Positions 1-64,000 of a stretch of DNA of 64,000 nucleotides are shown here, piece after piece; within the stretch, counting starts at the first letter, position 1, and every line of letters starts with the position of its first letter. This DNA is from Hydractinia symbiolongicarpus (taxonomy: Eukaryota; Cnidaria; Hydrozoa; Anthoathecata; Hydractiniidae). The notes below the pieces were generated by a model. It worked only from the letters and a program-made list of their open reading frames with translations, did not search any database and was not told where the DNA came from. The stretch spans positions 28,952,001-29,016,000 of the forward strand of contig NC_079875.1 in NCBI RefSeq assembly GCF_029227915.1, written 5' to 3'. Position numbers and translations under genes: made by a program.

Positions 1-1375
1 CTCGAAAAGAACGCTTAAAGTTTCTTAATAAAGAAATTTTAAAATTAGAACTTCGGGAGCATGCAAGAACTAATGATAATTGCTGTTTTTTTAGAACCGG
101 AGTAAGGTTTTTACATTTTAAAGCATTTTATTAGACAGGATATTTTTGTCTTGACTTATGAAAGCCGTTTCTTTTCCTTTGTTTTGTCTTTTTTGAAAAA
201 TATTAAGGTCCCGCTTTAGTCATTTGCTTGCTTACGTGAATTTGGGGAGCACCTTATTTTTATCCAAATTTATAAAATATTTAAGAAGAGTTTTTTGGGT
301 AAAAATTCCCTTTTAACAGGATACTTTAGCCTAACGTCGTACAGAAAATCAAATCCCTGAAATGCTACGGCTTAGAAAAAATAATTTTTTTTCCTTGACA
401 AATATATTTTAAAAATAGAACTTCGGGAACATGCACAACCTAATAGTAATTGCTACTTTTTCTGAACCAAACTGAGATTTACACGTTCTAAAGCGTTTTA
501 ATTGATGTGATCTTTTCGCCATGACTTGTGAAACCCTTTTTTATTCTATTGTTTTGTGTTTTCCAGAATATATAATATTCCCGCTTTTGACGAAAACATG
601 CTTATGTGGATTTAGGGATCACATTATGTCAAGGTTTGTTCAAAAAGTTTGCAGAACATATTTTGAAAAAAACACGTTTTTAAGTTTAACTGAAGTTAAT
701 TCAATGCCTTAGTGATGTGGACCGGATTGTTGCAACTTCAATTTTAGATTTAACACGACTTGTCCTTGAATAGAACAATTGTTTTTCCGTAATAAAGATA
801 TTTTAAAATTAGAATTTCGGGAGCATGTGCAGAGTAGCGATAATTAATTTTGGTTGAGAAAAATGTCGCGTTTAAACGTTTCAAAGAGTTTTAATTGATC
901 GCAACTGCTTGTCTTGACTTGTACAAGCGATTTCTTTTCCATTTTTTGTCCTTTTCAAAGAATATCAGAATCCCGTTTTAAACATTTACTTGCTTACTTG
1001 GATTTGGGGAGCACCTTTTTTTTGTCTAAATTTTGCCCAAATCTTTAAGAAGGGTTTTTTGGGTAAAATTATCCCTTTTACACGATACTTTAGCATGAGA
1101 TCACACAGGAAATCGATTCCCGGAAAAGCAACCGCATAGAAAAGATTCTTTTTTTTCCTTGATATAAAAACGTTTTAAAATTAGAACTTCGGGAGCATGT
1201 ACAAATTAACGGTATTTGCCAAAATTGAGAAAAAAATGTCGCGTTGTCACGTTCCAAAGCGTTTTAATTGGCGGGACCTTTTTGTAATGATTTATAACTG
1301 GTCTTACTGTTTCAATTTTTGGTGTTTTTCAAAAGATATTAAATTGCCGTTATCGACATCTTGTCCCGTAACAGG
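1..1375. repeat. Tandem repeat, ~370-395 bp unit, about 3.6 copies
   Basis: The phrase TTAGAACTTCGGGAGCATG and close variants recur at about 48, 418, 812 and 1185, a spacing of 370, 394 and 374 bases. Other landmarks recur at the same spacing, including a TTTGGGGAGCACC-like phrase near 240, 610 and 1000. Units are clearly diverged. The array begins outside the window, since the first unit is entered near its middle. No credible protein is encoded; short ORFs here are shadows. Confidence 0.8.
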
Positions 1376-1980
1376 ATAGTCGACGTGCGGCCGAACCTTT
1401 GAGATGTGCGGCCGAACGTTTTGATGTTCGGCCGCACATCCGCAAGTCCGAACATTTCAAATTATAAATGTTCTGCCGAACGTTTTGAAGAATCTGATCT
1501 GTATATTTTTATATATATATTTATGTATATATTTATTTACCGAGTTTCAAACGTTCGGCCGGGTGTTTGTATCATACAAACATTCCGCCAAAGATCTTGA
1601 AAGCCCGGCCGAATATCACAATATTCGGCCGGATGTTGGAACATTTGCCTGGATGCAACAAACATTTAAAAAAGCTTTAATAAAAACAAATGACCGAATT
1701 GGTATGTTTGAAATATAACATCAATGTTTCTAGAGAACTTGTTCGACAAACTTTGATGAGACTCGATCCGTAAGGTGTAGAACGTGTAAACACACAAAGC
1801 TAGGTAAAAATATACAGACCAGATTCTCTGAAACGTTCGTCCGAACATTCATAATTTGAAACGTTCGGACTTGCGGACGTGCGGCCGAACATCACAACGT
1901 TCAGCCGAGTGTTATGACGTTCGGCCGCACATCTCAAAGGTTTGGCCGCACATCAACTATCATGTTACGGGACAAGAAGT
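1356..1980. mobile_element. Foldback/MITE-like element with long GC-rich terminal inverted repeats
   Basis: The left arm (about 1359-1485) and the right arm (about 1845-1978) are reverse complements over roughly 120 bases. Both outer ends carry TCTTGTCCCGTAACA. The arms are built from repeats of TTCGGCCG and GTGCGGCCGAAC, giving a GC-rich block in AT-rich surroundings. The middle (1495-1840) is AT-rich, contains a TA/TTTA microsatellite and encodes nothing recognisable. I could not fix a target-site duplication. Most likely a non-autonomous DNA transposon. Confidence 0.75.
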
Positions 1981-3341
1981 ACTAATTCGCCACGGCAGTT
2001 AACCCCGAGGCGTTCTTCTTTCGCCTGACGGTGTAAAAAGTGATAAAGAGATTATTTTGGTCATATTATATAAAACCCGAATAAGAGCTCCTATCAAGGA
2101 GTGTCTTATCAAAAACGCCTTGGGGAGCTTAAAACGTCCATTTTACAGAAGTGTCTGAATTAGAAGGCGCCCGCCACAGGGTATACTGTAATTCTGTTAT
2201 AAAAGACACATGATCACGTGCATAAACAAATGTTAGAGTCAACGTTACTGTGTTAAATTTTGTTAAGTTACAATTTCAGATGTATTCTTTTCGTTTCAAA
2301 TAACAATACAATCAAAAACTGATTTTAAATTAGTTTGTAATTACACAGAACTAAAAAGAAAAACAGGGTTTAAGAAAAAATGATTTCAATTTCCTCCTGC
2401 TACTTAATTGGATTTAGGGCATATAATTAGAATTTAGGGAGCATAGTTTGTTCTACATTTAACCGTAAACCACAAATTCAATTTTATCGTAAAGGGTTAA
2501 TTCGCAAGCTAAAGTTTCCTTCCCATTAAGTTACTTCGCGTAAAGGAAGGCTTTAAAAGTCTTATGCTTAAAATGCCCCGTCTCCAAGTAACAAAATGTT
2601 AAATAAATTACGGACAAACGGTCCGTTGTTCAGCAGGGACGTTCCTTAAGAGCTTTTATTATTCAATCAACCACCAGGGAAGAAAGAAATAAAGCATTTA
2701 CTAGGATTCCTACTTTAGATTTTCGTCTCTTTCTCTAGTAAGTAATGAGATTAACTGCAATTTGCTAGAAGACAGAAAAGACGAAGACTATGTTAAGAAG
2801 AAATGAATATTTAAGTTTATTTTTTTTAACGCCCACTTTCGATTTAACGCCTGTTTCCACCGCCAGAAGTTTTAACCGTGTTTTATGGTTACTAGAGCTT
2901 AGCTACTTTAAGGTTGTGTATATTCGCGGAGGTATAGATTTTTGAGTTGTACTTTTAAAAATGTAATTTTAACACATAGTGCAACAAGGAACTTTTCTCT
3001 TTGTGGAAGATAACGATTTAATAAAAAATAACTCAACAAATGATTTTATTAAACGAAAAAAGTAAAATACAAAAAAAGTAAAGGTCATCGTGTGTGTAAG
3101 ACATTAGCTAAGTTAAAACAAAAAACAATCCATACAAATCTCAAAAACAAAACATGCAAGATGAAAGAGGCAAGACTTATCGGTCCGTGAAACGCTGTCC
3201 AAACGTTCCAAACGTGAAAAAAAATAAAAAAATAAAAATAGGTGGCTATGTAAAAAGCGAACTGCTTTAGAATTTCTTTGTTTTGAAGTAACGTAATTGT
3301 GCAACAATTATCCTAAAAGTCCTTTCTAACAAATGTTTTTA
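1981..3341. other. No gene seen
   Basis: AT-rich sequence with no domain-bearing reading frame on either strand and no obvious repeat, apart from one TTTAGGGAGCATAG phrase near 2428 that matches the motif at 7020-7225. It may hold the 3' UTR of the minus-strand gene that ends at 3342. Confidence 0.5.
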
Positions 3342-4916
3342 CTACTTTTTACAGCAATATTTCCGCCTCTCAGTCCTTACTTTCACGAGTATTTTCTGCA
3401 AACCATGTTTTTCGTAAATTTCCTTCAGATTTCGATCGTTTTTAAAATGCGTTCTACAGCAGAACGGCCTTATAATTTCTTTAAAAGCTTTACGTATGGC
3501 AATCTCTTCTTTTGGAAGATACAATGTACGTGACCGACATTCAGCAGAGAACTCATATTTAGAATGATCATCATGCGCAGAGCTATCTGAGTCTTCAGGA
3601 GGCCCAAGCTCATCTGTTGGAGGTAAAACGTCTTCCTCGTAATTTAAAGTTTGATTTCCCCTCCTACTCAGTTTTTGGTTTTCTACAATGTATCTTAATT
3701 TGTCGCGAATTTGATATTCGGTCAATGGAATATTCACCAACAGATCGTTTTTCTCTCGTACTGATGACAAAGTTATGGTAGCATCTGATGACAAAACATC
3801 TTTAAAGATTTCGGTAATTTTCCTCTCAATTTCTTCGCTACTCATAGATGAAGATGATGACCTCATGGCGCTATGCATTCGCTTAAATGTTTGAGCTACA
3901 TTTTTTGTTTTTTCCTGAAGAAAATAAGATTTAGCTGCGGTATCTTCGCTGTGACACATCATGTTCGATAAGTCGCGCTTTAACCCAGGAACAGACGAAT
4001 GCACGGTAGATACGAAAGATTTGCGTACTAGCGTTGCCGTTATATTTCTTTCCAAAAGATTTTTTGTAGTAGCACGTTGAAAAAATGCATTGAATTGGTC
4101 ACCGATCATAGATGAAGTCATTTGCCTACCACTCCAACTGATGAAAACCAAATCGCTGGGTTCCACTCCAACACCTGGAATCTTATTTCGAATTTTATCA
4201 ATGTACACTCTGCAGTCGTTGTATAGTGAAGTGGAAAAAGCAAGAACAACCGGGCCAGAGGTCGACGCTGTCTTATGCTTCATCACATAAACCATGACGA
4301 AAGACATACCCTTTCCAGTAGAATTCAAAGCAGGTTTCTAAGACAGAAATAAAATAAATACAGCAATAGACTGCACAGTTTACAGAAGGGTAAAAATAAT
4401 AAGTATATCATAATTAAATTGCCGCTGTTATTATATAGGGCTGCTGTCAACGAAATAAATAGAAATAATAAGTGTTAACAGGGAAATATATATACCTCAA
4501 TTTTATTGTTGTCTTGTTGATTTTCCACAGCACTAACTAATGACTCAACAAGACCAGCTTTCTGGTTATTTATTTCACCTAAATTATCACATAAATTTGT
4601 GGAATAAATATTGAGTAAAAAATATATACTATAAATTGCTGGATAAATTGAAGTTAACAAAAATTTGCACCAATTTAGTAATAATTCACCAAGCTTGTTT
4701 GCGCATACAACAGAACCATTATATAATTACTCTTCTACACTTTTTTTAGTCAAGAAAAAAATCACAAATATAATTTGCACAAAGTTAAAATATGTAGATT
4801 TGATCAAAAGTTATACTTGGTCACTCCTATTTTACACTCAAAGTCATGTATATATCCAACTTGACATACTTACCTTTCTCTTGGGGAAGCTGTAATTTGC
4901 CCTTGCATTTTTTAAT
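3342..4916 (-). CDS. Spliced gene ending in a Crypton-type tyrosine recombinase catalytic domain (5' end not found)
   Basis: Three exons fit on the minus strand with matching phases: 4916-4874 (IKKCKGKLQLPQEK), 4578-4496 and 4337-3342 (331 codons plus stop), each with AG acceptors and GT donors (GTAAGT, GTATAT). The last exon holds the C-terminal half of a Crypton-like tyrosine recombinase: the MKHKTASTSGPV core, then an Arg-Lys/His cluster (TLVRKSFVSTVH) and a His...Tyr segment (MMCHSEDTAAKSYF) with the presumed nucleophile Tyr. An acidic linker and a basic, Cys-containing tail follow. Seen: no frameshift or stop in 331 codons, unlike most element ORFs here. Not seen: the N-terminal half with the first catalytic Arg, which Cryptons need; the upstream exons instead encode unrelated sequence. 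It could be a domesticated Crypton fragment, or the 3' part of a mobile copy with the rest lost. A separate N-terminal half of the same family lies at 48236-48998. Confidence 0.65.
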
Positions 4917-6252
4917 CTAAGATAGTGAAAACAATGCTTTAATAAAATATCACAGTACACACGTCAAGCATGATTGAATGTCTGTGTACTTATTTTATTG
5001 GTAAAAGGTCAGTTAAAATAATGAGCAAGTAAAAGACACAAAAAAAATTTAACTCAGATAATTCTTACCATATTCCTTGTTTTTATATAACTTATTTTGA
5101 GAATTTCTAAAAAGTACAATTCAAGCAATAGCTAACTCTGGTTGAATATCCTTACATTTTTCATCAGCAATGTGGTATAGAGAGCTACAGTTACACGCTA
5201 CAAAATGCACAAAAACATAACTCATTTCAAATATTAGTTTTGAAAAGGTATTATATACGTTTTTTCTTGTGCCTTAAAATAAGGCCTGGTAATCATTGTC
5301 ATAAATAGATTTATTATTCACATGGAATAATTAGCTGGGTGCCTATAATCATTTTAGAAGCAATTTACTCAATATTTAAAAAACAATAATCCTTTTGCTA
5401 CACAATATTGTTTGTTATTGCAAAAGTTCAGTAGGCCAAGCAATTCCTTTGACCTACAACCCTCCACAAATATATTGAGAAAACTTTTGTTGTAAAAGGA
5501 AAAATGTCCCTACAAGTTAAGTAGACAGGCCCCCCTCCCCCAAATCCAATATTGTTTATGTTAAAAGGCATGCATTGTATACCAGGGCTCGTACAACACC
5601 AAAGACCAGGTGGAAAATGATACCATGACAGCAACATGGCATGTATTTGATTTTTTAAGGAAAAATACCCGCAGACAAGAAGGAACAAATCGTCCTGCGT
5701 GGTAAATGTTTCGCAGACCTATCATTGTCACATGTAATGTGTGAAGCACTTCTATTTCTACTTTTATTTATGTCGTACTTTGTTTTGTTTGAGCCATCCT
5801 ACACTGACAAGAAGTCCTAAGAAGCAGTTGTAACTAAACACAAGTCCATAAACATAATATAACCAAAACCTATATATACACAAAACCTATTGTACACCTA
5901 ATATATGAGGCAGTGACTTGAACTGGACTAAAAGAGACCACAACTGTTTTGCGATGGAAGTAATGGTGTATATACAGCGATTACTAAAGACAATCTTTTA
6001 ATGACGAGATATCCCGCACAAGACATCAACATTGTATTTTATTCTCCACAGTATAGTCCCGTTTATTTCTGCTGCCTTCTAATATTTCGTTAAAACGTTT
6101 TCCCTTGGCTTAAATAAGCAACAAAAACTATAAATCCACATAGTGTAAGGCCAAATGTCACAAATAAGTCTGCCATTATGGATTTATCAAATAACTGTTT
6201 ATCACTGCATCTTCAATGTCAGTAGTAGTTTACAGAACCAAAAATCAAAGAC
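4917..6252. other. No gene seen; may hold upstream exons of the recombinase gene
   Basis: AT-rich, with no recognisable domain on either strand. The gene ending at 3342 lacks a start, so small exons may lie here, but I could not place them with confidence. Short open frames on the minus strand at 5428-5749 show no family resemblance. Confidence 0.4.
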
Positions 6253-6610
6253 TGTGGCCCCGCAGCCTAGTGGTTATAACTCTTGCACTTTGTGCGGGGA
6301 GACCGGGGTTTGGTTCCCATTGTCGGCGATTCAATATATGGGCGAGAGTGAATGTTACCATAGCCTGGGTTAAGCCAAGCCACGCGAGGGAAATTGGGGA
6401 GATGGCACACTGTGTGGACTGTTGGGTCTTGCAGGGAGTTGTCTAGCAGAGCACGGAACCTAATTGGGACTGCGTAGCTCGAAATGAGCATTAAATACTC
6501 CAGGACTCCCAATCACAAATCAAAGCCATGTCCCTCCAACCCTCCCTGGAAATAATAGACAGGGTATATCTCTCAATATTTGTGAGACTAGACATAAAAT
6601 ATGCACATTT
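6253..6610 (+). mobile_element. tRNA-derived SINE, copy 1 (nearly full length)
   Basis: The head resembles a tRNA gene: an A-box-like CCTAGTGGTTATAACTC near 6265 and a B-box-like GGTTTGGTTCCC near 6307. The body continues through AATGTTACCATAGCCTGGGTT to a tail containing AATAATAGACAGGGTATATC. The same body occurs in reverse at 18339-18597 and 45165-45395, which establishes it as a dispersed family. It is not a functional tRNA gene, since no cloverleaf 3' half follows. Confidence 0.8.
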
Positions 6611-6683
6611 CTAAGGCTTAAAATATAATAGCTAACAGCTTGATTTGAATTGCTTTCTAGCGTAGCTATATTTGAGTGAGGTC

Positions 6684-6815
6684 TGAAATGTAGCTAGCTA
6701 GCAAGATAAACATTTAATAATGACTTACTAAACTCTGTAGATATGGATAGCTTGCTAAAAATACATTTTCATTCATTTCTAGCTAGCTAGCCTCTAGCTA
6801 TAATACATGACTAGC
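6684..6815. repeat. GCTAGCTAGC-rich AT stretch
   Basis: Clusters of the self-complementary words GCTAGCTAGC and TAGCTATA occur here. Similar clusters lie at 15293-15372 and 18910-19250. Simple-sequence character; no coding signal. Confidence 0.5.
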
Positions 6816-7019
6816 TATAAATTTGAAATAGTTACAACACTGGATATATTGAGACTCCACTTGTTACCCAGTGAGAACGAAAATACAAAGAATAATGTAT
6901 ATAAAGCTTTCAATTAGGAACAAAAATCCTATATATGTAGCCAGTTATTTACATAACCTTACCTTACCCTTTAGTTCCTTGACTAACACAATTCGTCCAT
7001 GCTCGAAGCTACCATTATT

Positions 7020-7225
7020 AAAATACAAATTGGATTTCGGGAGCACTGAAATTGAAAATAGGGACCACGAAGTGGATTTAGGGAGCAAAAAGTGGAATTT
7101 AGGGAGCATGCTCCCTAAATTCTTGGACATAGGGAGCATGATCCCTAAATCCAATCGTACGCATGAAAAAAGGGAGCATAAATGGAATTTAGGGAGCACA
7201 AAATGTGGAAATAGGGAGCAGGTGA
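7020..7225. repeat. AGGGAGCA motif array with a perfect 28-bp palindrome
   Basis: About eight copies of TTTAGGGAGCA or near variants occur in both orientations in 200 bases. Positions 7095-7122 form a perfect palindrome whose half is GAATTTAGGGAGCA. A second, imperfect palindrome centres near 7140. The same word appears singly near 240, 610, 1002 and 2428. Confidence 0.8.
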
Positions 7226-7455
7226 TTCCTTACTTACTTACTTGGCTGGGGTAAAAAGTGGGGTCGTCGCACCCAAAGACAAGACATAGTCGAACCCCCT
7301 TGCTATGCTTCTTATGATTACTCTATAAGAGAGTGAAGAGTGAGGAAACTCTAGGATTACGGTAGACTGCTTATGACAGAAACAGCCGGGGTAATACAAA
7401 ACCGCTAGGGAAAGATAACCCTCCCCCTTTTATGTGAATGTTAATCAGACAATTT

Positions 7456-7985
7456 TTACATTTTCACAAAAAACAACACATACACAGAAGAGTTATTTAA
7501 ATCGGATGGTGCAACTCTAACAGCTGCTTTACCGTCACATCCATTTCCAGACAAATTTTCGGACTGCAAAAAACAATTAATTGAACCTGTAACGGTGTTT
7601 GAGATAGGGAGTTGCACAATAGGCATACTTTCTTCCCTGTTAGTTGATAAGAAGCATGCATTACATGACGTCGTAGCGGTTATAATGTTGGTGATGATAT
7701 TATTTGCGATAACAGAAGGGCCTGTTAATTCACCCAAGACATGAAGCAGTATTTCTGGCACGTGCTGCTAGGTATTAATGTTGAATGGGGTCTTCCTAAT
7801 ACTGGACATCTCACGCTGTAAGGCTCTTATGAAGGCGGAAGGGTCAACAACTGTGGAAGACTGGGACAGCATGGACATACTCAGCATAACAAACTTTAAT
7901 AGAGGAGAGACAAGAGACCATCCACACCATCAACAGAAAAATGGCAGCACAGAAAGCAGCAGCGTTTGTGGCTGCTCTATTATTT
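7456..7985 (-). pseudogene. USP domain, middle part, copy A
   Basis: The reading frame includes a segment parallel to copy B: VVDPSAFIRAL (B: PVDPSHFLRAM), HVPEILLHVLGEL (B: HDVPEVLEYLLPGL, the counterpart of the USP QQDAxEFL motif), TTSCNAC (B: TTCNSC, a zinc-binding Cys pair) and FLQSENLSG (B: FFESEELSD). A stop lies just before the HVPEIL segment (about 7765) and another near 7930. After 7480 similarity to the other copies is lost, so the catalytic His and Asp boxes are absent. This is the downstream half of the protein split by the LINE at 8030-10887. Confidence 0.75.
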
Positions 7986-8029
7986 GTTGTATTATTGCTG
8001 CAAAAACGTTTTTACTTATGCTCAAATGA

Positions 8030-10887
8030 AAACTATTCGCTTTATTTTAAAAGTATACACAAATCTCGTAAATTTGGAAAAGGAGGCGGAGTTAGCATTT
8101 TATGTTGCTGATCATGTTATTTATAAAAGGCGACACGATCTAGAAATAAATGAAATTAAAGGTATTTGGTTAGAAATATGTCCAAAAAATGCGAAATCGT
8201 ATTTACTTTCCGTAATTTATAGACCCCCGGATAATTCAAAGTATCTTAATAAAGATTTTTCATCTCTTCTATCTGATGTACTTAGACGGTATCAAAGAAG
8301 TTATAATCTTAGGGGACCTTAATGTCGATTTTCTGAAAAAGAACGATCATGTTGGGATTAAAACAGCTTTAACGTTACACGGTTTTAAACAAGTCATTAA
8401 ATCACCAACCCGAATAGCGGAAACGTCACAAACTCTTATCGACATTATCGCTACAACTAATTGCACAGTTATAGCGGATACCAAAGTCATCCCCATTTCT
8501 TTTAGTGACCATGACCTTTTATGTTGTATTAGAAAACAACATCACACTCGTTTCGTTAGCAAAACAATAAATTGTCGAAACTATCGAAATTATGACAAAG
8601 ATAAATTTTGTCAAACACTTTCATCACAGAATTTTCAAGATGTTTATAATTCAACAAACGTCAATAAAGCATGGTCTTTGTTAAAGGGAATTATATATCG
8701 CACCTACGATTCCATGGCTCCATTAATTCGTAAAAAAGTTCGCGGTAAGCCATGTGATCTCAAGAAGGAGATGAACTCACCCGACAATTTGTTACGAAAA
8801 TCGCGTAAAACCAAATCAGAAGCAGATATCACCGCTTATAAAAAAATAAGAAACAAGGTTAATAATAAAGTTCGTAAAGCAAAGAATACGTATCAGCGAC
8901 AGTTATTTGAGGAGAACACCGCAAATCCAGAATCCTTCTGGCGGTCGATAAAAAAAGTGAATACTACTATACAAATCGACGAGAAATTGGTAACCGATCA
9001 ACATTCTATTGCTAATGCGTTTTGTAGATTTTTTTCTAATGTTGTAAATTCACTTAAAAGATCTGCTTTTGTGTTGACAAACTCCGTCTGGAAATATCAT
9101 AAAGAAATACCGAGTAAATCTAACCCAAAATTTCGACTTAAACCAATCACTGTTAATGAAACCATGAAACATGTACAATCATTAAAACGTAAAAAGTCTG
9201 TTGGGCTAGATGATCTACCATCCTGGTTACTCAAAGACTGCATGGAGGTAATCGCTTCACCACTGACATATATTATTAACATGTCTTTTGAAACTTCAAC
9301 TTTTCCAAGTGACTGTTAATAACTATAGACCAATATCTGTTATTCCAGCTATATCCAAGGTGATTGAAAAAGTTGTGCATGAACAATTGACTGCATATCT
9401 GGAAAGTAACAATTTAATAAACAACAACCAGTTCGGTTTCAGGCCTCGTCGCTCAACTGAATTGGCTGCAACAATCTTTATCGACACTGAAATTGAAGGT
9501 TAACGATGGCAAAATGGTCGGTGCCGTATTTTTAGACCTCACAAAAGCATTCGACATGTTAAGTCATGGTAAACTACTGTCAAAATTAAGCAGTTTTGGA
9601 ATTGTTGGAGACGAACACGAGTGGTTCACAGACTATTTGTTTGGTAGATTTCAGCAAGTTCAATACAAAAATTCTTTGTCTGATGAACATCCAGTCAATA
9701 GTGGAGTACCACAAGGGTCAATTTTGGGCCCACTACTATTTATTATGTTTTTCAATGATCTTTGTACCGTAGTGAAACACTCTGAAGTAGTCAAATATGC
9801 AGACGATACTGTTTAATTTGTTGCTGGTAAGGACTTAGAGATCATAGAAACCCGTCTTTCATCCGACATGAATTGTGTACTTGCATGGTGTTTGGAAAAT
9901 GAATTAATTTTAAATCTCGGAGCAGGAAAAACTGAAGCAATGTTATTTGGTTCGAAAAATAACCTCTCTAAACAAAACAGCTCATTAAACGTAACTTACG
10001 GCTACCAAACTGTGAGGGTAACATCCACGTATAAATATCTTGGTGTACTTATCGAACCATCATTGAATTTGAGCAGCAACTTTGATTTAACGTATCAAAA
10101 AGCTTCCGGTAGATTACGTTTACTATATCGCATTCGCCCGCTCATTACAGATCAAGCTGCATTGGCAATTTTTCAAACAATGATTCAACCAGTATTAACA
10201 TATTGCGGATTTGTTCACCTTAATAATTCTCAGACACAACTACTCAAAATCCAATCTTTACATAGACGAGCAACTTCAATTATTGGAAATCAATTCTTGA
10301 CACCACCTGATACTGTCAATATGATAGAAATGCGAGCTTGTAATTTCATTCGCCGTTGCTTGGACAACGATGTGTGTGAAAATTTTAAGAATTACTTCAC
10401 AAAAACAAACCACACAAGAAACACACGTAACAACAGAAATAGCTTGAAATTACCTAATCTTCGTTTGGAATATGCTCGTGGATCTTTCTGTTACACTGGA
10501 GCACATATTTACAATACACTCCCGTTGGACATTGGAAAATGTGAATCATACAATATTTTTAAGTCGCAACTGAGAGAATATTATCTGCGTATTTAGTCCT
10601 TTTTATGGCTTTTTGTTTGTTTTTTGTTTTTCGTCTTGATCAACTCATTTTCTAGTGTGGTATTTTGATTTTTAGCCTTTTGTCTGTGTGTTTTTTGCAG
10701 TTTATATATTTTATACTCACCGTTTTTATTGTACATTTACATGTTCTTGTTTTATTTTTACTAATATTTTTTTTATCCTATTTATTCCAAGGACCCATGT
10801 TGATAACAGACTTTATAATGTCTGAAATGGCCATCCTTGTAAAACATTCGTGAAATAAATAAATAAAAAATAAAAAAATAAATAAAG
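8030..10887 (+). mobile_element. EEP/RT LINE (CR1/Jockey-like), 5'-truncated, inside copy A
   Basis: The element begins within its endonuclease domain and ends in an (AAATA)n-type tail at about 10850-10887, right beside the minus-strand USP frame. A 5' truncation plus a short A/T-rich repeat tail is typical of target-primed LINE insertion. I could not identify a target-site duplication, so the left boundary is uncertain by some tens of bases. Confidence 0.8.
8076..10596 (+). pseudogene. Endonuclease-reverse transcriptase of a CR1/Jockey-like LINE
   Basis: Endonuclease/exonuclease/phosphatase (EEP) motifs appear in order: GGGVSI near 8090, VIYRPPDNS near 8215, ILGDLNVD near 8305 and SFSDHDL near 8500. 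Reverse-transcriptase motifs follow: NYRPISVIPAISKV (9312), NQFGFRPRRST (9427), VFLDLTKAFD (9525), SGVPQGSILGPLLF (9700), KYADDTV (9797) and a thumb-side LGVLIEPSLN (10040). At least five lesions break it: frameshifts near 8100, 8285 and 9490, a deletion near 9305 that removes the segment before NYRPIS, and a stop directly after the YADD box (9814-9816). It would normally nick DNA and copy its own RNA at the target. This copy is dead. Clade assignment is by general look only. Confidence 0.85.
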
Positions 10888-11942
10888 ATTCCGAAGCACA
10901 ATGTAACCAAAATGATGGGATTGCAGTTAATGCTTGCAGGATGGAATTGGTGTAACAGGTGTTTCCCTTATTTTTTAATCCTGCGTGAATTACTTTGCTG
11001 TTGGTAGGTGGGTCTTGGCCTGCTTTAACACGTGTATTGGGCTTGGTGACTGTTGGTTGTTTGGCCTTTGGCATTAAAGGAGTGGGTATGGAAAAGCTGG
11101 TTGAAATAGGGATGTGGCTGTGTTCATTCCATACCTTTGCATTTCTAGCGACCCAAATACAGAAAGAAGCTTTCATGCACATGTCACCAAGTTGACGAGC
11201 AGCTTGAAAAGTTTTTCTGCGGTCCAATCCCAGTCTTTTCAAACACGAAGAAACAGATCGAGAGCAGTAGCCTCTGGCACCTACCTCGATGGCAAAAAGA
11301 TCTATATGACAACCGTTTTGTTTGATGATGTTCACCAGAGGATTGTATTTGGACATCTTAGTTGAATGCCAAGTTTCCATATCTTCCTTGCATGGACAGG
11401 TAAGCTCTATCACAATCACATGCTTTCTGTTGTTGGAATAGATAACGAGATCTGGCCTGAGTGATGTTAAAGCAATATGCCCAGTGAAAACAAATCTGTC
11501 CTTTAAGTCAGACATAATCATCATCCAATCGCAGGCGAGATGTAAAAGACCTGTAAGTTTAAACTTTTTACCAGGAGTGTGGGCACCAGCTTTAACAAAC
11601 TTAATGCTATTTAGCTGTTTTACAGGTGACGTGATGGACTTACAAAAAGTAGTGAGCAACTCCACAAGTTCTTTTAAAACAGAATCGTGGCGGAATGTAA
11701 CCCTGCGCAAGAGTAGTTTTGCAGGCACCTAGGATGTCAGCTGTGATGCACAATTTTTTTTCACATAAAAAACAAGAGGATTCAGTGCATATCCGCCAAC
11801 GCTGTAAAGTACCCGGGGACGGAAGAACGTCGTAGGTCGAACTTAAGCAGAATGACACTAAGTTTGGTTGCATTGCCAACAAGGATTTCCAGGAGAGATC
11901 GTGCTTGATGTAGTTATTCCATTTACTCCAGTACCCTTGCAC
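10888..11942 (-). pseudogene. CCHC finger, PD-(D/E)XK endonuclease and USP Cys box of copy A
   Basis: Minus-strand order: a zinc-knuckle segment (CFLCEKK...ILGACKTT, about 11800-11720), RHDSVLKELVE, then a restriction-like endonuclease: LRPDLVIYS, VIVIELTCPCKEDME, KYNPLV and FAIEVGARGYCS, which together give the PD...ExT...K pattern of R2/NeSL-type retroelements. In the same uninterrupted frame, after a Pro/Lys-rich linker, comes the USP Cys box GLKNKGNTCYTNSILQAL. The frame then runs into the antisense tail of the inserted LINE. One frameshift near 11710 separates the finger from the endonuclease. In copy A the finger His is replaced (ITADILGAC against VSHILGAC in copy C). The fusion of endonuclease and protease in one frame is directly visible. 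Confidence 0.85.
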
Positions 11943-12032
11943 CTGAAGTTGCGTAACTCTACCTACTTGTTCTTCTTCTTCTTCTATTTCCTTTGCAGTG
12001 TTTGTTATTAGCTTCCTGTATGAGTAACATTG

Positions 12033-13030
12033 TCATGAAGCAGGCATTTTAGCTCTCGGACACAGACCTAACCCACCTTTACCGTGTTGGTGCAAGCCCA
12101 TCATTGCCCTCACTTTTACTTCTGCCTCTGCCGTCGTAACTGGTGGTGCCGCTGATACTAGGGGGTCCTTTGAATCCCTAAGCAGTAAGTGTCCGCTTAT
12201 TTTAGCAGATTTAGGAATGGACGTTAGACTTTTTATTGGCAAAGGACATAGTGAGCAGGCCGCGTATAAACAAACATTAGTGGTAGTGCGATGAAGGTGC
12301 AGCCATTTCCTTATAAAAGAAGATACCTCTTGCTCGAGCGTATTGACATACGACATTGAAACTTCGTAAATGAGCAAAGGCCACTGGATACGTGGGATAA
12401 GAAGGTGTTGAAGGATCCACAGTTTCTGAATACCTTTGTAAAAGGATTTGTCAATCGTAAAAAGCCCTGCCGATAGTTTCTCTCCAAGCTCATTGATAGC
12501 TTTTCTATCGGAAATAGAACCGTCTATGATACGACCTAAAAATCGTACTGGCATGGAGTGGAAAGAGGGTGTAAATGAAGAGAAATCTGTTGGATTTAAA
12601 GGCTTTTGAACTGAGAAGGGTGTAGAATTCAAAGACCTGCCTTTTACGATTACTATGCTGCGTGATTTGTGGGCACGGAATTCCATACCAGCCCACTTTA
12701 AAGCGGTAGCACACCTGGTTAATAGCTTTTGCGCACCGCAAACGGACGATGACATCAAGTTTATATCGTCCATGAAAGCTCTCATTAATGGAAATAACAC
12801 TTTGCTTGATGTGATAAACCTTGTTACAGATGCTTCTACCGTATATTCTAGGATGATGTTTATGCCAGCTAAGAAAGGAATGATAGATAGTGTACAGCCA
12901 GCAAATATACCTCGCATTGCTTGGGGCATCTTCAGAAAAAGATTTGCTGTATATGCCGATATAGTAGTTTTTAATAAAAGTAATTCAATGTTGCGGGACA
13001 CCGTAACGCTGAAGAGCAACTTGCATTGGT
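12033..13030 (-). pseudogene. Reverse transcriptase of copy A
   Basis: Read on the minus strand: ALQRYGVPQHWI (about 13025), a frameshift near 12925, then RGIFAGCTLSIIPFLAG (counterpart of the PQG box), MRAFMDDINLMSSS with an intact FxDD catalytic pair (about 12750), HKSRSIVIVKG, VRFLGRIIDGSIS (primer-grip region), LIPRIQWPLLIYEVS and SAKISGHLLLRDS. The finger and first catalytic Asp region (WLDIANAYPSVPH in copy B) is missing here. The Met-start frame that begins at 13109 is out of frame with the fingers because of a missing base in a G run at 13088-13091. The type is the RLE-bearing group of non-LTR elements (R2/NeSL/Utopia and relatives); I do not assign the clade. Confidence 0.8.
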
Positions 13031-13396
13031 TCTTGTAACATAGAAAGGGGACGGTACTCTTCTGTTTGGAAGATTTTACAATCTGGAGGGGAATTAATGG
13101 AGCAACCACAGTTTAACTTAAGTTTAAAACTTTAATTTACTCTTCCCAAAAACATTATAAGAATGTATTTTTAATCTATTCTAGAAATAACCACAGAAAA
13201 CAAAATAAAGTATTAAATACAAACCTGTCTGCATTAGCAGCACATAATTTGTGTATTTTATTTTTTAATTCTAAAAATATTACTATTAAATCAGGAATAC
13301 TGCTTGGTTGATAATTGCTGAGTACAGTTAAATAATTGACAGTCACGCTGCCATCATTGCTCTTTTGAAAATAAGCAAATTATCTTCCAAATAATC
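13030..13396 (-). other. Exon-like 5' module of the retroelement (copy A)
   Basis: This 365-base stretch recurs upstream of copy C, where a hAT transposon splits it (36187-36327 and 40352-40620). It contains a coding-like exon, 13361-13225, flanked by an AG acceptor (TTTTCAAAAG) and a GTTTGT donor (GTATGT in copy C), reading SNDGSVTVNYLTVLSNYQ and ending HKLCAANADR. A second coding-like stretch (PLIPPPDCKIF in copy C) leads into the RT. I do not recognise the protein. It may be the element's N-terminal region, a captured host exon, or host DNA co-duplicated with the element. Confidence 0.5.
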
Positions 13397-13705
13397 AGAC
13401 GAATCCACTTTCTTTTAACCATTGTTTCAGAACTTAACATTTGGAAAACATTAAATAACATTGCACCTTTTCCAGTAACAATCAGCAGCCTGTACGTTAA
13501 CAATGACAAGCTCTATATTTTTCACTTTTTGTTGAAAAAAACTGGCAACATTTTTAGCTCTTAGATCCATTTCTGTGTCCTTTACAGGCTTGCGTGCATG
13601 AAGACGAAGACTGCAATGGATTCTGCAACTCAACACCACATTCTTTCTTTACATGTCCTTTAAAAACCGCGTAATTTTTTGTTGCATAAGTGTATGCTTT
13701 TGGAT

Positions 13706-13790
13706 AACCTCCAGTTTGTTTTCAAAGACCTAACAGGTTAAGTTCATTATTGCGGTGGCTAGCCACCTCTATGCAAATTATTTTTTTGCA
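13706..13790 (+). repeat. Solitary 3' end of the RT-USP retroelement
   Basis: The stretch AAAGACCTAACAGGTTAAGT followed by GGTGGCTAGCCACCTC and GCAAATTATTTTTT matches the last 85 bases of copy D (50225-50310). Nothing upstream matches, so this is either a severely 5'-truncated insertion or a remnant. Orientation is opposite to copy A nearby. Confidence 0.65.
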
Positions 13791-14871
13791 ACCACTTATT
13801 TTTTTCATTATAATTATAAAAGATTACAGTCAACGCAACTTAAGCAACCTCAGGAGACATAACTGTGGCACCTCTGAGTAGGCTATTATTTCATTTGCTT
13901 TTGTTCCTTGTCCTGGGATAATTCCTTTTACTGCATAACCAGGGGTTTTCATGGTCCGAACAGCGCAGAAGTCATCTTTTTGTCGAAAATGAAAGTGACT
14001 TCGTTCATCAGTAAGTAATAACGGGGTTTCATGGGTAATTGGGTCGCATGAAAGAAATCTAACTTTATATCAACATAGGGGAAATAACGGTGATAAAAGT
14101 TTTGTTCAACACAACGTTAGTTGATGAAGAATGCATTGTCATATTCCAGGTAAAAGCCAATAGATTTTCCAGACTTAATGTAAATTAAATGTATGGTTAC
14201 ATTCTAAGGTCAATACTATCCATTTCATTTTTATAACCTGTTTCCTGCCTTGATATTCTGATTATTATAAAATCCTGGCATTGCTGCAATCCCCTCAGAT
14301 ATATGTGTGAAATACACTCCACGTACAACTGGATAAAAAACATACTTCCGCAAATGAAATCCAAAAATTAATCTTGAGTGCTTCATAATACTAAAGCGTT
14401 GTTGCAGTACCCATCAAGCAAGTTGTTGCATAATTTGAAAGCGAAGTGGCTACAAGTACGTGACCGTACTTTTATTTATTTATTTTTTACTAGAAGTACG
14501 ATATCACGTATTTTTACTATTTTTTGCTAGAAGTACGGCATTCACGTATTTCTTTTTTCTAGAAGTAGGAGAGTTGACGATGAAAATATATTTTCTTATT
14601 TACATTTCTACAAGTTTGACTACGTGTGCTACAAGGCTGATTATATGTTTTCAGGCTATAGTCATGTTAAGAATATTATCAATGAAGATGTTATGCTCAT
14701 ATTAGTCAAAAAATGAAGAATATTGAGGCTGAGACGAAAAAACACTATTTTTTTTTAAGAAGCATTAGGAAAATCTTATAGCATTTCTGCAGATCTACGC
14801 GTGTGCGTTAACAACAAAAACGAAAACAAAAACTTAGTTTCTACGAATAAAATTGCTTTTCCTATTGTTTA
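13791..14871. other. No gene seen
   Basis: AT-rich; a repeated phrase of the form TAGAAGTACG...CACGTATTT occurs three times at 14450-14570. No domain-bearing frame recognised. The stretch 13440-13700 just upstream has coding-like minus-strand frames (FKGHVKKEC, HARKPVKDTEMDL) that may belong to the 5' part of copy A, at low confidence. Confidence 0.4.
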
Positions 14872-15284
14872 AAGTATTCTCGGCAGAACCATATGCGTCT
14901 CGCCAGTAATTTTGTTTTACCAATACAGGACAAATGGTACCAATTAAGGCAACAGTTACATCCAACGGATTGGGATTCTGCCAAAGCATTTTGGCAAGTC
15001 TCACAAAGACAATTTTATTTTCTCTTTGAAAATCTAAATAGCTTTTTCCAGGCCTCATTTTCTAAGCATTCTTTAGTAGATGTTAATTGAACACATTGAT
15101 CTGTCAATTTAGGGTGCAGGTTTTTTGTGATCAACAACGCGCCATTGATAACCCGTGATACACTATGGAATGAGTTTTTCACTCTTTTTCTTTGGAAGAC
15201 CAATGGCGTTGAATATTCCTTTTGGTCTTCCTTTTTTGGCATCTTCGGTTGAAGCTTTATGACGGAAAACTCTAAATTAATCAA
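14872..15284 (-). pseudogene. PHD-like zinc-finger protein relic
   Basis: One minus-strand frame runs from 15284 to the stop at 14872-14874 and is broken only by a TAA near 15017. Its C-terminal part has NCLCETCQNAL, GCNCCLNWYHLSCIG and WFCRE, a Cys-His spacing like the C-terminal PHD-type fingers often attached to transposon-derived proteins in animals. The N-terminal part is basic (MPKKEDQKEYS) with no recognised domain. A related, more decayed finger lies at 21097-21437 and a short intact one at 32249-32410. Function unknown. Confidence 0.5.
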
Positions 15285-15810
15285 CTCTTTTTTATGCTAG
15301 CTAGCTAAGTGCTATCTATCTAAATTCTATTGTTATTCTATCTAAATCTGTAGTTTTAAGCTAGCTAGCTTTAGATGTGAGTGGGGAATAAGAATGGGTT
15401 TATACATGCAAAAAATATTGACATTAGCAAACTAAATATACCCTTCTTTGATTTCTTGAACAAGTCCTACCGTCAGTTTCAATATAACTTAGATGTTTCG
15501 CCAAACTTTTGTTTATCCGTTGTGACGAATAACAACCACGTATTTAATGTTACTTTGGTTCTGTTCTATCACAGAGACATTCTACCTAAGACGAATTATG
15601 TTGTACACAAACTTTTTTGACTTTCAAAACTGTGAGGAGCTTATGTTATTATTTTGTTCAGACGTTTTAGCAATTGGTGTTGTGTGCGCATACAACAAGT
15701 CAATTTATATTATAACACACTTATATAGTTTAATATGCCTTCCTACAAAAACAACAAACAAAAGGTCAACGAGTAAACATAGGGGGTTTAGAAGATTTCT
15801 TAACAAAATT

Positions 15811-15896
15811 GACGAGTAACACGAGCAACCATATTTTTATATTAAAGGAATACTATACATTCTTTATATACAGTACGGTTACTCGTGTTACTCGTC
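15811..15896. repeat. 20-bp inverted repeat, 46-bp loop
   Basis: GACGAGTAACACGAGCAACC at 15811-15830 pairs with GGTTACTCGTGTTACTCGTC at 15877-15896, with one mismatch. The right arm overlaps the presumed terminus of the Tc1-like remnant (15871), so the left arm may be the end of a second, related insertion. Confidence 0.75.
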
Positions 15897-16610
15897 ATAT
15901 CTTGCTAAGAAAACCTGTAAACAGCCTATGGTTACTCGAAGGTTACTCGTTGCTCCAAAACTTACACAATTTTACAAGGTCTTTCACAAGCTTAGCGCCG
16001 GGTACTACGTCCTTTACCTTTTATAACCTCATCAACACGTTTTGGCATGAAACCAATTGTTTTGTCAATAATTCTGGAAGGATAATTTAAAAGTGTACAC
16101 GGCGACAGAATTGCACATAGGTTTCTTTCTTCAGTCTTCTTTCCAAGGCCTGTTTCTTAAGCTGGATTCCAACCAAATGAAAGACGTTTTCAATGGGGTT
16201 AAAGTCGGGTGAATAAGGTGGAATCTTGAAAAGTCTGCGCCCGAAGGAATCCATAGCATCACGCGACAAACGAGAGTTTTGTGAAGGGTCTCCATCTTGA
16301 AGGAACAGTCTCCCGCGCTGGTTATATCCATGTTCAAACATTACTGGAAAGCGACCTCTGAAAAAATATGCGCACTTTTCACCACTGAGACCACCTTCAT
16401 ACTGATGACACTCAATTACACCTTTTCCATACGCAATCGCTACCATGAACTTAGCCATCCTACTACCACTGCCCTCTTTTTTCCTTTGGCCGTACACTCT
16501 CTGCTTAAACCTTCACCTCTTCATCCGTGTCCTTGTTGTTTTTGCTGCCTTGCATGGGTTTGTTTTATGCACCCAGCCAGTTCCATCAAGGTAGAAAGAT
16601 ATCACTAAAA
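15871..16610 (-). mobile_element. Tc1/mariner-like transposon remnant with broken transposase
   Basis: The minus strand encodes a Tc1-type DDE transposase C-terminal half. First Asp: FYLDGTGWVHKTNP (about 16590). Second Asp: LFLQDGDPSQNS (about 16300). Glu: IPPYSPDFNPIENVF (about 16200). The open frame is 16497-16087; a frameshift or stop near 16505 separates it from the first-Asp part. The N-terminal DNA-binding half was not found. At the left end CAGTACGGTTACTCG begins right after TATA, matching the Tc1/mariner rule of a CAGT terminus next to a TA target. No matching right terminus was found, so the element looks truncated. Confidence 0.8.
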
Positions 16611-16671
16611 TTACCCACAGGTATATCATGATCCGCACAACAAAATTTTAAGTTTCAATAAGTTGAATCAA

Positions 16672-17795
16672 CTAGCAAGGCATGTATAAAACAACTAAAC
16701 ACAACACAAGATAGGCGGTTATTTGGTTGTGCAATATATTGCTATTATGAATATGACAAATGGCATCAGACAGACCTGACAGGATGCTTGAAATCGCGGA
16801 AGTTTTAATTTTCGCACATTTGTTAAACATATCAACGAGAGTAGCATCGCTCTCAAATCCTAAAACAAGCACAGGGGTCGAATTGATTGTCGATAAACCA
16901 TGGCAATAAACAATGTTTGGGTGTTTCCAGCGAGTAAAATGATTTTAGCTTCATAAATTAAGTTAGACATCTGCGTTAAAATGCTGTTTTTTAAAACTGG
17001 CTTGTGTGATTTACACACTCCAAATTCACCGTTATTAAATTCAACTCGTCTCAAAACGTGGTTTGAAGTAACTTTAACAATCGTCAGTGCTACATTTTCA
17101 TCAAATTCAAACATTGGCACATCAGTTTCTAAAAAAACTTCGTCCACGTAACCAAACAAATCTGAGAAATTGGCTGCATCCACGATCTGTACCGTTCTTA
17201 TCGAGAAATATGAAGTTAACTTTAAACGGCTCAATTGTCGGCTACGGTTCGCTAAAATTTTATTTTTGGAAGTCTGCAACGAATTTGTTTGTTTTTCTCT
17301 CTTTCTCTTTTTCTTCTCTAGCTCCAGCTTTTTCAGCAAGTCATTTTTTTCAAAAACTCCACAGGATCCCACCTGCATGTAAAGCAAAACGGTTTTATGT
17401 CAACACAACATATATACCTAAAAATAAAATGGCGCTCGTTTAACAAAAAAACGTGAGAGGAAATTATCATAGGGATTCTAAATAAGATTTTACCTGCGAA
17501 TGCGATGAAGTGATAGGTTCAATGTCCTCATTAGAGTTCACCGACTAAAGAAACAATCGAGCTAATTAAAGTAATGACATCCTGAGAAAGAATTTAGCTT
17601 CAGATCGAACTTTATGGAGCACAAGCCAATTGTACCAATACCGCCTCCTTGATTGTGCAAACCTCCTTGATTGTAAAACCAATTCTAAATAAAGTTACAA
17701 ACCTCTGTAAGCTTATATTTTTCTGTAACTTCGACTATCAGTTTTGTAGTTATATCATTTAATGAAGTACTGTCCATAAGAGAAACAACTTGCTT
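16672..17795 (-). pseudogene. Protein-kinase-like gene, probably broken
   Basis: Three exons fit with phase 0 joins: 17795-17703 (31 codons, MDSTSLNDITTKL), 17544-17494 (17 codons, SVNSNEDIEPITSSHSQ) and 17372-16672. The third exon opens with a Lys/Glu-rich coiled-coil-like stretch, then an N-lobe-like region (VALTIVKVTSN, LIYEAKIILL). After a one-base frameshift near 16947 it resumes as KHPNIVYCHGL, TPVLVLGFESDATLVDMF and LSDAICHIHNSNILHN. The frame then reads QITAYLVL where kinases have the catalytic-loop Asp and Lys (typically HNDIK...N), and stops at 16672. The Tc1-like remnant lies directly downstream, so insertion may have removed the C-lobe. Exact copies of the first two exons lie upstream at 17944-18383. 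It could be a pseudokinase, but the frameshift favours a pseudogene. Confidence 0.6.
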
Positions 17796-18383
17796 CTAAA
17801 TAAAAGCTACACATAGTAAGTCATTTACACACAGTCACGCGTTCCACTGATCAGAAAGCTGTGAAAATTTACAACAAAAGGGATATTTCCAGGAGGGGCC
17901 ATGGCTTGGATGGAGAGTCCTAGAGTATTTAATGTTTTAAGTTTGCGAATGCGATGAAGTGATAGGTTCAATGTCCTCATTAGAGTTCACCGACTAAAGA
18001 AACAATCGAGCTAATTAAAGTAATGACATCCTGAGAAAGAATTTAGCTTCAGATCGAACTTTATGGAGCACAAGCCAATTGTACCAATACCGCCTCCTTG
18101 ATTGTGCAAACCTCCTTGATTGTAAAACCAATTCTAAATAAAGTTACAAACCTCTGTAAGCTTATATTTTTCTGTAACTTCGACTATCAGTTTTGTAGTT
18201 ATATCATTTAATGAAGTACTGTCCATAAGAGAAACAACTTGCTTCTAAATAAAAGCTACACATAGTAAGTCATTTACACACAGTCACGCGTTCCACTGAT
18301 CAGAAAGCTGTGAAAATTTACAACAAAAGGGATATTTCCAGGAGGGGCCATGGCTTGGATGGAGAGTCCTAGAGTATTTAATG
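17495..18383. repeat. Direct tandem duplication, two ~440-bp copies, no mismatches found
   Basis: 17495-17934 is repeated at 17944-18383 (offset 449) with no difference found on visual comparison and a 9-base joint. Each copy contains the two small upstream exons of the kinase-like gene and ends with the same 45 bases of SINE sequence (GGAGGGGCCATGGCTTGGAT). In the distal copy the splice donor after the 17-codon exon is lost at the joint. Either a very recent duplication or an assembly artefact. Confidence 0.9.
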
Positions 18384-18597
18384 CTCATTTTGAGCGCGCT
18401 CTACTAGACAACTCCCGCCAACATCAACGGCCCACACAGTGTGCCATCTTCCCAATTTCCCTCACATGGCTTGGGTTAACCCGGGGCTATGGTAACATTC
18501 ACTCGCCCATGTTGAATCGACGTCAAGAGGAATCGAACCCCGGTCTCCCGCACAGAGTACGAGAGCTATAACCACTAATCTACGGCACCACTGTGAC
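18339..18597 (-). mobile_element. tRNA-derived SINE, copy 2
   Basis: Reverse-oriented copy of the family at 6253. The tRNA-like head (complement of about 18520-18597) has TTAGTGGTTATAGCTC and a consensus B box, GGTTCGATTCC. The tail beyond CCATGGCCCCTCCTGG is missing, replaced by the sequence duplicated with the kinase exons. Confidence 0.8.
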
Positions 18598-19253
18598 GAA
18601 AACCTATTTCATCTAATAAATCATGTCAATAACACGCATCTTTACATAAAATATTACACTAAGGTCTTTAAAGTCTACACCCAAACCATTTTTGTTTATT
18701 TTTTGTCAAATAACTTTTGTCATGCTTTACACATATTTTTTGCAAAGAGGGTTCTGGCCGTGGCGGATAAGTCTGCCAAGCGTGACAAAGTTATTTGTCA
18801 CTGGCACCTTCGCAAACAATTATTTATATATGTCCTAACCTATTTATGTCTTAACCTTTGCTACTAAAAGCCAGGCTAGCAATATATAAATAAAAATCAG
18901 TCAGGATATCCCAGTAGCTAGCTGGGCTAGCTAATATCTAAGTATGGCTTATTTATGACTGGGTTTAGACAGGATCAACAAGTTTTACTGAGTTTTGGAC
19001 CCAATTAGATTACTATTTTCCTTGACTCTGCTTTGAAAAGTAAGTTTTGGTAAGTCTGAATTGATGTGTGTGCAAATGCACCTGAAGAAAACTCCATTTT
19101 TCTAAATCATGTAAGCTCCTTTACTCCTTTTTAAAAATATAGGTAAAATAGTGGCTACTATATAGCTAGCTACATAGCTATAGCTAAAACGTCTTCACTA
19201 ACTAGCTTGCTCTACCCTCTGTACAGTGTGATTTGTTAATTAGCTATAGCTAA
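18598..19253. other. No gene seen; GCTAGC/TAGCTA-rich
   Basis: AT-rich, with clusters of AGCTAGCT and AGCTATAGCTA near 18910-18935 and 19160-19250. No coding or structural RNA signal recognised. Confidence 0.4.
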
Positions 19254-19476
19254 TTACATATCAGTCGATATTTCATCGAAAGAATTACTAAGTCTTCGTG
19301 CTGTCTCTCTAGGGTCCGCAGTGTTTGAATAGTAGACGATAGGCTCAGGATAACTGCTAGCTGTCCAGGAATCCATGACAGATACTACTGCCGACTCTTG
19401 TATAATTCGTTTAACCTCGTGGTCTACCTCGTGGTTTGATAAATTCGTAATTTGAATACACGCGGGCAGAGCTATC
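19254..19476 (-). CDS. Possible terminal exon, hypothetical protein
   Basis: A 74-codon minus-strand frame begins after a good acceptor (TTGTATCTTCAG at 19477-19488) and ends in TAA at 19254. It is rich in charged residues (HEVDHEVKRIIQ, NTADPRETARRLSNSFDE), unlike random AT-rich translation. No domain recognised and no partner exon found; the palindromic repeats at 19490-19680 lie immediately upstream. Could be the last exon of a decayed gene or chance. Confidence 0.3.
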
Positions 19477-19499
19477 TGAAGATACAATCGTTATTCGCG

Positions 19500-19680
19500 G
19501 ATAGATTATTATTGTGCGCTTTCTTGAGCACATTTGGCACGCTATCCCGAGATAGTTAGTTATCTCGAGATAACTTGTGCTATCTCAGGATAACGCCATT
19601 ATTGTGCACATATACGTGTCCCTTGAGCACAATAATAATGTTATCCATGGAACTCGAGATAACTATATTAATGTGCACAG
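19500..19680. repeat. Cluster of TATCTCGAGATA-type palindromes
   Basis: TATCCCGAGATAG, TTATCTCGAGATAACT, GCTATCTCAGGATAAC, GTTATCC and ACTCGAGATAACT recur in about 180 bases, mixed with AATAATGTGCAC-type phrases in both orientations. The layout suggests a small imperfect foldback element. Confidence 0.6.
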
Positions 19681-21096
19681 GGGCTTCCATAGGCGCTCGC
19701 TGTTTTTTACCCTGCCAGCTTCCACAAGGTCCGAGAAAATGTAAACAAATGACGTCACAACGCAAGCCGTCTATGGGCAGAGGGCAAGGAGAGGAGTCAG
19801 CCTGAAACCTTTTGCTCTAGGCGCCCTGCAACAGTTTTACTCAAAGCTTGGTAAACAACTCACAGATAAAGTAAAATGGCCTCCGAAGAGATTAGTCACA
19901 TTGTTTAATTTAAACTCAGTGTTTCTGCTGAGTCATTCGTTCGCGTCTAAGCTTTTGTTTGAGAGAAACTCAATTTATCAAATCGAAGAAGAAAGCTTAG
20001 TTAACTAGTCGATACTGCAGAGGCTTTTATTAGCTTCGTAAAATTGTTGACAATAGACATAATCGTGTCTGATGTCTGATTATTCCAAATTGCATTTTGC
20101 AAGTTGTAAGCAAAATTGCAACCAGCCAGTATTTTGTCTGTAGCGCTTGTTATTTCTTTTCGATGTATTACGGCGCAGTGCTAACACATTGCAGCTGATG
20201 TTGGAATACATCTTAAAGTTAACTGTCATTGATAGAATTAAAGAGCGCCAATAATCCCTGACCGTACCCTTCGTATATCAATTTTGTTATTACTAACTCG
20301 TCTATCTACCTGTGATTCTTCGTTAACCCCTTTCATTAGGCATTGGATCTTGAACCACAAAAGTACACCACCAAAAGGTACTTATGCTTACGGAAAGCTT
20401 CTTTGTGCCTTTTTATGTAAATAGTTTTTGCTTTTTCTTATCTACGAATTCTTAATGAATTTCTTTGAAATTTATCCGTTAAAGAATATTCACTTTAATA
20501 AGTTTTATTTATTTTATGCACTGAATCGCTTGTTTTTATTGTCTCTAAACTGTAGCTGTTTTTATCATTGTTTTGTTTAATGTTTTCTGTTGTATTCAAA
20601 GGTTGTTCTTCTTTGTTCCTCTGTACCGTGTTACTTTAATGTTAGTCAAAATGGTCATCGTATAATTTGCCAAACCCTTGCAACAAGGAAGATTTGAATT
20701 ATTTCGGAATCTTTTGAGGGTATAAACTCTACGTAGCCATAACCACCTGTCTTTAGACAAGTATTATCATCAAAGCTTGCTGTTTTGTCACCTCATTATC
20801 AATCGCCATGTCTGCGTGGAAGGCAGCCAGCCAATGATTTTCCATATGCTAAATAGCCGGCAGTTGAAAATATTTACATCTCTTATGCCGGTTGATGATT
20901 CTTTTTTTACTAAACGGTAGGCAGATAAAATAATTTGTTTGTTTAGAATCTCAAAGATTACTTACACACAGCCTCTAATTGGCACAGCCTCTAATTGGCA
21001 GAAATAATGACAAAATTAAGTGAAACGTCGTTTTTTCTAATAAAGAGTAAGACACTATTACATATTCATAATTTTTTTCTTGCAAATACCGCAAAT
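19681..21096. other. No intact gene; one retroelement scrap
   Basis: Mostly unique AT-rich sequence. Positions 20345-20403 (ACCACAAAAGTACACCACC, then ACTTATGCTTAC) match copy B at about 24968-25015, in the region just after the RT of the retroelement. Neither side continues the match. No other feature recognised. Confidence 0.5.
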
Positions 21097-21437
21097 TTAA
21101 TTAGCCTTTTTTGGTAGCTTTTTTAAGCTGGTGCAAGTCAAATGACACCACATTAAGCACCTTTCGCTCGCCACGCTTTCACAATCTTTCAATCCCTTTT
21201 TGCATGACAAGCACATCCATTTTGAGGACCGTTTCTTTTCCGTTAAATTTAGGACAGCCGACCAAGCTGATGATTTTTTTCAACATCGCAAGATTGGATG
21301 GTTTGGTTGCCATTTATTGCAAGCGAAGCAACACTTTTTTTCATCGAAAAGGGAAGAATAGAAAACTGTTTTTGCTTTTTTTTTTTCAAGGCAGCCCTAT
21401 CATGTTAGTTCCGCGCCCTTTGGACGACCCCCTTTAA
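21097..21437 (-). pseudogene. Decayed GRPKG / zinc-finger protein
   Basis: A single minus-strand frame reads IKGGRPKGAELT, stops twice, then continues KKCCFACNKWQPNHPIL, stops, then WMCLSCKKGLKDC and CLMWCHLTCTSLKKLP before TAA at 21097. The AT-hook-like GGRPKG followed by a Cys-rich finger with a WCHLTC core resembles zinc-finger proteins that accompany animal DNA transposons. Three in-frame stops mark it as dead. Confidence 0.5.
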
Positions 21438-21621
21438 TCGTTTTAGGTGGCATATTTACATTACCAAGTTTCTTCCTTTATGTCTACGTCTTTCATCTCT
21501 ACCTCTATCCTGTTCTTTTTTTTTCTCAGAGTCATTTATTTCTTCATTTTCTTGTTCTTTTGATTCTTCATGCAACAGGCTGTCAATTTCATATCTTGCT
21601 TCCTCCCCTACTCTCACACAC

Positions 21622-22900
21622 TCATCTCATCATCATCATTCTCGGCTTAACGTCCGTTTTCCATGCTAGCATGGGTTGGATGGGGTATATTAATGACCCT
21701 CTTCCAAATTGATCAAGACTGTGTTAGATCTAAACTCAAATTCCTCTGTATCAAGCCTGCCCTTATAACCTCCTGCCAAGTCTTTCTCGGTCTGAACTCT
21801 TTCTGTCTCTCAGACTGGCGTTACACATCCACCTAACCATTCTCATATCGTTCCTTTCTAAACGGTCAAGATCTTACTGCTTCAATGCCCATGTCTCACT
21901 ACCGTACAACATAACACTTCTTACACAGGCCTCATATAACCTACCTTTTCTCAATTAACAAGACTCTGCTAGTCAAGAAAGGAAGTAAGTCTCTGGACTT
22001 TTTATAAGCAGAACCTATCCTGCAAGTAACACTTCTTCCAACACCCCCTTCACCTAAGTAACAGAAATTCTCAACTATCTCTAACGAGCCACTGTTATAC
22101 ATCATTTAAGGTGGAAATACTTCATTCTCTATAATCTCACTTTTTCAACGCTTGCATACAAACTGAATTTCACCTCTTAACCTTCCACCAATACTACTGC
22201 ACTTCTTATGTCCTAATGCTTGCAAGCCTGACAAAAAATTGATTTACTACCAACCCCTTTCCTGCCAACTCCACAATGGCACTTACCAACTACAAGCTCA
22301 CAATTGGCTGGAATTCTACTAATCATGACTTTAGACTTTGCTGTGTTCACCCTTAGCCCTTTCTCTTGTAGTCCTTTCTTCCAATTCTTAAACTTTTCAA
22401 CTAATTCTTCCTGCTATGAGAACCAAATCATCTGCATACAGTAACTCCCATGGACAACCTGTTCTGAACCCCATCGACAGCACTTCTAAGACTAAAACAA
22501 ACAACAAAGGACTAAGTACAGAACCATGATGTATCCCAACTATTACACTAATTTCCTCACTAAGTGAATCGTTAATCCTGACACGACTTCTAGCATTGCT
22601 GTACATAGACTGTACCATCGTAACTAGCCACTCATCAACACCTAATTTTCTCATAGCCCAACAAATAACTTTAAGTGGCACTATCAAAAGCTCTCTCAAA
22701 TCTACAATGGCAAAATATAGATTTTTTCTCTTTCCTAAATACTTTTTTGGAAGCTGTCTAAGTAAAAATATTAATCTCTGTCCACAAAATAACTACCAAC
22801 CTGCCCAACCTCCATAACTCTAAATTTTCTGCATAACGTTGAGCTGTTTATCAAAAAAACCCATTCCTCCCTCACTCCTAACAGACACAACTTGTTGAGC
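21622..22900 (-). mobile_element. RTE-like LINE remnant, minus strand
   Basis: The open frame 22699-22397 holds RT motifs: ICWAMRKLGVDEWLV, GIHHGSVLSPLLF and WELLYADDLVLIA (catalytic YADD present). Upstream, FAIVDLRELL replaces the usual VDLEKAFD. Near the 3' end, RPRKTWQEVI and SIWKRVINIPHP are recognisable, and the element ends with AACCCATGCTAGCATGGAAA, GGACGTTAAGCCGAG and an (ATG)n tail at about 21640-21622. Between 22390 and 21800 the frame is shattered. The same 3' end occurs at 44685-44735 and 45935-46150. Confidence 0.8.
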
Positions 22901-23595
22901 TAACTGAAGCAACTTCTTATATTTCTGTGCCTGTGTTAACTTTTTCCGGCTTTGGCGATTGTCTTGTAACGTTACAATATACGCTTAGCTGGTAAAAGGT
23001 AACCTAAAAAGGGAATAAACTACAAACTGCGCACTCTTTTCAATACTTTCCGAAAGTGCGCAAAATTTATTTTACCTTTCGTAATTTTTGCTTCCCCTGT
23101 TTTACATCCACCAAGAGTCGTACATTCTGATAACAAATTCGGAGCAGCTGCTTGATGAATGTGTCCACCAACTGGTTGAAGGAAAGAAATATATGATCTT
23201 ACTCAGTTGCTTTCAACTAGACAGGGTAAGGAATGTGTGGAAATTTATTGAAATAAATGCTTACCTCCGCCACGTATGTATGTAGCAAGTGATATCTAAT
23301 AATATGGGTTTATTCAATCCTTTGTTATCTTTGGAGATAAGTAAAATATATAAAGACCTTTATGAAATTATTACTATTCTATATACTATATATATCAGAA
23401 TTGAGAGACTTAGATTTCTCAGACAACGAAAACGATCTTGAGATTTCTAATTCTGGAATTTCAGAGATGCCTTCCTTGCAGTTATTCCACAATTAGAGTG
23501 AATCTGATGATGAACCTGTCGCCCATATCTCTAAAAAAAGCAAATTGAAAGTTGAGAAAAGCAACATGCAAAACCATATTGCATCGTTTCTGTTT
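22901..23595. other. No clear gene; one acidic open stretch
   Basis: Positions 23396-23577 read on the plus strand as an acidic segment (ELRDLDFSDNENDLEI, then one stop, SESDDEPVAHIS) in the same frame as the RT start of copy B. It may be the N-terminal part of that polyprotein or an unrelated exon. Nothing else recognised. Confidence 0.35.
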
Positions 23596-25919
23596 AACAT
23601 TTTTCAAGCTTGTCTAAAGTAGTCTTTTATTCCTGTGCAATGGAGAATTACATCAGAAGTTTATATACCTAAAACAACACACCTTGTCCATCCAACATAA
23701 AGAATTTTCGCCCCATAGCTCTTCTGAATGTTGAAGGAAAGCTCTTTTTTAGTTTGATTTCCAAGCGGTTAGGATCGCATATTATAAAGAAAAACAACTT
23801 CATCAATACTTCCATTCGAAAAGGTTGTATGGAAAAAGTTCCGGATTGCTGGGAACACATGTCTATTGTTTGGTCCACACTTAAGAATGCGAAGGCACAA
23901 CATTCTTCGCTTTCAGCCATATGGCTTGATATTGCTAATGCGTACCCTTCAGTTCCGCACAAGCTGATTTTTATGGCTCTCAGACGCTATGGTGTACCAG
24001 AATCATGGATAAGGCTCATACAGCTATACTACGACAGCTTGTGGAGTAAGTCTTTTTCGGCTTCTGCTCCTTCCAGTTGGCATCGACACTGTAGGGGAAT
24101 TTTTATCGGCTGTACACTTTTCATTATACTATTTCTTGCAGCTATAAACGTTATTATTGAGTATGTGTGTGTTACCCCCAGCCTTATTGATACTGAAGGT
24201 AATAAAAACAAAATCCTAGACCAACCCCCAATAAAAGCTTTTATGGATAATATGTTCTTAATGTCCACGTCAATTCCAAGTACTCAAAATTTATTAAACA
24301 GGTGTACAACAGCTCTTGATTGGGTAGGCATGTCGTTTAGGCCTTCTAAATCACACAGCATTGTTATTGATAAGGGAAAAGTTGTCCAAAGTTCACCGTT
24401 TACAGTTGGCAGCGAAAAAATTCCATCCATTCATTCTAATCCAATTAGGTTTTTAGGCAGAACAATAAACTCATCCTTGTCTGATTCTGCTGCAATACAA
24501 GAATTTCTAAATGATGCCGAAGACAAACTTATGGCTATAGACATGTCCTTTCATAAAGGGGTCCATAAGGTTTGGTTTTTACACCATCTGTTAATTCCCA
24601 GAATCCGCTGGCCATTATTAATTTATGAAGTTTCTATCTACTATCACAAAACTAGAGCAAAGATTTTCTGTTTTCATTAGGAAATGGTTAAAACTACATC
24701 ATTCAATTTCCAACATTTTCTTATATTCCTCGACATCGCCTTGTCCTCTTCCCCTGAAAAGTCTTGCATCTGTTCTCAAATCTGCCAAAATCAGTGGACA
24801 TCTGTTACTAAGAGATTCTGTCGACCCTTGTGTGTCTAAGTGTGTACCAGTTTTGAAAGCTGGAAATTGGAAAGTTAGTGAGGCAGTTCTTTCGGCGGAT
24901 AGTCAGCTCAATTTCAAAAGGATTTTAGGTTTGCATCAGACTGGTCGAGCTGGCTTAGGGCTCTTAGACCACAAAAATATACCACCAAAAGGCACTTATG
25001 CTTACCGAAAGCTTGTTTCCAATATCATTGAAGAAAATGAAGAAGATATTTACCATGCCAGAGCTGTACAGTTGCATTTGCAAGGCAATTGGACGAAATG
25101 GTGCTCTGATATAAAAAATGATTTATCTTGGAGAACAATTCTTTCACTGCCACAATGTCTAACTTCATTTTGTATAGGGGCAACCTACGACACCCTTCCC
25201 TCTCCAACCAATCTTGTGAGATGGGGAATTGAGAAAGACAAAAGTTGCATTCTGTGCAAGAAACCATCCTCAAATGTCTCTTACATATTGGGTGCCTGTA
25301 GGACCTCCCTTACGCAGGGTAGATACACATACCGTCATGACTCGGTTTTAATAGTTTTGGTTAAGGCATTAAAAGAGTTTTTGGTATCATATGAACCTCT
25401 TAGCTTTCCAAGTGCAACAAAATTAATTTCATTCCGGCCGGTCAATCACCATCTAAGAAGAGGCATACAAAGTGTCCAGGCCTTCTTCACCTTGCTTCCG
25501 ATTGGAAAATACTGTCAGATTTAGATTCTGTTTTAGTTGTTTCACCATACATTGCAATAACACAACTGCGCCCAGACGTGTTATTCATATCCAGTTCTTC
25601 CAAAACTGTAATTATGTTAGAACTGACTTGTCCATGTGAAGAGAACACGGAATATTGGCACAAACGAAAGCTTAACAAATATTCTTCACTTTGTTATGCT
25701 ATGAAAAACAATGGATGGATCGTGCATTTCTTTGCCATTGAGGTGGGTGCAAGGGGTTTCTGTTCAGAATCAGTAAGGACCTGTTTTCGTCGCCTTGGTT
25801 TCCCTCGCCTTGGTTTCCCTAACAAGCCTTTACGTTCCCTATTAAAATCCCTAACTTTTACCTCCATGAGTGCTTCTTTTTACATCTGGATGTCTCGAAA
25901 TTCTACCACTTGGGTTTAG
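23596..25919 (+). pseudogene. RT, CCHC finger and PD-(D/E)XK endonuclease of copy B
   Basis: RT: EVYIPKTTHL, NFRPIALLNVEGKLFFS, NTSIRKGCMEKVPDCWEH, AIWLDIANAYPSVPHKL with the first catalytic Asp, RGIFIGCTLFIILFLA, IKAFMDNMFLMS, HSIVIDKGK, IRFLGRTINSSLS. The catalytic FMDD of copy A reads FMDN here, so this copy should be catalytically dead. The frame 24625-25524 continues with SAKISGHLLLRDS, GLHQTGRAGLGLL and a knuckle CILCKK...YILGACRTS whose His is Tyr, then RYTYRHDSVL. Endonuclease: LRPDVLFIS (25566), VIMLELTCPCEEN, KYSSLCYAM, FAIEVGARGFCS. Lesions include a stop near 23624, and frameshifts near 23685, 24660 and 25500. Confidence 0.85.
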
Positions 25920-26078
25920 CCTGAAAAGGCCCCAATCATTCCTGAAGTTTCTTCTGTTACAAATATGGAATAAAAGAAATCAAAAAACCCTGAGAAATCT
26001 TCCGCAAATCACACAAAATCTTGTAAAATCAAAAAACCCGAAAAACTTGATATAAGGTCTTCCAAAACAACAGTCGCA

Positions 26079-26967
26079 TTGCCATCTAACCCTGATTTTA
26101 TGAATAGCGGTCTAAAAAACTTGGGAAACACATGTTATGCAAACTCCGTCTTACAATGTTTTTATAACCTTCCAAAAGTTAAAGAAGCCATTTCTGTAAG
26201 CAAAACAACCTCAAAGTTAGGCGAAGCATTTGTAGGTGTTCTTCAAAGTGTGGCTGTTTCTAGAAGTCCAGTTGATCCCTCCCATTTTTGCGTGCTATGA
26301 AACATCATATCTCAGCTGCGAAGGAAAGTGCATTTAATATCTCTGCTCAGCATGACGTCCCCGAGGTTCTTGAATATCTCCTACCTGGTCTGTCATTAGA
26401 TTTTCCATTTCTTGGAAGTCTTTTTAGTATTGGCATCAAGACATCAACCACTTGCAATTCATGTCATATTACCAGCTCCTTAGAAGTTATAGCACCATGC
26501 ATCCAACGTTCTCTGCACCCTACGTTACAATCTTCCTTAGATAATTTCTTCGAAAGCGAGGAGTTGTCAGACACCAATGCCTACTTCTGCCATGTTTACA
26601 ACGCTCATCAAACTGCTCTAGTTGAAAAAGAAGTAGTGTCGTGCGGTTCCCATCTCATTTTACAGCTAAAACGTTTTGCTAGTGCCAACGGTCTTGCGTC
26701 AAAAATTGCCTCTCGTATTACTGCTTACCCTGGTACCCTTTCCATACCTTTACCGGAGATGGAGAAGTGAAATTTCGTAAATATTTTCAATTAAGGGCTA
26801 TTATCAACCATTTCGGCAACTTAAATAATGGTCACTACACAACCATAGCCTTCGACCAAATGGTACACAGGTGGATACATTGCAACGATAGAGCAGTAAT
26901 TTTCTGTGATGACCGCCTTATTAACAGTCACGAGTCATATGTTTTCTTTTTGGAAGAGCTGAGATAA
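26079..26967 (+). pseudogene. Ubiquitin-specific protease (USP/C19) domain of copy B
   Basis: USP motifs in order: Cys box SGLKNLGNTCYANSVLQCF (26106), the substitute for the QQDAxEF motif AQHDVPEVLEYLL (26345), zinc pair TTCNSC and a second pair reduced to CHVYNAH (CHLCNAH in copy D), HLILQLKRF (26652), the His box GNLNNGHYTTIAF (26815) and the Asp box WIHCNDRAVIF (26873), ending FFLEELR* at 26967. Length from Cys box to stop is about 285 residues, a compact USP. Two single-base losses in T runs (26285-26289, 26749-26751) break the frame; copy D has the extra T at both sites. Catalytic residues Cys, His and Asp are all present. Expected activity is removal of ubiquitin or ubiquitin-like tags; its role for the element is unknown. 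Confidence 0.9.
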
Positions 26968-26989
26968 GAATATTTTAACCGGAGTCAGC

Positions 26990-27360
26990 AAGGGGGCTTG
27001 ATTACACTGAGTTTTGTCTTTGGAGAGTGACGACTCCACTTATTACCCCAGTCAAAAATAAAACAAAATCAAATAAAAATTAAGTTAGCAAGGGGGTTTG
27101 ATCATACTAGGTCTTGTCTTTGGAGAGTGACGACTCCACTTATTACCCCACTTAAAAAAAAAAAAAAAAAAAAATAAAAAAAAAAATATTAGCAGGTGGG
27201 TTTGATCACACATGATCTTGTCTTTGGAGAGTAACGACTCCACTTATTACCCCACTTAAAAAAAATAAATAAATAAAAAATAAAAAAAAAATATTAGCAG
27301 GTGGGTTTGATCACACATGATCTTGTCTTTGGAGAGTAACGACTCCACTTATTACCTGAG
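26990..27360 (+). repeat. 3' UTR hairpin repeat, four units (copy B)
   Basis: Four units of about 100-105 bases, each AGCAAGGGGGTTTGATCA-like, then CTTGTCTTTGGAGAGTGACGA-type text and CTCCACTTATTACCCC, at 27016, 27116, 27220 and 27325. TGGAG...CTCCA can form a short stem in each. Spacers are A-rich. The same unit occurs three times in copy C, twice in D and once in A. Confidence 0.85.
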
Positions 27361-27700
27361 TTAAAAACAAAGAATAGCACAGTTGAACAGAAAGTGGTCA
27401 AAGTTAATTTTAGGAAGATAGGGATGTCTAGTTTCTGCTGATGACCGTCCGCGGACCTCTTCCAGGTGACCCAGCTAGACATCCAGGGTAATTAGGTTCA
27501 GAAATATGGGTCGAAACCTACCTGCCCTTGGTTAAGGTTCTGTTCATCTTTTCAAATGTGTTGTGTCCTTGTTATTTTATTTTTTATATTTTTTTTAATT
27601 AAATCCTTGTAAAAAGGGAGAATTGGAAACAAGCTAGAGGTTGTACTCCTCTAGAGAACATGCCTGGTGGCTTGCCACCTCTTTGTAAATTATTTTCTTA
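27361..27700 (+). other. Terminal 3' UTR of copy B
   Basis: Shared with copy D (49930-50310). It contains ATGTCTAG...CTAGACAT arms around 27424-27483 that can pair, and TGGTGGCTTGCCACCTC near the end. The 34 bases 27625-27658 are the reverse complement of 50211-50245 in copy D, so this hairpin segment is inverted between copies. Confidence 0.75.
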
Positions 27701-27710
27701 TACAGGATAT

Positions 27711-27945
27711 GTACATTTCAGTTTTAAAAAAACTGCTGTAAATATGTGTCCTGTTTAAAATATGAAGGTAATAATTTAAAAATAAATTATGTATGAAATA
27801 TGCTCTAAATTACTATAGATATGTTAAAAAGTAGAAAACTATTTAAAAGAATAATATTTATATAATAGACAGAGAAGATTATAAACATACCCAAACAGAC
27901 TATATCCAAACAAATGTAAGAGAGAAGGGTAAATTTAATAATATG
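27711..27945 (+). repeat. Dispersed ~230-bp repeat, also at 33886-34115
   Basis: The stretch starting CATTTCAGTTTTAAAAAAAC and running through ATAGACAGAGAAGATTATAA to AGAGAGAAGGGTAAATTTA is repeated at 33886-34115 with roughly 10% mismatch by eye. No coding content. Confidence 0.8.
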
Positions 27946-28197
27946 TTCTTCAAAATAAATAGTTAGATAGATTGAAACGAATGTGAGAAAATAAAATGTT
28001 GAAAACCCTTGGTAATGTAGAACAACACACTTATAAAACATATTGCGAAAGATGTATTTTGTTGCAATCTGTTGTTAACCTTTTAAATAAAACAAAAATG
28101 TATCTTGTATATATATACATGTTTTTTCCATTGTTTTCATGCCTAAGTTAAGTTTTCCACGGGCCTTATCAATTTTTAAATAATAATAAACACTTAC

Positions 28198-29175
28198 ATT
28201 AATAGTATGTTTTTTGTACATTCCCTCTCACTACTACCACCTATATTGGATACTTTGTCGACCTAATAAAATCGAAAAGAGTAGGAGGTTTTATTTAAAA
28301 AGCAATTTATGCTTTTTAAAATAAAAGCTTCAAACTGTCACAACAACTAATAATTGAACTTATGTTAAAGAAATAAAAAGCTTACAAGATTTTTGAATTC
28401 AGTCTTGTCTTCTTTGACTTTTCTTTCCAGAGTTTCAAATTCCTCCTCTGACAAGCATTTTTTATTGTCATGGCTGGTACCTGTTGTTCTGTTGTTTCTC
28501 AGGAGATTTAGAATTTCGGAAATCCCAAGTAAAACCTTTCGTTGCAACTCTAATGTGATATAAGTTAGTAGTAAATTCACTAACAAATCCCAATTGACGC
28601 AGTGTTATGGATATAATGGACAAATAGGCTTATGCAGGAAAGGATCAATGTAAAATATAAGGACATACTCGCATGCAGCAAATACCTTACCTACTTCAGG
28701 TAAAGGATATTTATCCTTATTACAAGCTGCTTCATTGCTCTTGCTGGGTTTCTTTGAGGTGGAAGAACTGGAACTAGAACAAGGGTTAGCAGCAAGTGGT
28801 GATCGTGGTGTATTTGGTTCTGATGGTGACAACATTGGTGAATCTTCCACATACATAATTTGTTTACATATTACAGGTGAAACAGATTCTAAATATAAAT
28901 TACAAATGATCATCAAGTGTTAGCTTTTTATCTCTTAAAATTCCTTTAAGTCTTGATTACCTGCCAAAGATCTTTTTATACTAAAACACTCAGATGGCTT
29001 CTTTTTGTTAGAAACGGTAAACCGGATTGGTGGTGTTGGTAACTTTTTTGCTAAATCAAATTGTGATGACTTAGTTGCTGGACAAGAAAAAATATATACA
29101 ATCATGTTTTTAAAAATGAATAACTGAATTCCTTACCAGCAGACGATTTTGATTTACTTAATAAAGTTCTTTTTT
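28198..29175 (-). CDS. DUF4806-like gene, partial (five exons seen)
   Basis: Five minus-strand exons join with consistent phases and GT-AG borders: 29175-29137, 29077-28961, 28888-28691, 28579-28386 and 28262-28198. The protein starts with basic/Ser-rich sequence (KRTLLSKSKSSA), then IRFTVSNKKKPSECFSIKR, a Ser-rich linker (MLSPSEPNTPRSPLA), a helix LLGISEILNLLRNN, and then SEEEFETLERKVKEDKTEF followed across the intron by VDKVSNIGGSSERECTKNI. That last part resembles the start of DUF4806 (leucine-rich segment, then a Gly-Gly turn and charged helix). The remaining C-terminal exon(s) and the start were not found. Intact phases and absence of stops argue for a working host gene. Function of the family is unknown. 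Confidence 0.6.
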
Positions 29176-29892
29176 CTGGTGTTTATGGTTCTTCCGAAGT
29201 GAATGCATAACTTGAACATAACGTGTAGTCGTCTATTGTTAAAAACTAGCCGAATCCCCATGGAAGAATCCACTGAATCTCTCATCGAGTCTTTTTGAGA
29301 GGTGCCAAATAAAAACATAGAACATAGGAATTTGAATTTTTAAAAGTCACAATTTGCATTTACTCTATGTTTATAACCGCTGAAACAAAAAGTCCAAAAA
29401 ATAAGCATGTGCAGTAATAAGAAAAGGAGAAAAAGAGCCCTGGGATTGAGGTTGCTCACAATCTGCGTTATATTTATACCCGCTGAAACTGAACGCTTAA
29501 AAATATAAGCAGGTCCAACAACAAATAAAAATGCAAAAGGCCTAACAAAATCGAAGGTGGCTAACAACAGTTATGTAAAAATCTAAATCTGCTAAAACTA
29601 CATACTTGCTTTGCCATGCCAGAAGTACACCAGGGAAAATGGTATACCAGACATTAGAAAAAATCATTAAGTCACACCAAAAAGGTTATTGCAAAATTTC
29701 CACAACATACAGTTTCTAATGCATCATACGATCATACCAAATTAGCTATTTAGTCTAATGCATACAGCAACCCTTCCAATGCGCAAACGTGCCATGCATG
29801 ATAACAATGCAGGATCACCATACAAGTTATCTTTGGAGAAATCTGAGAATTACGGAGTTTCATACCGCGCAGATCTGGGCCCGACCGAAGTG
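29176..29892. other. No further gene resolved
   Basis: Should hold the 5' exons of the DUF4806-like gene, but none could be placed. A 60-codon plus-strand frame at 29758-29940 is GC-richer than its surroundings but crosses the ISL2EU terminus and matches nothing I recognise. Confidence 0.35.
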
Positions 29893-30019
29893 GCTTGTAG
29901 GGACAAATTTTCAGAACTCCCGCAAAGTGTAAACATTTAGCTAGCGTTTGTACACACTTCCAAGTTATTATATTATAGTTATTTGCTGTTTAACACTTTT
30001 ACGTATTGTTTTTGCAATA

Positions 30020-30655
30020 ATGGAAAAGAAAGATTGTGTACAATGGTTTATGGAACGTGGCCTGTCCACATGAGGAACAATACAAGAGCTTAATATGCGT
30101 GTTAATCGATTCAAATTATACCCATCACTTGCGGAAAAATTGAGAGTCAAACGAGAAAGAAATTTTAGTTTTGGTACAACATTAGATCCCAATCTTATCC
30201 CTCCCATTTCAGCTCCCTGGTGTCCTAAAGAGGAATTGTATCCAATAGTTACAGCATCGATATTTAAAGAATATAGTTGTAGAAAAAGAGAAGGTAGTTT
30301 AGGTCAGCAACAGAAAGCTTATGCTATGTTGACTAGCAGGAAAATAGTTTCAGTAAAAACACATGTTGCAGGTGATAATAATGTATTTGTTAGAGCTCTT
30401 GTTAAAAAATCATATGGTGAATTAACAAGACCTACAGTTATTCTATTTAGTAGTAATATTCCAGTTAAAGCCTACTGTGAATGTCCTGTTGGTGTAAGTG
30501 GCTTATGTTGCCATACATTGGCCTTGCTTCTCTATTTAAAAAACTTTCACGAAACAAAGGAAAAAATTTTGGCTCTATCTTGCACTGAGCAACTGCAGAA
30601 ATGGCATAGCAGAACAAGAAAATTTCTTACTCGTCCAATGAATCTCTCCACATGA
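30020..30655 (+). pseudogene. SAP-SWIM protein, YqaJ nuclease part deleted
   Basis: From ATG at 30020 the frame encodes a SAP-like DNA-binding helix pair (CVQWFMERGLST, stop TGA at 30071, then GTIQELNMRVNRF), then KRERNFSFGTTL, and a SWIM zinc finger with CEC and CCH (AYCECPVGVSGLCCHTLALL, about 30470-30530). In ISL2EU elements this protein continues into a YqaJ-type nuclease; here it ends at 30655 after crossing the deletion point near 30610. The single TGA and the deletion make it a pseudogene. Confidence 0.75.
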
Positions 30656-32057
30656 ATTCTAGTAGATGCAATATCAAAATTTGCAGCAACATCAGCAGGT
30701 GAAAATTGATCTGTATCTTTTTGGGCAGGTCGATTTAAAAAAACACCTTTTATGGAACAATGATCTTGTACGAAAAAACCTCTATCTGACATAAGTTCAT
30801 GTTCAGGTCGCACCCATTCAAGAACAGCAGTTTCTTCAGTTATAGCGCTGTCACTAATTGAACCAGGATATATGTCACTGAAAAAAAGGCCACTTCCATG
30901 TGCTGAGATTCCGATTAAAGCTTTACCGGTGACAGTGTTTTTATAGTTAGAAAATATAAGGGAATTAAGTTCAAAGTTTGTAGCATGTTGAAACTTAAAT
31001 TCTGTACAATCAATAACTAAGTCGGTCAACCCATGTCCTGTTCGAACAAAAATATCTGGCATTTTCTTTAATAAAAATCCATCATCTGGTTTTAAGTCCA
31101 ACTGACTGAAAAGTGTTTCTAAAAAAACAAGCCATCCAACAAATATCCTATACATTGTGCTTTTACCAACACCTGCCATATAAGCCATAACGCCAAGATG
31201 AAGAGAATGACGACAAATTGTTAAAACACATAAAAGTTCGGTTGCTTTGTTTAATGATCTTTCCCCAGTTCCTTTACAGTCAGGGTATTTTATAATGTGT
31301 AAGTATGGTGAAACAATTTGAAATAGCAAGTCAAATTTTTCAACGGGCAAACCAGCTAAATATTCTATATTGCTAGATTTCTGTTGTAAGTTGTCATAGG
31401 AAAATATATACTTTTGAAGGTTTAGAATTGTTCCTGTTTTTTCAAGAATTATTTTATTTCGTTTATTAACAAATGATTGCAGGTAGTGGTTTTTAATTTT
31501 TAGTAATTTATTTTCATGGGTAAGATTCTTTATTTTATTATTTGATTCGTTTATTTTTTTTTAAGTTCTTCAATAATTTTGTCTTTAGATATTAATTTAG
31601 CAGATAACTGTCTCTTTGAGGGTTCTCGTTGTATATGTACTGGCGTAGAATATATTCTTTTAGCAGAAGGTTTTCTCTTTACACTAGATGGTGTACGAAG
31701 TGTTTGGATGAATTCAAATTTTTTTTTTAGCTCCTTAACTTTCATTTTATTTGCTGCACTTTGGGTTTTTTCAAGTCTTTCTTTTGCTCTATTATATTTT
31801 TGCTCAATAATAGGAATTTGTGACTGGGGTAATGTAACATCAGGAAGAGTGTCATTAATTTTATAACCAGCACTCCAATGTTCACAACATATGTGTCCGT
31901 TTTTCCAATTAACTCCAGCAGTTTTAATAATTTTTTGGTACTCCATTTGTAAATCCTTGGTCCTTGGCAATCTGTAAAATACAAGCTTTTCTCCATTTGA
32001 ATTTTGTGTTCGAAAGTTATTATAGCAAAGGGATGACGAGCAGAACCATTTCACCAT
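30547..32057 (-). pseudogene. THAP-DDE transposase of ISL2EU type
   Basis: The minus strand starts with a THAP finger (CSSSLC, FYRLPRTKDL, HICCEHW, about residues 5-62), then a Lys-rich coiled-coil linker. A one-base shift in the T9 run at 31554-31562 separates this from INESNNKIKNLTHENKLLK and the DDE domain: LVIDCTEFKF (Asp 1, about 31015), LMSDRGFF (Asp 2, about 30790) and RIHVERFIGRVRNF (Glu, about 30640). The triad is complete. Residues after VRNF are antisense SWIM sequence, so the true C terminus is lost. The protein would cut and move elements carrying the matching termini. Confidence 0.85.
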
Positions 32058-32248
32058 GTTTTAGATAAGTTAAATGTTGTAGAAAAGTATAAATATAAGG
32101 AAAGAATATGTACTAAAATTAGCAATTTATGCCTCAACTGCGCCCATACGGTATAAACTTTATGAGCAAATGACCGGGAAACCAATAGGCGTAATCGAGT
32201 GCAACATAAACAAGCTAAAAATTTGTCCCTACAAGGACTAAAACAAAA

Positions 32249-32410
32249 ATGGCACCATCAGTTGTAGAAGATTGCGAATGTTTAGTTCGAAGTGATTGGT
32301 GGCACGAGTCATTGCCAGGAGAAAACTGGATACAGTGTATAAACTGTTCAGCATGGCTTCATGAACTATATTGTTCTTCAGATAAACCTATTTGTGACTT
32401 CTGTGACTAA
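32249..32410 (+). CDS. Small PHD-like zinc-finger ORF
   Basis: A 53-codon frame with good ATG context (CAAAAATGG) starts 12 bases outside the ISL2EU terminus. It encodes WIQCINCSAWLHELYC and CDFCD, the Cys-His pattern of the C-terminal PHD-like finger found after several animal DDE transposases. It may be a free-standing remnant of another transposon or an exon. No partner frame recognised. Confidence 0.45.
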   Translation: MAPSVVEDCECLVRSDWWHESLPGENWIQCINCSAWLHELYCSSDKPICDFCD

Positions 32411-34257
32411 TTTTATTTGTTTGTTTTTTATTTTAATTATTTCATACATGGTTAGGATTTTTATAGCTACATTTTACTTTATTTTCATTTAACCTGCTAA
32501 CTTGTTGCTACTAAGTAGTGGTACTAAATTTTACTTTTGTCAGACATGTAAGTTTAAAAACTCGATATTTTCTCCTTTGTTCCTGAATTTCTATAGTAAA
32601 CCATCTTGCCCCAAAAGTCCAAAGAAGCGAAAAGCTTGCTAACACGATGGCGATTTTTTGTGGCGGTTAATGTAGCTGCTGAGTTGATATTCAGTTTGAC
32701 GCAAATATTGTGTGTCGTATGCCACCCAGATGCATAATTTGTCGAGTTTTGGGTACTGGGAAACAGAAAAGGATTTTTGAAAGGTGCACACAAAATTTTT
32801 CTTTTCTCTGGATCGGCTAAGATCTGTAAGGCTGGTACGCAGTCTTAAATAATTAAAACTGGCACCAGCTTAACACTTCCCTTTCCACTTTGATACGTTA
32901 ATTTCAACGACTTGATCAGGGCCTTTTTAATGGGATGATCTCTGCAGACTATCCTTGTAAAAAGGGAGATCTTGTACTGAATATAGATCTCTAGAAGGTG
33001 TAACCTCTACAATTCAAAAACAAAAGAGTCAGTAGACTACTTCCATCATTACAGCTTGCTGTTTTGTTATCTCACAATCAAATTTCATCCAATCATTCCC
33101 TGTCAAGCCAAACCCCATCCATCGCTTCTCTAAACTCTGTTAGTAATAGGAGTAATAGCAACAATCCCGCAGTTCGACATTTGTGTGCTTGTCCCAGAAG
33201 TTAAAAGAATCGGTGATGATGGCACCAATTCTTTCTAACCCATGATTTCGCGTGTTTTGAACATATTCCTCCAAGGGGAGCTGGTTAGGTTTCCTTAGCT
33301 TAACCTAAAAAAAGAAAGATCTCTTTCCAGTTCCCACGGCTCTGCTGACTGCTATTCGGTTTAAGAGTTTTCACTTCCCTTTTGAAAATTTGATTAAAAA
33401 TATTCCAGCCATTGTAATAAATGTTTTCCTATTTCTTTACGAAACAATCAAGACTGTTATTGATTTGTTCAATGCTTGCCGTACATTTTATTCTACTTGT
33501 TTCCAAATCATTTTTCTGTCAAAAAATCAAGCCTACACTTATGGAAAAATGGATGTCTTTTGAAGAGAGTCTTGTTAAGTCCCTAAATTGAATGAAGTCA
33601 GTCTAGTTTCACAATACACGTGGGAAAAATTTCTTGAAGCTTGTTCCGCGAATGACAATTATCTATACAAATGGGTTTAACTGAGTCAGTTGGCACTGCT
33701 ATATGTTCAAATAAGTAGAAAATGATTGCGAATGAGGCTCCTTTAGTCAAGCAGAAATTTTTAACCATCCCCATTTCATTCAGGACACTAAAAACACTAT
33801 GAAATTGTGTCACCTAACGTCCATTCTTGCCATAACCAATATTGGTTGCCCTTTTGTGTGATCGCATGACAACCTTTCAACTTACATTTCAGTATTAAAA
33901 AAACTGCTATAAATATGTGTCCTGTTTAAAATTTATAAGAGTAAAGATTTAAAAAAATAAATTATACATAAAATATGCTCTAACATTACTATAGATATGT
34001 TAAAAAGTAGAAAACTATTCAAAAGAAAAATATTTATAAATAGACAGAGAAGATTATAAACATACCCAAACAGACTATATCCAAACAAATGTGAGAGAGA
34101 AGGGTAAATTTACTAAGTAAATATTAAAAATATAAAGTTTATTTTATCAAAATTAAAGTAATTCACGTCTGTTAAAGAAGTTCGAGGAAAGTTAAATTAC
34201 TCAACGATGTTCAATATTATATGTTCAATAATCAAATTTCGTGTATTTCCCCCAACA
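32411..34257. other. No gene; retroelement 3' scrap and dispersed repeat
   Basis: 32952-33015 (CCTTGTAAAAAGGGAGATCT ... CTCTAGAAGGTGTAACCTCTAC) matches the terminal 3' UTR of copies B-D. 33886-34115 is the second copy of the repeat at 27711-27945. The rest is unique AT-rich sequence without a recognised frame. Confidence 0.55.
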
Positions 34258-34500
34258 GACTGTTTTCTGTGTTTCTATTTACACCGAACTGTTATATATT
34301 TTTTTGAAAAAAGTGTATTACGCCTGTAAGAATGTGCACCACGGTTTACCTGGACCGACTGTTCAGCCCTGTGTTAAGAATGGACTGTTTCTTGTGTTTT
34401 TATTTAAACAGAGTCTGCAAGAAAGTTTTTCAAAAGGGTATTATCCCTACACACCTGTGCAACATTGTTTAACTGTACTAAGCGGTCAGCCCATTGCCAC
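34258..34500. repeat. Two imperfect ~125-bp tandem units
   Basis: GACTGTTTTCTGTGTTTCTA at 34258 and GACTGTTTCTTGTGTTTTTA at 34383 begin two alignable units, each ending GGTTTACCTG/TTTAACTGTAC ... CAGCCC. The plus-strand frame through both is open but shows no family resemblance. Confidence 0.5.
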
Positions 34501-35148
34501 GAATAAATTTTTAACTTTCAGAAAAACTTATTCCGCAAAATAAAATAATATTGACCGAATGTTTTTGCCATGACCGGGTAACAATGGTGTGTTAACTCTA
34601 TTTTTATTACAGCTATTGTTGCGGGATAGTTATTTTTTAAAAAGATTATATTACAGTGAAGCACTCCACCTCATTGTGTGAAGCAGTTTACGGCTGTTAT
34701 TAAACGCTCCACAGAGTGTTTATCGCCGGCTCACATCTTGACTTGTGGCTTACCCTGGCGTTTTGACGCCGGGTTTACCCGGCTAGTCTTTAATAATATC
34801 GAAATTTGCCCTTAAAATGCTTTGTTTCATCTTTCTGGTTTTTGGTCACATCTGATGTGGCGAGATAGACTTGACTGGAACTCGCTACAGAATATGCATC
34901 TTTTTCTATCATAACTTTGTTTGAAGAAGTGTGTAGAATTCATATTACGATTGTCAAATTTGTTACATTCAAATGTATGCATTAATATATGCTGTGTGTA
35001 TGTGCATGGTTGTTCCGTCAATGTAATTAATACGACATGCTGCCAATCGGATTACTTCTTGTTGGTTTTTTTCTCTTCTTCGACTCTGCCTTTGGCTGTT
35101 CAACTGATGCAACGCTGTTCTCCTCGTCCACGTCAGCAAGCATAGCCA
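34501..35148. other. No gene; scrap related to the 51.2-kb repeat
   Basis: 34750-34800 (TGGCGTTTTGACGCCGGGTT, then CCGGCTAGTC) resembles 51235-51290 next to the solitary satellite unit. Minus-strand sequence at 35060-35148 reads coding-like (LADVDEENSVASVEQ) but beyond the stop of the gene at 35149. Confidence 0.4.
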
Positions 35149-35907
35149 TTAAAGACCTCTGGCGCCTGTTACTGCAAGTGGAAGTTTTTTTAATTTCGAC
35201 TTTGACGGCTTCTCCTCGTCTGATTTTCTATTAAACCGCTGCAAGGATTCCTTCACTTGCCATATACGTCCTTTAAAAATGTTGTTCAACCTCTTATCTC
35301 CAACCAACGGCGAGTTTGTTTCAAGAGTTTCTGCTAACTCAGGACGGTTGAGCCATAGAAAATTTATGACTGTTTTTGAACTTTTTTTTGTTAGCCATTT
35401 CTAAATTACGGAAAAGATAAAAATAATCCTTTAGGTAAACAAATATAAGAGTAAAGTGTAATTTGTATGAAAATACTTACCGATTTAAAATATGAAGCAG
35501 TGTGACTGATGACGGCTAAAAGGGCAATGCAAATGGAATTGCAGTCATCAGTATTTATACTTTCTTGCATACAAAGTGAACAACAGCATACCCCAGCAAT
35601 AACCAATTAAAAAGTCATGTTATGTATTGGAGAGCGTGATGTAAAGAACACAAACAATAAGAAATTCAAGAAAACACAAAAAATGTAAATTCTTAGATAT
35701 TTCAAATGTTTTTTTAAATGGCAACAGTTGTTGATACAACAGCACTGTTAACATGTTTCCACGTTCATGCAGCATTGAGTGCAATTGGTCGGAACATTCA
35801 TTGATAAGAGTGACCAGTTTAAGTTGATCTCCATTCTTTGAAATTGAAGCTGCAAGTGTTGATTCATCTGCTTGTGCCGTTGCCATAGCTACGTCTCCTA
35901 AGAACAA
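35149..35907 (-). CDS. Hypothetical multi-exon gene fragment
   Basis: The exon 35400-35149 (84 codons with stop) starts after acceptor CCGTAATTTAG and reads KWLTKKSSKTVINFLWLN, RPELAETLETNS, FKGRIWQVKESLQRF. It joins in phase 0 to an upstream exon ending at 35481 (donor GTAAGT), reading NTDDCNSICIALLAV and HTASYFKS, with start near 35563 or further up. A further frame at 35890-35690 (MATAQADESTLAAS, LINECSDQLHSML) follows an acceptor at about 35899, but its link to the others is unproven. No domain recognised. Confidence 0.4.
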
Positions 35908-36186
35908 AGGTAATTACTCAAGAACGTAACAGAACTTAAACAAAAGCCAAATCAATAGCACATTGCGTTCATAGATTGGGATGGAATTATAATAAATACA
36001 AAATAATAATTATTTATTAATTATTATTTTGCTAAAATTTGGCAAATTTCCATTTTAGTCCACTTGTTGTTTCTGATCTTGTGGTGTTCTGTTGTGATCT
36101 GTTGGATTGATCAAATTTATAGTAGCAGAGGAATCAATGTGAAATAACGAAATACTACTTAAGAAAAAATTTAAAAAAGACTTATG
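35908..36186. other. Short unannotated stretch
   Basis: AT-rich sequence between the hypothetical gene and the 5' module of copy C; nothing recognised. Confidence 0.4.
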
Positions 36187-36917
36187 ATTATTTGGAAGAT
36201 AATTTGCTTATTTTCAAAAGAGCAATGATGGCAGCGTGACTGTCAATTATTTCACTATACTCAGCAATTATCAACCAAACAGTATTCCTGATTTATTGGT
36301 AATATTTTTAGAATTAAAAAATAAAATCAGGGGCGGATACAGGTTTAAAAAGTCCTTAGTCAAAATTTTTCGTGAAGCCAAAAATGTTTTGTCGCAAATG
36401 CCCCAATTATCATTTTTTAATGTATAATTACCAGACACCTATTTCATAAGAATAAATTGAAAGAAAAAACAACATATATCTAGCTACTTTTTCATAGCAG
36501 CTGGTATTACAAAATAATGTTTTTTGAAAACTTGAAGGGTTGCATTAAGAACCCATAAAAATCTTCTTTCTTCTTTCTTGCACATCACATAATGTAGAAA
36601 ACCATGGACAAATTGAAACTAACATGAAATGGGTCAAATTGAGCAAATTGTCAAAACCGGCCAATGGAATAATGAATGAATCTATCAAATTTGACATCTA
36701 AACATCAGTATACCGGGCTGACATAATAACAAAGAAATATATAAAAACAAAATAAATCCAAAATTAAGAAACTTTTACAGTGAACCTAAGATGTTAGGTG
36801 TATAATTACCAACTTAAAAGTAAGACTTAGCAAAAGATGAGTAAGTAAAGGTAAGTATGGGTAAGTAAGGATTAAAGTAAATTGTTTAAATATTATTAAG
36901 TTTTAAGTGAATTTAAA

Positions 36918-39282
36918 TTAACTGTAATCTTCTAGGATCTCGGGCAAAAATATTAAGTACATATCTACCTTTGGAATAATTTCTTGATGAATGTACATTA
37001 AGGAAAGGCGATTAAGACGATCTTCTGTCATGGTACTACGGCAATAATTTTTTAATCGTCTCAATGATGAAAAACTTCTTTCACATTCACATGAAGTAAT
37101 AGGGATAGTAGCAAGAATGCGAATAGCAACATTTATTGACTTTAAAGTTTGAACAATGGTTTCAGGTCTTGTACCCTGATAATCCAAAGCAAACTTTCCC
37201 ACAGTAAAAATCTACAAACCTTTTGAATTTGCTCTTCTAATCTTTATTGGAGTAAACCATTGAAACTACTTTGGCTGGTACAATGCACAATCCATTATAC
37301 ACTACAAAGTTTTCAAAATTAAACCTCGAGTTAAGTTCACTGTTTAAATGGTCCAAGATTGGTATGGTTAAGGCTTTTTTATAATAATCCTTTGGACTGA
37401 TAGCAGGTTGGTTGTCCCTTAATGTTTGACTTCTGATAACCCGTTTCATTTTCTCCTCAACTCCTACACTTTCCGCAACATCTAATGCCTCCTTGTACCT
37501 TGAGTTGTGAAAAAAATCTACATTGTTCCTGCAACTCATATTTGTATTTTTCAAATTAGTGATGTATTAAACATTATCTGTAATATCAATACTTCTATCT
37601 TGACGCAAAGTTGTAACACCATGTGTTAGTGCCAAAACATTTCTGGTCACAACCACAGATACAATGAACTCAAAGGTAGAAATTTCATTAAAAAAGAGTG
37701 TGCTTTGGTGGCAGTTTCATTATTGACAATTTTATTTAAATTAACTGTCATATCATCAAGGGTCACATAAATTGCAACATAAAGTTCCTGAAAATCTTCC
37801 ATGCCATCAATACGCTCAATCCACCGTGTTCGGCAGACATCTTTAAGTTTAGACTTGAGAGTTAGGACAATATTGAATGACATTTTTTTCAAGTTGCCTT
37901 TTTTGTGAAAAGTTAAAGAAGTAGGAAATTTCTTTAATTTTCTTCCAGCGTAATGGAACAAGATTTAGCAACACAAAGGTTTAAACGGTGGCTATGACAA
38001 TGAACATAAATAGCCTTTTTGTTAACTGACAGAAGACGAGCTGATAAACCATTTAAATGTCCAGCAACATTACCAGCCCCATCATAACCCTGGCCCCTGC
38101 AATTACTAAAATCTAGATTTAAATTTTGCAGAGCAGACAACATCAGCTGGGCTAAATCTGCACCAGTTAAACCCTCTTTACAATGAAGAAATTTAAGAAA
38201 ATCTTCCTTGATATTTCTACTTGAATCAACATAACGGATTACTAAAGAAAGTTGTTCCTTATTAGAACAATCTAAAAGTTTATCAGCCAGGACAGAGAAA
38301 AATTTATTCTTCCTAATTTCAGAAACAATTTTATTAGTTATTACTTCACCACAACAATTTATTAAATCATTTTGAGTGGTTTTGGAAATATATGTTGCGT
38401 TTTTAGGGCTTTTTGATAAATGCTCTTTTAAATCAGTATCACCACCTCGAACTCGAAAATTCAGCAATTCTACAAAATTGCCAGTTCTCCGTACTGAATA
38501 TTCCCCTGGAGCTGAATGATACTTAGCATCATCACGATGTCCTCTTAGTGCAATACCTTTCCGTCCACACAATATGATGGCATCTATAATGGGAATCAGT
38601 TTTTTTCGGTTTTCTAATACAACAGTTTTCCTTTGGTTGTCAATTAAGACATCAATTGGTTGGGATTTACCTTCAACAGCATTTATCAGTGAGGTAAAAG
38701 CATCACTATGTATGCCATTGGGAACATTTTCATGGCGCTTGAAAGCAGCACATGCATCAGGCCAATATGTTAATGGCTCACGTAACAGTTTCATTATTTT
38801 ATATGCCTTGGTTGGAAATCTGTCAACATCTTGTCTTGGAGAATAACATAGCCAACTAAATGACTTAAGTCTTTCCCGACGAAAACTTTTAGTTTTTTTT
38901 TTAGGAAAAACAAGTCATCACATTTGTGAACATTTTTTATCAAATTACATAATTCTTCTGGCCTAGGACCTTTACATTTGTCCCTATATCCAGCAACATC
39001 CCACTCATTTATTGAAGAAGTGACAAGAGATGAGCTACCTGCTTTTGATGATGATTCTGAGAAAAATGAAGGAAATAATAAAGGCTTTTGGGAGAAAAAG
39101 GATACAGGGGAAGAAAGATTAGCAGGGGAAGTAAAAGTAGAAGAATTTTTTCCAAAAACTTGGCTGGCATTGGAGGTAGGAATGGAAACCGTTAAACTAT
39201 TTTTAGAATTATATGTAGATAAACTTTTTATTGAATCAGTACTATTTATTTTAGTTATCGGCAAACTGTTTTGTGTGGACAT
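36918..39282 (-). pseudogene. hAT transposase (TTF finger, DUF4371, dimerisation domain)
   Basis: Minus-strand order: Ser-rich N terminus (NSLPITKINSTDSIKS), NEWDVAGYRDKCKGPRPEEL, a frameshift in the T10 run at 38893-38902, then SFSWLCYSPRQDVDRFPT (TTF-type region, second Cys pair lost), WPDACAAFKRHENV, DUF4371-like FFSVLADKLLDCSNKEQLS and CRGQGYDGAGNVAGHLNG, YVHCHSHRLNLCVAKSC. After further frameshifts near 37945, 37670 and 37560 come DVCRTRWIERIDGMEDF, VVTRNVLALTHGVTT, and the dimerisation domain ATIPITSCECERSFSSLRRL ending at 36918. The domain order is that of ZMYM/ZBED-type hAT transposases. At least four lesions make it inactive. Confidence 0.85.
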
Positions 39283-39318
39283 ACTTTTTACTTTAGGTAA
39301 TACAAGCTTATCGCTGCA

Positions 39319-39974
39319 TTAATCGGTCCAAAATGATAGCTTTGCTTGTACTTTATCACTAGCAAAACCCACAGTTTTAATTGTTTTTACAAGTTTTTTT
39401 TCATTGGAAAAGGATTTATGCTTACTACTATGATTTAACAAACGTATACAGGGAACAAAATGGTTTGGTTTATAATTTTCACCTGGTCTCGATACATAAC
39501 CATGCATAACATAACAAAGCTCTATGTCAGAAGCTATGTTTTCATTGGGGATTCGAGGTTGAACTTTCTCCGCAAACAATAACTTATAACATGTTTCGCC
39601 GCATTCGGGGTATGTTACATTTATATTGTGATTAATGAGAGTAGAAAGGCCAAGTATGTCAAGAAGACCTGCCCATCTGCCGTTTTTGCAATTATACAGA
39701 GCTTCAAATTGCACTAATTCTGTAAGTGAAGAACCATGGGGGTAATCTTTATCAGATATAGCCAGGGACATATCAAATACTTGTTTGAAATTCTTAAAAA
39801 GTTGGTTATTATTTAGTTGTCCTTGTTCAAAAATAGAGGGGATGCGTAGAATAAAACTCAGCACGAATAAACAACTCTAAAGAAGTAAGTAACCTTAAAT
39901 CATGGCACAATGAACTGTCACCTGACAACATTAATGATACCGAGCTGTATAAGCAGTTTCCACTTGCTTCAGAG
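39319..39974 (-). pseudogene. OTU-like cysteine-protease domain fused to the hAT transposase
   Basis: An exon starts at 39974 after acceptor CTTGTTTTAG and reads SEASGNCLYSSVSLML, then SGDSSLCHDLRLLTSLELF, FYSTHP. A one-base shift in the A5 run at 39829-39833 leads into RWAGLLDILGLSTLI, NVTYPECGET and PNHFVPCIRLLNH, ending TAA at 39319. GNC with its following helix, the WAG segment and NHFV are the Cys and His blocks of OTU-type deubiquitinases; the Asp of DGNC is Ser here. The stop at 39319 is in frame with the transposase Met at 39282 (12 sense codons between), so the two were probably one polypeptide. Activity is doubtful in this copy. Confidence 0.7.
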
Positions 39975-40814
39975 CTAAAACAAGAAAAACAAAGCCAATC
40001 TGAGTCTTGTGCCTAACTAGTAATACATTCACAAACATAACAACACAACTCAGCTACCATTTATATATTTTTTTATGACACGTTTTGTAAAATAAAACTA
40101 TTCTGAGAATAAAACAAAAGAATATTTAATAAAAACAATTAAGGTCAGCCATATTAAATCTTTGGCTTTTGTTTCAGTTTATAACTGAAATATTGCATTG
40201 TTATATCAACTCCCGATCGTCGGTGCACGTTGTTTACATAAAAAGAACTTTACGCACTACTATGCCCCTCTCGATTGACATCGTCCGTTATACAGGTAGA
40301 CAATTTACCTTCGTCACTTGACGTCTTTGACGTGGTATGTATCCGCCCCTGAAAATTCACAAATTATGTGCTGCTAATGCAGGCAGGTATGTATTTAATA
40401 CTTTATTTTGTTTTCTGTGGTTATTTCTAAAATAGATTAAGAACAGATTCTTATAATGTTTTTAGGAATAGTAAATTAAAGTTTTAAACTTTTAAACTTA
40501 AATTAAACTGTTGTTGTTCCATTAATTCCCCCTCCAGATTGTAAAATCTTTATGCAAAAACGTTCAATTTTTGAAACAAAAGAGTACTGTTGCCTTTTTA
40601 TGTTACAAGAACCAATGCAGGTTATATCAAAGTGTTTTAACATAAGTCTTAATTATCATACGCAAAGATTTAATTGTGAATGGTGCACGAGGGGATAGTG
40701 CAATATTGGTAATAGTTACCATCTGTAAAAAGAGAAAAATAGCAAAAAAGACAAATTGTATGAGAAAGTTGGCTAAGCTCTACTTGCAGTTTCTTATGTG
40801 CAAACAGACAGCCT

Positions 40815-42590
40815 CTGCCGCAAAGTTTATTTTCGTTTTGCATCGGCGCAACCTATGACACGCTTCCTTCTCCTACAATTCTTGTCAAGTGGGGAATTTA
40901 AAATGACAACAGTTGCACCCTATGTAAAAAACCCTCTTGTAACGTGTCCCACATTTTAGGCGCTTGTAAATTAGCCCTTTCACAAGGTAGATTCACGTAC
41001 CGCCACGATACTGTTCTACGTGTGTTAGTGACAGCCATTCAGAAGTTCTTATCCGATTATGAGCCAGGAAAACCATCTAGATGTCATAAAATATCCTTTC
41101 TTCCAGCTGGTTAACATCTTCCCACCATAAAGCGTTCAAAAATTCAAGGAATCCTTCACCTGGCCTCTGATTGGAGAATTACTGTCAGACTTAGATTCAA
41201 CCTTAATAGTACCACCTTATCTTGCTGTAACGCAACTTTGTCCGGACATACTTTTAACTTCATGACCAAAACTGTAATTATCCTTGAATTAACTTACCTA
41301 TGCGAAGAGAACATGGAGACTTGGTATGGACTTAAGGTTGATAAATACTCGTCACTTTGTTCCGTCATGAGATTAAACAATTGCTCTCTGCATTTCTTTG
41401 CGGTTGAAGTAGGAGCTAGGGGATTTTGTTCCGAAACAGAATCTGCCTTGTCGCCTCGACTTTTCTAACATGTCTGTGCGTTCCATTCTCAAATCTCTTA
41501 CTGAGTCATCTATGCGATCGTCGTTTTACATATGGCTATCTCGAGATTCTTTGTCTTGGATTCATCCTGGTAGGGATCCACAGCATACCGCTCAATTGAT
41601 ACCAACTGTTTCAAAGAAACCATCCAAGTCACAAGCAACTTCGACCACTAGCTTTAAGGACACGAATCCCCAGGGCGTAACAAAGAGCTCCACTACCTTG
41701 CCTGCACAAGAATCACTAGGCAGCAACAGCGGCTTGCTAAATTTGGGCAACACATGTTACATCAATTCCATCTTGCAATGTTTTTATGTGTTACCCGAAG
41801 TCGCCACAGCCATCTCTGCAAATGATTCCAATATGGCGATAGGTAAAAGTTCTGTAAGTATTCTACGCAAACTATCTTCCTCCAACATTCCAGTGAACAC
41901 TTCTTCATTTCTAAATGCATAAAAAGGCCATGTTTCTAATGCAAGGGGTGCTGCTTTTAATCCGTTCTCTCAGGAAGATGCCCTAGAGATTCTTAAGTAT
42001 CTCATACCAGAGTTGTCCTTAGCCTTTCCTTTCTTTTGTAGATTATTCAACACTTGTGTGAAAATCTGCACTACTTGCAGCGCTTGCAATAATATTAGCA
42101 CATCTGAGCAAGTAAGTCCATTTCTTCAACTGCCCTTGACATCGACTGTACAATCCTGAATAGATAACTTTTTGGAGAGCGAAGAATTGTCAGTGTCAAC
42201 TCGTACTTCTGTCACTACTGCAATAGCTACCAAACTGCAACAGTTGAAGAAGAGGTCGCAGAGTGCAGTTCAATTTTGGTTCTGCAATTAAAGCGCTTTG
42301 CGTATAACAAAGATCTTCTGTCTAAGGTTTGTTCTCCTGTCACATCTTACCCAGGCACCGTTTCTATACCTATCACTGTAGACAGTGAAGTCCTTTGTCG
42401 CAAGCACTACAACTTAAGGGCTGCAATTAACCACTCTGGAAATTTGAACAACGGCCATTACACTACTGTTGCTTATAACCAAGTACATGGTAAGTGGTTT
42501 CATTGCAACGACAGAGCAGTGGTCACTTGCAAACAAAGCTTGCTTAATGGTGTACAACCTTACATCCTTTTTCCTGAAGAGCTTAGGTAA
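40815..42590 (+). pseudogene. CCHC finger, endonuclease and USP of copy C
   Basis: FCIGATYDTLPSPT (40838), zinc knuckle CTLCKKPSCNVSHILGAC with all four ligands, RFTYRHDTVLRVLV, then the endonuclease ILELTYLCEENMETW (41282) and FFAVEVGARGFCS. The PD box is damaged (LSGHTFNF in place of LRPD). The frame 41470-41922 links IWLSRDSLSWIHP through a Ser/Thr/Gln-rich linker to the USP Cys box GLLNLGNTCYINSILQCF without interruption. Later parts: FSQEDALEILKYLIPEL, CTTCSACN, VLQLKRFAY (42276), GNLNNGHYTTVAYN and WFHCNDRAVV, stop at 42590. Stops near 41467, 41920 and 42159 and a frameshift near 42195 inactivate it. Confidence 0.85.
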
Positions 42591-42674
42591 ATTGCAGTCA
42601 GCAGCACAACTTCTGGCTTATGTCACCAAGGGGGTTAACTATTCTTATTTTTTTTTTATTTTTATTTTTTTGTA

Positions 42675-42920
42675 GTCTTGTCTTTGGAGAGTGACGACTC
42701 CACTTATTACCCCAGTCAAAATAAAAGTGAAAAACAAAAAAAATTACGCCAGCAAGGGGGTTTGACTGTACCAGGTCCTACCTTTGGAGAGTGACAACTC
42801 CACTTATTACCCCAGTCAAAAAGGAAACAAAAAAAAATTTATGTTAGCAAGGTGGTTTGACTGCACTGGTCTTATCTTTGGAGAGTGACGACTCCACTTA
42901 TTACCCCAGTCACACAAGAT
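42675..42920 (+). repeat. 3' UTR hairpin repeat, three units (copy C)
   Basis: CTTTGGAGAGTGACGACTCC-type units at 42680, 42780 and 42874, spaced about 95-105 bases, as in copy B. The middle unit has GACAACTCC. Confidence 0.85.
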
Positions 42921-43262
42921 TGTATAGAGTAGGACAGATGAAAAGTTGTGGATGAAAGAAATCTCTAGTTCCTGCTGAAAACTGTTCGTAGACCTGTTTT
43001 GAGGTGACTCAACTAGACATTTTGGGTACCTTGGTTGAGGAATATGAGTCGAAACCCTTCTACCCTTTACAGAAGTCCTGTCCTACTCCCTCTGTCTGTT
43101 TGTTTGTTCAATTTTGGTGCCAATTATCTCCTTGAAAAGGGAAGAATTGTGTTCCTTTATATGAGCATATTCTTTAGAGGAGCAAAACCTCCAGAATTTA
43201 AATTTTAAGTCTTAACTGGTCGAGTTTATCATTGTGCATGGACTTTGTAATTTATTCTCAGA

Positions 43263-44684
43263 AAGATACCAAAAGTCCCTGGACATGTACAGTGGGCACA
43301 ACTTTCAAGCTTTAAAGGAAGCCTTTTGAAAGACAACGATGAGCTTAAAGCATGCGTAAAGCTTTAAGTCACCTGAAATAGTACAGGCTATGTAAATCGG
43401 AAAAGAGGAAAATAAAGAAGCTGCTGCAGTGACGATACTTATCTAATGACAGCTGGTTAAGCAATAGGTAGAAGTTGCAACCCTCTAAAGGTTTCACAAC
43501 AGAGCAAAATCGCCGCAGATTTTCATAACAGTAATTGGAAAACGTAGTAAAAACAACAACAACAACATTAATAAATAATTCAAAAACCAATTTATTAGAC
43601 ACACAAAACAAGTTTAACAAAAAAAGAAGAACTAGCTCAGTTTCTCCTGGAAAGAGGCCAAAAAAAAGCCTTCCTCAAACCACCCTAGGCCTTGTGCAAT
43701 CAGACATGTAAAAAATAGCCGAAGATATAACAACGGAAAAAAGTATTTGTTTTTCCACAGCATAGTTCAGTTGCCTTTTACGGCAATGCACGAACAACAA
43801 ACTTTTAGCAAAACACAGTTAGTTTTGCGTTTTAACTGCATCATAAAAACAGTTTGTCACCAATGTAGCTTGATTAAATCTTTGCAGAAAACGCTAAATA
43901 TATTTAATAGAATGTCGTTTTTTTGCATTGAACTGTAATATTTACGCAATTAACTATTATTTTATTTCTTATTTTTCTTCGCTTTTCTCCGGTAGAAATA
44001 ATATTTTTTATTTAGGAGGTAGCTAAAATATTTTTTGTTTTTTGTTAAGTTTGAAAATTGAGAAGCAGTATTTTAATACGTGCAAGTACGATAGCAGTTA
44101 TTTGTCGACCCTAAAAATGGCGAATTATAAGGGTTTCGTTGGACATTAAATAAATGATGTATGCTTTTTTGCAAAATGTGAAAATGATGACTTTAGTTTA
44201 CTAAACTACGTTGATGTTTGCGCTACATATTGGAAGAATAACATGAAAACAAACTTTAATTAGACAGTAAATTCTGGATCTCTCTGTATCGGGGGATGAA
44301 TTAAAGTAGTATATTCTGCGAAAAGGAAGTTTAACTGTCTTTTTAGCAGTAACTTTGGAGAAACAAAACCTCTATGATTTAACCCTAAAACTTAACAGGT
44401 TGAATATTTCATTGTGCCTTGCTGAAATGTTCAAAAGTTTTTCCTCTCTTTTCTATTGATTTTTTAATAAAATATATTCTATCTGCTGAGTAACTGAGCC
44501 ACCTTGTCCCCAAGGATTGTCGAGAACAAGGATGGCAACATCCTCAGAGTGTTCAGAATCACTGTTGTTTAAAACAACTTCTTCATCGGTTTTACAGAGT
44601 CAGAGTCAAGAGCATCTTTATGATCAAGATTATCTCGCTGACAGCTGCATTATCAGGAACTTGAAATGCAGGCTTAGGCAGTCA
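43263..44684. other. No gene; one retroelement 3' scrap
   Basis: 44355-44420 (TTTGGAGAAACAAAACCTCT, then AACTTAACAGGTTGA, TTTCATTGTGCC) matches the tail of copies C and D. The remainder is AT-rich with no recognised frame. Confidence 0.5.
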
Positions 44685-44735
44685 TCATCATTCATGATTC
44701 TCGGCTTACGTCCGTTTTCCATGCTAGCATGGGTT
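44685..44735 (-). repeat. Solitary 3' end of the RTE-like LINE
   Basis: CATCATCATTCATGATTCTC, then GGCTTACGTCCGTTTTCCATGCTAGCATGGGTT-type text, is the complement of the 3' end seen at 21622-21700 and 46100-46150. Confidence 0.7.
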
Positions 44736-44774
44736 AGACGTGGTGGTCAGCAATAAGCCTTTTTGAGGAGAAGA

Positions 44775-45075
44775 ATAATCTGGAGAAATCAATATAGAAA
44801 GGGTTACGGAGAGGTTGCCTAGGCAGAGGTTTAAGCATGGCACAGGAAGAGGAATCAGAATGGCAGGGGTAGGCAAGGCATGGAAGGCACAGGCAAGGGC
44901 ATAGTAGGCAGGCACCAGTAAAGGCATTGGAAGGGTAAGATTATTATTAAACACAGCAACCTAAGGCCACGGCAAAAGCAGACAAGGAAACAAAAGAGGG
45001 AAACAGCAAAGCATGGAAGTCGCAGCAAAGGCCATAGTAGGCAGCACCCGAAAAGGCATGAGTAGACAAGGGCAC
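44775..45075. repeat. GGCA/GGAA-rich minisatellite-like island
   Basis: Purine-rich, GC-richer than its surroundings, with GGCATGGAAG, GGCAAGGGC and CATAGTAGGCAG phrases repeated. 44870-44935 and 45008-45070 align as two imperfect units (ATGGAAG...GCA...GGCATAGTAGGCAG...AAGGCAT). Confidence 0.6.
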
Positions 45076-45164
45076 GGAGAACTCTTCCCTCTACGACTCA
45101 AAGATTACCTGTTACCCTCAATATGATTATATCATATGCTCATGATTACCTGGTAGATAGATAG

Positions 45165-45395
45165 ATGTGCATATTTTACATGACTAGCCTCACAAATATC
45201 GATATACCCTGTCTATTATTTCCAGGAGGGGCCATGGCTTAACATCCAACGGCCCACAACAGTTGGCCATCTCCCCAATTTCCCTCACATGGCTTGGGTT
45301 AACCCGGGGCTATGGTAACATTCACTCGTCCATATTGAATCGCCGTCAAAAGGAATCGAAACCCAGTCTCCCGCAAAGAGCACAAGAGCTATAAT
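45165..45395 (-). mobile_element. tRNA-derived SINE, copy 3 (internal deletion)
   Basis: Reverse orientation. It keeps the tail (complement GACAGGGTATATCGATATTT) and the tRNA-like head, but lacks about 60 internal bases after CCATGG compared with copy 2. The head's B box is degenerate (GGGTTTCGATTCC). Confidence 0.8.
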
Positions 45396-45784
45396 TATTT
45401 GCTAAGATCGCCAAAGGAGTGGAAACTTTAAAATTTTTTAGCGATCGTTAGCAACTTTTGATGTCACAAATTTTTGAGAGGCATTGAGAATCAAAATTAT
45501 AAACATTATGCTGAAAAAATGTGCTAAAATATTTTTCTGTTGAAGAATAAAAATAATCAATTTAGAAATCAATTATATTTCTTTAAGTGAGTGAGGCTAT
45601 TTGCTCTCAAAACAAAGGATATCCCGATAGTGATCAATTCTGCAAGGAACAATAGTATTAACCAATCAAAAAGCTCGGTCAGATTCTGATATTTGTATAT
45701 GTATAACCAAAATGTGTCCAACTCTTTTTACACAAAAAACGGGTAATTTTTACTTAGACCACTGGAACCTACTACCGGGAAACC

Positions 45785-45814
45785 TCTCTCTCTCTCTCCT
45801 CCCCCCCCCCCTAC
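45785..45814. repeat. (CT)n / (C)n microsatellite
   Basis: CTCTCTCTCTCTCTCC followed by a run of C. Confidence 0.9.
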
Positions 45815-45934
45815 CCTGTGCATCCAACGACCTAACGACTCCCCGTCAAATTGATTCCAGACGTTCACTAAAATAAAAATAAATGGAAAAGTTAATCCAG
45901 TAAATTACATGGAAAAGTAAGGTATACCGAAGTT

Positions 45935-46150
45935 TTAAACCTAATTGGGTAAGTTCCTGGGGCAAAGCCCAGAGGCAGACCGAGAAAGACTTGGCAGGAG
46001 ATTATAAGGACAGACTTGATACAGAGAAAGTTGAGTTTAGATCTAACACAGTCTAGATCAGATTGGAAGAGGGTCATTAATATACCCCGTCCAACCCATG
46101 CTAGTAAGGAAAACGGACGTTAAGCCGAGAATGATGATGATGATGATGAA
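45935..46150 (+). mobile_element. RTE-like LINE, 3' end, 5'-truncated
   Basis: The plus strand encodes the C-terminal RPRKTWQEII and SDWKRVINIPRP, then the 3' end CCAACCCATGCTAGTAAGGA and GGACGTTAAGCCGAG with a (ATG)n tail at 46130-46148. It matches the complement of 21622-21800, so two copies lie in opposite orientation. Confidence 0.8.
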
Positions 46151-48235
46151 CCGGAAAATATAAAATTGTTGAACATTAAATATGGCACTTACAGTAATCG
46201 TTAATGATGACAGCTATACGTTTGATTGCACTGTCACACTTGTGCTTGGACTGGTATACTTCTCAACACGACTTGAATATATGGTAAACACAATATCAAA
46301 GCACAGCGAGCAATGTTGTAAGGCAATGTCTATACCGTGTACATGCAACGCTAAACACCACGAATAACACGACGCAGTATTTGGAACACAGTATCCAACG
46401 ACCAAAAAGACCTTTATCTTATTGATCCCGGCATGCGCAATTCTGTGAGTAATAAATTCAGCATATAGCGCGACTGAAAAATGTGAAATTATTGTGATAA
46501 ATTGTTTATTCATGAATACGACGAATAATAATAATGATAATACACTTACCAAGTTATTTATCAATGGTGTTTTCCTTTTTTTTGTTTTGCTAAAAAACCA
46601 AATAAAGCAGTTGCAAATCATTACAAAATAATAGGTCCATTCTTTCTTGGCTATCAATACAGTTTAGAATACTGGAAACTATTTGTTTTCAATGAGGCGT
46701 TATAAAGTTGGTTAAGGAGCGCTCATATGTTCATTTTTGACATTTCATTTTTATGTTTTGCTGTTATTAATTTTGTTTAGATTAATTAAAACTGTAAAAT
46801 AATTAAACCTACCAGAAATGTTTACTATTATAGGTAGAGTAAAACAAATATGTCCGCTCAATTGCAAGTTCAATTAATTTTTTTTTAAATTTGTTTTGTG
46901 CTTTCTACATTCCCAATAATGGTCGCAATAACCGTTAAAAGTTGTCAATGTAACAAATCTCCCCTGTATATATATAAGGCCCAAATGAGTTTAAAAAAAA
47001 TTAGTCGTGTTGAGACACCCCAATAGCATAGAAATATACTATCCACTAAAATCCCTCTTGCTTTTAATTTTGAGTTATGTTTTGAATACGACAGTCAAGT
47101 GGGGTTTGTGCAACTAAACGCAACTTTAGAAAGGAGTTCGTTGGAAAAACGAAACGCGACATCGTGAATTTCTAAAAGTGTTTTTTTTCGCCTTATTTTT
47201 TAATAAATTAACTTGAAATTTGATGTGTGCATATCACTCAATAACTATCATGCGCAAATTCATGTCAGTGGCAGTTTCCAAACAGAAAAAAGTCTAGGTT
47301 TAGTGACGGTACTCAAAATTTTCTGTTGACGTAACTTTTTATTTATAACTATCTTAACTAATCTCCCTATATTTTGGGAGATCCATGGATATTAATTATG
47401 TTGCTGCGCTCTTGATAAAAAATATTGAAAACCCACTGAGAAGGAAGATCAAAGCACTCTGCAATACTAAAACCACAAATTGGCACCTGTAAGTGATTTA
47501 GGCTGCAGATTTGCACTATAAATTTTGTATATTTCAGGGAAGATTAGTTAGGTTGTGAAATGTTATTTCGCAAAAAGGTCATAACCATGTGTTTTTTGTC
47601 TATATTGTTAACTTGGTTTGATTAACACAAATGAAACATGGGACTGTTGACTTCGTAATAGTTTGACGTAAGTTAAAAGTAAAAAGACTTTTGCGGCCAG
47701 AACAGCAGGTGGGCATTTACGGCCTTGTTGTTAAGGCACAAAAACGAATAATAAACTGGTATTATTGAATGCGGTCTAAGAAAATAGAAATGCTAAATGC
47801 TGTTTATATCATCAGTCTGGTTGACTTAAAATCTGTGTTCTTCCAAACAAACAACGCATGGGTGAAAAGTACAGGGAGATTTATTATTACCATTATTACT
47901 AATTCAGTTTTAGCCTTACAGCATATACAAAACAATTGTATAAATCGATAAGGTATCAATCCTGGCAACAATAGTTATCTTAACATAGACTGAAACACAC
48001 TTTAGGGTCCAGTAACGCTGAAAATGAATGATGCGAAGGCAAGTCTAGTCTGGTCCTAAATAGTTCTGGTAAAAATCTTATGTTCATAATTCATTTTTAG
48101 AAGATTTAAAGACTCCTTCTGATGTATTTCAGTTATTCATGTTGCAGGGCATATGGAGAACTGTATAAATTGCCAGGTCCGCCAGTAAAAACTATTTCCT
48201 ATAACAGCAACAAATATTGGTAAGCTAAAGCCAAT
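46151..48235. other. No gene seen
   Basis: AT-rich, with no recognisable domain or repeat on either strand. The 147-codon minus-strand frame at 46657-46214 has no family resemblance and is probably chance. Confidence 0.4.
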
Positions 48236-48998
48236 CTAAACGGTGCCACAACCTAGAAAGCTAAGATATGGGTTAGGAGAAATCGCGAAGTCAACAGTAA
48301 TTTTGATAAACGGTATAACTATATTTTGATCGCTGTCATGTAACTTGCGGTTTCCAAACTCCTCCAAAGTTAAATTGGATGCTACACCAGCTCTGTGTGC
48401 ATTTTGCAAAGCGATAACAGTCATCAAGTAATTACGCACGTTGGTGTGTTCCAACAGGGTGAAAACTTTGCTTTCTAATGCTGTCCCTAAAGGTTTTAGC
48501 GCATTTCTAGCCAATTTGCTGCTTTCAAATGTTGCCCATTGCTTTGGACTGACTAAAAGCTTCATTTGAGCTTCTATGTCCCAACGTTGCTCATCGATGA
48601 CTTTGTTATAGGTTTTACGGCATTTATGTGAGTATAATTTCGCGGTTATAAAATCATCCACACCAAGTTCAGGCAACTCCAAACCTTCACTGACAGCAAA
48701 TTCCATGAATGAAATTAGCGAAGACATGTAGTGCTTTGAGGTTGCCAGCTTGTTTTTCTTGTCCAGGTAATTGACAAAAAAATTGTCTTGGATCTTGTTT
48801 TTTGTTAAATAGATTGATAAGCTGGGCCCCCAAAACATTTGCCACTGTGGGTACTTCGCTAAAAGCTTGCAAGGAACTTTTCCTTTCACGTTGCCCACCA
48901 TCTGGGGACATCAGGTAGGCGAGAAACTGTAGCATTGTGCCATTATTGTCGAAGCTTGTGCTGCCTTCGCTGTCGTTGTGGTCTGTTTCAGTAACCAA
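48236..48998 (-). pseudogene. Crypton-type tyrosine recombinase, N-terminal half
   Basis: Minus-strand frame: LAYLMSPDGGQRERKSSL, NVLGAQLINLFNKKQDPRQF, one-base shift in the A7 run at 48776-48782, then VNYLDKKNKLATSKHYMSSL, EQRWDIEAQMKLL, and VIALQNAHRAGVASNLTLEEF, which holds the first catalytic Arg of tyrosine recombinases. The frame then ends in unrelated residues at 48236; the HKT...His...Tyr half is absent. That half of a related gene is the one preserved at 3342-4337. The 5' side is cut off by retroelement copy D at 48999. Confidence 0.65.
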
Positions 48999-49748
48999 AA
49001 GCCATTTCTGTCAGCAAAACAACCTCAAAGTTAGGCGAAGCATTTGTAGGTGTTCTTCAAAGTTTGGCTGTTTCTAGAAGTCCAGTTGATCCCTACCATT
49101 TCTTGCGTGCTATGAAACATCATATCTCAGCTGCGGAGGGAAGTGCATTTAATATCTTTGCTCAGCACGACGTCCCCGAGGTTCTTGAATATCTCCTACC
49201 TGGTCTGTCATTAGACTTTCCATTTCTTGGAAGTCTTTTTAGTATTGGCATCAAGACATCAACCACTTGCAATTCATGTCATATTACCAGCTCCACAGAA
49301 GTTATAGCACCATGCATCCAACTTTCTCTGCACCCTACGTTACAATCTTCCTTAGATAATTTCTTTGAAAGCGAGGAGTTATCAGACACCAATGGTTACT
49401 TCTGCCATCTTTGTAACGCCCATCAAAAAGAGATAGTGTCGTGCGGTTCCCATCTCATTTTACAGCTAAAACGTTTTGCCAGTGCCAACGGCCTTGTGTC
49501 AAAAAATTGCCTCTCGTATTACAGCTTACCCTGGTACCCTTTCCATACCTTTTACCGTAGATGGAGAAGTGAAATTTCGTAAAAATTTAAGGGCTATTAT
49601 CAACCATTGCGGCAACTTAAATAATGGTCACTACACAACCATAGCCTTCGACCAAATGGTTCACAGGTGGATACATTGCAACGATAGAGCAGTAATTTCT
49701 GTGATGACCGGCTTATTAACAGTCACGAGTCATGTGTTTTCTTTTTAG
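48999..49748 (+). pseudogene. USP domain of copy D, lacking the Cys box
   Basis: Frame 49064-49582: SPVDPYHFLRAMKHHIS, AQHDVPEVLEYLLPGL, TTCNSCH, then YFCHLCNAHQ (both zinc Cys pairs intact, unlike copy B), HLILQLKRFASANG. A one-base gain in the A run at 49501-49506 shifts into GNLNNGHYTTIAF and WIHCNDRAVIS. The Cys box was never copied because of 5' truncation. It shows the original reading at the sites where copy B is shifted. Confidence 0.85.
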
Positions 49749-50310
49749 AAGAGCTGAGGTAAGAATATTTTAACCAGAATGAGTCAGCAAGGGGGCTTGA
49801 CTACACTCAGTCTTGTCTTTGGAGAGTGACGACTCCACTTATTACCCCAGTTAAAACAAAAAAAAATAGCAGGGGTGTTTGATCACACATGATCTTGTCT
49901 TTGGAGAGTAACGACTCCACTTATTACCTGAGTTGAAAACAAAGAATAGCACAGTTGAACAGAAAGGGGTCAAAGTTTACTTTAGGAAGATAGGGATGTC
50001 TAGTTTCTGCTGATGACCGTCCGCGGACCTCTTCGAGGTGGCCCAGCTAGACATTCAGGGTACTTAGGTTCAGAAATATGGGTCGAAACCTACCTGCCCT
50101 TGGTTAAAGTTCTGTTCATCTTTTCAAATGTGTTGTGTCCTTTTTATTTTGTTATATATATTTTTTTATTAATTCCTTGTAAAAAGGGAGAATTATGCTT
50201 TTAGAGGCATTTTCTCTAGAGGAGTACAACCTCTAGCTTATTTCCAAAGACCTAACAGGTTGAGTTCATCATTGCGGTGGCTTGCCACCTCTTTGTAAAT
50301 TATTTTCTTA
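48999..50310 (+). mobile_element. RT-endonuclease-USP retroelement, copy D, 5'-truncated
   Basis: Begins abruptly within the USP (AAGCCATTTCTGTCAGCAAA, matching copy B at about 26189) and runs to the family 3' terminus at 50310. Typical of incomplete target-primed reverse transcription. About 97% identical to copy B by eye. Two 3' hairpin repeats (49815, 49897). Confidence 0.9.
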
Positions 50311-51290
50311 ATTTAGTTCAATATGTTTTTATAGTGCTTCGAAATATTCCAATCTATATTCTTTACACATTTATTCTGTCTTAAGAAGTTCCATGATTTT
50401 TTATATTTGCTTGCCGTCCAGTATCTCGGCAGGAATCTTGAAGTGGAGTTATTATTTTCTTGTAATGATTCCCTATAATGTTTTAGTATAAGAGCGCGCA
50501 CCGGTCGGTAAAATACAAAAGCAGAGAAAATTACGTAGGCGCGTTTTCTATGGCCATCAATAAGTTGTAAAAGTAAGTTTCAAACAAAAGTGCTCTCTTC
50601 TGGGAGTATTAGGAGAAAACAAGATTAAAAATCAAGGCGGACAAAACTAGCTTTGTATCATCAAAAGATCGTTTCCTGACAAAATTGTTATTAAATTAAC
50701 GGTCAATCTTATCGCGCCTATTTTATGATAACATCTTACCAACAACAAGGAAAAAACTGTATCGTAAGGCCTTCATTATTATTTCAAAAGACTGAGGCAA
50801 GGATATATAAAGTTGCAGCGAATTGCTATGGTAACCAATTAAAAACCTGCCATTGTCTAAGTAGTCAGCGTCAATACTTTAAGCATTCTTCCTTTGTTAA
50901 ATTGTGAATAATATTCTTCGTCAAGTTGGTCATTCTTTACATCTCGCTTGTTGTGGAAAAATTACTTCACAAATATTTTAAATTTACATTTGAAGAAAAA
51001 ACTGATTCAAGATCAGAGAAGGGCAAAAAGGAGGCTGGCTTTGACTTGATTGCCGAATTTCATTATTATGGAAATAATAAGCAAGTCAAACCATGTAAAC
51101 AAAATGTTCCTGCTGAATGCTTATGTTTTTTGGAGAATACACGAGTTCACAGCTTTGTTTCTTTTATTACAAAGCTCTTATTGAGAACACTGTTTTCAGT
51201 TCTTATTAGGCTTATTAGGTGCTTGGGTGTTCAACGGCGTTTCTAAACACGGCGTTTCGACGTTGGGTTTAGTCTCTCGGCTAGTCCTGT
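50311..51290. other. No gene seen
   Basis: Several short open frames (for example 50313-50501 minus and 50926-51246 plus) have no family resemblance. 51235-51290 (GGCGTTTCGACGTTGGGTTT, then CGGCTAGTCC) also occurs near 34750. Confidence 0.4.
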
Positions 51291-51405
51291 TTCGATACGA
51301 AAAATCGCAAATAAATGACACGCGTCACTTTCGAATGCCTGTTTGTCAATTCTGCGGCTAAAATATATAGAACCAGGGACGTTGTTGACTCTCAAACATG
51401 TCCCC
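51291..51405 (+). repeat. Solitary unit of the 60.9-64.0 kb satellite
   Basis: GATACGAAAAATCGCAAAT, ATGACACGCGTCACTTTC, CGGCTAAAATATATAGAACC and GGGACGTTGTTGACTCT occur in the same order and spacing as in the satellite at 60893-64000, about 9.5 kb away. Confidence 0.85.
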
Positions 51406-51410
51406 CCTAA

Positions 51411-51795
51411 GTCCAACTTTGTTACAATCGAATGTTAATCGAGAATTTAAAATATTATACCAATTATAACGCCTTTTAATGTGTTCTATAATGGACTGTC
51501 GAAGAGTGTCAACAAATTTTCTGAACCAATTGAAGAAATATTAGATTAAGGCATATTAACCAAAAGTCAATTAAAGTAATACTGGTAACAAAACAATATA
51601 TCTGCCTGGAAGTGTCAGGAATTCCGTACAAAATTACCGTGATTTTACTCAAAAACTATAGAATAATTAAGGTTTTAAAAAAAATAACGGAGTGTCTCTT
51701 AACTCCTACAATGAAGAGCTTCTAAAAGCAAATACGAGCTATGGCAACAAAAGACGTCTATTGTTTCACTGTTTTATTAAATATTTTAGTTTTGA
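51411..51795 (+). repeat. Dispersed ~385-bp repeat (also 53811-54190 and part at 55330-55435)
   Basis: CGAATGTTAATCGAGAATTT, CAATTATAACGCCTTTTAAT, GGCAACAAAAGACGTCTATTG mark both full copies, which differ at scattered bases and small indels. The third locus keeps only the last ~105 bases. No coding content. Confidence 0.9.
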
Positions 51796-53810
51796 GTTAG
51801 TTTTCTTTGATGTACCGCTGCTATTTCTCAACTTATTAATCAACTTATTAAACTCTGCTTGAAACAGAAACTTATTAGTAAAAGTCAGAAAGAGACTTTG
51901 ACCGTAACATTAACACCACCAAGTTAAAAATTTATACACACAAATTCATTGATGCTGAAAATGATCTTAAAATCAAAACAATAAACTTCTAAAACTTAAA
52001 AGAAAAAAATTCGGGAAATGTGTATTACAGTGAAGCCGATTCAGTGATCAAGGTGTTATTTATCCGCAGTTGGTGAACTTAAAATTTTAAATCACAAACC
52101 GAACTATTTCAGCTTTAATTTAGACCGGATTGTAAGTGACCGTTCTTTTTTGCTTTATGATTTGTTTTGTTTTTATCACAAGAAAAACCAGCGATTTTCG
52201 AATGTTATGCGTTAATACTGGCAGTTGCACTTAGTCTACAAGCTTTATAATTTGCATGTTTATATAAATTTTGATCCTGAGTTCAAATACGCTAAATATT
52301 TTTTTTAAAAGCGATCGAAAATTTTAGGCTTGTTAACTCAGATCTAAGATATTTTGATATTTTGTTGTGAAACATAAAAAAGTGCTGACTAAAAGCTTAA
52401 TTGACATTTGCCTAAAATGATAATGAAAAGTCCATCTTGTTTTGTAACTCTCCCAGGAAAGGCACAGATTTTCTTTTTCTTCACCTGTATTTTTTATCTG
52501 CGTTGTGTATCTTTTACCTTCGAGATTAAAACTCTCCAACAGGAACAAATCATACTTTTAAATTTATCCTCGTCAAACAAATAATAGTTTTATGACGCAA
52601 TTTACCGTTTGGAATCATAATAATGTGGTTCAGTTGGATTTCTTGGTGGTTGTACAAGTGAGATATTATTTCAAATTAGTATTATGACCATTGTGATCTG
52701 ATCAAATCAAGCTGAATCAGATCTCTTTCAAATGTCTTAATTTAACTTAACCCTTCACATATAATTTGGATATTATTTGAAAAAAAAACAAAAAGCAGAA
52801 GGCACATGCTCAGATCCACATGTTCTATTTCAAAGTTGACTATTCTGTTCTGTAAAAGAAGTCCCCAATTGTCTTTTTAGCTAAGAAATGCCAGTTTTGT
52901 TTACATCATTGAGTGCTGAATATTATTTATCTTAAACTTACTTATTTTTTCTCAACACAGTCATGAATTTTCAGTAAAATGTTTAAAAAATATAGATATC
53001 AATTTGTGGAACATACTTATTTATTTGTTGTCAAAGTAGTCATTTTAAGAATTAAACATAAAATAGTTTCATGTTCAACTTTTCTTTAAAATACAGCAAA
53101 ACATTATATTTTTGAATATGTTTTGCGTGTGTTTTAGAAATGATCCGAACGTTTCCAAAAAAGGACACAATGTACAATCTGTAGCATATTCTCTTCAAAA
53201 AGTCATAAATGTAATAAATAAAAAATAAAATTTTAGGGTGTATTAAATCTGTACCATGTACAGACATGAGTGATATTTTTGAGAAGTAGGTTTTAAAGTC
53301 TTTTTTTGCTTTTTTTTTGCTTAGTGTGTAAATAATAACAGAAAACCAAATGGTCCGAAGATGACCTTTTGCTTAGTCGCATGCCTTCTTTTTTTATTTT
53401 TTTATCTTTTCCATTGTAGATCTATTTTAGGTGTTTTATGGAAGTTATAAAAGACGAACAAAGCTTTTTTTAAGAACTTTTCTAAATTTAATTTACCAGC
53501 CATTTCGTGGCACCACGGCAATAACAAATTGGAAGCAGTATTGTTGGTTATTTGACTTCATTTTTCTGTAAGAACTGAATAAACGGTAATAACCCATTAG
53601 GAGAACTTGTTCACTGTTTTTTGTTCTTTTTGTGTTATTTGATTAAATTCAAATTTTTACTTTATATTTTTAGATTTTTATAACGCACATGATGCATGGG
53701 GTTAACCCAGTCTTCTCTCTGGACATCATAGGTTTCATTGTTTGAACGGAATCAATATAAAGAAACTAAGAATCCCTGGACGAGATTCACATCAAACCTA
53801 TCCTCCTAAC
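51796..53810. other. No gene seen
   Basis: Strongly AT-rich with many short poly(A)/poly(T) runs; no domain or repeat recognised on either strand. Confidence 0.4.
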
Positions 53811-55860
53811 TCCAACTTTTTTACAGCCGAATGTTAATCGAGAATTTGCAATATTATACCAATTATAACGCCTTTTAATCTGTTCTATAATAGATTGTCG
53901 AAGTGTGTGAACAAATTTTCTGGACCAACAGAAGAAATCTTAGATTAAGGCATAATAAACAAAAGTCAATTAAAGTAATACTGGTAACAAAAATAATATG
54001 TCTGCCTAGAAGTGTCAGGAATGCCGTACAAAATTACCGTGATTTTACTCAAAAACTATAGGATAATTAAGGTTTTAAAAAACAACAAATAACGGAGTGT
54101 CCCTTAACTCCTACAATAAAGAGCTTCTAAAAGCAAATACGAGCTATGGCAACAAAAGACGTCTATTGTTTCACTGTTTAATTAAATATTTTTGGCGTGT
54201 GTCATTTGTGTTAAGTTGTTTGAGTATTGTGAAAGTTGTTTTTAAAAGCACAAGTTAAAACGTTTTGTTCATTTCTGTAGTTTTAAAAATACTTCCAGTA
54301 CAGATCTTACGACGTTAAATATCAATTAAATTTAACCGTTTACGTTATATTTGGTTTGGAAAAGTAAATTGATTGTTTTACAGAACAGAAAGCCATATAT
54401 TGCATTTGCTTTAAATAAAGGCTGTCTGATAAGAAGGGTAGCGTTGCAGAAAAAAACATAACACCGAAAAATTTCGGTCTTGAAAATACTCGATTGATTG
54501 TGCTGTAAGTAAAATATTATTTCGGCTTATTATTACTTCCTTCGTAAGTTGATCGAATCATTTTTGCTGAGAAAAAATAAATTTTCTTTTCTTATTAAAT
54601 TGTTTATTCTAAGTTTAATGTTTGGTGATTATGCTGAATTTTGGAGGGGTATACTTTTAGATTCATAATCTCGATTCTTTATTTTTTTTTCACAAAAAAA
54701 CAGTTGAATACATTTTATTAGCTCGTAGTGACATGTCACAGAATACCATTTCACATTATCTATCGACTTTTCTTCAACACCTTATTTTCAAATTCTCACT
54801 TTTCATCACTTACATCTTTTCAGGTCATCTAGTTATATCTCAGGCTGGAAATTTACATGTATATACGAGAATTGATCTAACTACGCGCAAGACGTGATAA
54901 AAAAGAAATTGAACTTTATACGAAGTTATATTATTTTTTCAATTTTTTGATCTTAAAAACGATAATGAAGTAAAAAGAATTTTTTTAATATACAACGAAA
55001 GAAAATTGCTATTTCGAATTTTTTTAATGTTAGACTCGGTCCACGAATGCTCGAAAGTCGTTGCAGCGTTAGTTCAACCCGGAATCTGGTAAACCCTGCA
55101 CTCAATTTTGAATTTCAAAATAATAAAGTATTAAAAAATGTATTTCTACTAAAATTTTGGATTTCTGATTTTCAATTAAATTTGAAATCAGTGGTCGTAA
55201 GGGTACACACGTTACATATATTATGAATTACAAGATTTTCAATGATATGAAAATCAAGAATACAATTATAGCGAATAACAGACTATCGTGATTATACTTA
55301 AAATTATATGACAACTATAAACATTTAATGACAACAAATTACGGAGTGTCTTAAAGCTTCTACGATGAAGAGCTTCTAAAAGAAGATACGAGCTATGGCA
55401 ACAAAAGAGGTCTATTATTCCACTGTTTAATCAGTTTTATTACTGGACAAACGCTGGCGTGTCATTTGTTGTTTGAGCATTGTGAAAGATATTTTTGAAA
55501 ACACAAGTTAGAAGAGAGAGTTTTGTATATTTTTGGTAAATAATTTAAAAAAATAATTCCAAGACAGAGTTTATGTAAGGGGGAATATGTTACGACTTAA
55601 ATTAAAAATTCATTGGTTGACAGAAAGCTATATATTGCATTTGCTAAAATAAAGGCTGTTTATTCCAAAAGCTTATCTGTTATTGTGGGTGTGATGCAAT
55701 TGCGTGTATTCTAGGTTTTAAATGTTTTGTGATTATGCTGAATTTTGGAGGGGTATATTTTTAGATTCATAATCTCGATTCTTAATTTCTTTTTTCACAA
55801 AATATTAGTTTAATTCATTTTATTGGCTTGTAGTGATAGGACACAGAGTACACTTTATTT
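53811..55860 (+). repeat. Duplicated non-coding block upstream of the TRIM-ankyrin gene
   Basis: 53811-54740 and 55320-55860 share, in order, the ACGGAGTGTC...CTATGGCAACAAAAGA segment, GCGTGTGTCATTTG/GCGTGTCATTTG, and GATTATGCTGAATTTTGGAG followed by TTAGATTCATAATCTCGATT and GTAGTGA...ACACAGA. Spacing between matching blocks is about 1.1-1.2 kb with many indels, so this is an old tandem duplication or two old insertions. Confidence 0.7.
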
Positions 55861-56255
55861 GTCATGCATCGTAATGTAAGCATCGATCTAAACAATATAA
55901 GAAATTGCACAAATGCTGAATTCAAAAGCTATGCATCCTTGTACATAAATAATCCTGTCATTGACATGAATATTTATGCATTGGAATGCAGATAATATTT
56001 TTAAATTTTATGCTGATTCACACGAAATTAATTTTTTATTCATTTTGTAAATTACTTGTATATTTTTAAACCTTACTTAACTGTGTGAAATCACTGTAAA
56101 AGTCTCTTCTTATCAGAATGCGTGGCGAGGTTTGCTCTTAACAAAAGTTTAATCCCGAGCATTTGAAGTAATACTGTTCATCAATAATATACTGAAAAAT
56201 CTCACTCAGCAGTAATAAATAAGATACTTGAAATATTTTTTTTTTTAGAAGTAAA

Positions 56256-59200
56256 ATGGCTTTATCAAAAGTTGAGCTTGCTGCAATGTTGGAATGCAAG
56301 ATCTGTTTAGACACCTATCATCAGCCTAAACAATTAAACTGTGGACACACTTATTGTCAAGGTTGTCTAGATGGTATTTTAGTATTTATGGAAGATGGGA
56401 GTGCTGAACTGCCTTGTCCAGTAAGATGTACTAAAAAGACAACAATTACTCACGAACAAACAACATCCTCGTTAATGACTGTGTTTACATTAACTGGCAT
56501 TTTGGACAAAATGTAAGTTAATTGTATGCACATAATACTGAAAAACGCTCATTCTGTACCTTTCTCAGTAATTGTAGGAATTTTTATTTTAGACAAACGC
56601 GCATGGAAATAACACAGACATAATTTTATGAAAATTTTTTTAGTTCCTAACATTTCAGTTCATTTGGATGTGAACAAAGAAAAAAAATTACAAAGCTGAA
56701 AGTACTTCATAAAAAAATAACAAACAAATAGAAAAATGGTATTTTAAAGCAGAAATTTTATACCAAATATTTATAATTTAACGTAAGTAACAGGTGTTCA
56801 AAATATAAGAACAAAGTAAGAAAAACAGCAACTCATGGTCGTCATAAAAAGTGTATAGCATATGTTAGGAAACTCACTATAATATATAATTTGGTTATAT
56901 AGAGTGTTTTTAATAAAATAATTAATTTTACTTTATCCATAGTTCACCTGGTAAAAATGTTAAATCTTTATGTCAGCAAAGTAAAGAATGTAAGCAGATA
57001 ATCAGCTATTCCTGTACAACATGCAGTTTAAAGATCTGTAAAAAATGTCAAAATCTTCATTCTTGTTCCAACAAATCATATATCAATGTCATTTTCAATC
57101 AAAAATTGCAAGAACTCCAACCATTGTGTAAGCAACACGACTCGCTTGCAAAATTTGTCTGTATTGATTGTGAACATTTGTTAACATGTGTATATTGCAC
57201 ACACAGACAACATAAGAATCACAGAATTAAATCGATGGATGATTTTGGACTGGAAGCCAAAAAGTGGTTCCAAGCGTTTATCACTTCATTCGATGAAACA
57301 AAAGTGGTGTTGGAAATGTTAACTAGGAAATACCATGACGCTCTAACAAATTTAGAGAAAGAAAGGGAAGTATTTGTTCAAAAATTAAATGAAAGAAAGT
57401 TAAAACGACTAGAAGAATATCTCAAAATATTAAATAAAGAAGAAGAAGATCTATTGCGGATATTCGATGAGAAATTTGAAGAATTTAAAGCAAAATTGAC
57501 TTGTGATGGTTTTGTCGACAATAAGAAATTACAAGAGTTTACAGATTACGTTCAAGCTTTTAATTTAAAATCTCATTTTGAGTTAGTTACTGAAAAGTTG
57601 GAAATTGAACGACAACTTCGCAAGCTATCCTCGTTTCCAAGAACTATCCCAACATTCAATTCACATCTTCATCAAATGAACAAAGCAGATATTTTGTCAA
57701 ATCCATTGGGCGAAATAAATATTTCAATAGATGACGTCACCACTGTTGGTGTAGATCCCAATGAATATTCTGTTTATAGAAACTTGATTGATGAAGTTGA
57801 AACCCAACCCAACTATTCCCAATTAACAACTGATCTAATGAACTTAGTTGAAAGTCTGAAAAGTGAGTTTTCATTTTATTGATTAAAGTTTTAACATAAA
57901 TTGTGCGAATTTTAAAAAATTGTTATTGTATTTTATAGAGTACGAGAAACCAATTGTAAATCCTTCTTCTGGAAAACAACAACAGAAGTAGGTATATTTT
58001 AAATCCTCGGAGAGCTATGTGTTACTTGTCATCTTCACTAGTCATCACCATAATTATCAGAATCAGACTTCGTTGTCATTGAACTATTTTAAATGATTGA
58101 TATATCATTACAACTGCTTCAATATTTGTCACGTACAATTAAAATATTTCTACAACCTGTTTGTTAAATGCTTGTACAGATTGATAAAGATTAAAAAATA
58201 GTAGCAATGTAATTAAACGGTGTTTTTATTTAGTAATGCAAAGCCAAAAGGTTTCCAGCTTGTTAAGAAGAGTTACTCTTTTGAAGGTATGAAGCTTTTT
58301 ATGTGGTGGAGATAGGTTAATTTTTCTCGATACACAGTAATTGTGGTATTGCTAAAAGACTATTACTACCTAAAACAAGTTGTATATGTAATAACGTGAG
58401 CACAAGTATTACTCCAATGCTATCAACTCCAAGTACTCATCAACTTTGAAAGTATTTTGTTTTTGCTGTGTACTGCGCATAGTACTGTTCTTTTCTGTTT
58501 GCTAGGCTTTGGAAAAAACTTTCTCACCAAAACTTAAACTATTTTAAGATAAAACCGATATGCTGAAAGAGATTTTAGGCGAGAAAGACTGGGGCTAGTT
58601 CTCTTGCATTACGCAGAAATTTGACTATTTGTAGTTGTTTGATGATTAACAGTACTTTCAATCCCATTTGTAATCACTTGTAGTTTGCCGTAATTCTATT
58701 ATTCCAATTTTCACCACTCGTAACAAAATCTATATTCTTTTTTTTTCACTCTTTCCCACGCGCTCCATAAATATTCTTACTCGCTAACCCAATCAAAGTC
58801 AGTTTTTGTACTTCCGTTTTTATCCTTAACAACTAATCGTATCACTCATGACTTAAAAAAATAAAAAATAAATTAAAAACTATTTGAGAATCCACATAAA
58901 ACTCCCGCACTGGATAACTCTAACTAATGATAATTTCTCACTAAACAATCCCCCTGCACTTCTAGACAATGACTCCTAGCTAATTTCTACTGAATACATG
59001 CCCTACGAAGCGACTTCCACGCTTTTTTTACCACAATAATTTTATAAGAACGGGAGCATTTTCTTTCTGGCAAATACGAATAACAAAAGAACAACTTTAG
59101 GTTCAAATCGTTGTTAAGGACAAGCTGATTTTCGTCGTCAAGTAAGAACAGTCCAGTATAGAAATTCTCTTGACCCTGAATAACTTTCTCCCAGAACTTT

Positions 59201-60488
59201 TTTTCTTTAATAATTGTTCCCTGGATAGCCTAAAATTTAAGATCTAATATTTTGACAAATCAAGATCTCGAGTTCTTCTTTGCTTGAAACAGCATAATGA
59301 TGTTCTTTTTATTCACAAAAATATATGTAACATATAACGCGGTGGAAAGGTAAGAAAAGAAAATTCAGAAAGTAAAGTAAAGGAAGTTTTTTTTTGCGAT
59401 AAAGTCTTTCTTCAATTTTATTATGTGCAAGAACCAACGTTGTGATTGACGAATTACAGTGTAATTGTGATTTGTTAGAAAATGGCATGACAGACTGATA
59501 CTTGAGTAGAAGTTTCTAGTGAAACAAAGTTAACAATAATTAGTCAGATTTTGGTGAAAAAAGAACTGTGAATACCTTTTCAAGAATACTTTGACATCTT
59601 CAAAAAATTTGAAATTTGTGATAGGGTACATACGCCATTTGTAGCACATAAAAAAATTATGCACTAAAGATGGCGTAGGTCAAAATGTTTCTTCTTTAAT
59701 TATGTCATTTTTCTTTTTTAGTTTAAAATTTGTAACTCGCACTTGATCTGTTTATCTCGCAGTTTGAAATTTGTACACTGTTAGTTTGCACCTAATCAAA
59801 ATCGAGGATAAAAACTAACAGCGTTTTTCTTCTTTATTAATAATAGTAATACGTGCAAAAAATGGAAACATTGAACCAAAATGTCACGTGACCCCAGCCA
59901 ATAGCGTAGTCCTGCTGAATAGGTTATGCTGTGAAAACATTATTTTAAATAGAAAAAAAAAATAAAAATAAAAAAATAAAAAAAATAAAAACTTATTTTT
60001 GTTTTTATAATTTGTGTTTAGAACTTGAAACAATCATTGAAAATGGTGATGTCAAGACATTTCAAACAATTCTTATTGATCATCCAAGTATCGTTAAAAT
60101 GAAAGATGTTTATAAAACAACACTGTTGATGAAAGCTGCATATTACAATGATCCATCAATAGTGAAATGTTTGATTGATGCTGGTAGCGATGTGTATGCT
60201 GTGAATGAATATAAATGGAATGCATATCACTACAGTGCATGTTATGGTCATCATGATGTTTTGAAAGATTTAATCAATCATGACGTAACAAACATTAACA
60301 ACGTAAACAGATACAATGACACACAATTACATCTTGCATCTTTTCATGGTCATATTGATTGTGTGAAGTTGTTGTTGTCTATACCACACATCGATGTCAA
60401 TATACGAAACAAATGGAATGAAACTGCTTATGATGTTGCTTGTAATAACTCTATCAAACGTTTATTACAAGAACATTACAGAAATTAA
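56256..60488 (+). CDS. TRIM-like RING/B-box/coiled-coil protein with C-terminal ankyrin repeats
   Basis: Five exons with GT-AG borders and matching phases: 56256-56512, 56943-57862, 57939-57987, 58234-58286 and 60022-60488 (1746 nt, 581 residues). Residues 14-58 form a C3HC4 RING (CKICLDTY, CGHTYCQGC, last pair CPVRC with one extra residue). B-box 1 is about 96-127 (CQQSKEC, CTTC, CKKC), B-box 2 about 148-181 (CKQHDS, CIDC, CVYC, HKNH). A Lys/Glu-rich coiled coil spans about 185-300. The last exon encodes roughly four ankyrin repeats (KTTLLMKAAYYND, NAYHYSACYGHH, TQLHLASFHGHID, ETAYDVACNN). The start is the first ATG before the RING; an acceptor-like TTTTTTAG lies 8 bases upstream, so a 5' UTR exon is likely. 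Predicted role: ubiquitin E3 ligase with ankyrin-mediated target recognition. The 1.7-kb last intron could hide further exons, but none is needed for the frame. Confidence 0.85.
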
Positions 60489-60892
60489 GAACATTTTCAG
60501 ACAATTATACTTTTTAATTTACCTAAGCAAAAAAGGCACATATCGTCTTTTTTATTAGAACTATAGGTTATAGTAGAATAGGTTTCTTATTTATTTCATA
60601 AATTTACGTTCACAAATTTCAAAATATCACTTCTTAAGAGGAAGAAGGTATAATTCATCAAATACAAAAAATTTTGCTGGGATGTGTCATCTTTACTAAC
60701 AGAGGAGGTACTAAGACACCTCAGTAGTTTGAAAAACAGGACGGTTTGCTGTTTGTATCAGAATTAACCCTGAGAAAAAACATTTCAAATAGAATTTGTT
60801 TTAACAAACACCACTGGCTCTTTCTGGACTTATCGTCAAAATCTTTTTCTTTAATCAAGAACGTAAAAATCACCAAACAAGTTTTCTTGACA
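60489..60892. other. 3' flank of the TRIM-ankyrin gene
   Basis: AT-rich; probably holds the 3' UTR. No further gene recognised before the satellite starts. Confidence 0.4.
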
Positions 60893-63800
60893 TGTACATA
60901 TCGCAAATATATGACACTAGTCACTTTCCATTATCTCGTTTATCAATTCCACGGATAAAATATATAGAACCTGGGACGAGGTTGTCGTCTCTAAATGACA
61001 ATTATCTTGTATCAATACGAAATATCGCAAATACATGATACTCGTCGCTTTGAAATACCTCGTTTATCAAATTTACAGCTAAAGTAGTTAGAACCTGAGG
61101 CGAGGTTGTCGACAATAAATGACAATTATCCTTTATCAATGCGAAATATCACAAATACATGACATTAGTCACTTTGAAATGTCTCGTTTATCAATTTTAC
61201 GGCTAAAATATATAGAAACTGAGACGTTGTTGACCCTAAAGTACAATTATCTTGTATCAATACGAAAAGTCGCAAATACATGTCACTTTAAAATGCCTCG
61301 TTTATCAACTTTACGACTAAAATATATGGAACCTAAGACGAGATTGTCGACCCTAAATGACAATTATCCTGTATAAACACGAAGAATAGCAAATATATGA
61401 GACATTTGTCTCTTTTAAATGCCTTGTTTATCAATCATAGGGCTAAAATATATGGAACCTGAGACGAGGTTGTTTACCCTAATGGACAATTATCTTGTAT
61501 CAATACGAAAAATCGGAAATACATGTCACTTTGAAATGCCTCGTTTAGGAATTTTACGACTAAAATATATAGAACCTGAGACGAGGTTGTCGACCCTAAA
61601 TGACAATTATCTTGTATCAACACGAAGAATCGCAATTATATGAGACATTTGTCTCTTTTAAATGCCTCGTTTATCAATTTTGCGGCTAAAATATATAAAA
61701 CCTGAGACAAGGTTGTTGACCCTAAATGACAATTATCTTGTATCAATGCGAAAAATGGCAAATACATGTCACTTTAAAATGCCTCGTTTATCAATTTTAC
61801 GAGTATAATAAATAGAACCTGAGACGTTGTTGACCCCAAATGACAATTATCTTGTATCAACACGGAGAATCGCAAATATATGAGTCATTTGTCTCTTTTA
61901 AATGGCTCGTTTATCAATTTTACGACTAAAATATACAGAAACTGAGACGAGCTTGTCGTCCCTAAGGTACAATTATCTTGTATCAATACGAAAAATCGCA
62001 AATACATGACACTCGTCACTTCGAAGTGCCCAGTTTATCAATTTTACAACTATAATATTTGTAACCTGAGACGAGATTGTCGTCCCTAAATGACAATTAT
62101 CTTGTATCAATACGAAAAATCGCAAATACATTACACTCGCCAGTTTGAAATGCCTCGTTAATCAATTTTACAACTAAAATATATAGAAACTGAGACGTTG
62201 TTGACCCTAAAGTACAATTGTCTTGTATCAATACGGAAAATCGCTAATACATGTCACTTTGAAGTGCCTCGTTTATCAATTTTACGGCTGAAATATATAG
62301 AACTTGAGAGGTTGGTGACTCTAAGGTCAAATTATCCTGTATCAATACGAAAAATCGCAAATACATGACACTCGTCACTTCGAAGTGCCCAGTTTATCAA
62401 TTTTACAACTATAATATTTGTAACCTGAGACGAGATTGTCGTCCCTAAATGACAATTATCTTGTATCAATACGAAAAATCGCAAATACATTACACTCGCC
62501 AGTTTGAAATGCCTCGTTAATCAATTTTACAACTAAAATATATAGAAACTGAGACGTTGTTGACCCTAAAATACAATTATCTCGTATCAACACGAAGAAT
62601 AGCAAATACATGTCACTTTGAAATGCCTCGTTTAGCAATTTTACGACTAAAATATATGGAACCCGAGACGTGATTGTCGTTCCAAAATGAGAATTATCTT
62701 GTATCAATTCGAAAAATCGCAAATACATGTCACTTTAAAATGCCTCGTTTAGCAATTATACGACTAAAATATATAAAACCTGAGACGAGGTTGTTGACCC
62801 TAAATGACAATTATGTTGTTTCAATACGAAAAATCGCAAATACATGTCACATTGAAATGCCTCGTTTAGCAATTTTACGACTAAAGCATACAGGACCTGA
62901 GACGAGGTTGTCGACCCTAAATGACAATTATCTTGTATCAACACGAAGAATCGGGACTATATGAGACATTTGTCTCTTTTAAATGCCTCGTTTATCAATT
63001 TTACGACTAAAATATATAGAAACTGAGATGAGGTTGTCCACCCTAAATGACAATTATCTTACACGAACACGAAGAATCGCAAATAAATGAGACATTTGTC
63101 TCTTTTTAATGCCTTGTTTATCAATTTTGAGGTCAAAATATATAAAACCTGAGACGAGGTTGTTGACCCTAAATGACAATTATCTTGTACCAATACGAAA
63201 AATCGCAAATACATGTCACTTTGAAATGCCTCGTTTAGCAATTTTACGACTAAAATATATGAAACCTGAGACGTGATTGTCGTCCCAAAATGACAATTAT
63301 CTTGTATCAATACGAAGAATCGGGACTATATGAGACATTTGTCTCTTTTAAATGCCTCGTTTATCAATTTTACGGCTAAAATATCTAGAACCTGAGACGA
63401 GGTTGTTGACCCCAAATGACAATTATCTTGTATCAATACGAAAAGCTGCAAATACATGTCACTTTGAAATGCTTCGTTTAGCAATTTTACGGCTAAAATA
63501 TATAGAACCTGAGACGAGGTTGTCGACCCTAAATGACAATTATCTTGTAACAACACGAAGAATAGCAAATATATGAGACTTTTGTCTCTTTTGAATGCCT
63601 TGTTTATCAATTTTCAGGTTAAAATATATAAAACCTGAGACGAGGTTGTTGACCCTAAATGACAATTATGTTGTTTCAATTCGAAAAATCGCAAATACAT
63701 GTCACATTGAAATGCCTCGTTTAGCAATTTTACGACTAAAACATACAGGACCTGAGACGAGGTTGTCGACCCTAAATGACAATTCTCTTGTATCAACACG

Positions 63801-64000
63801 AAGAATCGGGACTATATGAGACATTTGTCTCTTTTAAATGCCTCGTTTATCAATTTTACGACTAAAATATATAGAAACTGAGATGAGGTTGTCCACCCTA
63901 AATGACAATTATCTTACACGAACACGAAGAATCGCAACTGTATGAGACATTTGTCTCTTTAAAATGCCTCGTTTATCAATTTTACGGCTAAAATACATAA
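60893..64000 (+). repeat. Satellite array, ~120-bp unit, 26 units, continues past the window
   Basis: The phrase CGTTTATCAATTTTACGACT and variants recurs 26 times between 60938 and 63973 with spacing 112-128. Each unit contains AATATATAGAACCTGAGACG, AGGTTGTCGACCCTAAATGA and CAATTATCTTGTATCAA. Two unit types alternate irregularly: one with ATGTCACTTTGAAATGCC, the other with GAGACATTTGTCTCTTTTAA (about 7 bases longer). Longer periods are visible: 62808-63060 recurs at 63662-63915 (about 854 bases, seven units), and 61985-62200 recurs at 62345-62560 (361 bases, three units). Open frames within it are by-products of the unit lacking stops. Confidence 0.95.

Follow-up and report, generated by a model that had tools for sequence, protein, structure and literature searches.

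The described systems closest to the elements reported here are NeSL and Utopia-1_TSP, RLE LINEs that encode a Ulp1-like protease according to the available part of PMC4640811. Among other mobile elements, the accessible sections of PMC2836005 list OTU or Ulp1 domains in Ginger1 and some Helitrons, and a C19 domain in a Trichomonas Transposase_11 protein. The features by which an RLE LINE can be recognised, a CX2-3CX7-8HX4C knuckle and an endonuclease pattern of PD...E followed by KX2KY with a catalytic first K, are set out in the available part of PMC5678591, and an arginine between the first two knuckle cysteines is reported, in the source text at hand, for many RLE clades, e.g. R2, Dong, NeSL and Utopia. 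LINE proteins can themselves be subject to ubiquitin: as stated in the accessible text of PMC5570191, TEX19.1, likely through UBR2, drives the polyubiquitylation and degradation of L1-ORF1p. For Hydractinia, LINEs are put at 4% of each genome, and about 60% of the repeat content is listed as unclassified (PMC11067881, available part). Here we analyse a 64-kb stretch of Hydractinia symbiolongicarpus DNA (the window). The sequence comparisons support the existence of a family of RLE-type non-LTR retrotransposons that would encode a single protein ending in a ubiquitin-specific protease (USP) domain.

Self-comparison of the window identified four related copies, as a first-pass annotation of this DNA had proposed; copy A lies on the minus strand, the other three (B, C and D) on the plus strand (Table 1). 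All four are decayed, with stops or frameshifts in each. The annotation had also assigned the order RT, CCHC finger, RLE, USP and 3' UTR to every copy; compared with intact relatives this holds only in part, as an RT core is kept in A and B only, C lacks it, and D consists of the USP and 3' UTR alone. Pfam gave UCH matches in all four copies (A, 1e-06 in frame 11728-10781; C, 6.6e-08 in frame 41413-41919; D, 3.7e-07 in 48995-49579; B, Table 1) and RVT_1 matches in B (3.2e-16 at 23673-24677) and in A, there below the model's own cut-off. The join between RLE and USP is directly visible twice: in copy A the RLE motif, the linker and the USP Cys box share one stop-free frame (11728-10781, minus strand), and in copy C the end of the RLE lies in the same frame as the UCH match (41413-41919).

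The copies differ in what has been lost. The RT of copy B reads AFMDN where its relatives have AFMDD, so that one catalytic Asp is missing. In copy C the coding match to intact relatives begins behind the RT (residue 846 of P0005, residue 815 of P0068), except for a short decayed stretch at 40352-40623 common to copy A; its knuckle His is intact, versus D in A and Y in B. The plus-strand ORFs inside the insert of copy A gave no Pfam match above cut-off, and the comparisons made here found no USP His box in copy A. The 5' region of A (13018-13397, minus strand) is 82-97% identical at the DNA level to 36185-36327 and 40352-40623 (plus strand) of C, and the coding parts are far more diverged. Copies A and C may have one RT deletion joint in common.

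Table 1. Positions of the four element copies and their parts in the window, with the basis of each assignment.
Feature	Position	Strand	Basis
Copy A	about 7236-13397	-	self-comparison and matches to intact relatives
A, C-terminal RT half (AFMDD kept) and thumb	12036..13112	-	RVT_1 1.1e-04 (below own cut-off); aligned to P0005/P0010
A, linker and CCHC knuckle, H replaced by D	11643..12032	-	frame; homologous to copy B
A, RLE with PD...E...K	11051..11728	-	open frame 11728-10781
A, linker behind RLE plus USP Cys box, same frame as RLE	10886..11050	-	UCH 1e-06; P0010 match to 10886
A, insert splitting the USP	about 7957..10885		gap between two USP matches to relative
A, USP middle part	7540..7956	-	P0010 residues 1092-1232, 44% identity
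A, diverged 3' UTR hairpin unit	7236..7306	-	alignment A4
Copy B	23575-27700	+	self-comparison and matches to intact relatives
B, RT, 5' truncated, one catalytic Asp lost	23575..24638	+	RVT_1 3.2e-16; P0005 residues 318-675
B, thumb, linker and knuckle with Y for H	24634..25425	+	P0005 residues 675-938; zf-RVT 9.3e-04, below cut-off
B, RLE	25404..25916	+	frames, copy-to-copy comparison, match to relatives
B, linker and USP Cys box (GLKNLGNTCYANS)	25974..26297	+	43% identity to copy C
B, USP middle part	26276..26767	+	UCH 8.5e-06
B, USP His box (LNNGHY) and protein end	26758..26964	+	frames, copy comparison, relatives
B, four tandem 3' UTR hairpin units	26984..27371	+	unit alignment, shuffle count, fold prediction
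B, 3'-terminal conserved domain	27418..27700	+	alignment A5
Copy C	36185-43262	+	self-comparison and matches to intact relatives
C, 5' piece common to copy A	36185..36327	+	97% identical to 13255-13397 (-)
C, insert with DUF4371 (hAT-like) ORF 37937-38914 (-)	36328..40351 (~4 kb)		inferred from collinearity with A
C, knuckle and RLE, RT core missing	40815..41562	+	copy comparison; match to relatives
C, linker and USP from Cys box through His box, stops and frameshift	41611..42587	+	UCH 6.6e-08
C, 3' UTR units and 3'-terminal domain	42674..43262	+	alignments, shuffle count
Copy D	48995-50310	+	self-comparison and matches to intact relatives
D, USP, 5' truncated behind Cys box	48995..49759	+	UCH 3.7e-07; DNA 90% identical to copy B
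D, 3' UTR units and 3'-terminal domain	49782..50310	+	alignments, shuffle count

Other repeats occupy parts of the window. A DDE_Tnp_4 transposase ORF (4.5e-30) adjoins a THAP-like ORF (8e-04) at 30550-32060 on the minus strand; a satellite with 126/243-base units fills 60900-63999, up to the window end, with a related unit at 51285-51395; and a 449-base tandem duplication at 17495-18383 is 100% identical between its halves, possibly a recent event or an assembly artefact.

Relatives of the element were collected by protein searches. With the RLE-USP part of copy B as query (best 120 of 126 matches listed), the best match was the H. symbiolongicarpus gene model P0001, at 87% identity over 64% of the query. 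A second search used the RT part of P0005 (best 120 of 314 matches listed), and the 203 distinct proteins listed after both include at least 181 that are element-like, at least 101 with a near-complete USP and at least 58 with complete RT, RLE and USP in one chain. After a third search, limited to scoring the 7986 candidates that had most words in common (best 120 of 2180 matches listed), the corresponding figures among 282 listed proteins were at least 197, 110 and 62. The full-length predicted proteins come from metagenome data. Organism names seen among element proteins were Hydractinia symbiolongicarpus for P0001, P0068, P0070 and P0127 and, for P0053 and P0188, a Pseudomonadales MAG, a label that we take for contamination; of the four Hydractinia proteins, P0001 alone extends into the USP. 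Five proteins (P0135, P0136, P0137, P0141 and P0147) are about 1760-2150 residues long and have greatly extended N-termini (with C2H2 fingers in P0147) or a long linker between RLE and USP. In viral contigs, neither the copy A frame nor alignment A1 retrieved a relative. Genome contigs searched with alignment A1 yielded one locus, L001, on a contig labelled as a bacterial MAG; it is an RLE element whose RLE-bearing frame ends without a USP. At L001 1-4403 the same coding stretch is repeated at the two contig ends, like a tandem array or a circular assembly.

The sequences of these proteins run from RT through CCHC knuckle and PD-(D/E)XK endonuclease to USP in one chain, with the catalytic residues kept across distant relatives. 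All 58 complete relatives retain the RT catalytic D/D/D. The knuckle positions C, C, H and C are kept in 58, 56, 58 and 58 of them, respectively, and a CX2-3CX7-8HX4C knuckle precedes the endonuclease in 110 of the 120 USP-bearing proteins with an RLE start. Within the RLE, which has a fold match to the R2 RLE, the P, D, E, first K and Y are present in 58/58 and the second K of KX2KY in 46/58; the pattern, including the less conserved second K, agrees with the description of LINE endonucleases in the available part of PMC5678591. A linker with a median length of 55 residues, in which Ser, Pro and Lys are abundant, joins the RLE to a whole USP fold with its Cys, His and Zn cysteines, and this USP forms the C-terminus in the 58 complete relatives, with at most 9 residues behind it. 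Its Cys, His and the Asp of the ND motif are likewise kept in 58/58. Across the 101 near-complete USPs the Cys is present in 101, the His in 100 (one His is replaced by Tyr) and the Zn cysteines in 100-101. At the canonical third catalytic residue, which on our assumed assignment of residue roles is the position before the Asp of ND, we found N in 74, D in 20 and S in 7 (N/D in 94/101).

Between the decayed copies in the window, pN/pS for the USP was 0.36 (B-C, 301 codons), 0.43 (B-A, 89 codons) and 0.41 (B-D, 249 codons), for the RLE 0.40 (B-C) and 0.41 (B-A), and for RT plus thumb 0.21 (B-C, 87 codons) and 0.36 (B-A); these values take one best match per codon between decayed copies and, with synonymous sites close to saturated in B-C and B-A, are ratios of observed differences, not rates. 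Constraint on the USP frame was about as strong as on the endonuclease. A host USP gene whose fragments were duplicated by chance along with retroelement pieces might be imagined, with all four window copies broken and nested with other repeats. This constraint, the same RLE-USP join in gene model P0001 and, above all, the 58 complete single-chain proteins from elsewhere leave that explanation with next to no chance of being right. Because in all 58 the USP follows the RLE on its C-terminal side within a single chain, it is not a co-duplicated host gene, one of the two cases that the first-pass annotation had named as fatal to its proposal.

An RT+RLE tree (FastTree) of 122 proteins, 65 with USP, 7 with partial USP and 50 without, placed the Hydractinia gene models in a core clade of 56 rows, of which 47 have a USP, 5 a partial USP and 4 none. 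The 4 comprise the Hydractinia models P0068 and P0070, P0140, which is cut in the RLE, and P0079, which has 888 residues and stops 38 residues behind the RLE. With a whole or partial USP in 52/56 core-clade rows, the original proposal of an RLE non-LTR retroelement encoding a C19/USP domain stands, and full-length copies as a class do not lack it. Of 40 rows in the sister clade, 18 have a USP, 2 a partial one and 20 none; 4 of these 20 are cut within the RLE, and the other 16 are best read as losses. All 26 rows outside the two clades are without USP. A quick IQ-TREE run on RT+RLE, with RLE-cut and partial-USP rows left out, covered 50 rows (26 USP-bearing, 13 USP-less and 11 outgroup) and rejected the USP-bearing rows as one clade (p-AU 8.5e-06); explaining the label takes 4 changes, consistent with a single gain and three losses. 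Pfam found no other protease in 6 scanned USP-less sister-group proteins, which thus show no replacement protease; as the USP was apparently lost in some sister lineages and these six show no other protease, it is not indispensable for retrotransposition.

Phylogenies of the USP itself are weakly resolved, and within that limit a tree of 28 of the 58 complete element USPs with all 22 host USPs from the first search was compatible with a single element clade (p-AU 0.654, the held tree 6.3 log units better), as was a tree of 22 element USPs, 26 hosts and 1 Helitron protein (p-AU 0.448, the held tree 2.1 log units worse). These two trees replaced a FastTree USP tree of 58 element and 22 host rows, in which 5 host rows fell among element rows with support of 0.73-0.88. 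As to whether the USPs cluster with host USPs, a question raised by the first-pass annotation, the answer is mixed: most element USPs stand apart, and 4/28 and 2/22 fall among hosts when the trees are left free. Those few, and the presence of a USP in the Helitron protein P0220, which implies that capture can recur, would suit an independent capture of different cellular USPs by several retrotransposon lineages at the same place. We consider this unlikely: a single element clade is not rejected in either tree, position and order are identical in 58/58 complete proteins, and a single gain with three losses accounts for the RT+RLE tree. The trees instead support one old event in which a cellular USP was captured behind the endonuclease, followed by descent with about three losses.

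At the 3' end, copies B, C and D carry tandem units with the core TTTGGAGAGTRACGACTCCACTTATTACC, 4 in B, 3 in C and 2 in D (26984-27371, 42674-42911 and 49782-49946), each of roughly 70-105 bases; the 9 occurrences compare with 0 in 100 shuffles, so that none is expected by chance, and a diverged unit occurs once in copy A. The units are mostly followed by A-rich tracts, and their number differs between copies, from 2 to 4. Their predicted fold combines an inner hairpin with an outer G-C stem; both sides change in 3/13 pairs, and because the covariation term (+0.38) is not favourable the fold stays a prediction. Copies B, C and D have in common a further 3'-terminal domain with an identical end point and unlike 3' flanks. 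At none of the four copies was a shared flank longer than 6 bases found that could mark a target-site duplication, the 5' ends being uncertain. Neither rRNA (no Rfam family at gathering threshold) nor tRNA (ARAGORN) was found in the window, which therefore gives no sign of rDNA or tRNA targeting. A site-specific R2 in rDNA was considered and rejected, given the absence of rRNA from the 64 kb and the differing 3' flanks of B, C and D.

The USP is best explained as an active deubiquitinase because its active site is intact at the end of an RT-endonuclease protein. Our preferred reading, to which we give a probability of roughly 0.5, is that it likely removes ubiquitin from the protein or RNP of the element itself and thereby keeps the host from destroying them. 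Self-protection ranks before other roles for us on two grounds: the enzyme is physically joined to the protein that it would protect, and a LINE protein of mammals is under this kind of control, on the account in the available part of PMC5570191. The full element protein would bind its own RNA, and the tethered USP would work mostly in cis, taking off ubiquitin that has been attached to the RT/RLE protein. Removal may be timed before or during target-primed reverse transcription, and the protein or RNP, once stripped of ubiquitin, would escape host destruction. Some observations sit less easily with this. The third catalytic residue is Ser in 7/101, and Tyr replaces one His; 20/40 sister-clade rows show no USP (4 cut within the RLE); and nothing in the sequence favours the element's own protein over chromatin as target.

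In the main rival, the substrates of an active USP would be chromatin or repair proteins found where the element inserts (ubiquitinated H2A/H2B, PCNA or FANCD2-type substrates), and its action would open the target site or guide how the integration intermediate is repaired. The USP lies directly behind the DNA-cutting domain and hence would be placed at the target, and its nearest folds include USP2, USP46/12, USP36 and USP1, several of which act on histones, PCNA or FANCD2. Transposon-borne ubiquitin-family proteases have, moreover, been proposed to act on DNA repair during transposition (PMC2836005, accessible sections). However, fold likeness to many USPs does not reveal a substrate, and the RLE-USP linker would reach either one; we regard a chromatin or repair role as somewhat unlikely. 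The domain might instead be a ubiquitin-binding tether, or a protease that processes its own polyprotein, and no deubiquitinase at all. Inactive USPs exist, and a terminal protease can release itself from a polyprotein. A domain that only binds need not keep Cys, His and Asp in 58/58 proteins and the Zn cysteines in 100-101 of 101, and Pfam found no ubiquitin-like domain in 24 distinct proteins scanned as alignments, which makes either variant quite improbable. Returning to self-protection, we tentatively suggest, at a little short of even odds, that an old lineage captured a cellular USP once and that selection kept it active as a counter-defence that undoes ubiquitin tagging of the RT/RLE protein. 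If so, ubiquitin-dependent destruction of retrotransposon proteins would be an ancient and general host defence well outside mammals. Looking ahead, the full-length relatives with intact catalytic sites could be used to ask whether LINEs counter host control by ubiquitin and at which level they would do so (protein, chromatin or repair), and the natural gain and loss of the USP within the lineage supplies built-in controls.

How does this family compare with known systems? R2-type proteins (R2Tg, R2 of Platysternon, R2Bm) are described without a USP in the source text at hand, and the R2 clade inserts into the 28S rRNA gene, whereas the window copies have no rRNA within 64 kb by Rfam. The knuckle arginine of R2, Dong, NeSL and Utopia is absent in 110/110 USP-bearing matches and also in 65/65 USP-less relatives here. 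NeSL and Utopia-1_TSP resemble the present elements in joining an RLE LINE protein to a cysteine protease of the ubiquitin/SUMO system (PMC4640811, available part); as described there their protease is N-terminal and Ulp1-like, whereas here it is C-terminal and of the C19/USP class. Peptidase_C48 matched 0/24 distinct USP-bearing proteins at E 0.01, of which 21 hold sequence before the RT and 3 start at the RT, where an N-terminal domain would escape notice. Ginger1, some Helitrons and the Trichomonas Transposase_11 protein likewise combine a mobile-element protein with a ubiquitin-family protease, which in the Trichomonas protein is of the C19 class as here, but on the available descriptions they are DNA transposons without the reverse transcriptase present here. 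We note that P0220 of Littorina saxatilis is a Helitron-type protein (Helitron_like_N, PIF1) ending in a full UCH domain (2.1e-56); for Helitrons, the accessible sections of PMC2836005 mention OTU domains. Cellular USPs (USP2, USP46, USP12, USP36, USP8/Doa4 and plant UBPs) share the whole USP fold with the elements, Cys, His and Zn cysteines included, at about 20-29% identity over the fold matches; here the domain is fused behind RT and RLE, and most element USPs group apart from cellular ones in the two USP trees. Search listings of open-licence PMC literature yielded no retroelement with its own USP. Ubiquitin-family proteases were already known in DNA transposons and Ulp1 in a few RLE LINEs, as far as the available sources extend, and what appears new is a lineage of RLE LINEs with a C-terminal USP.
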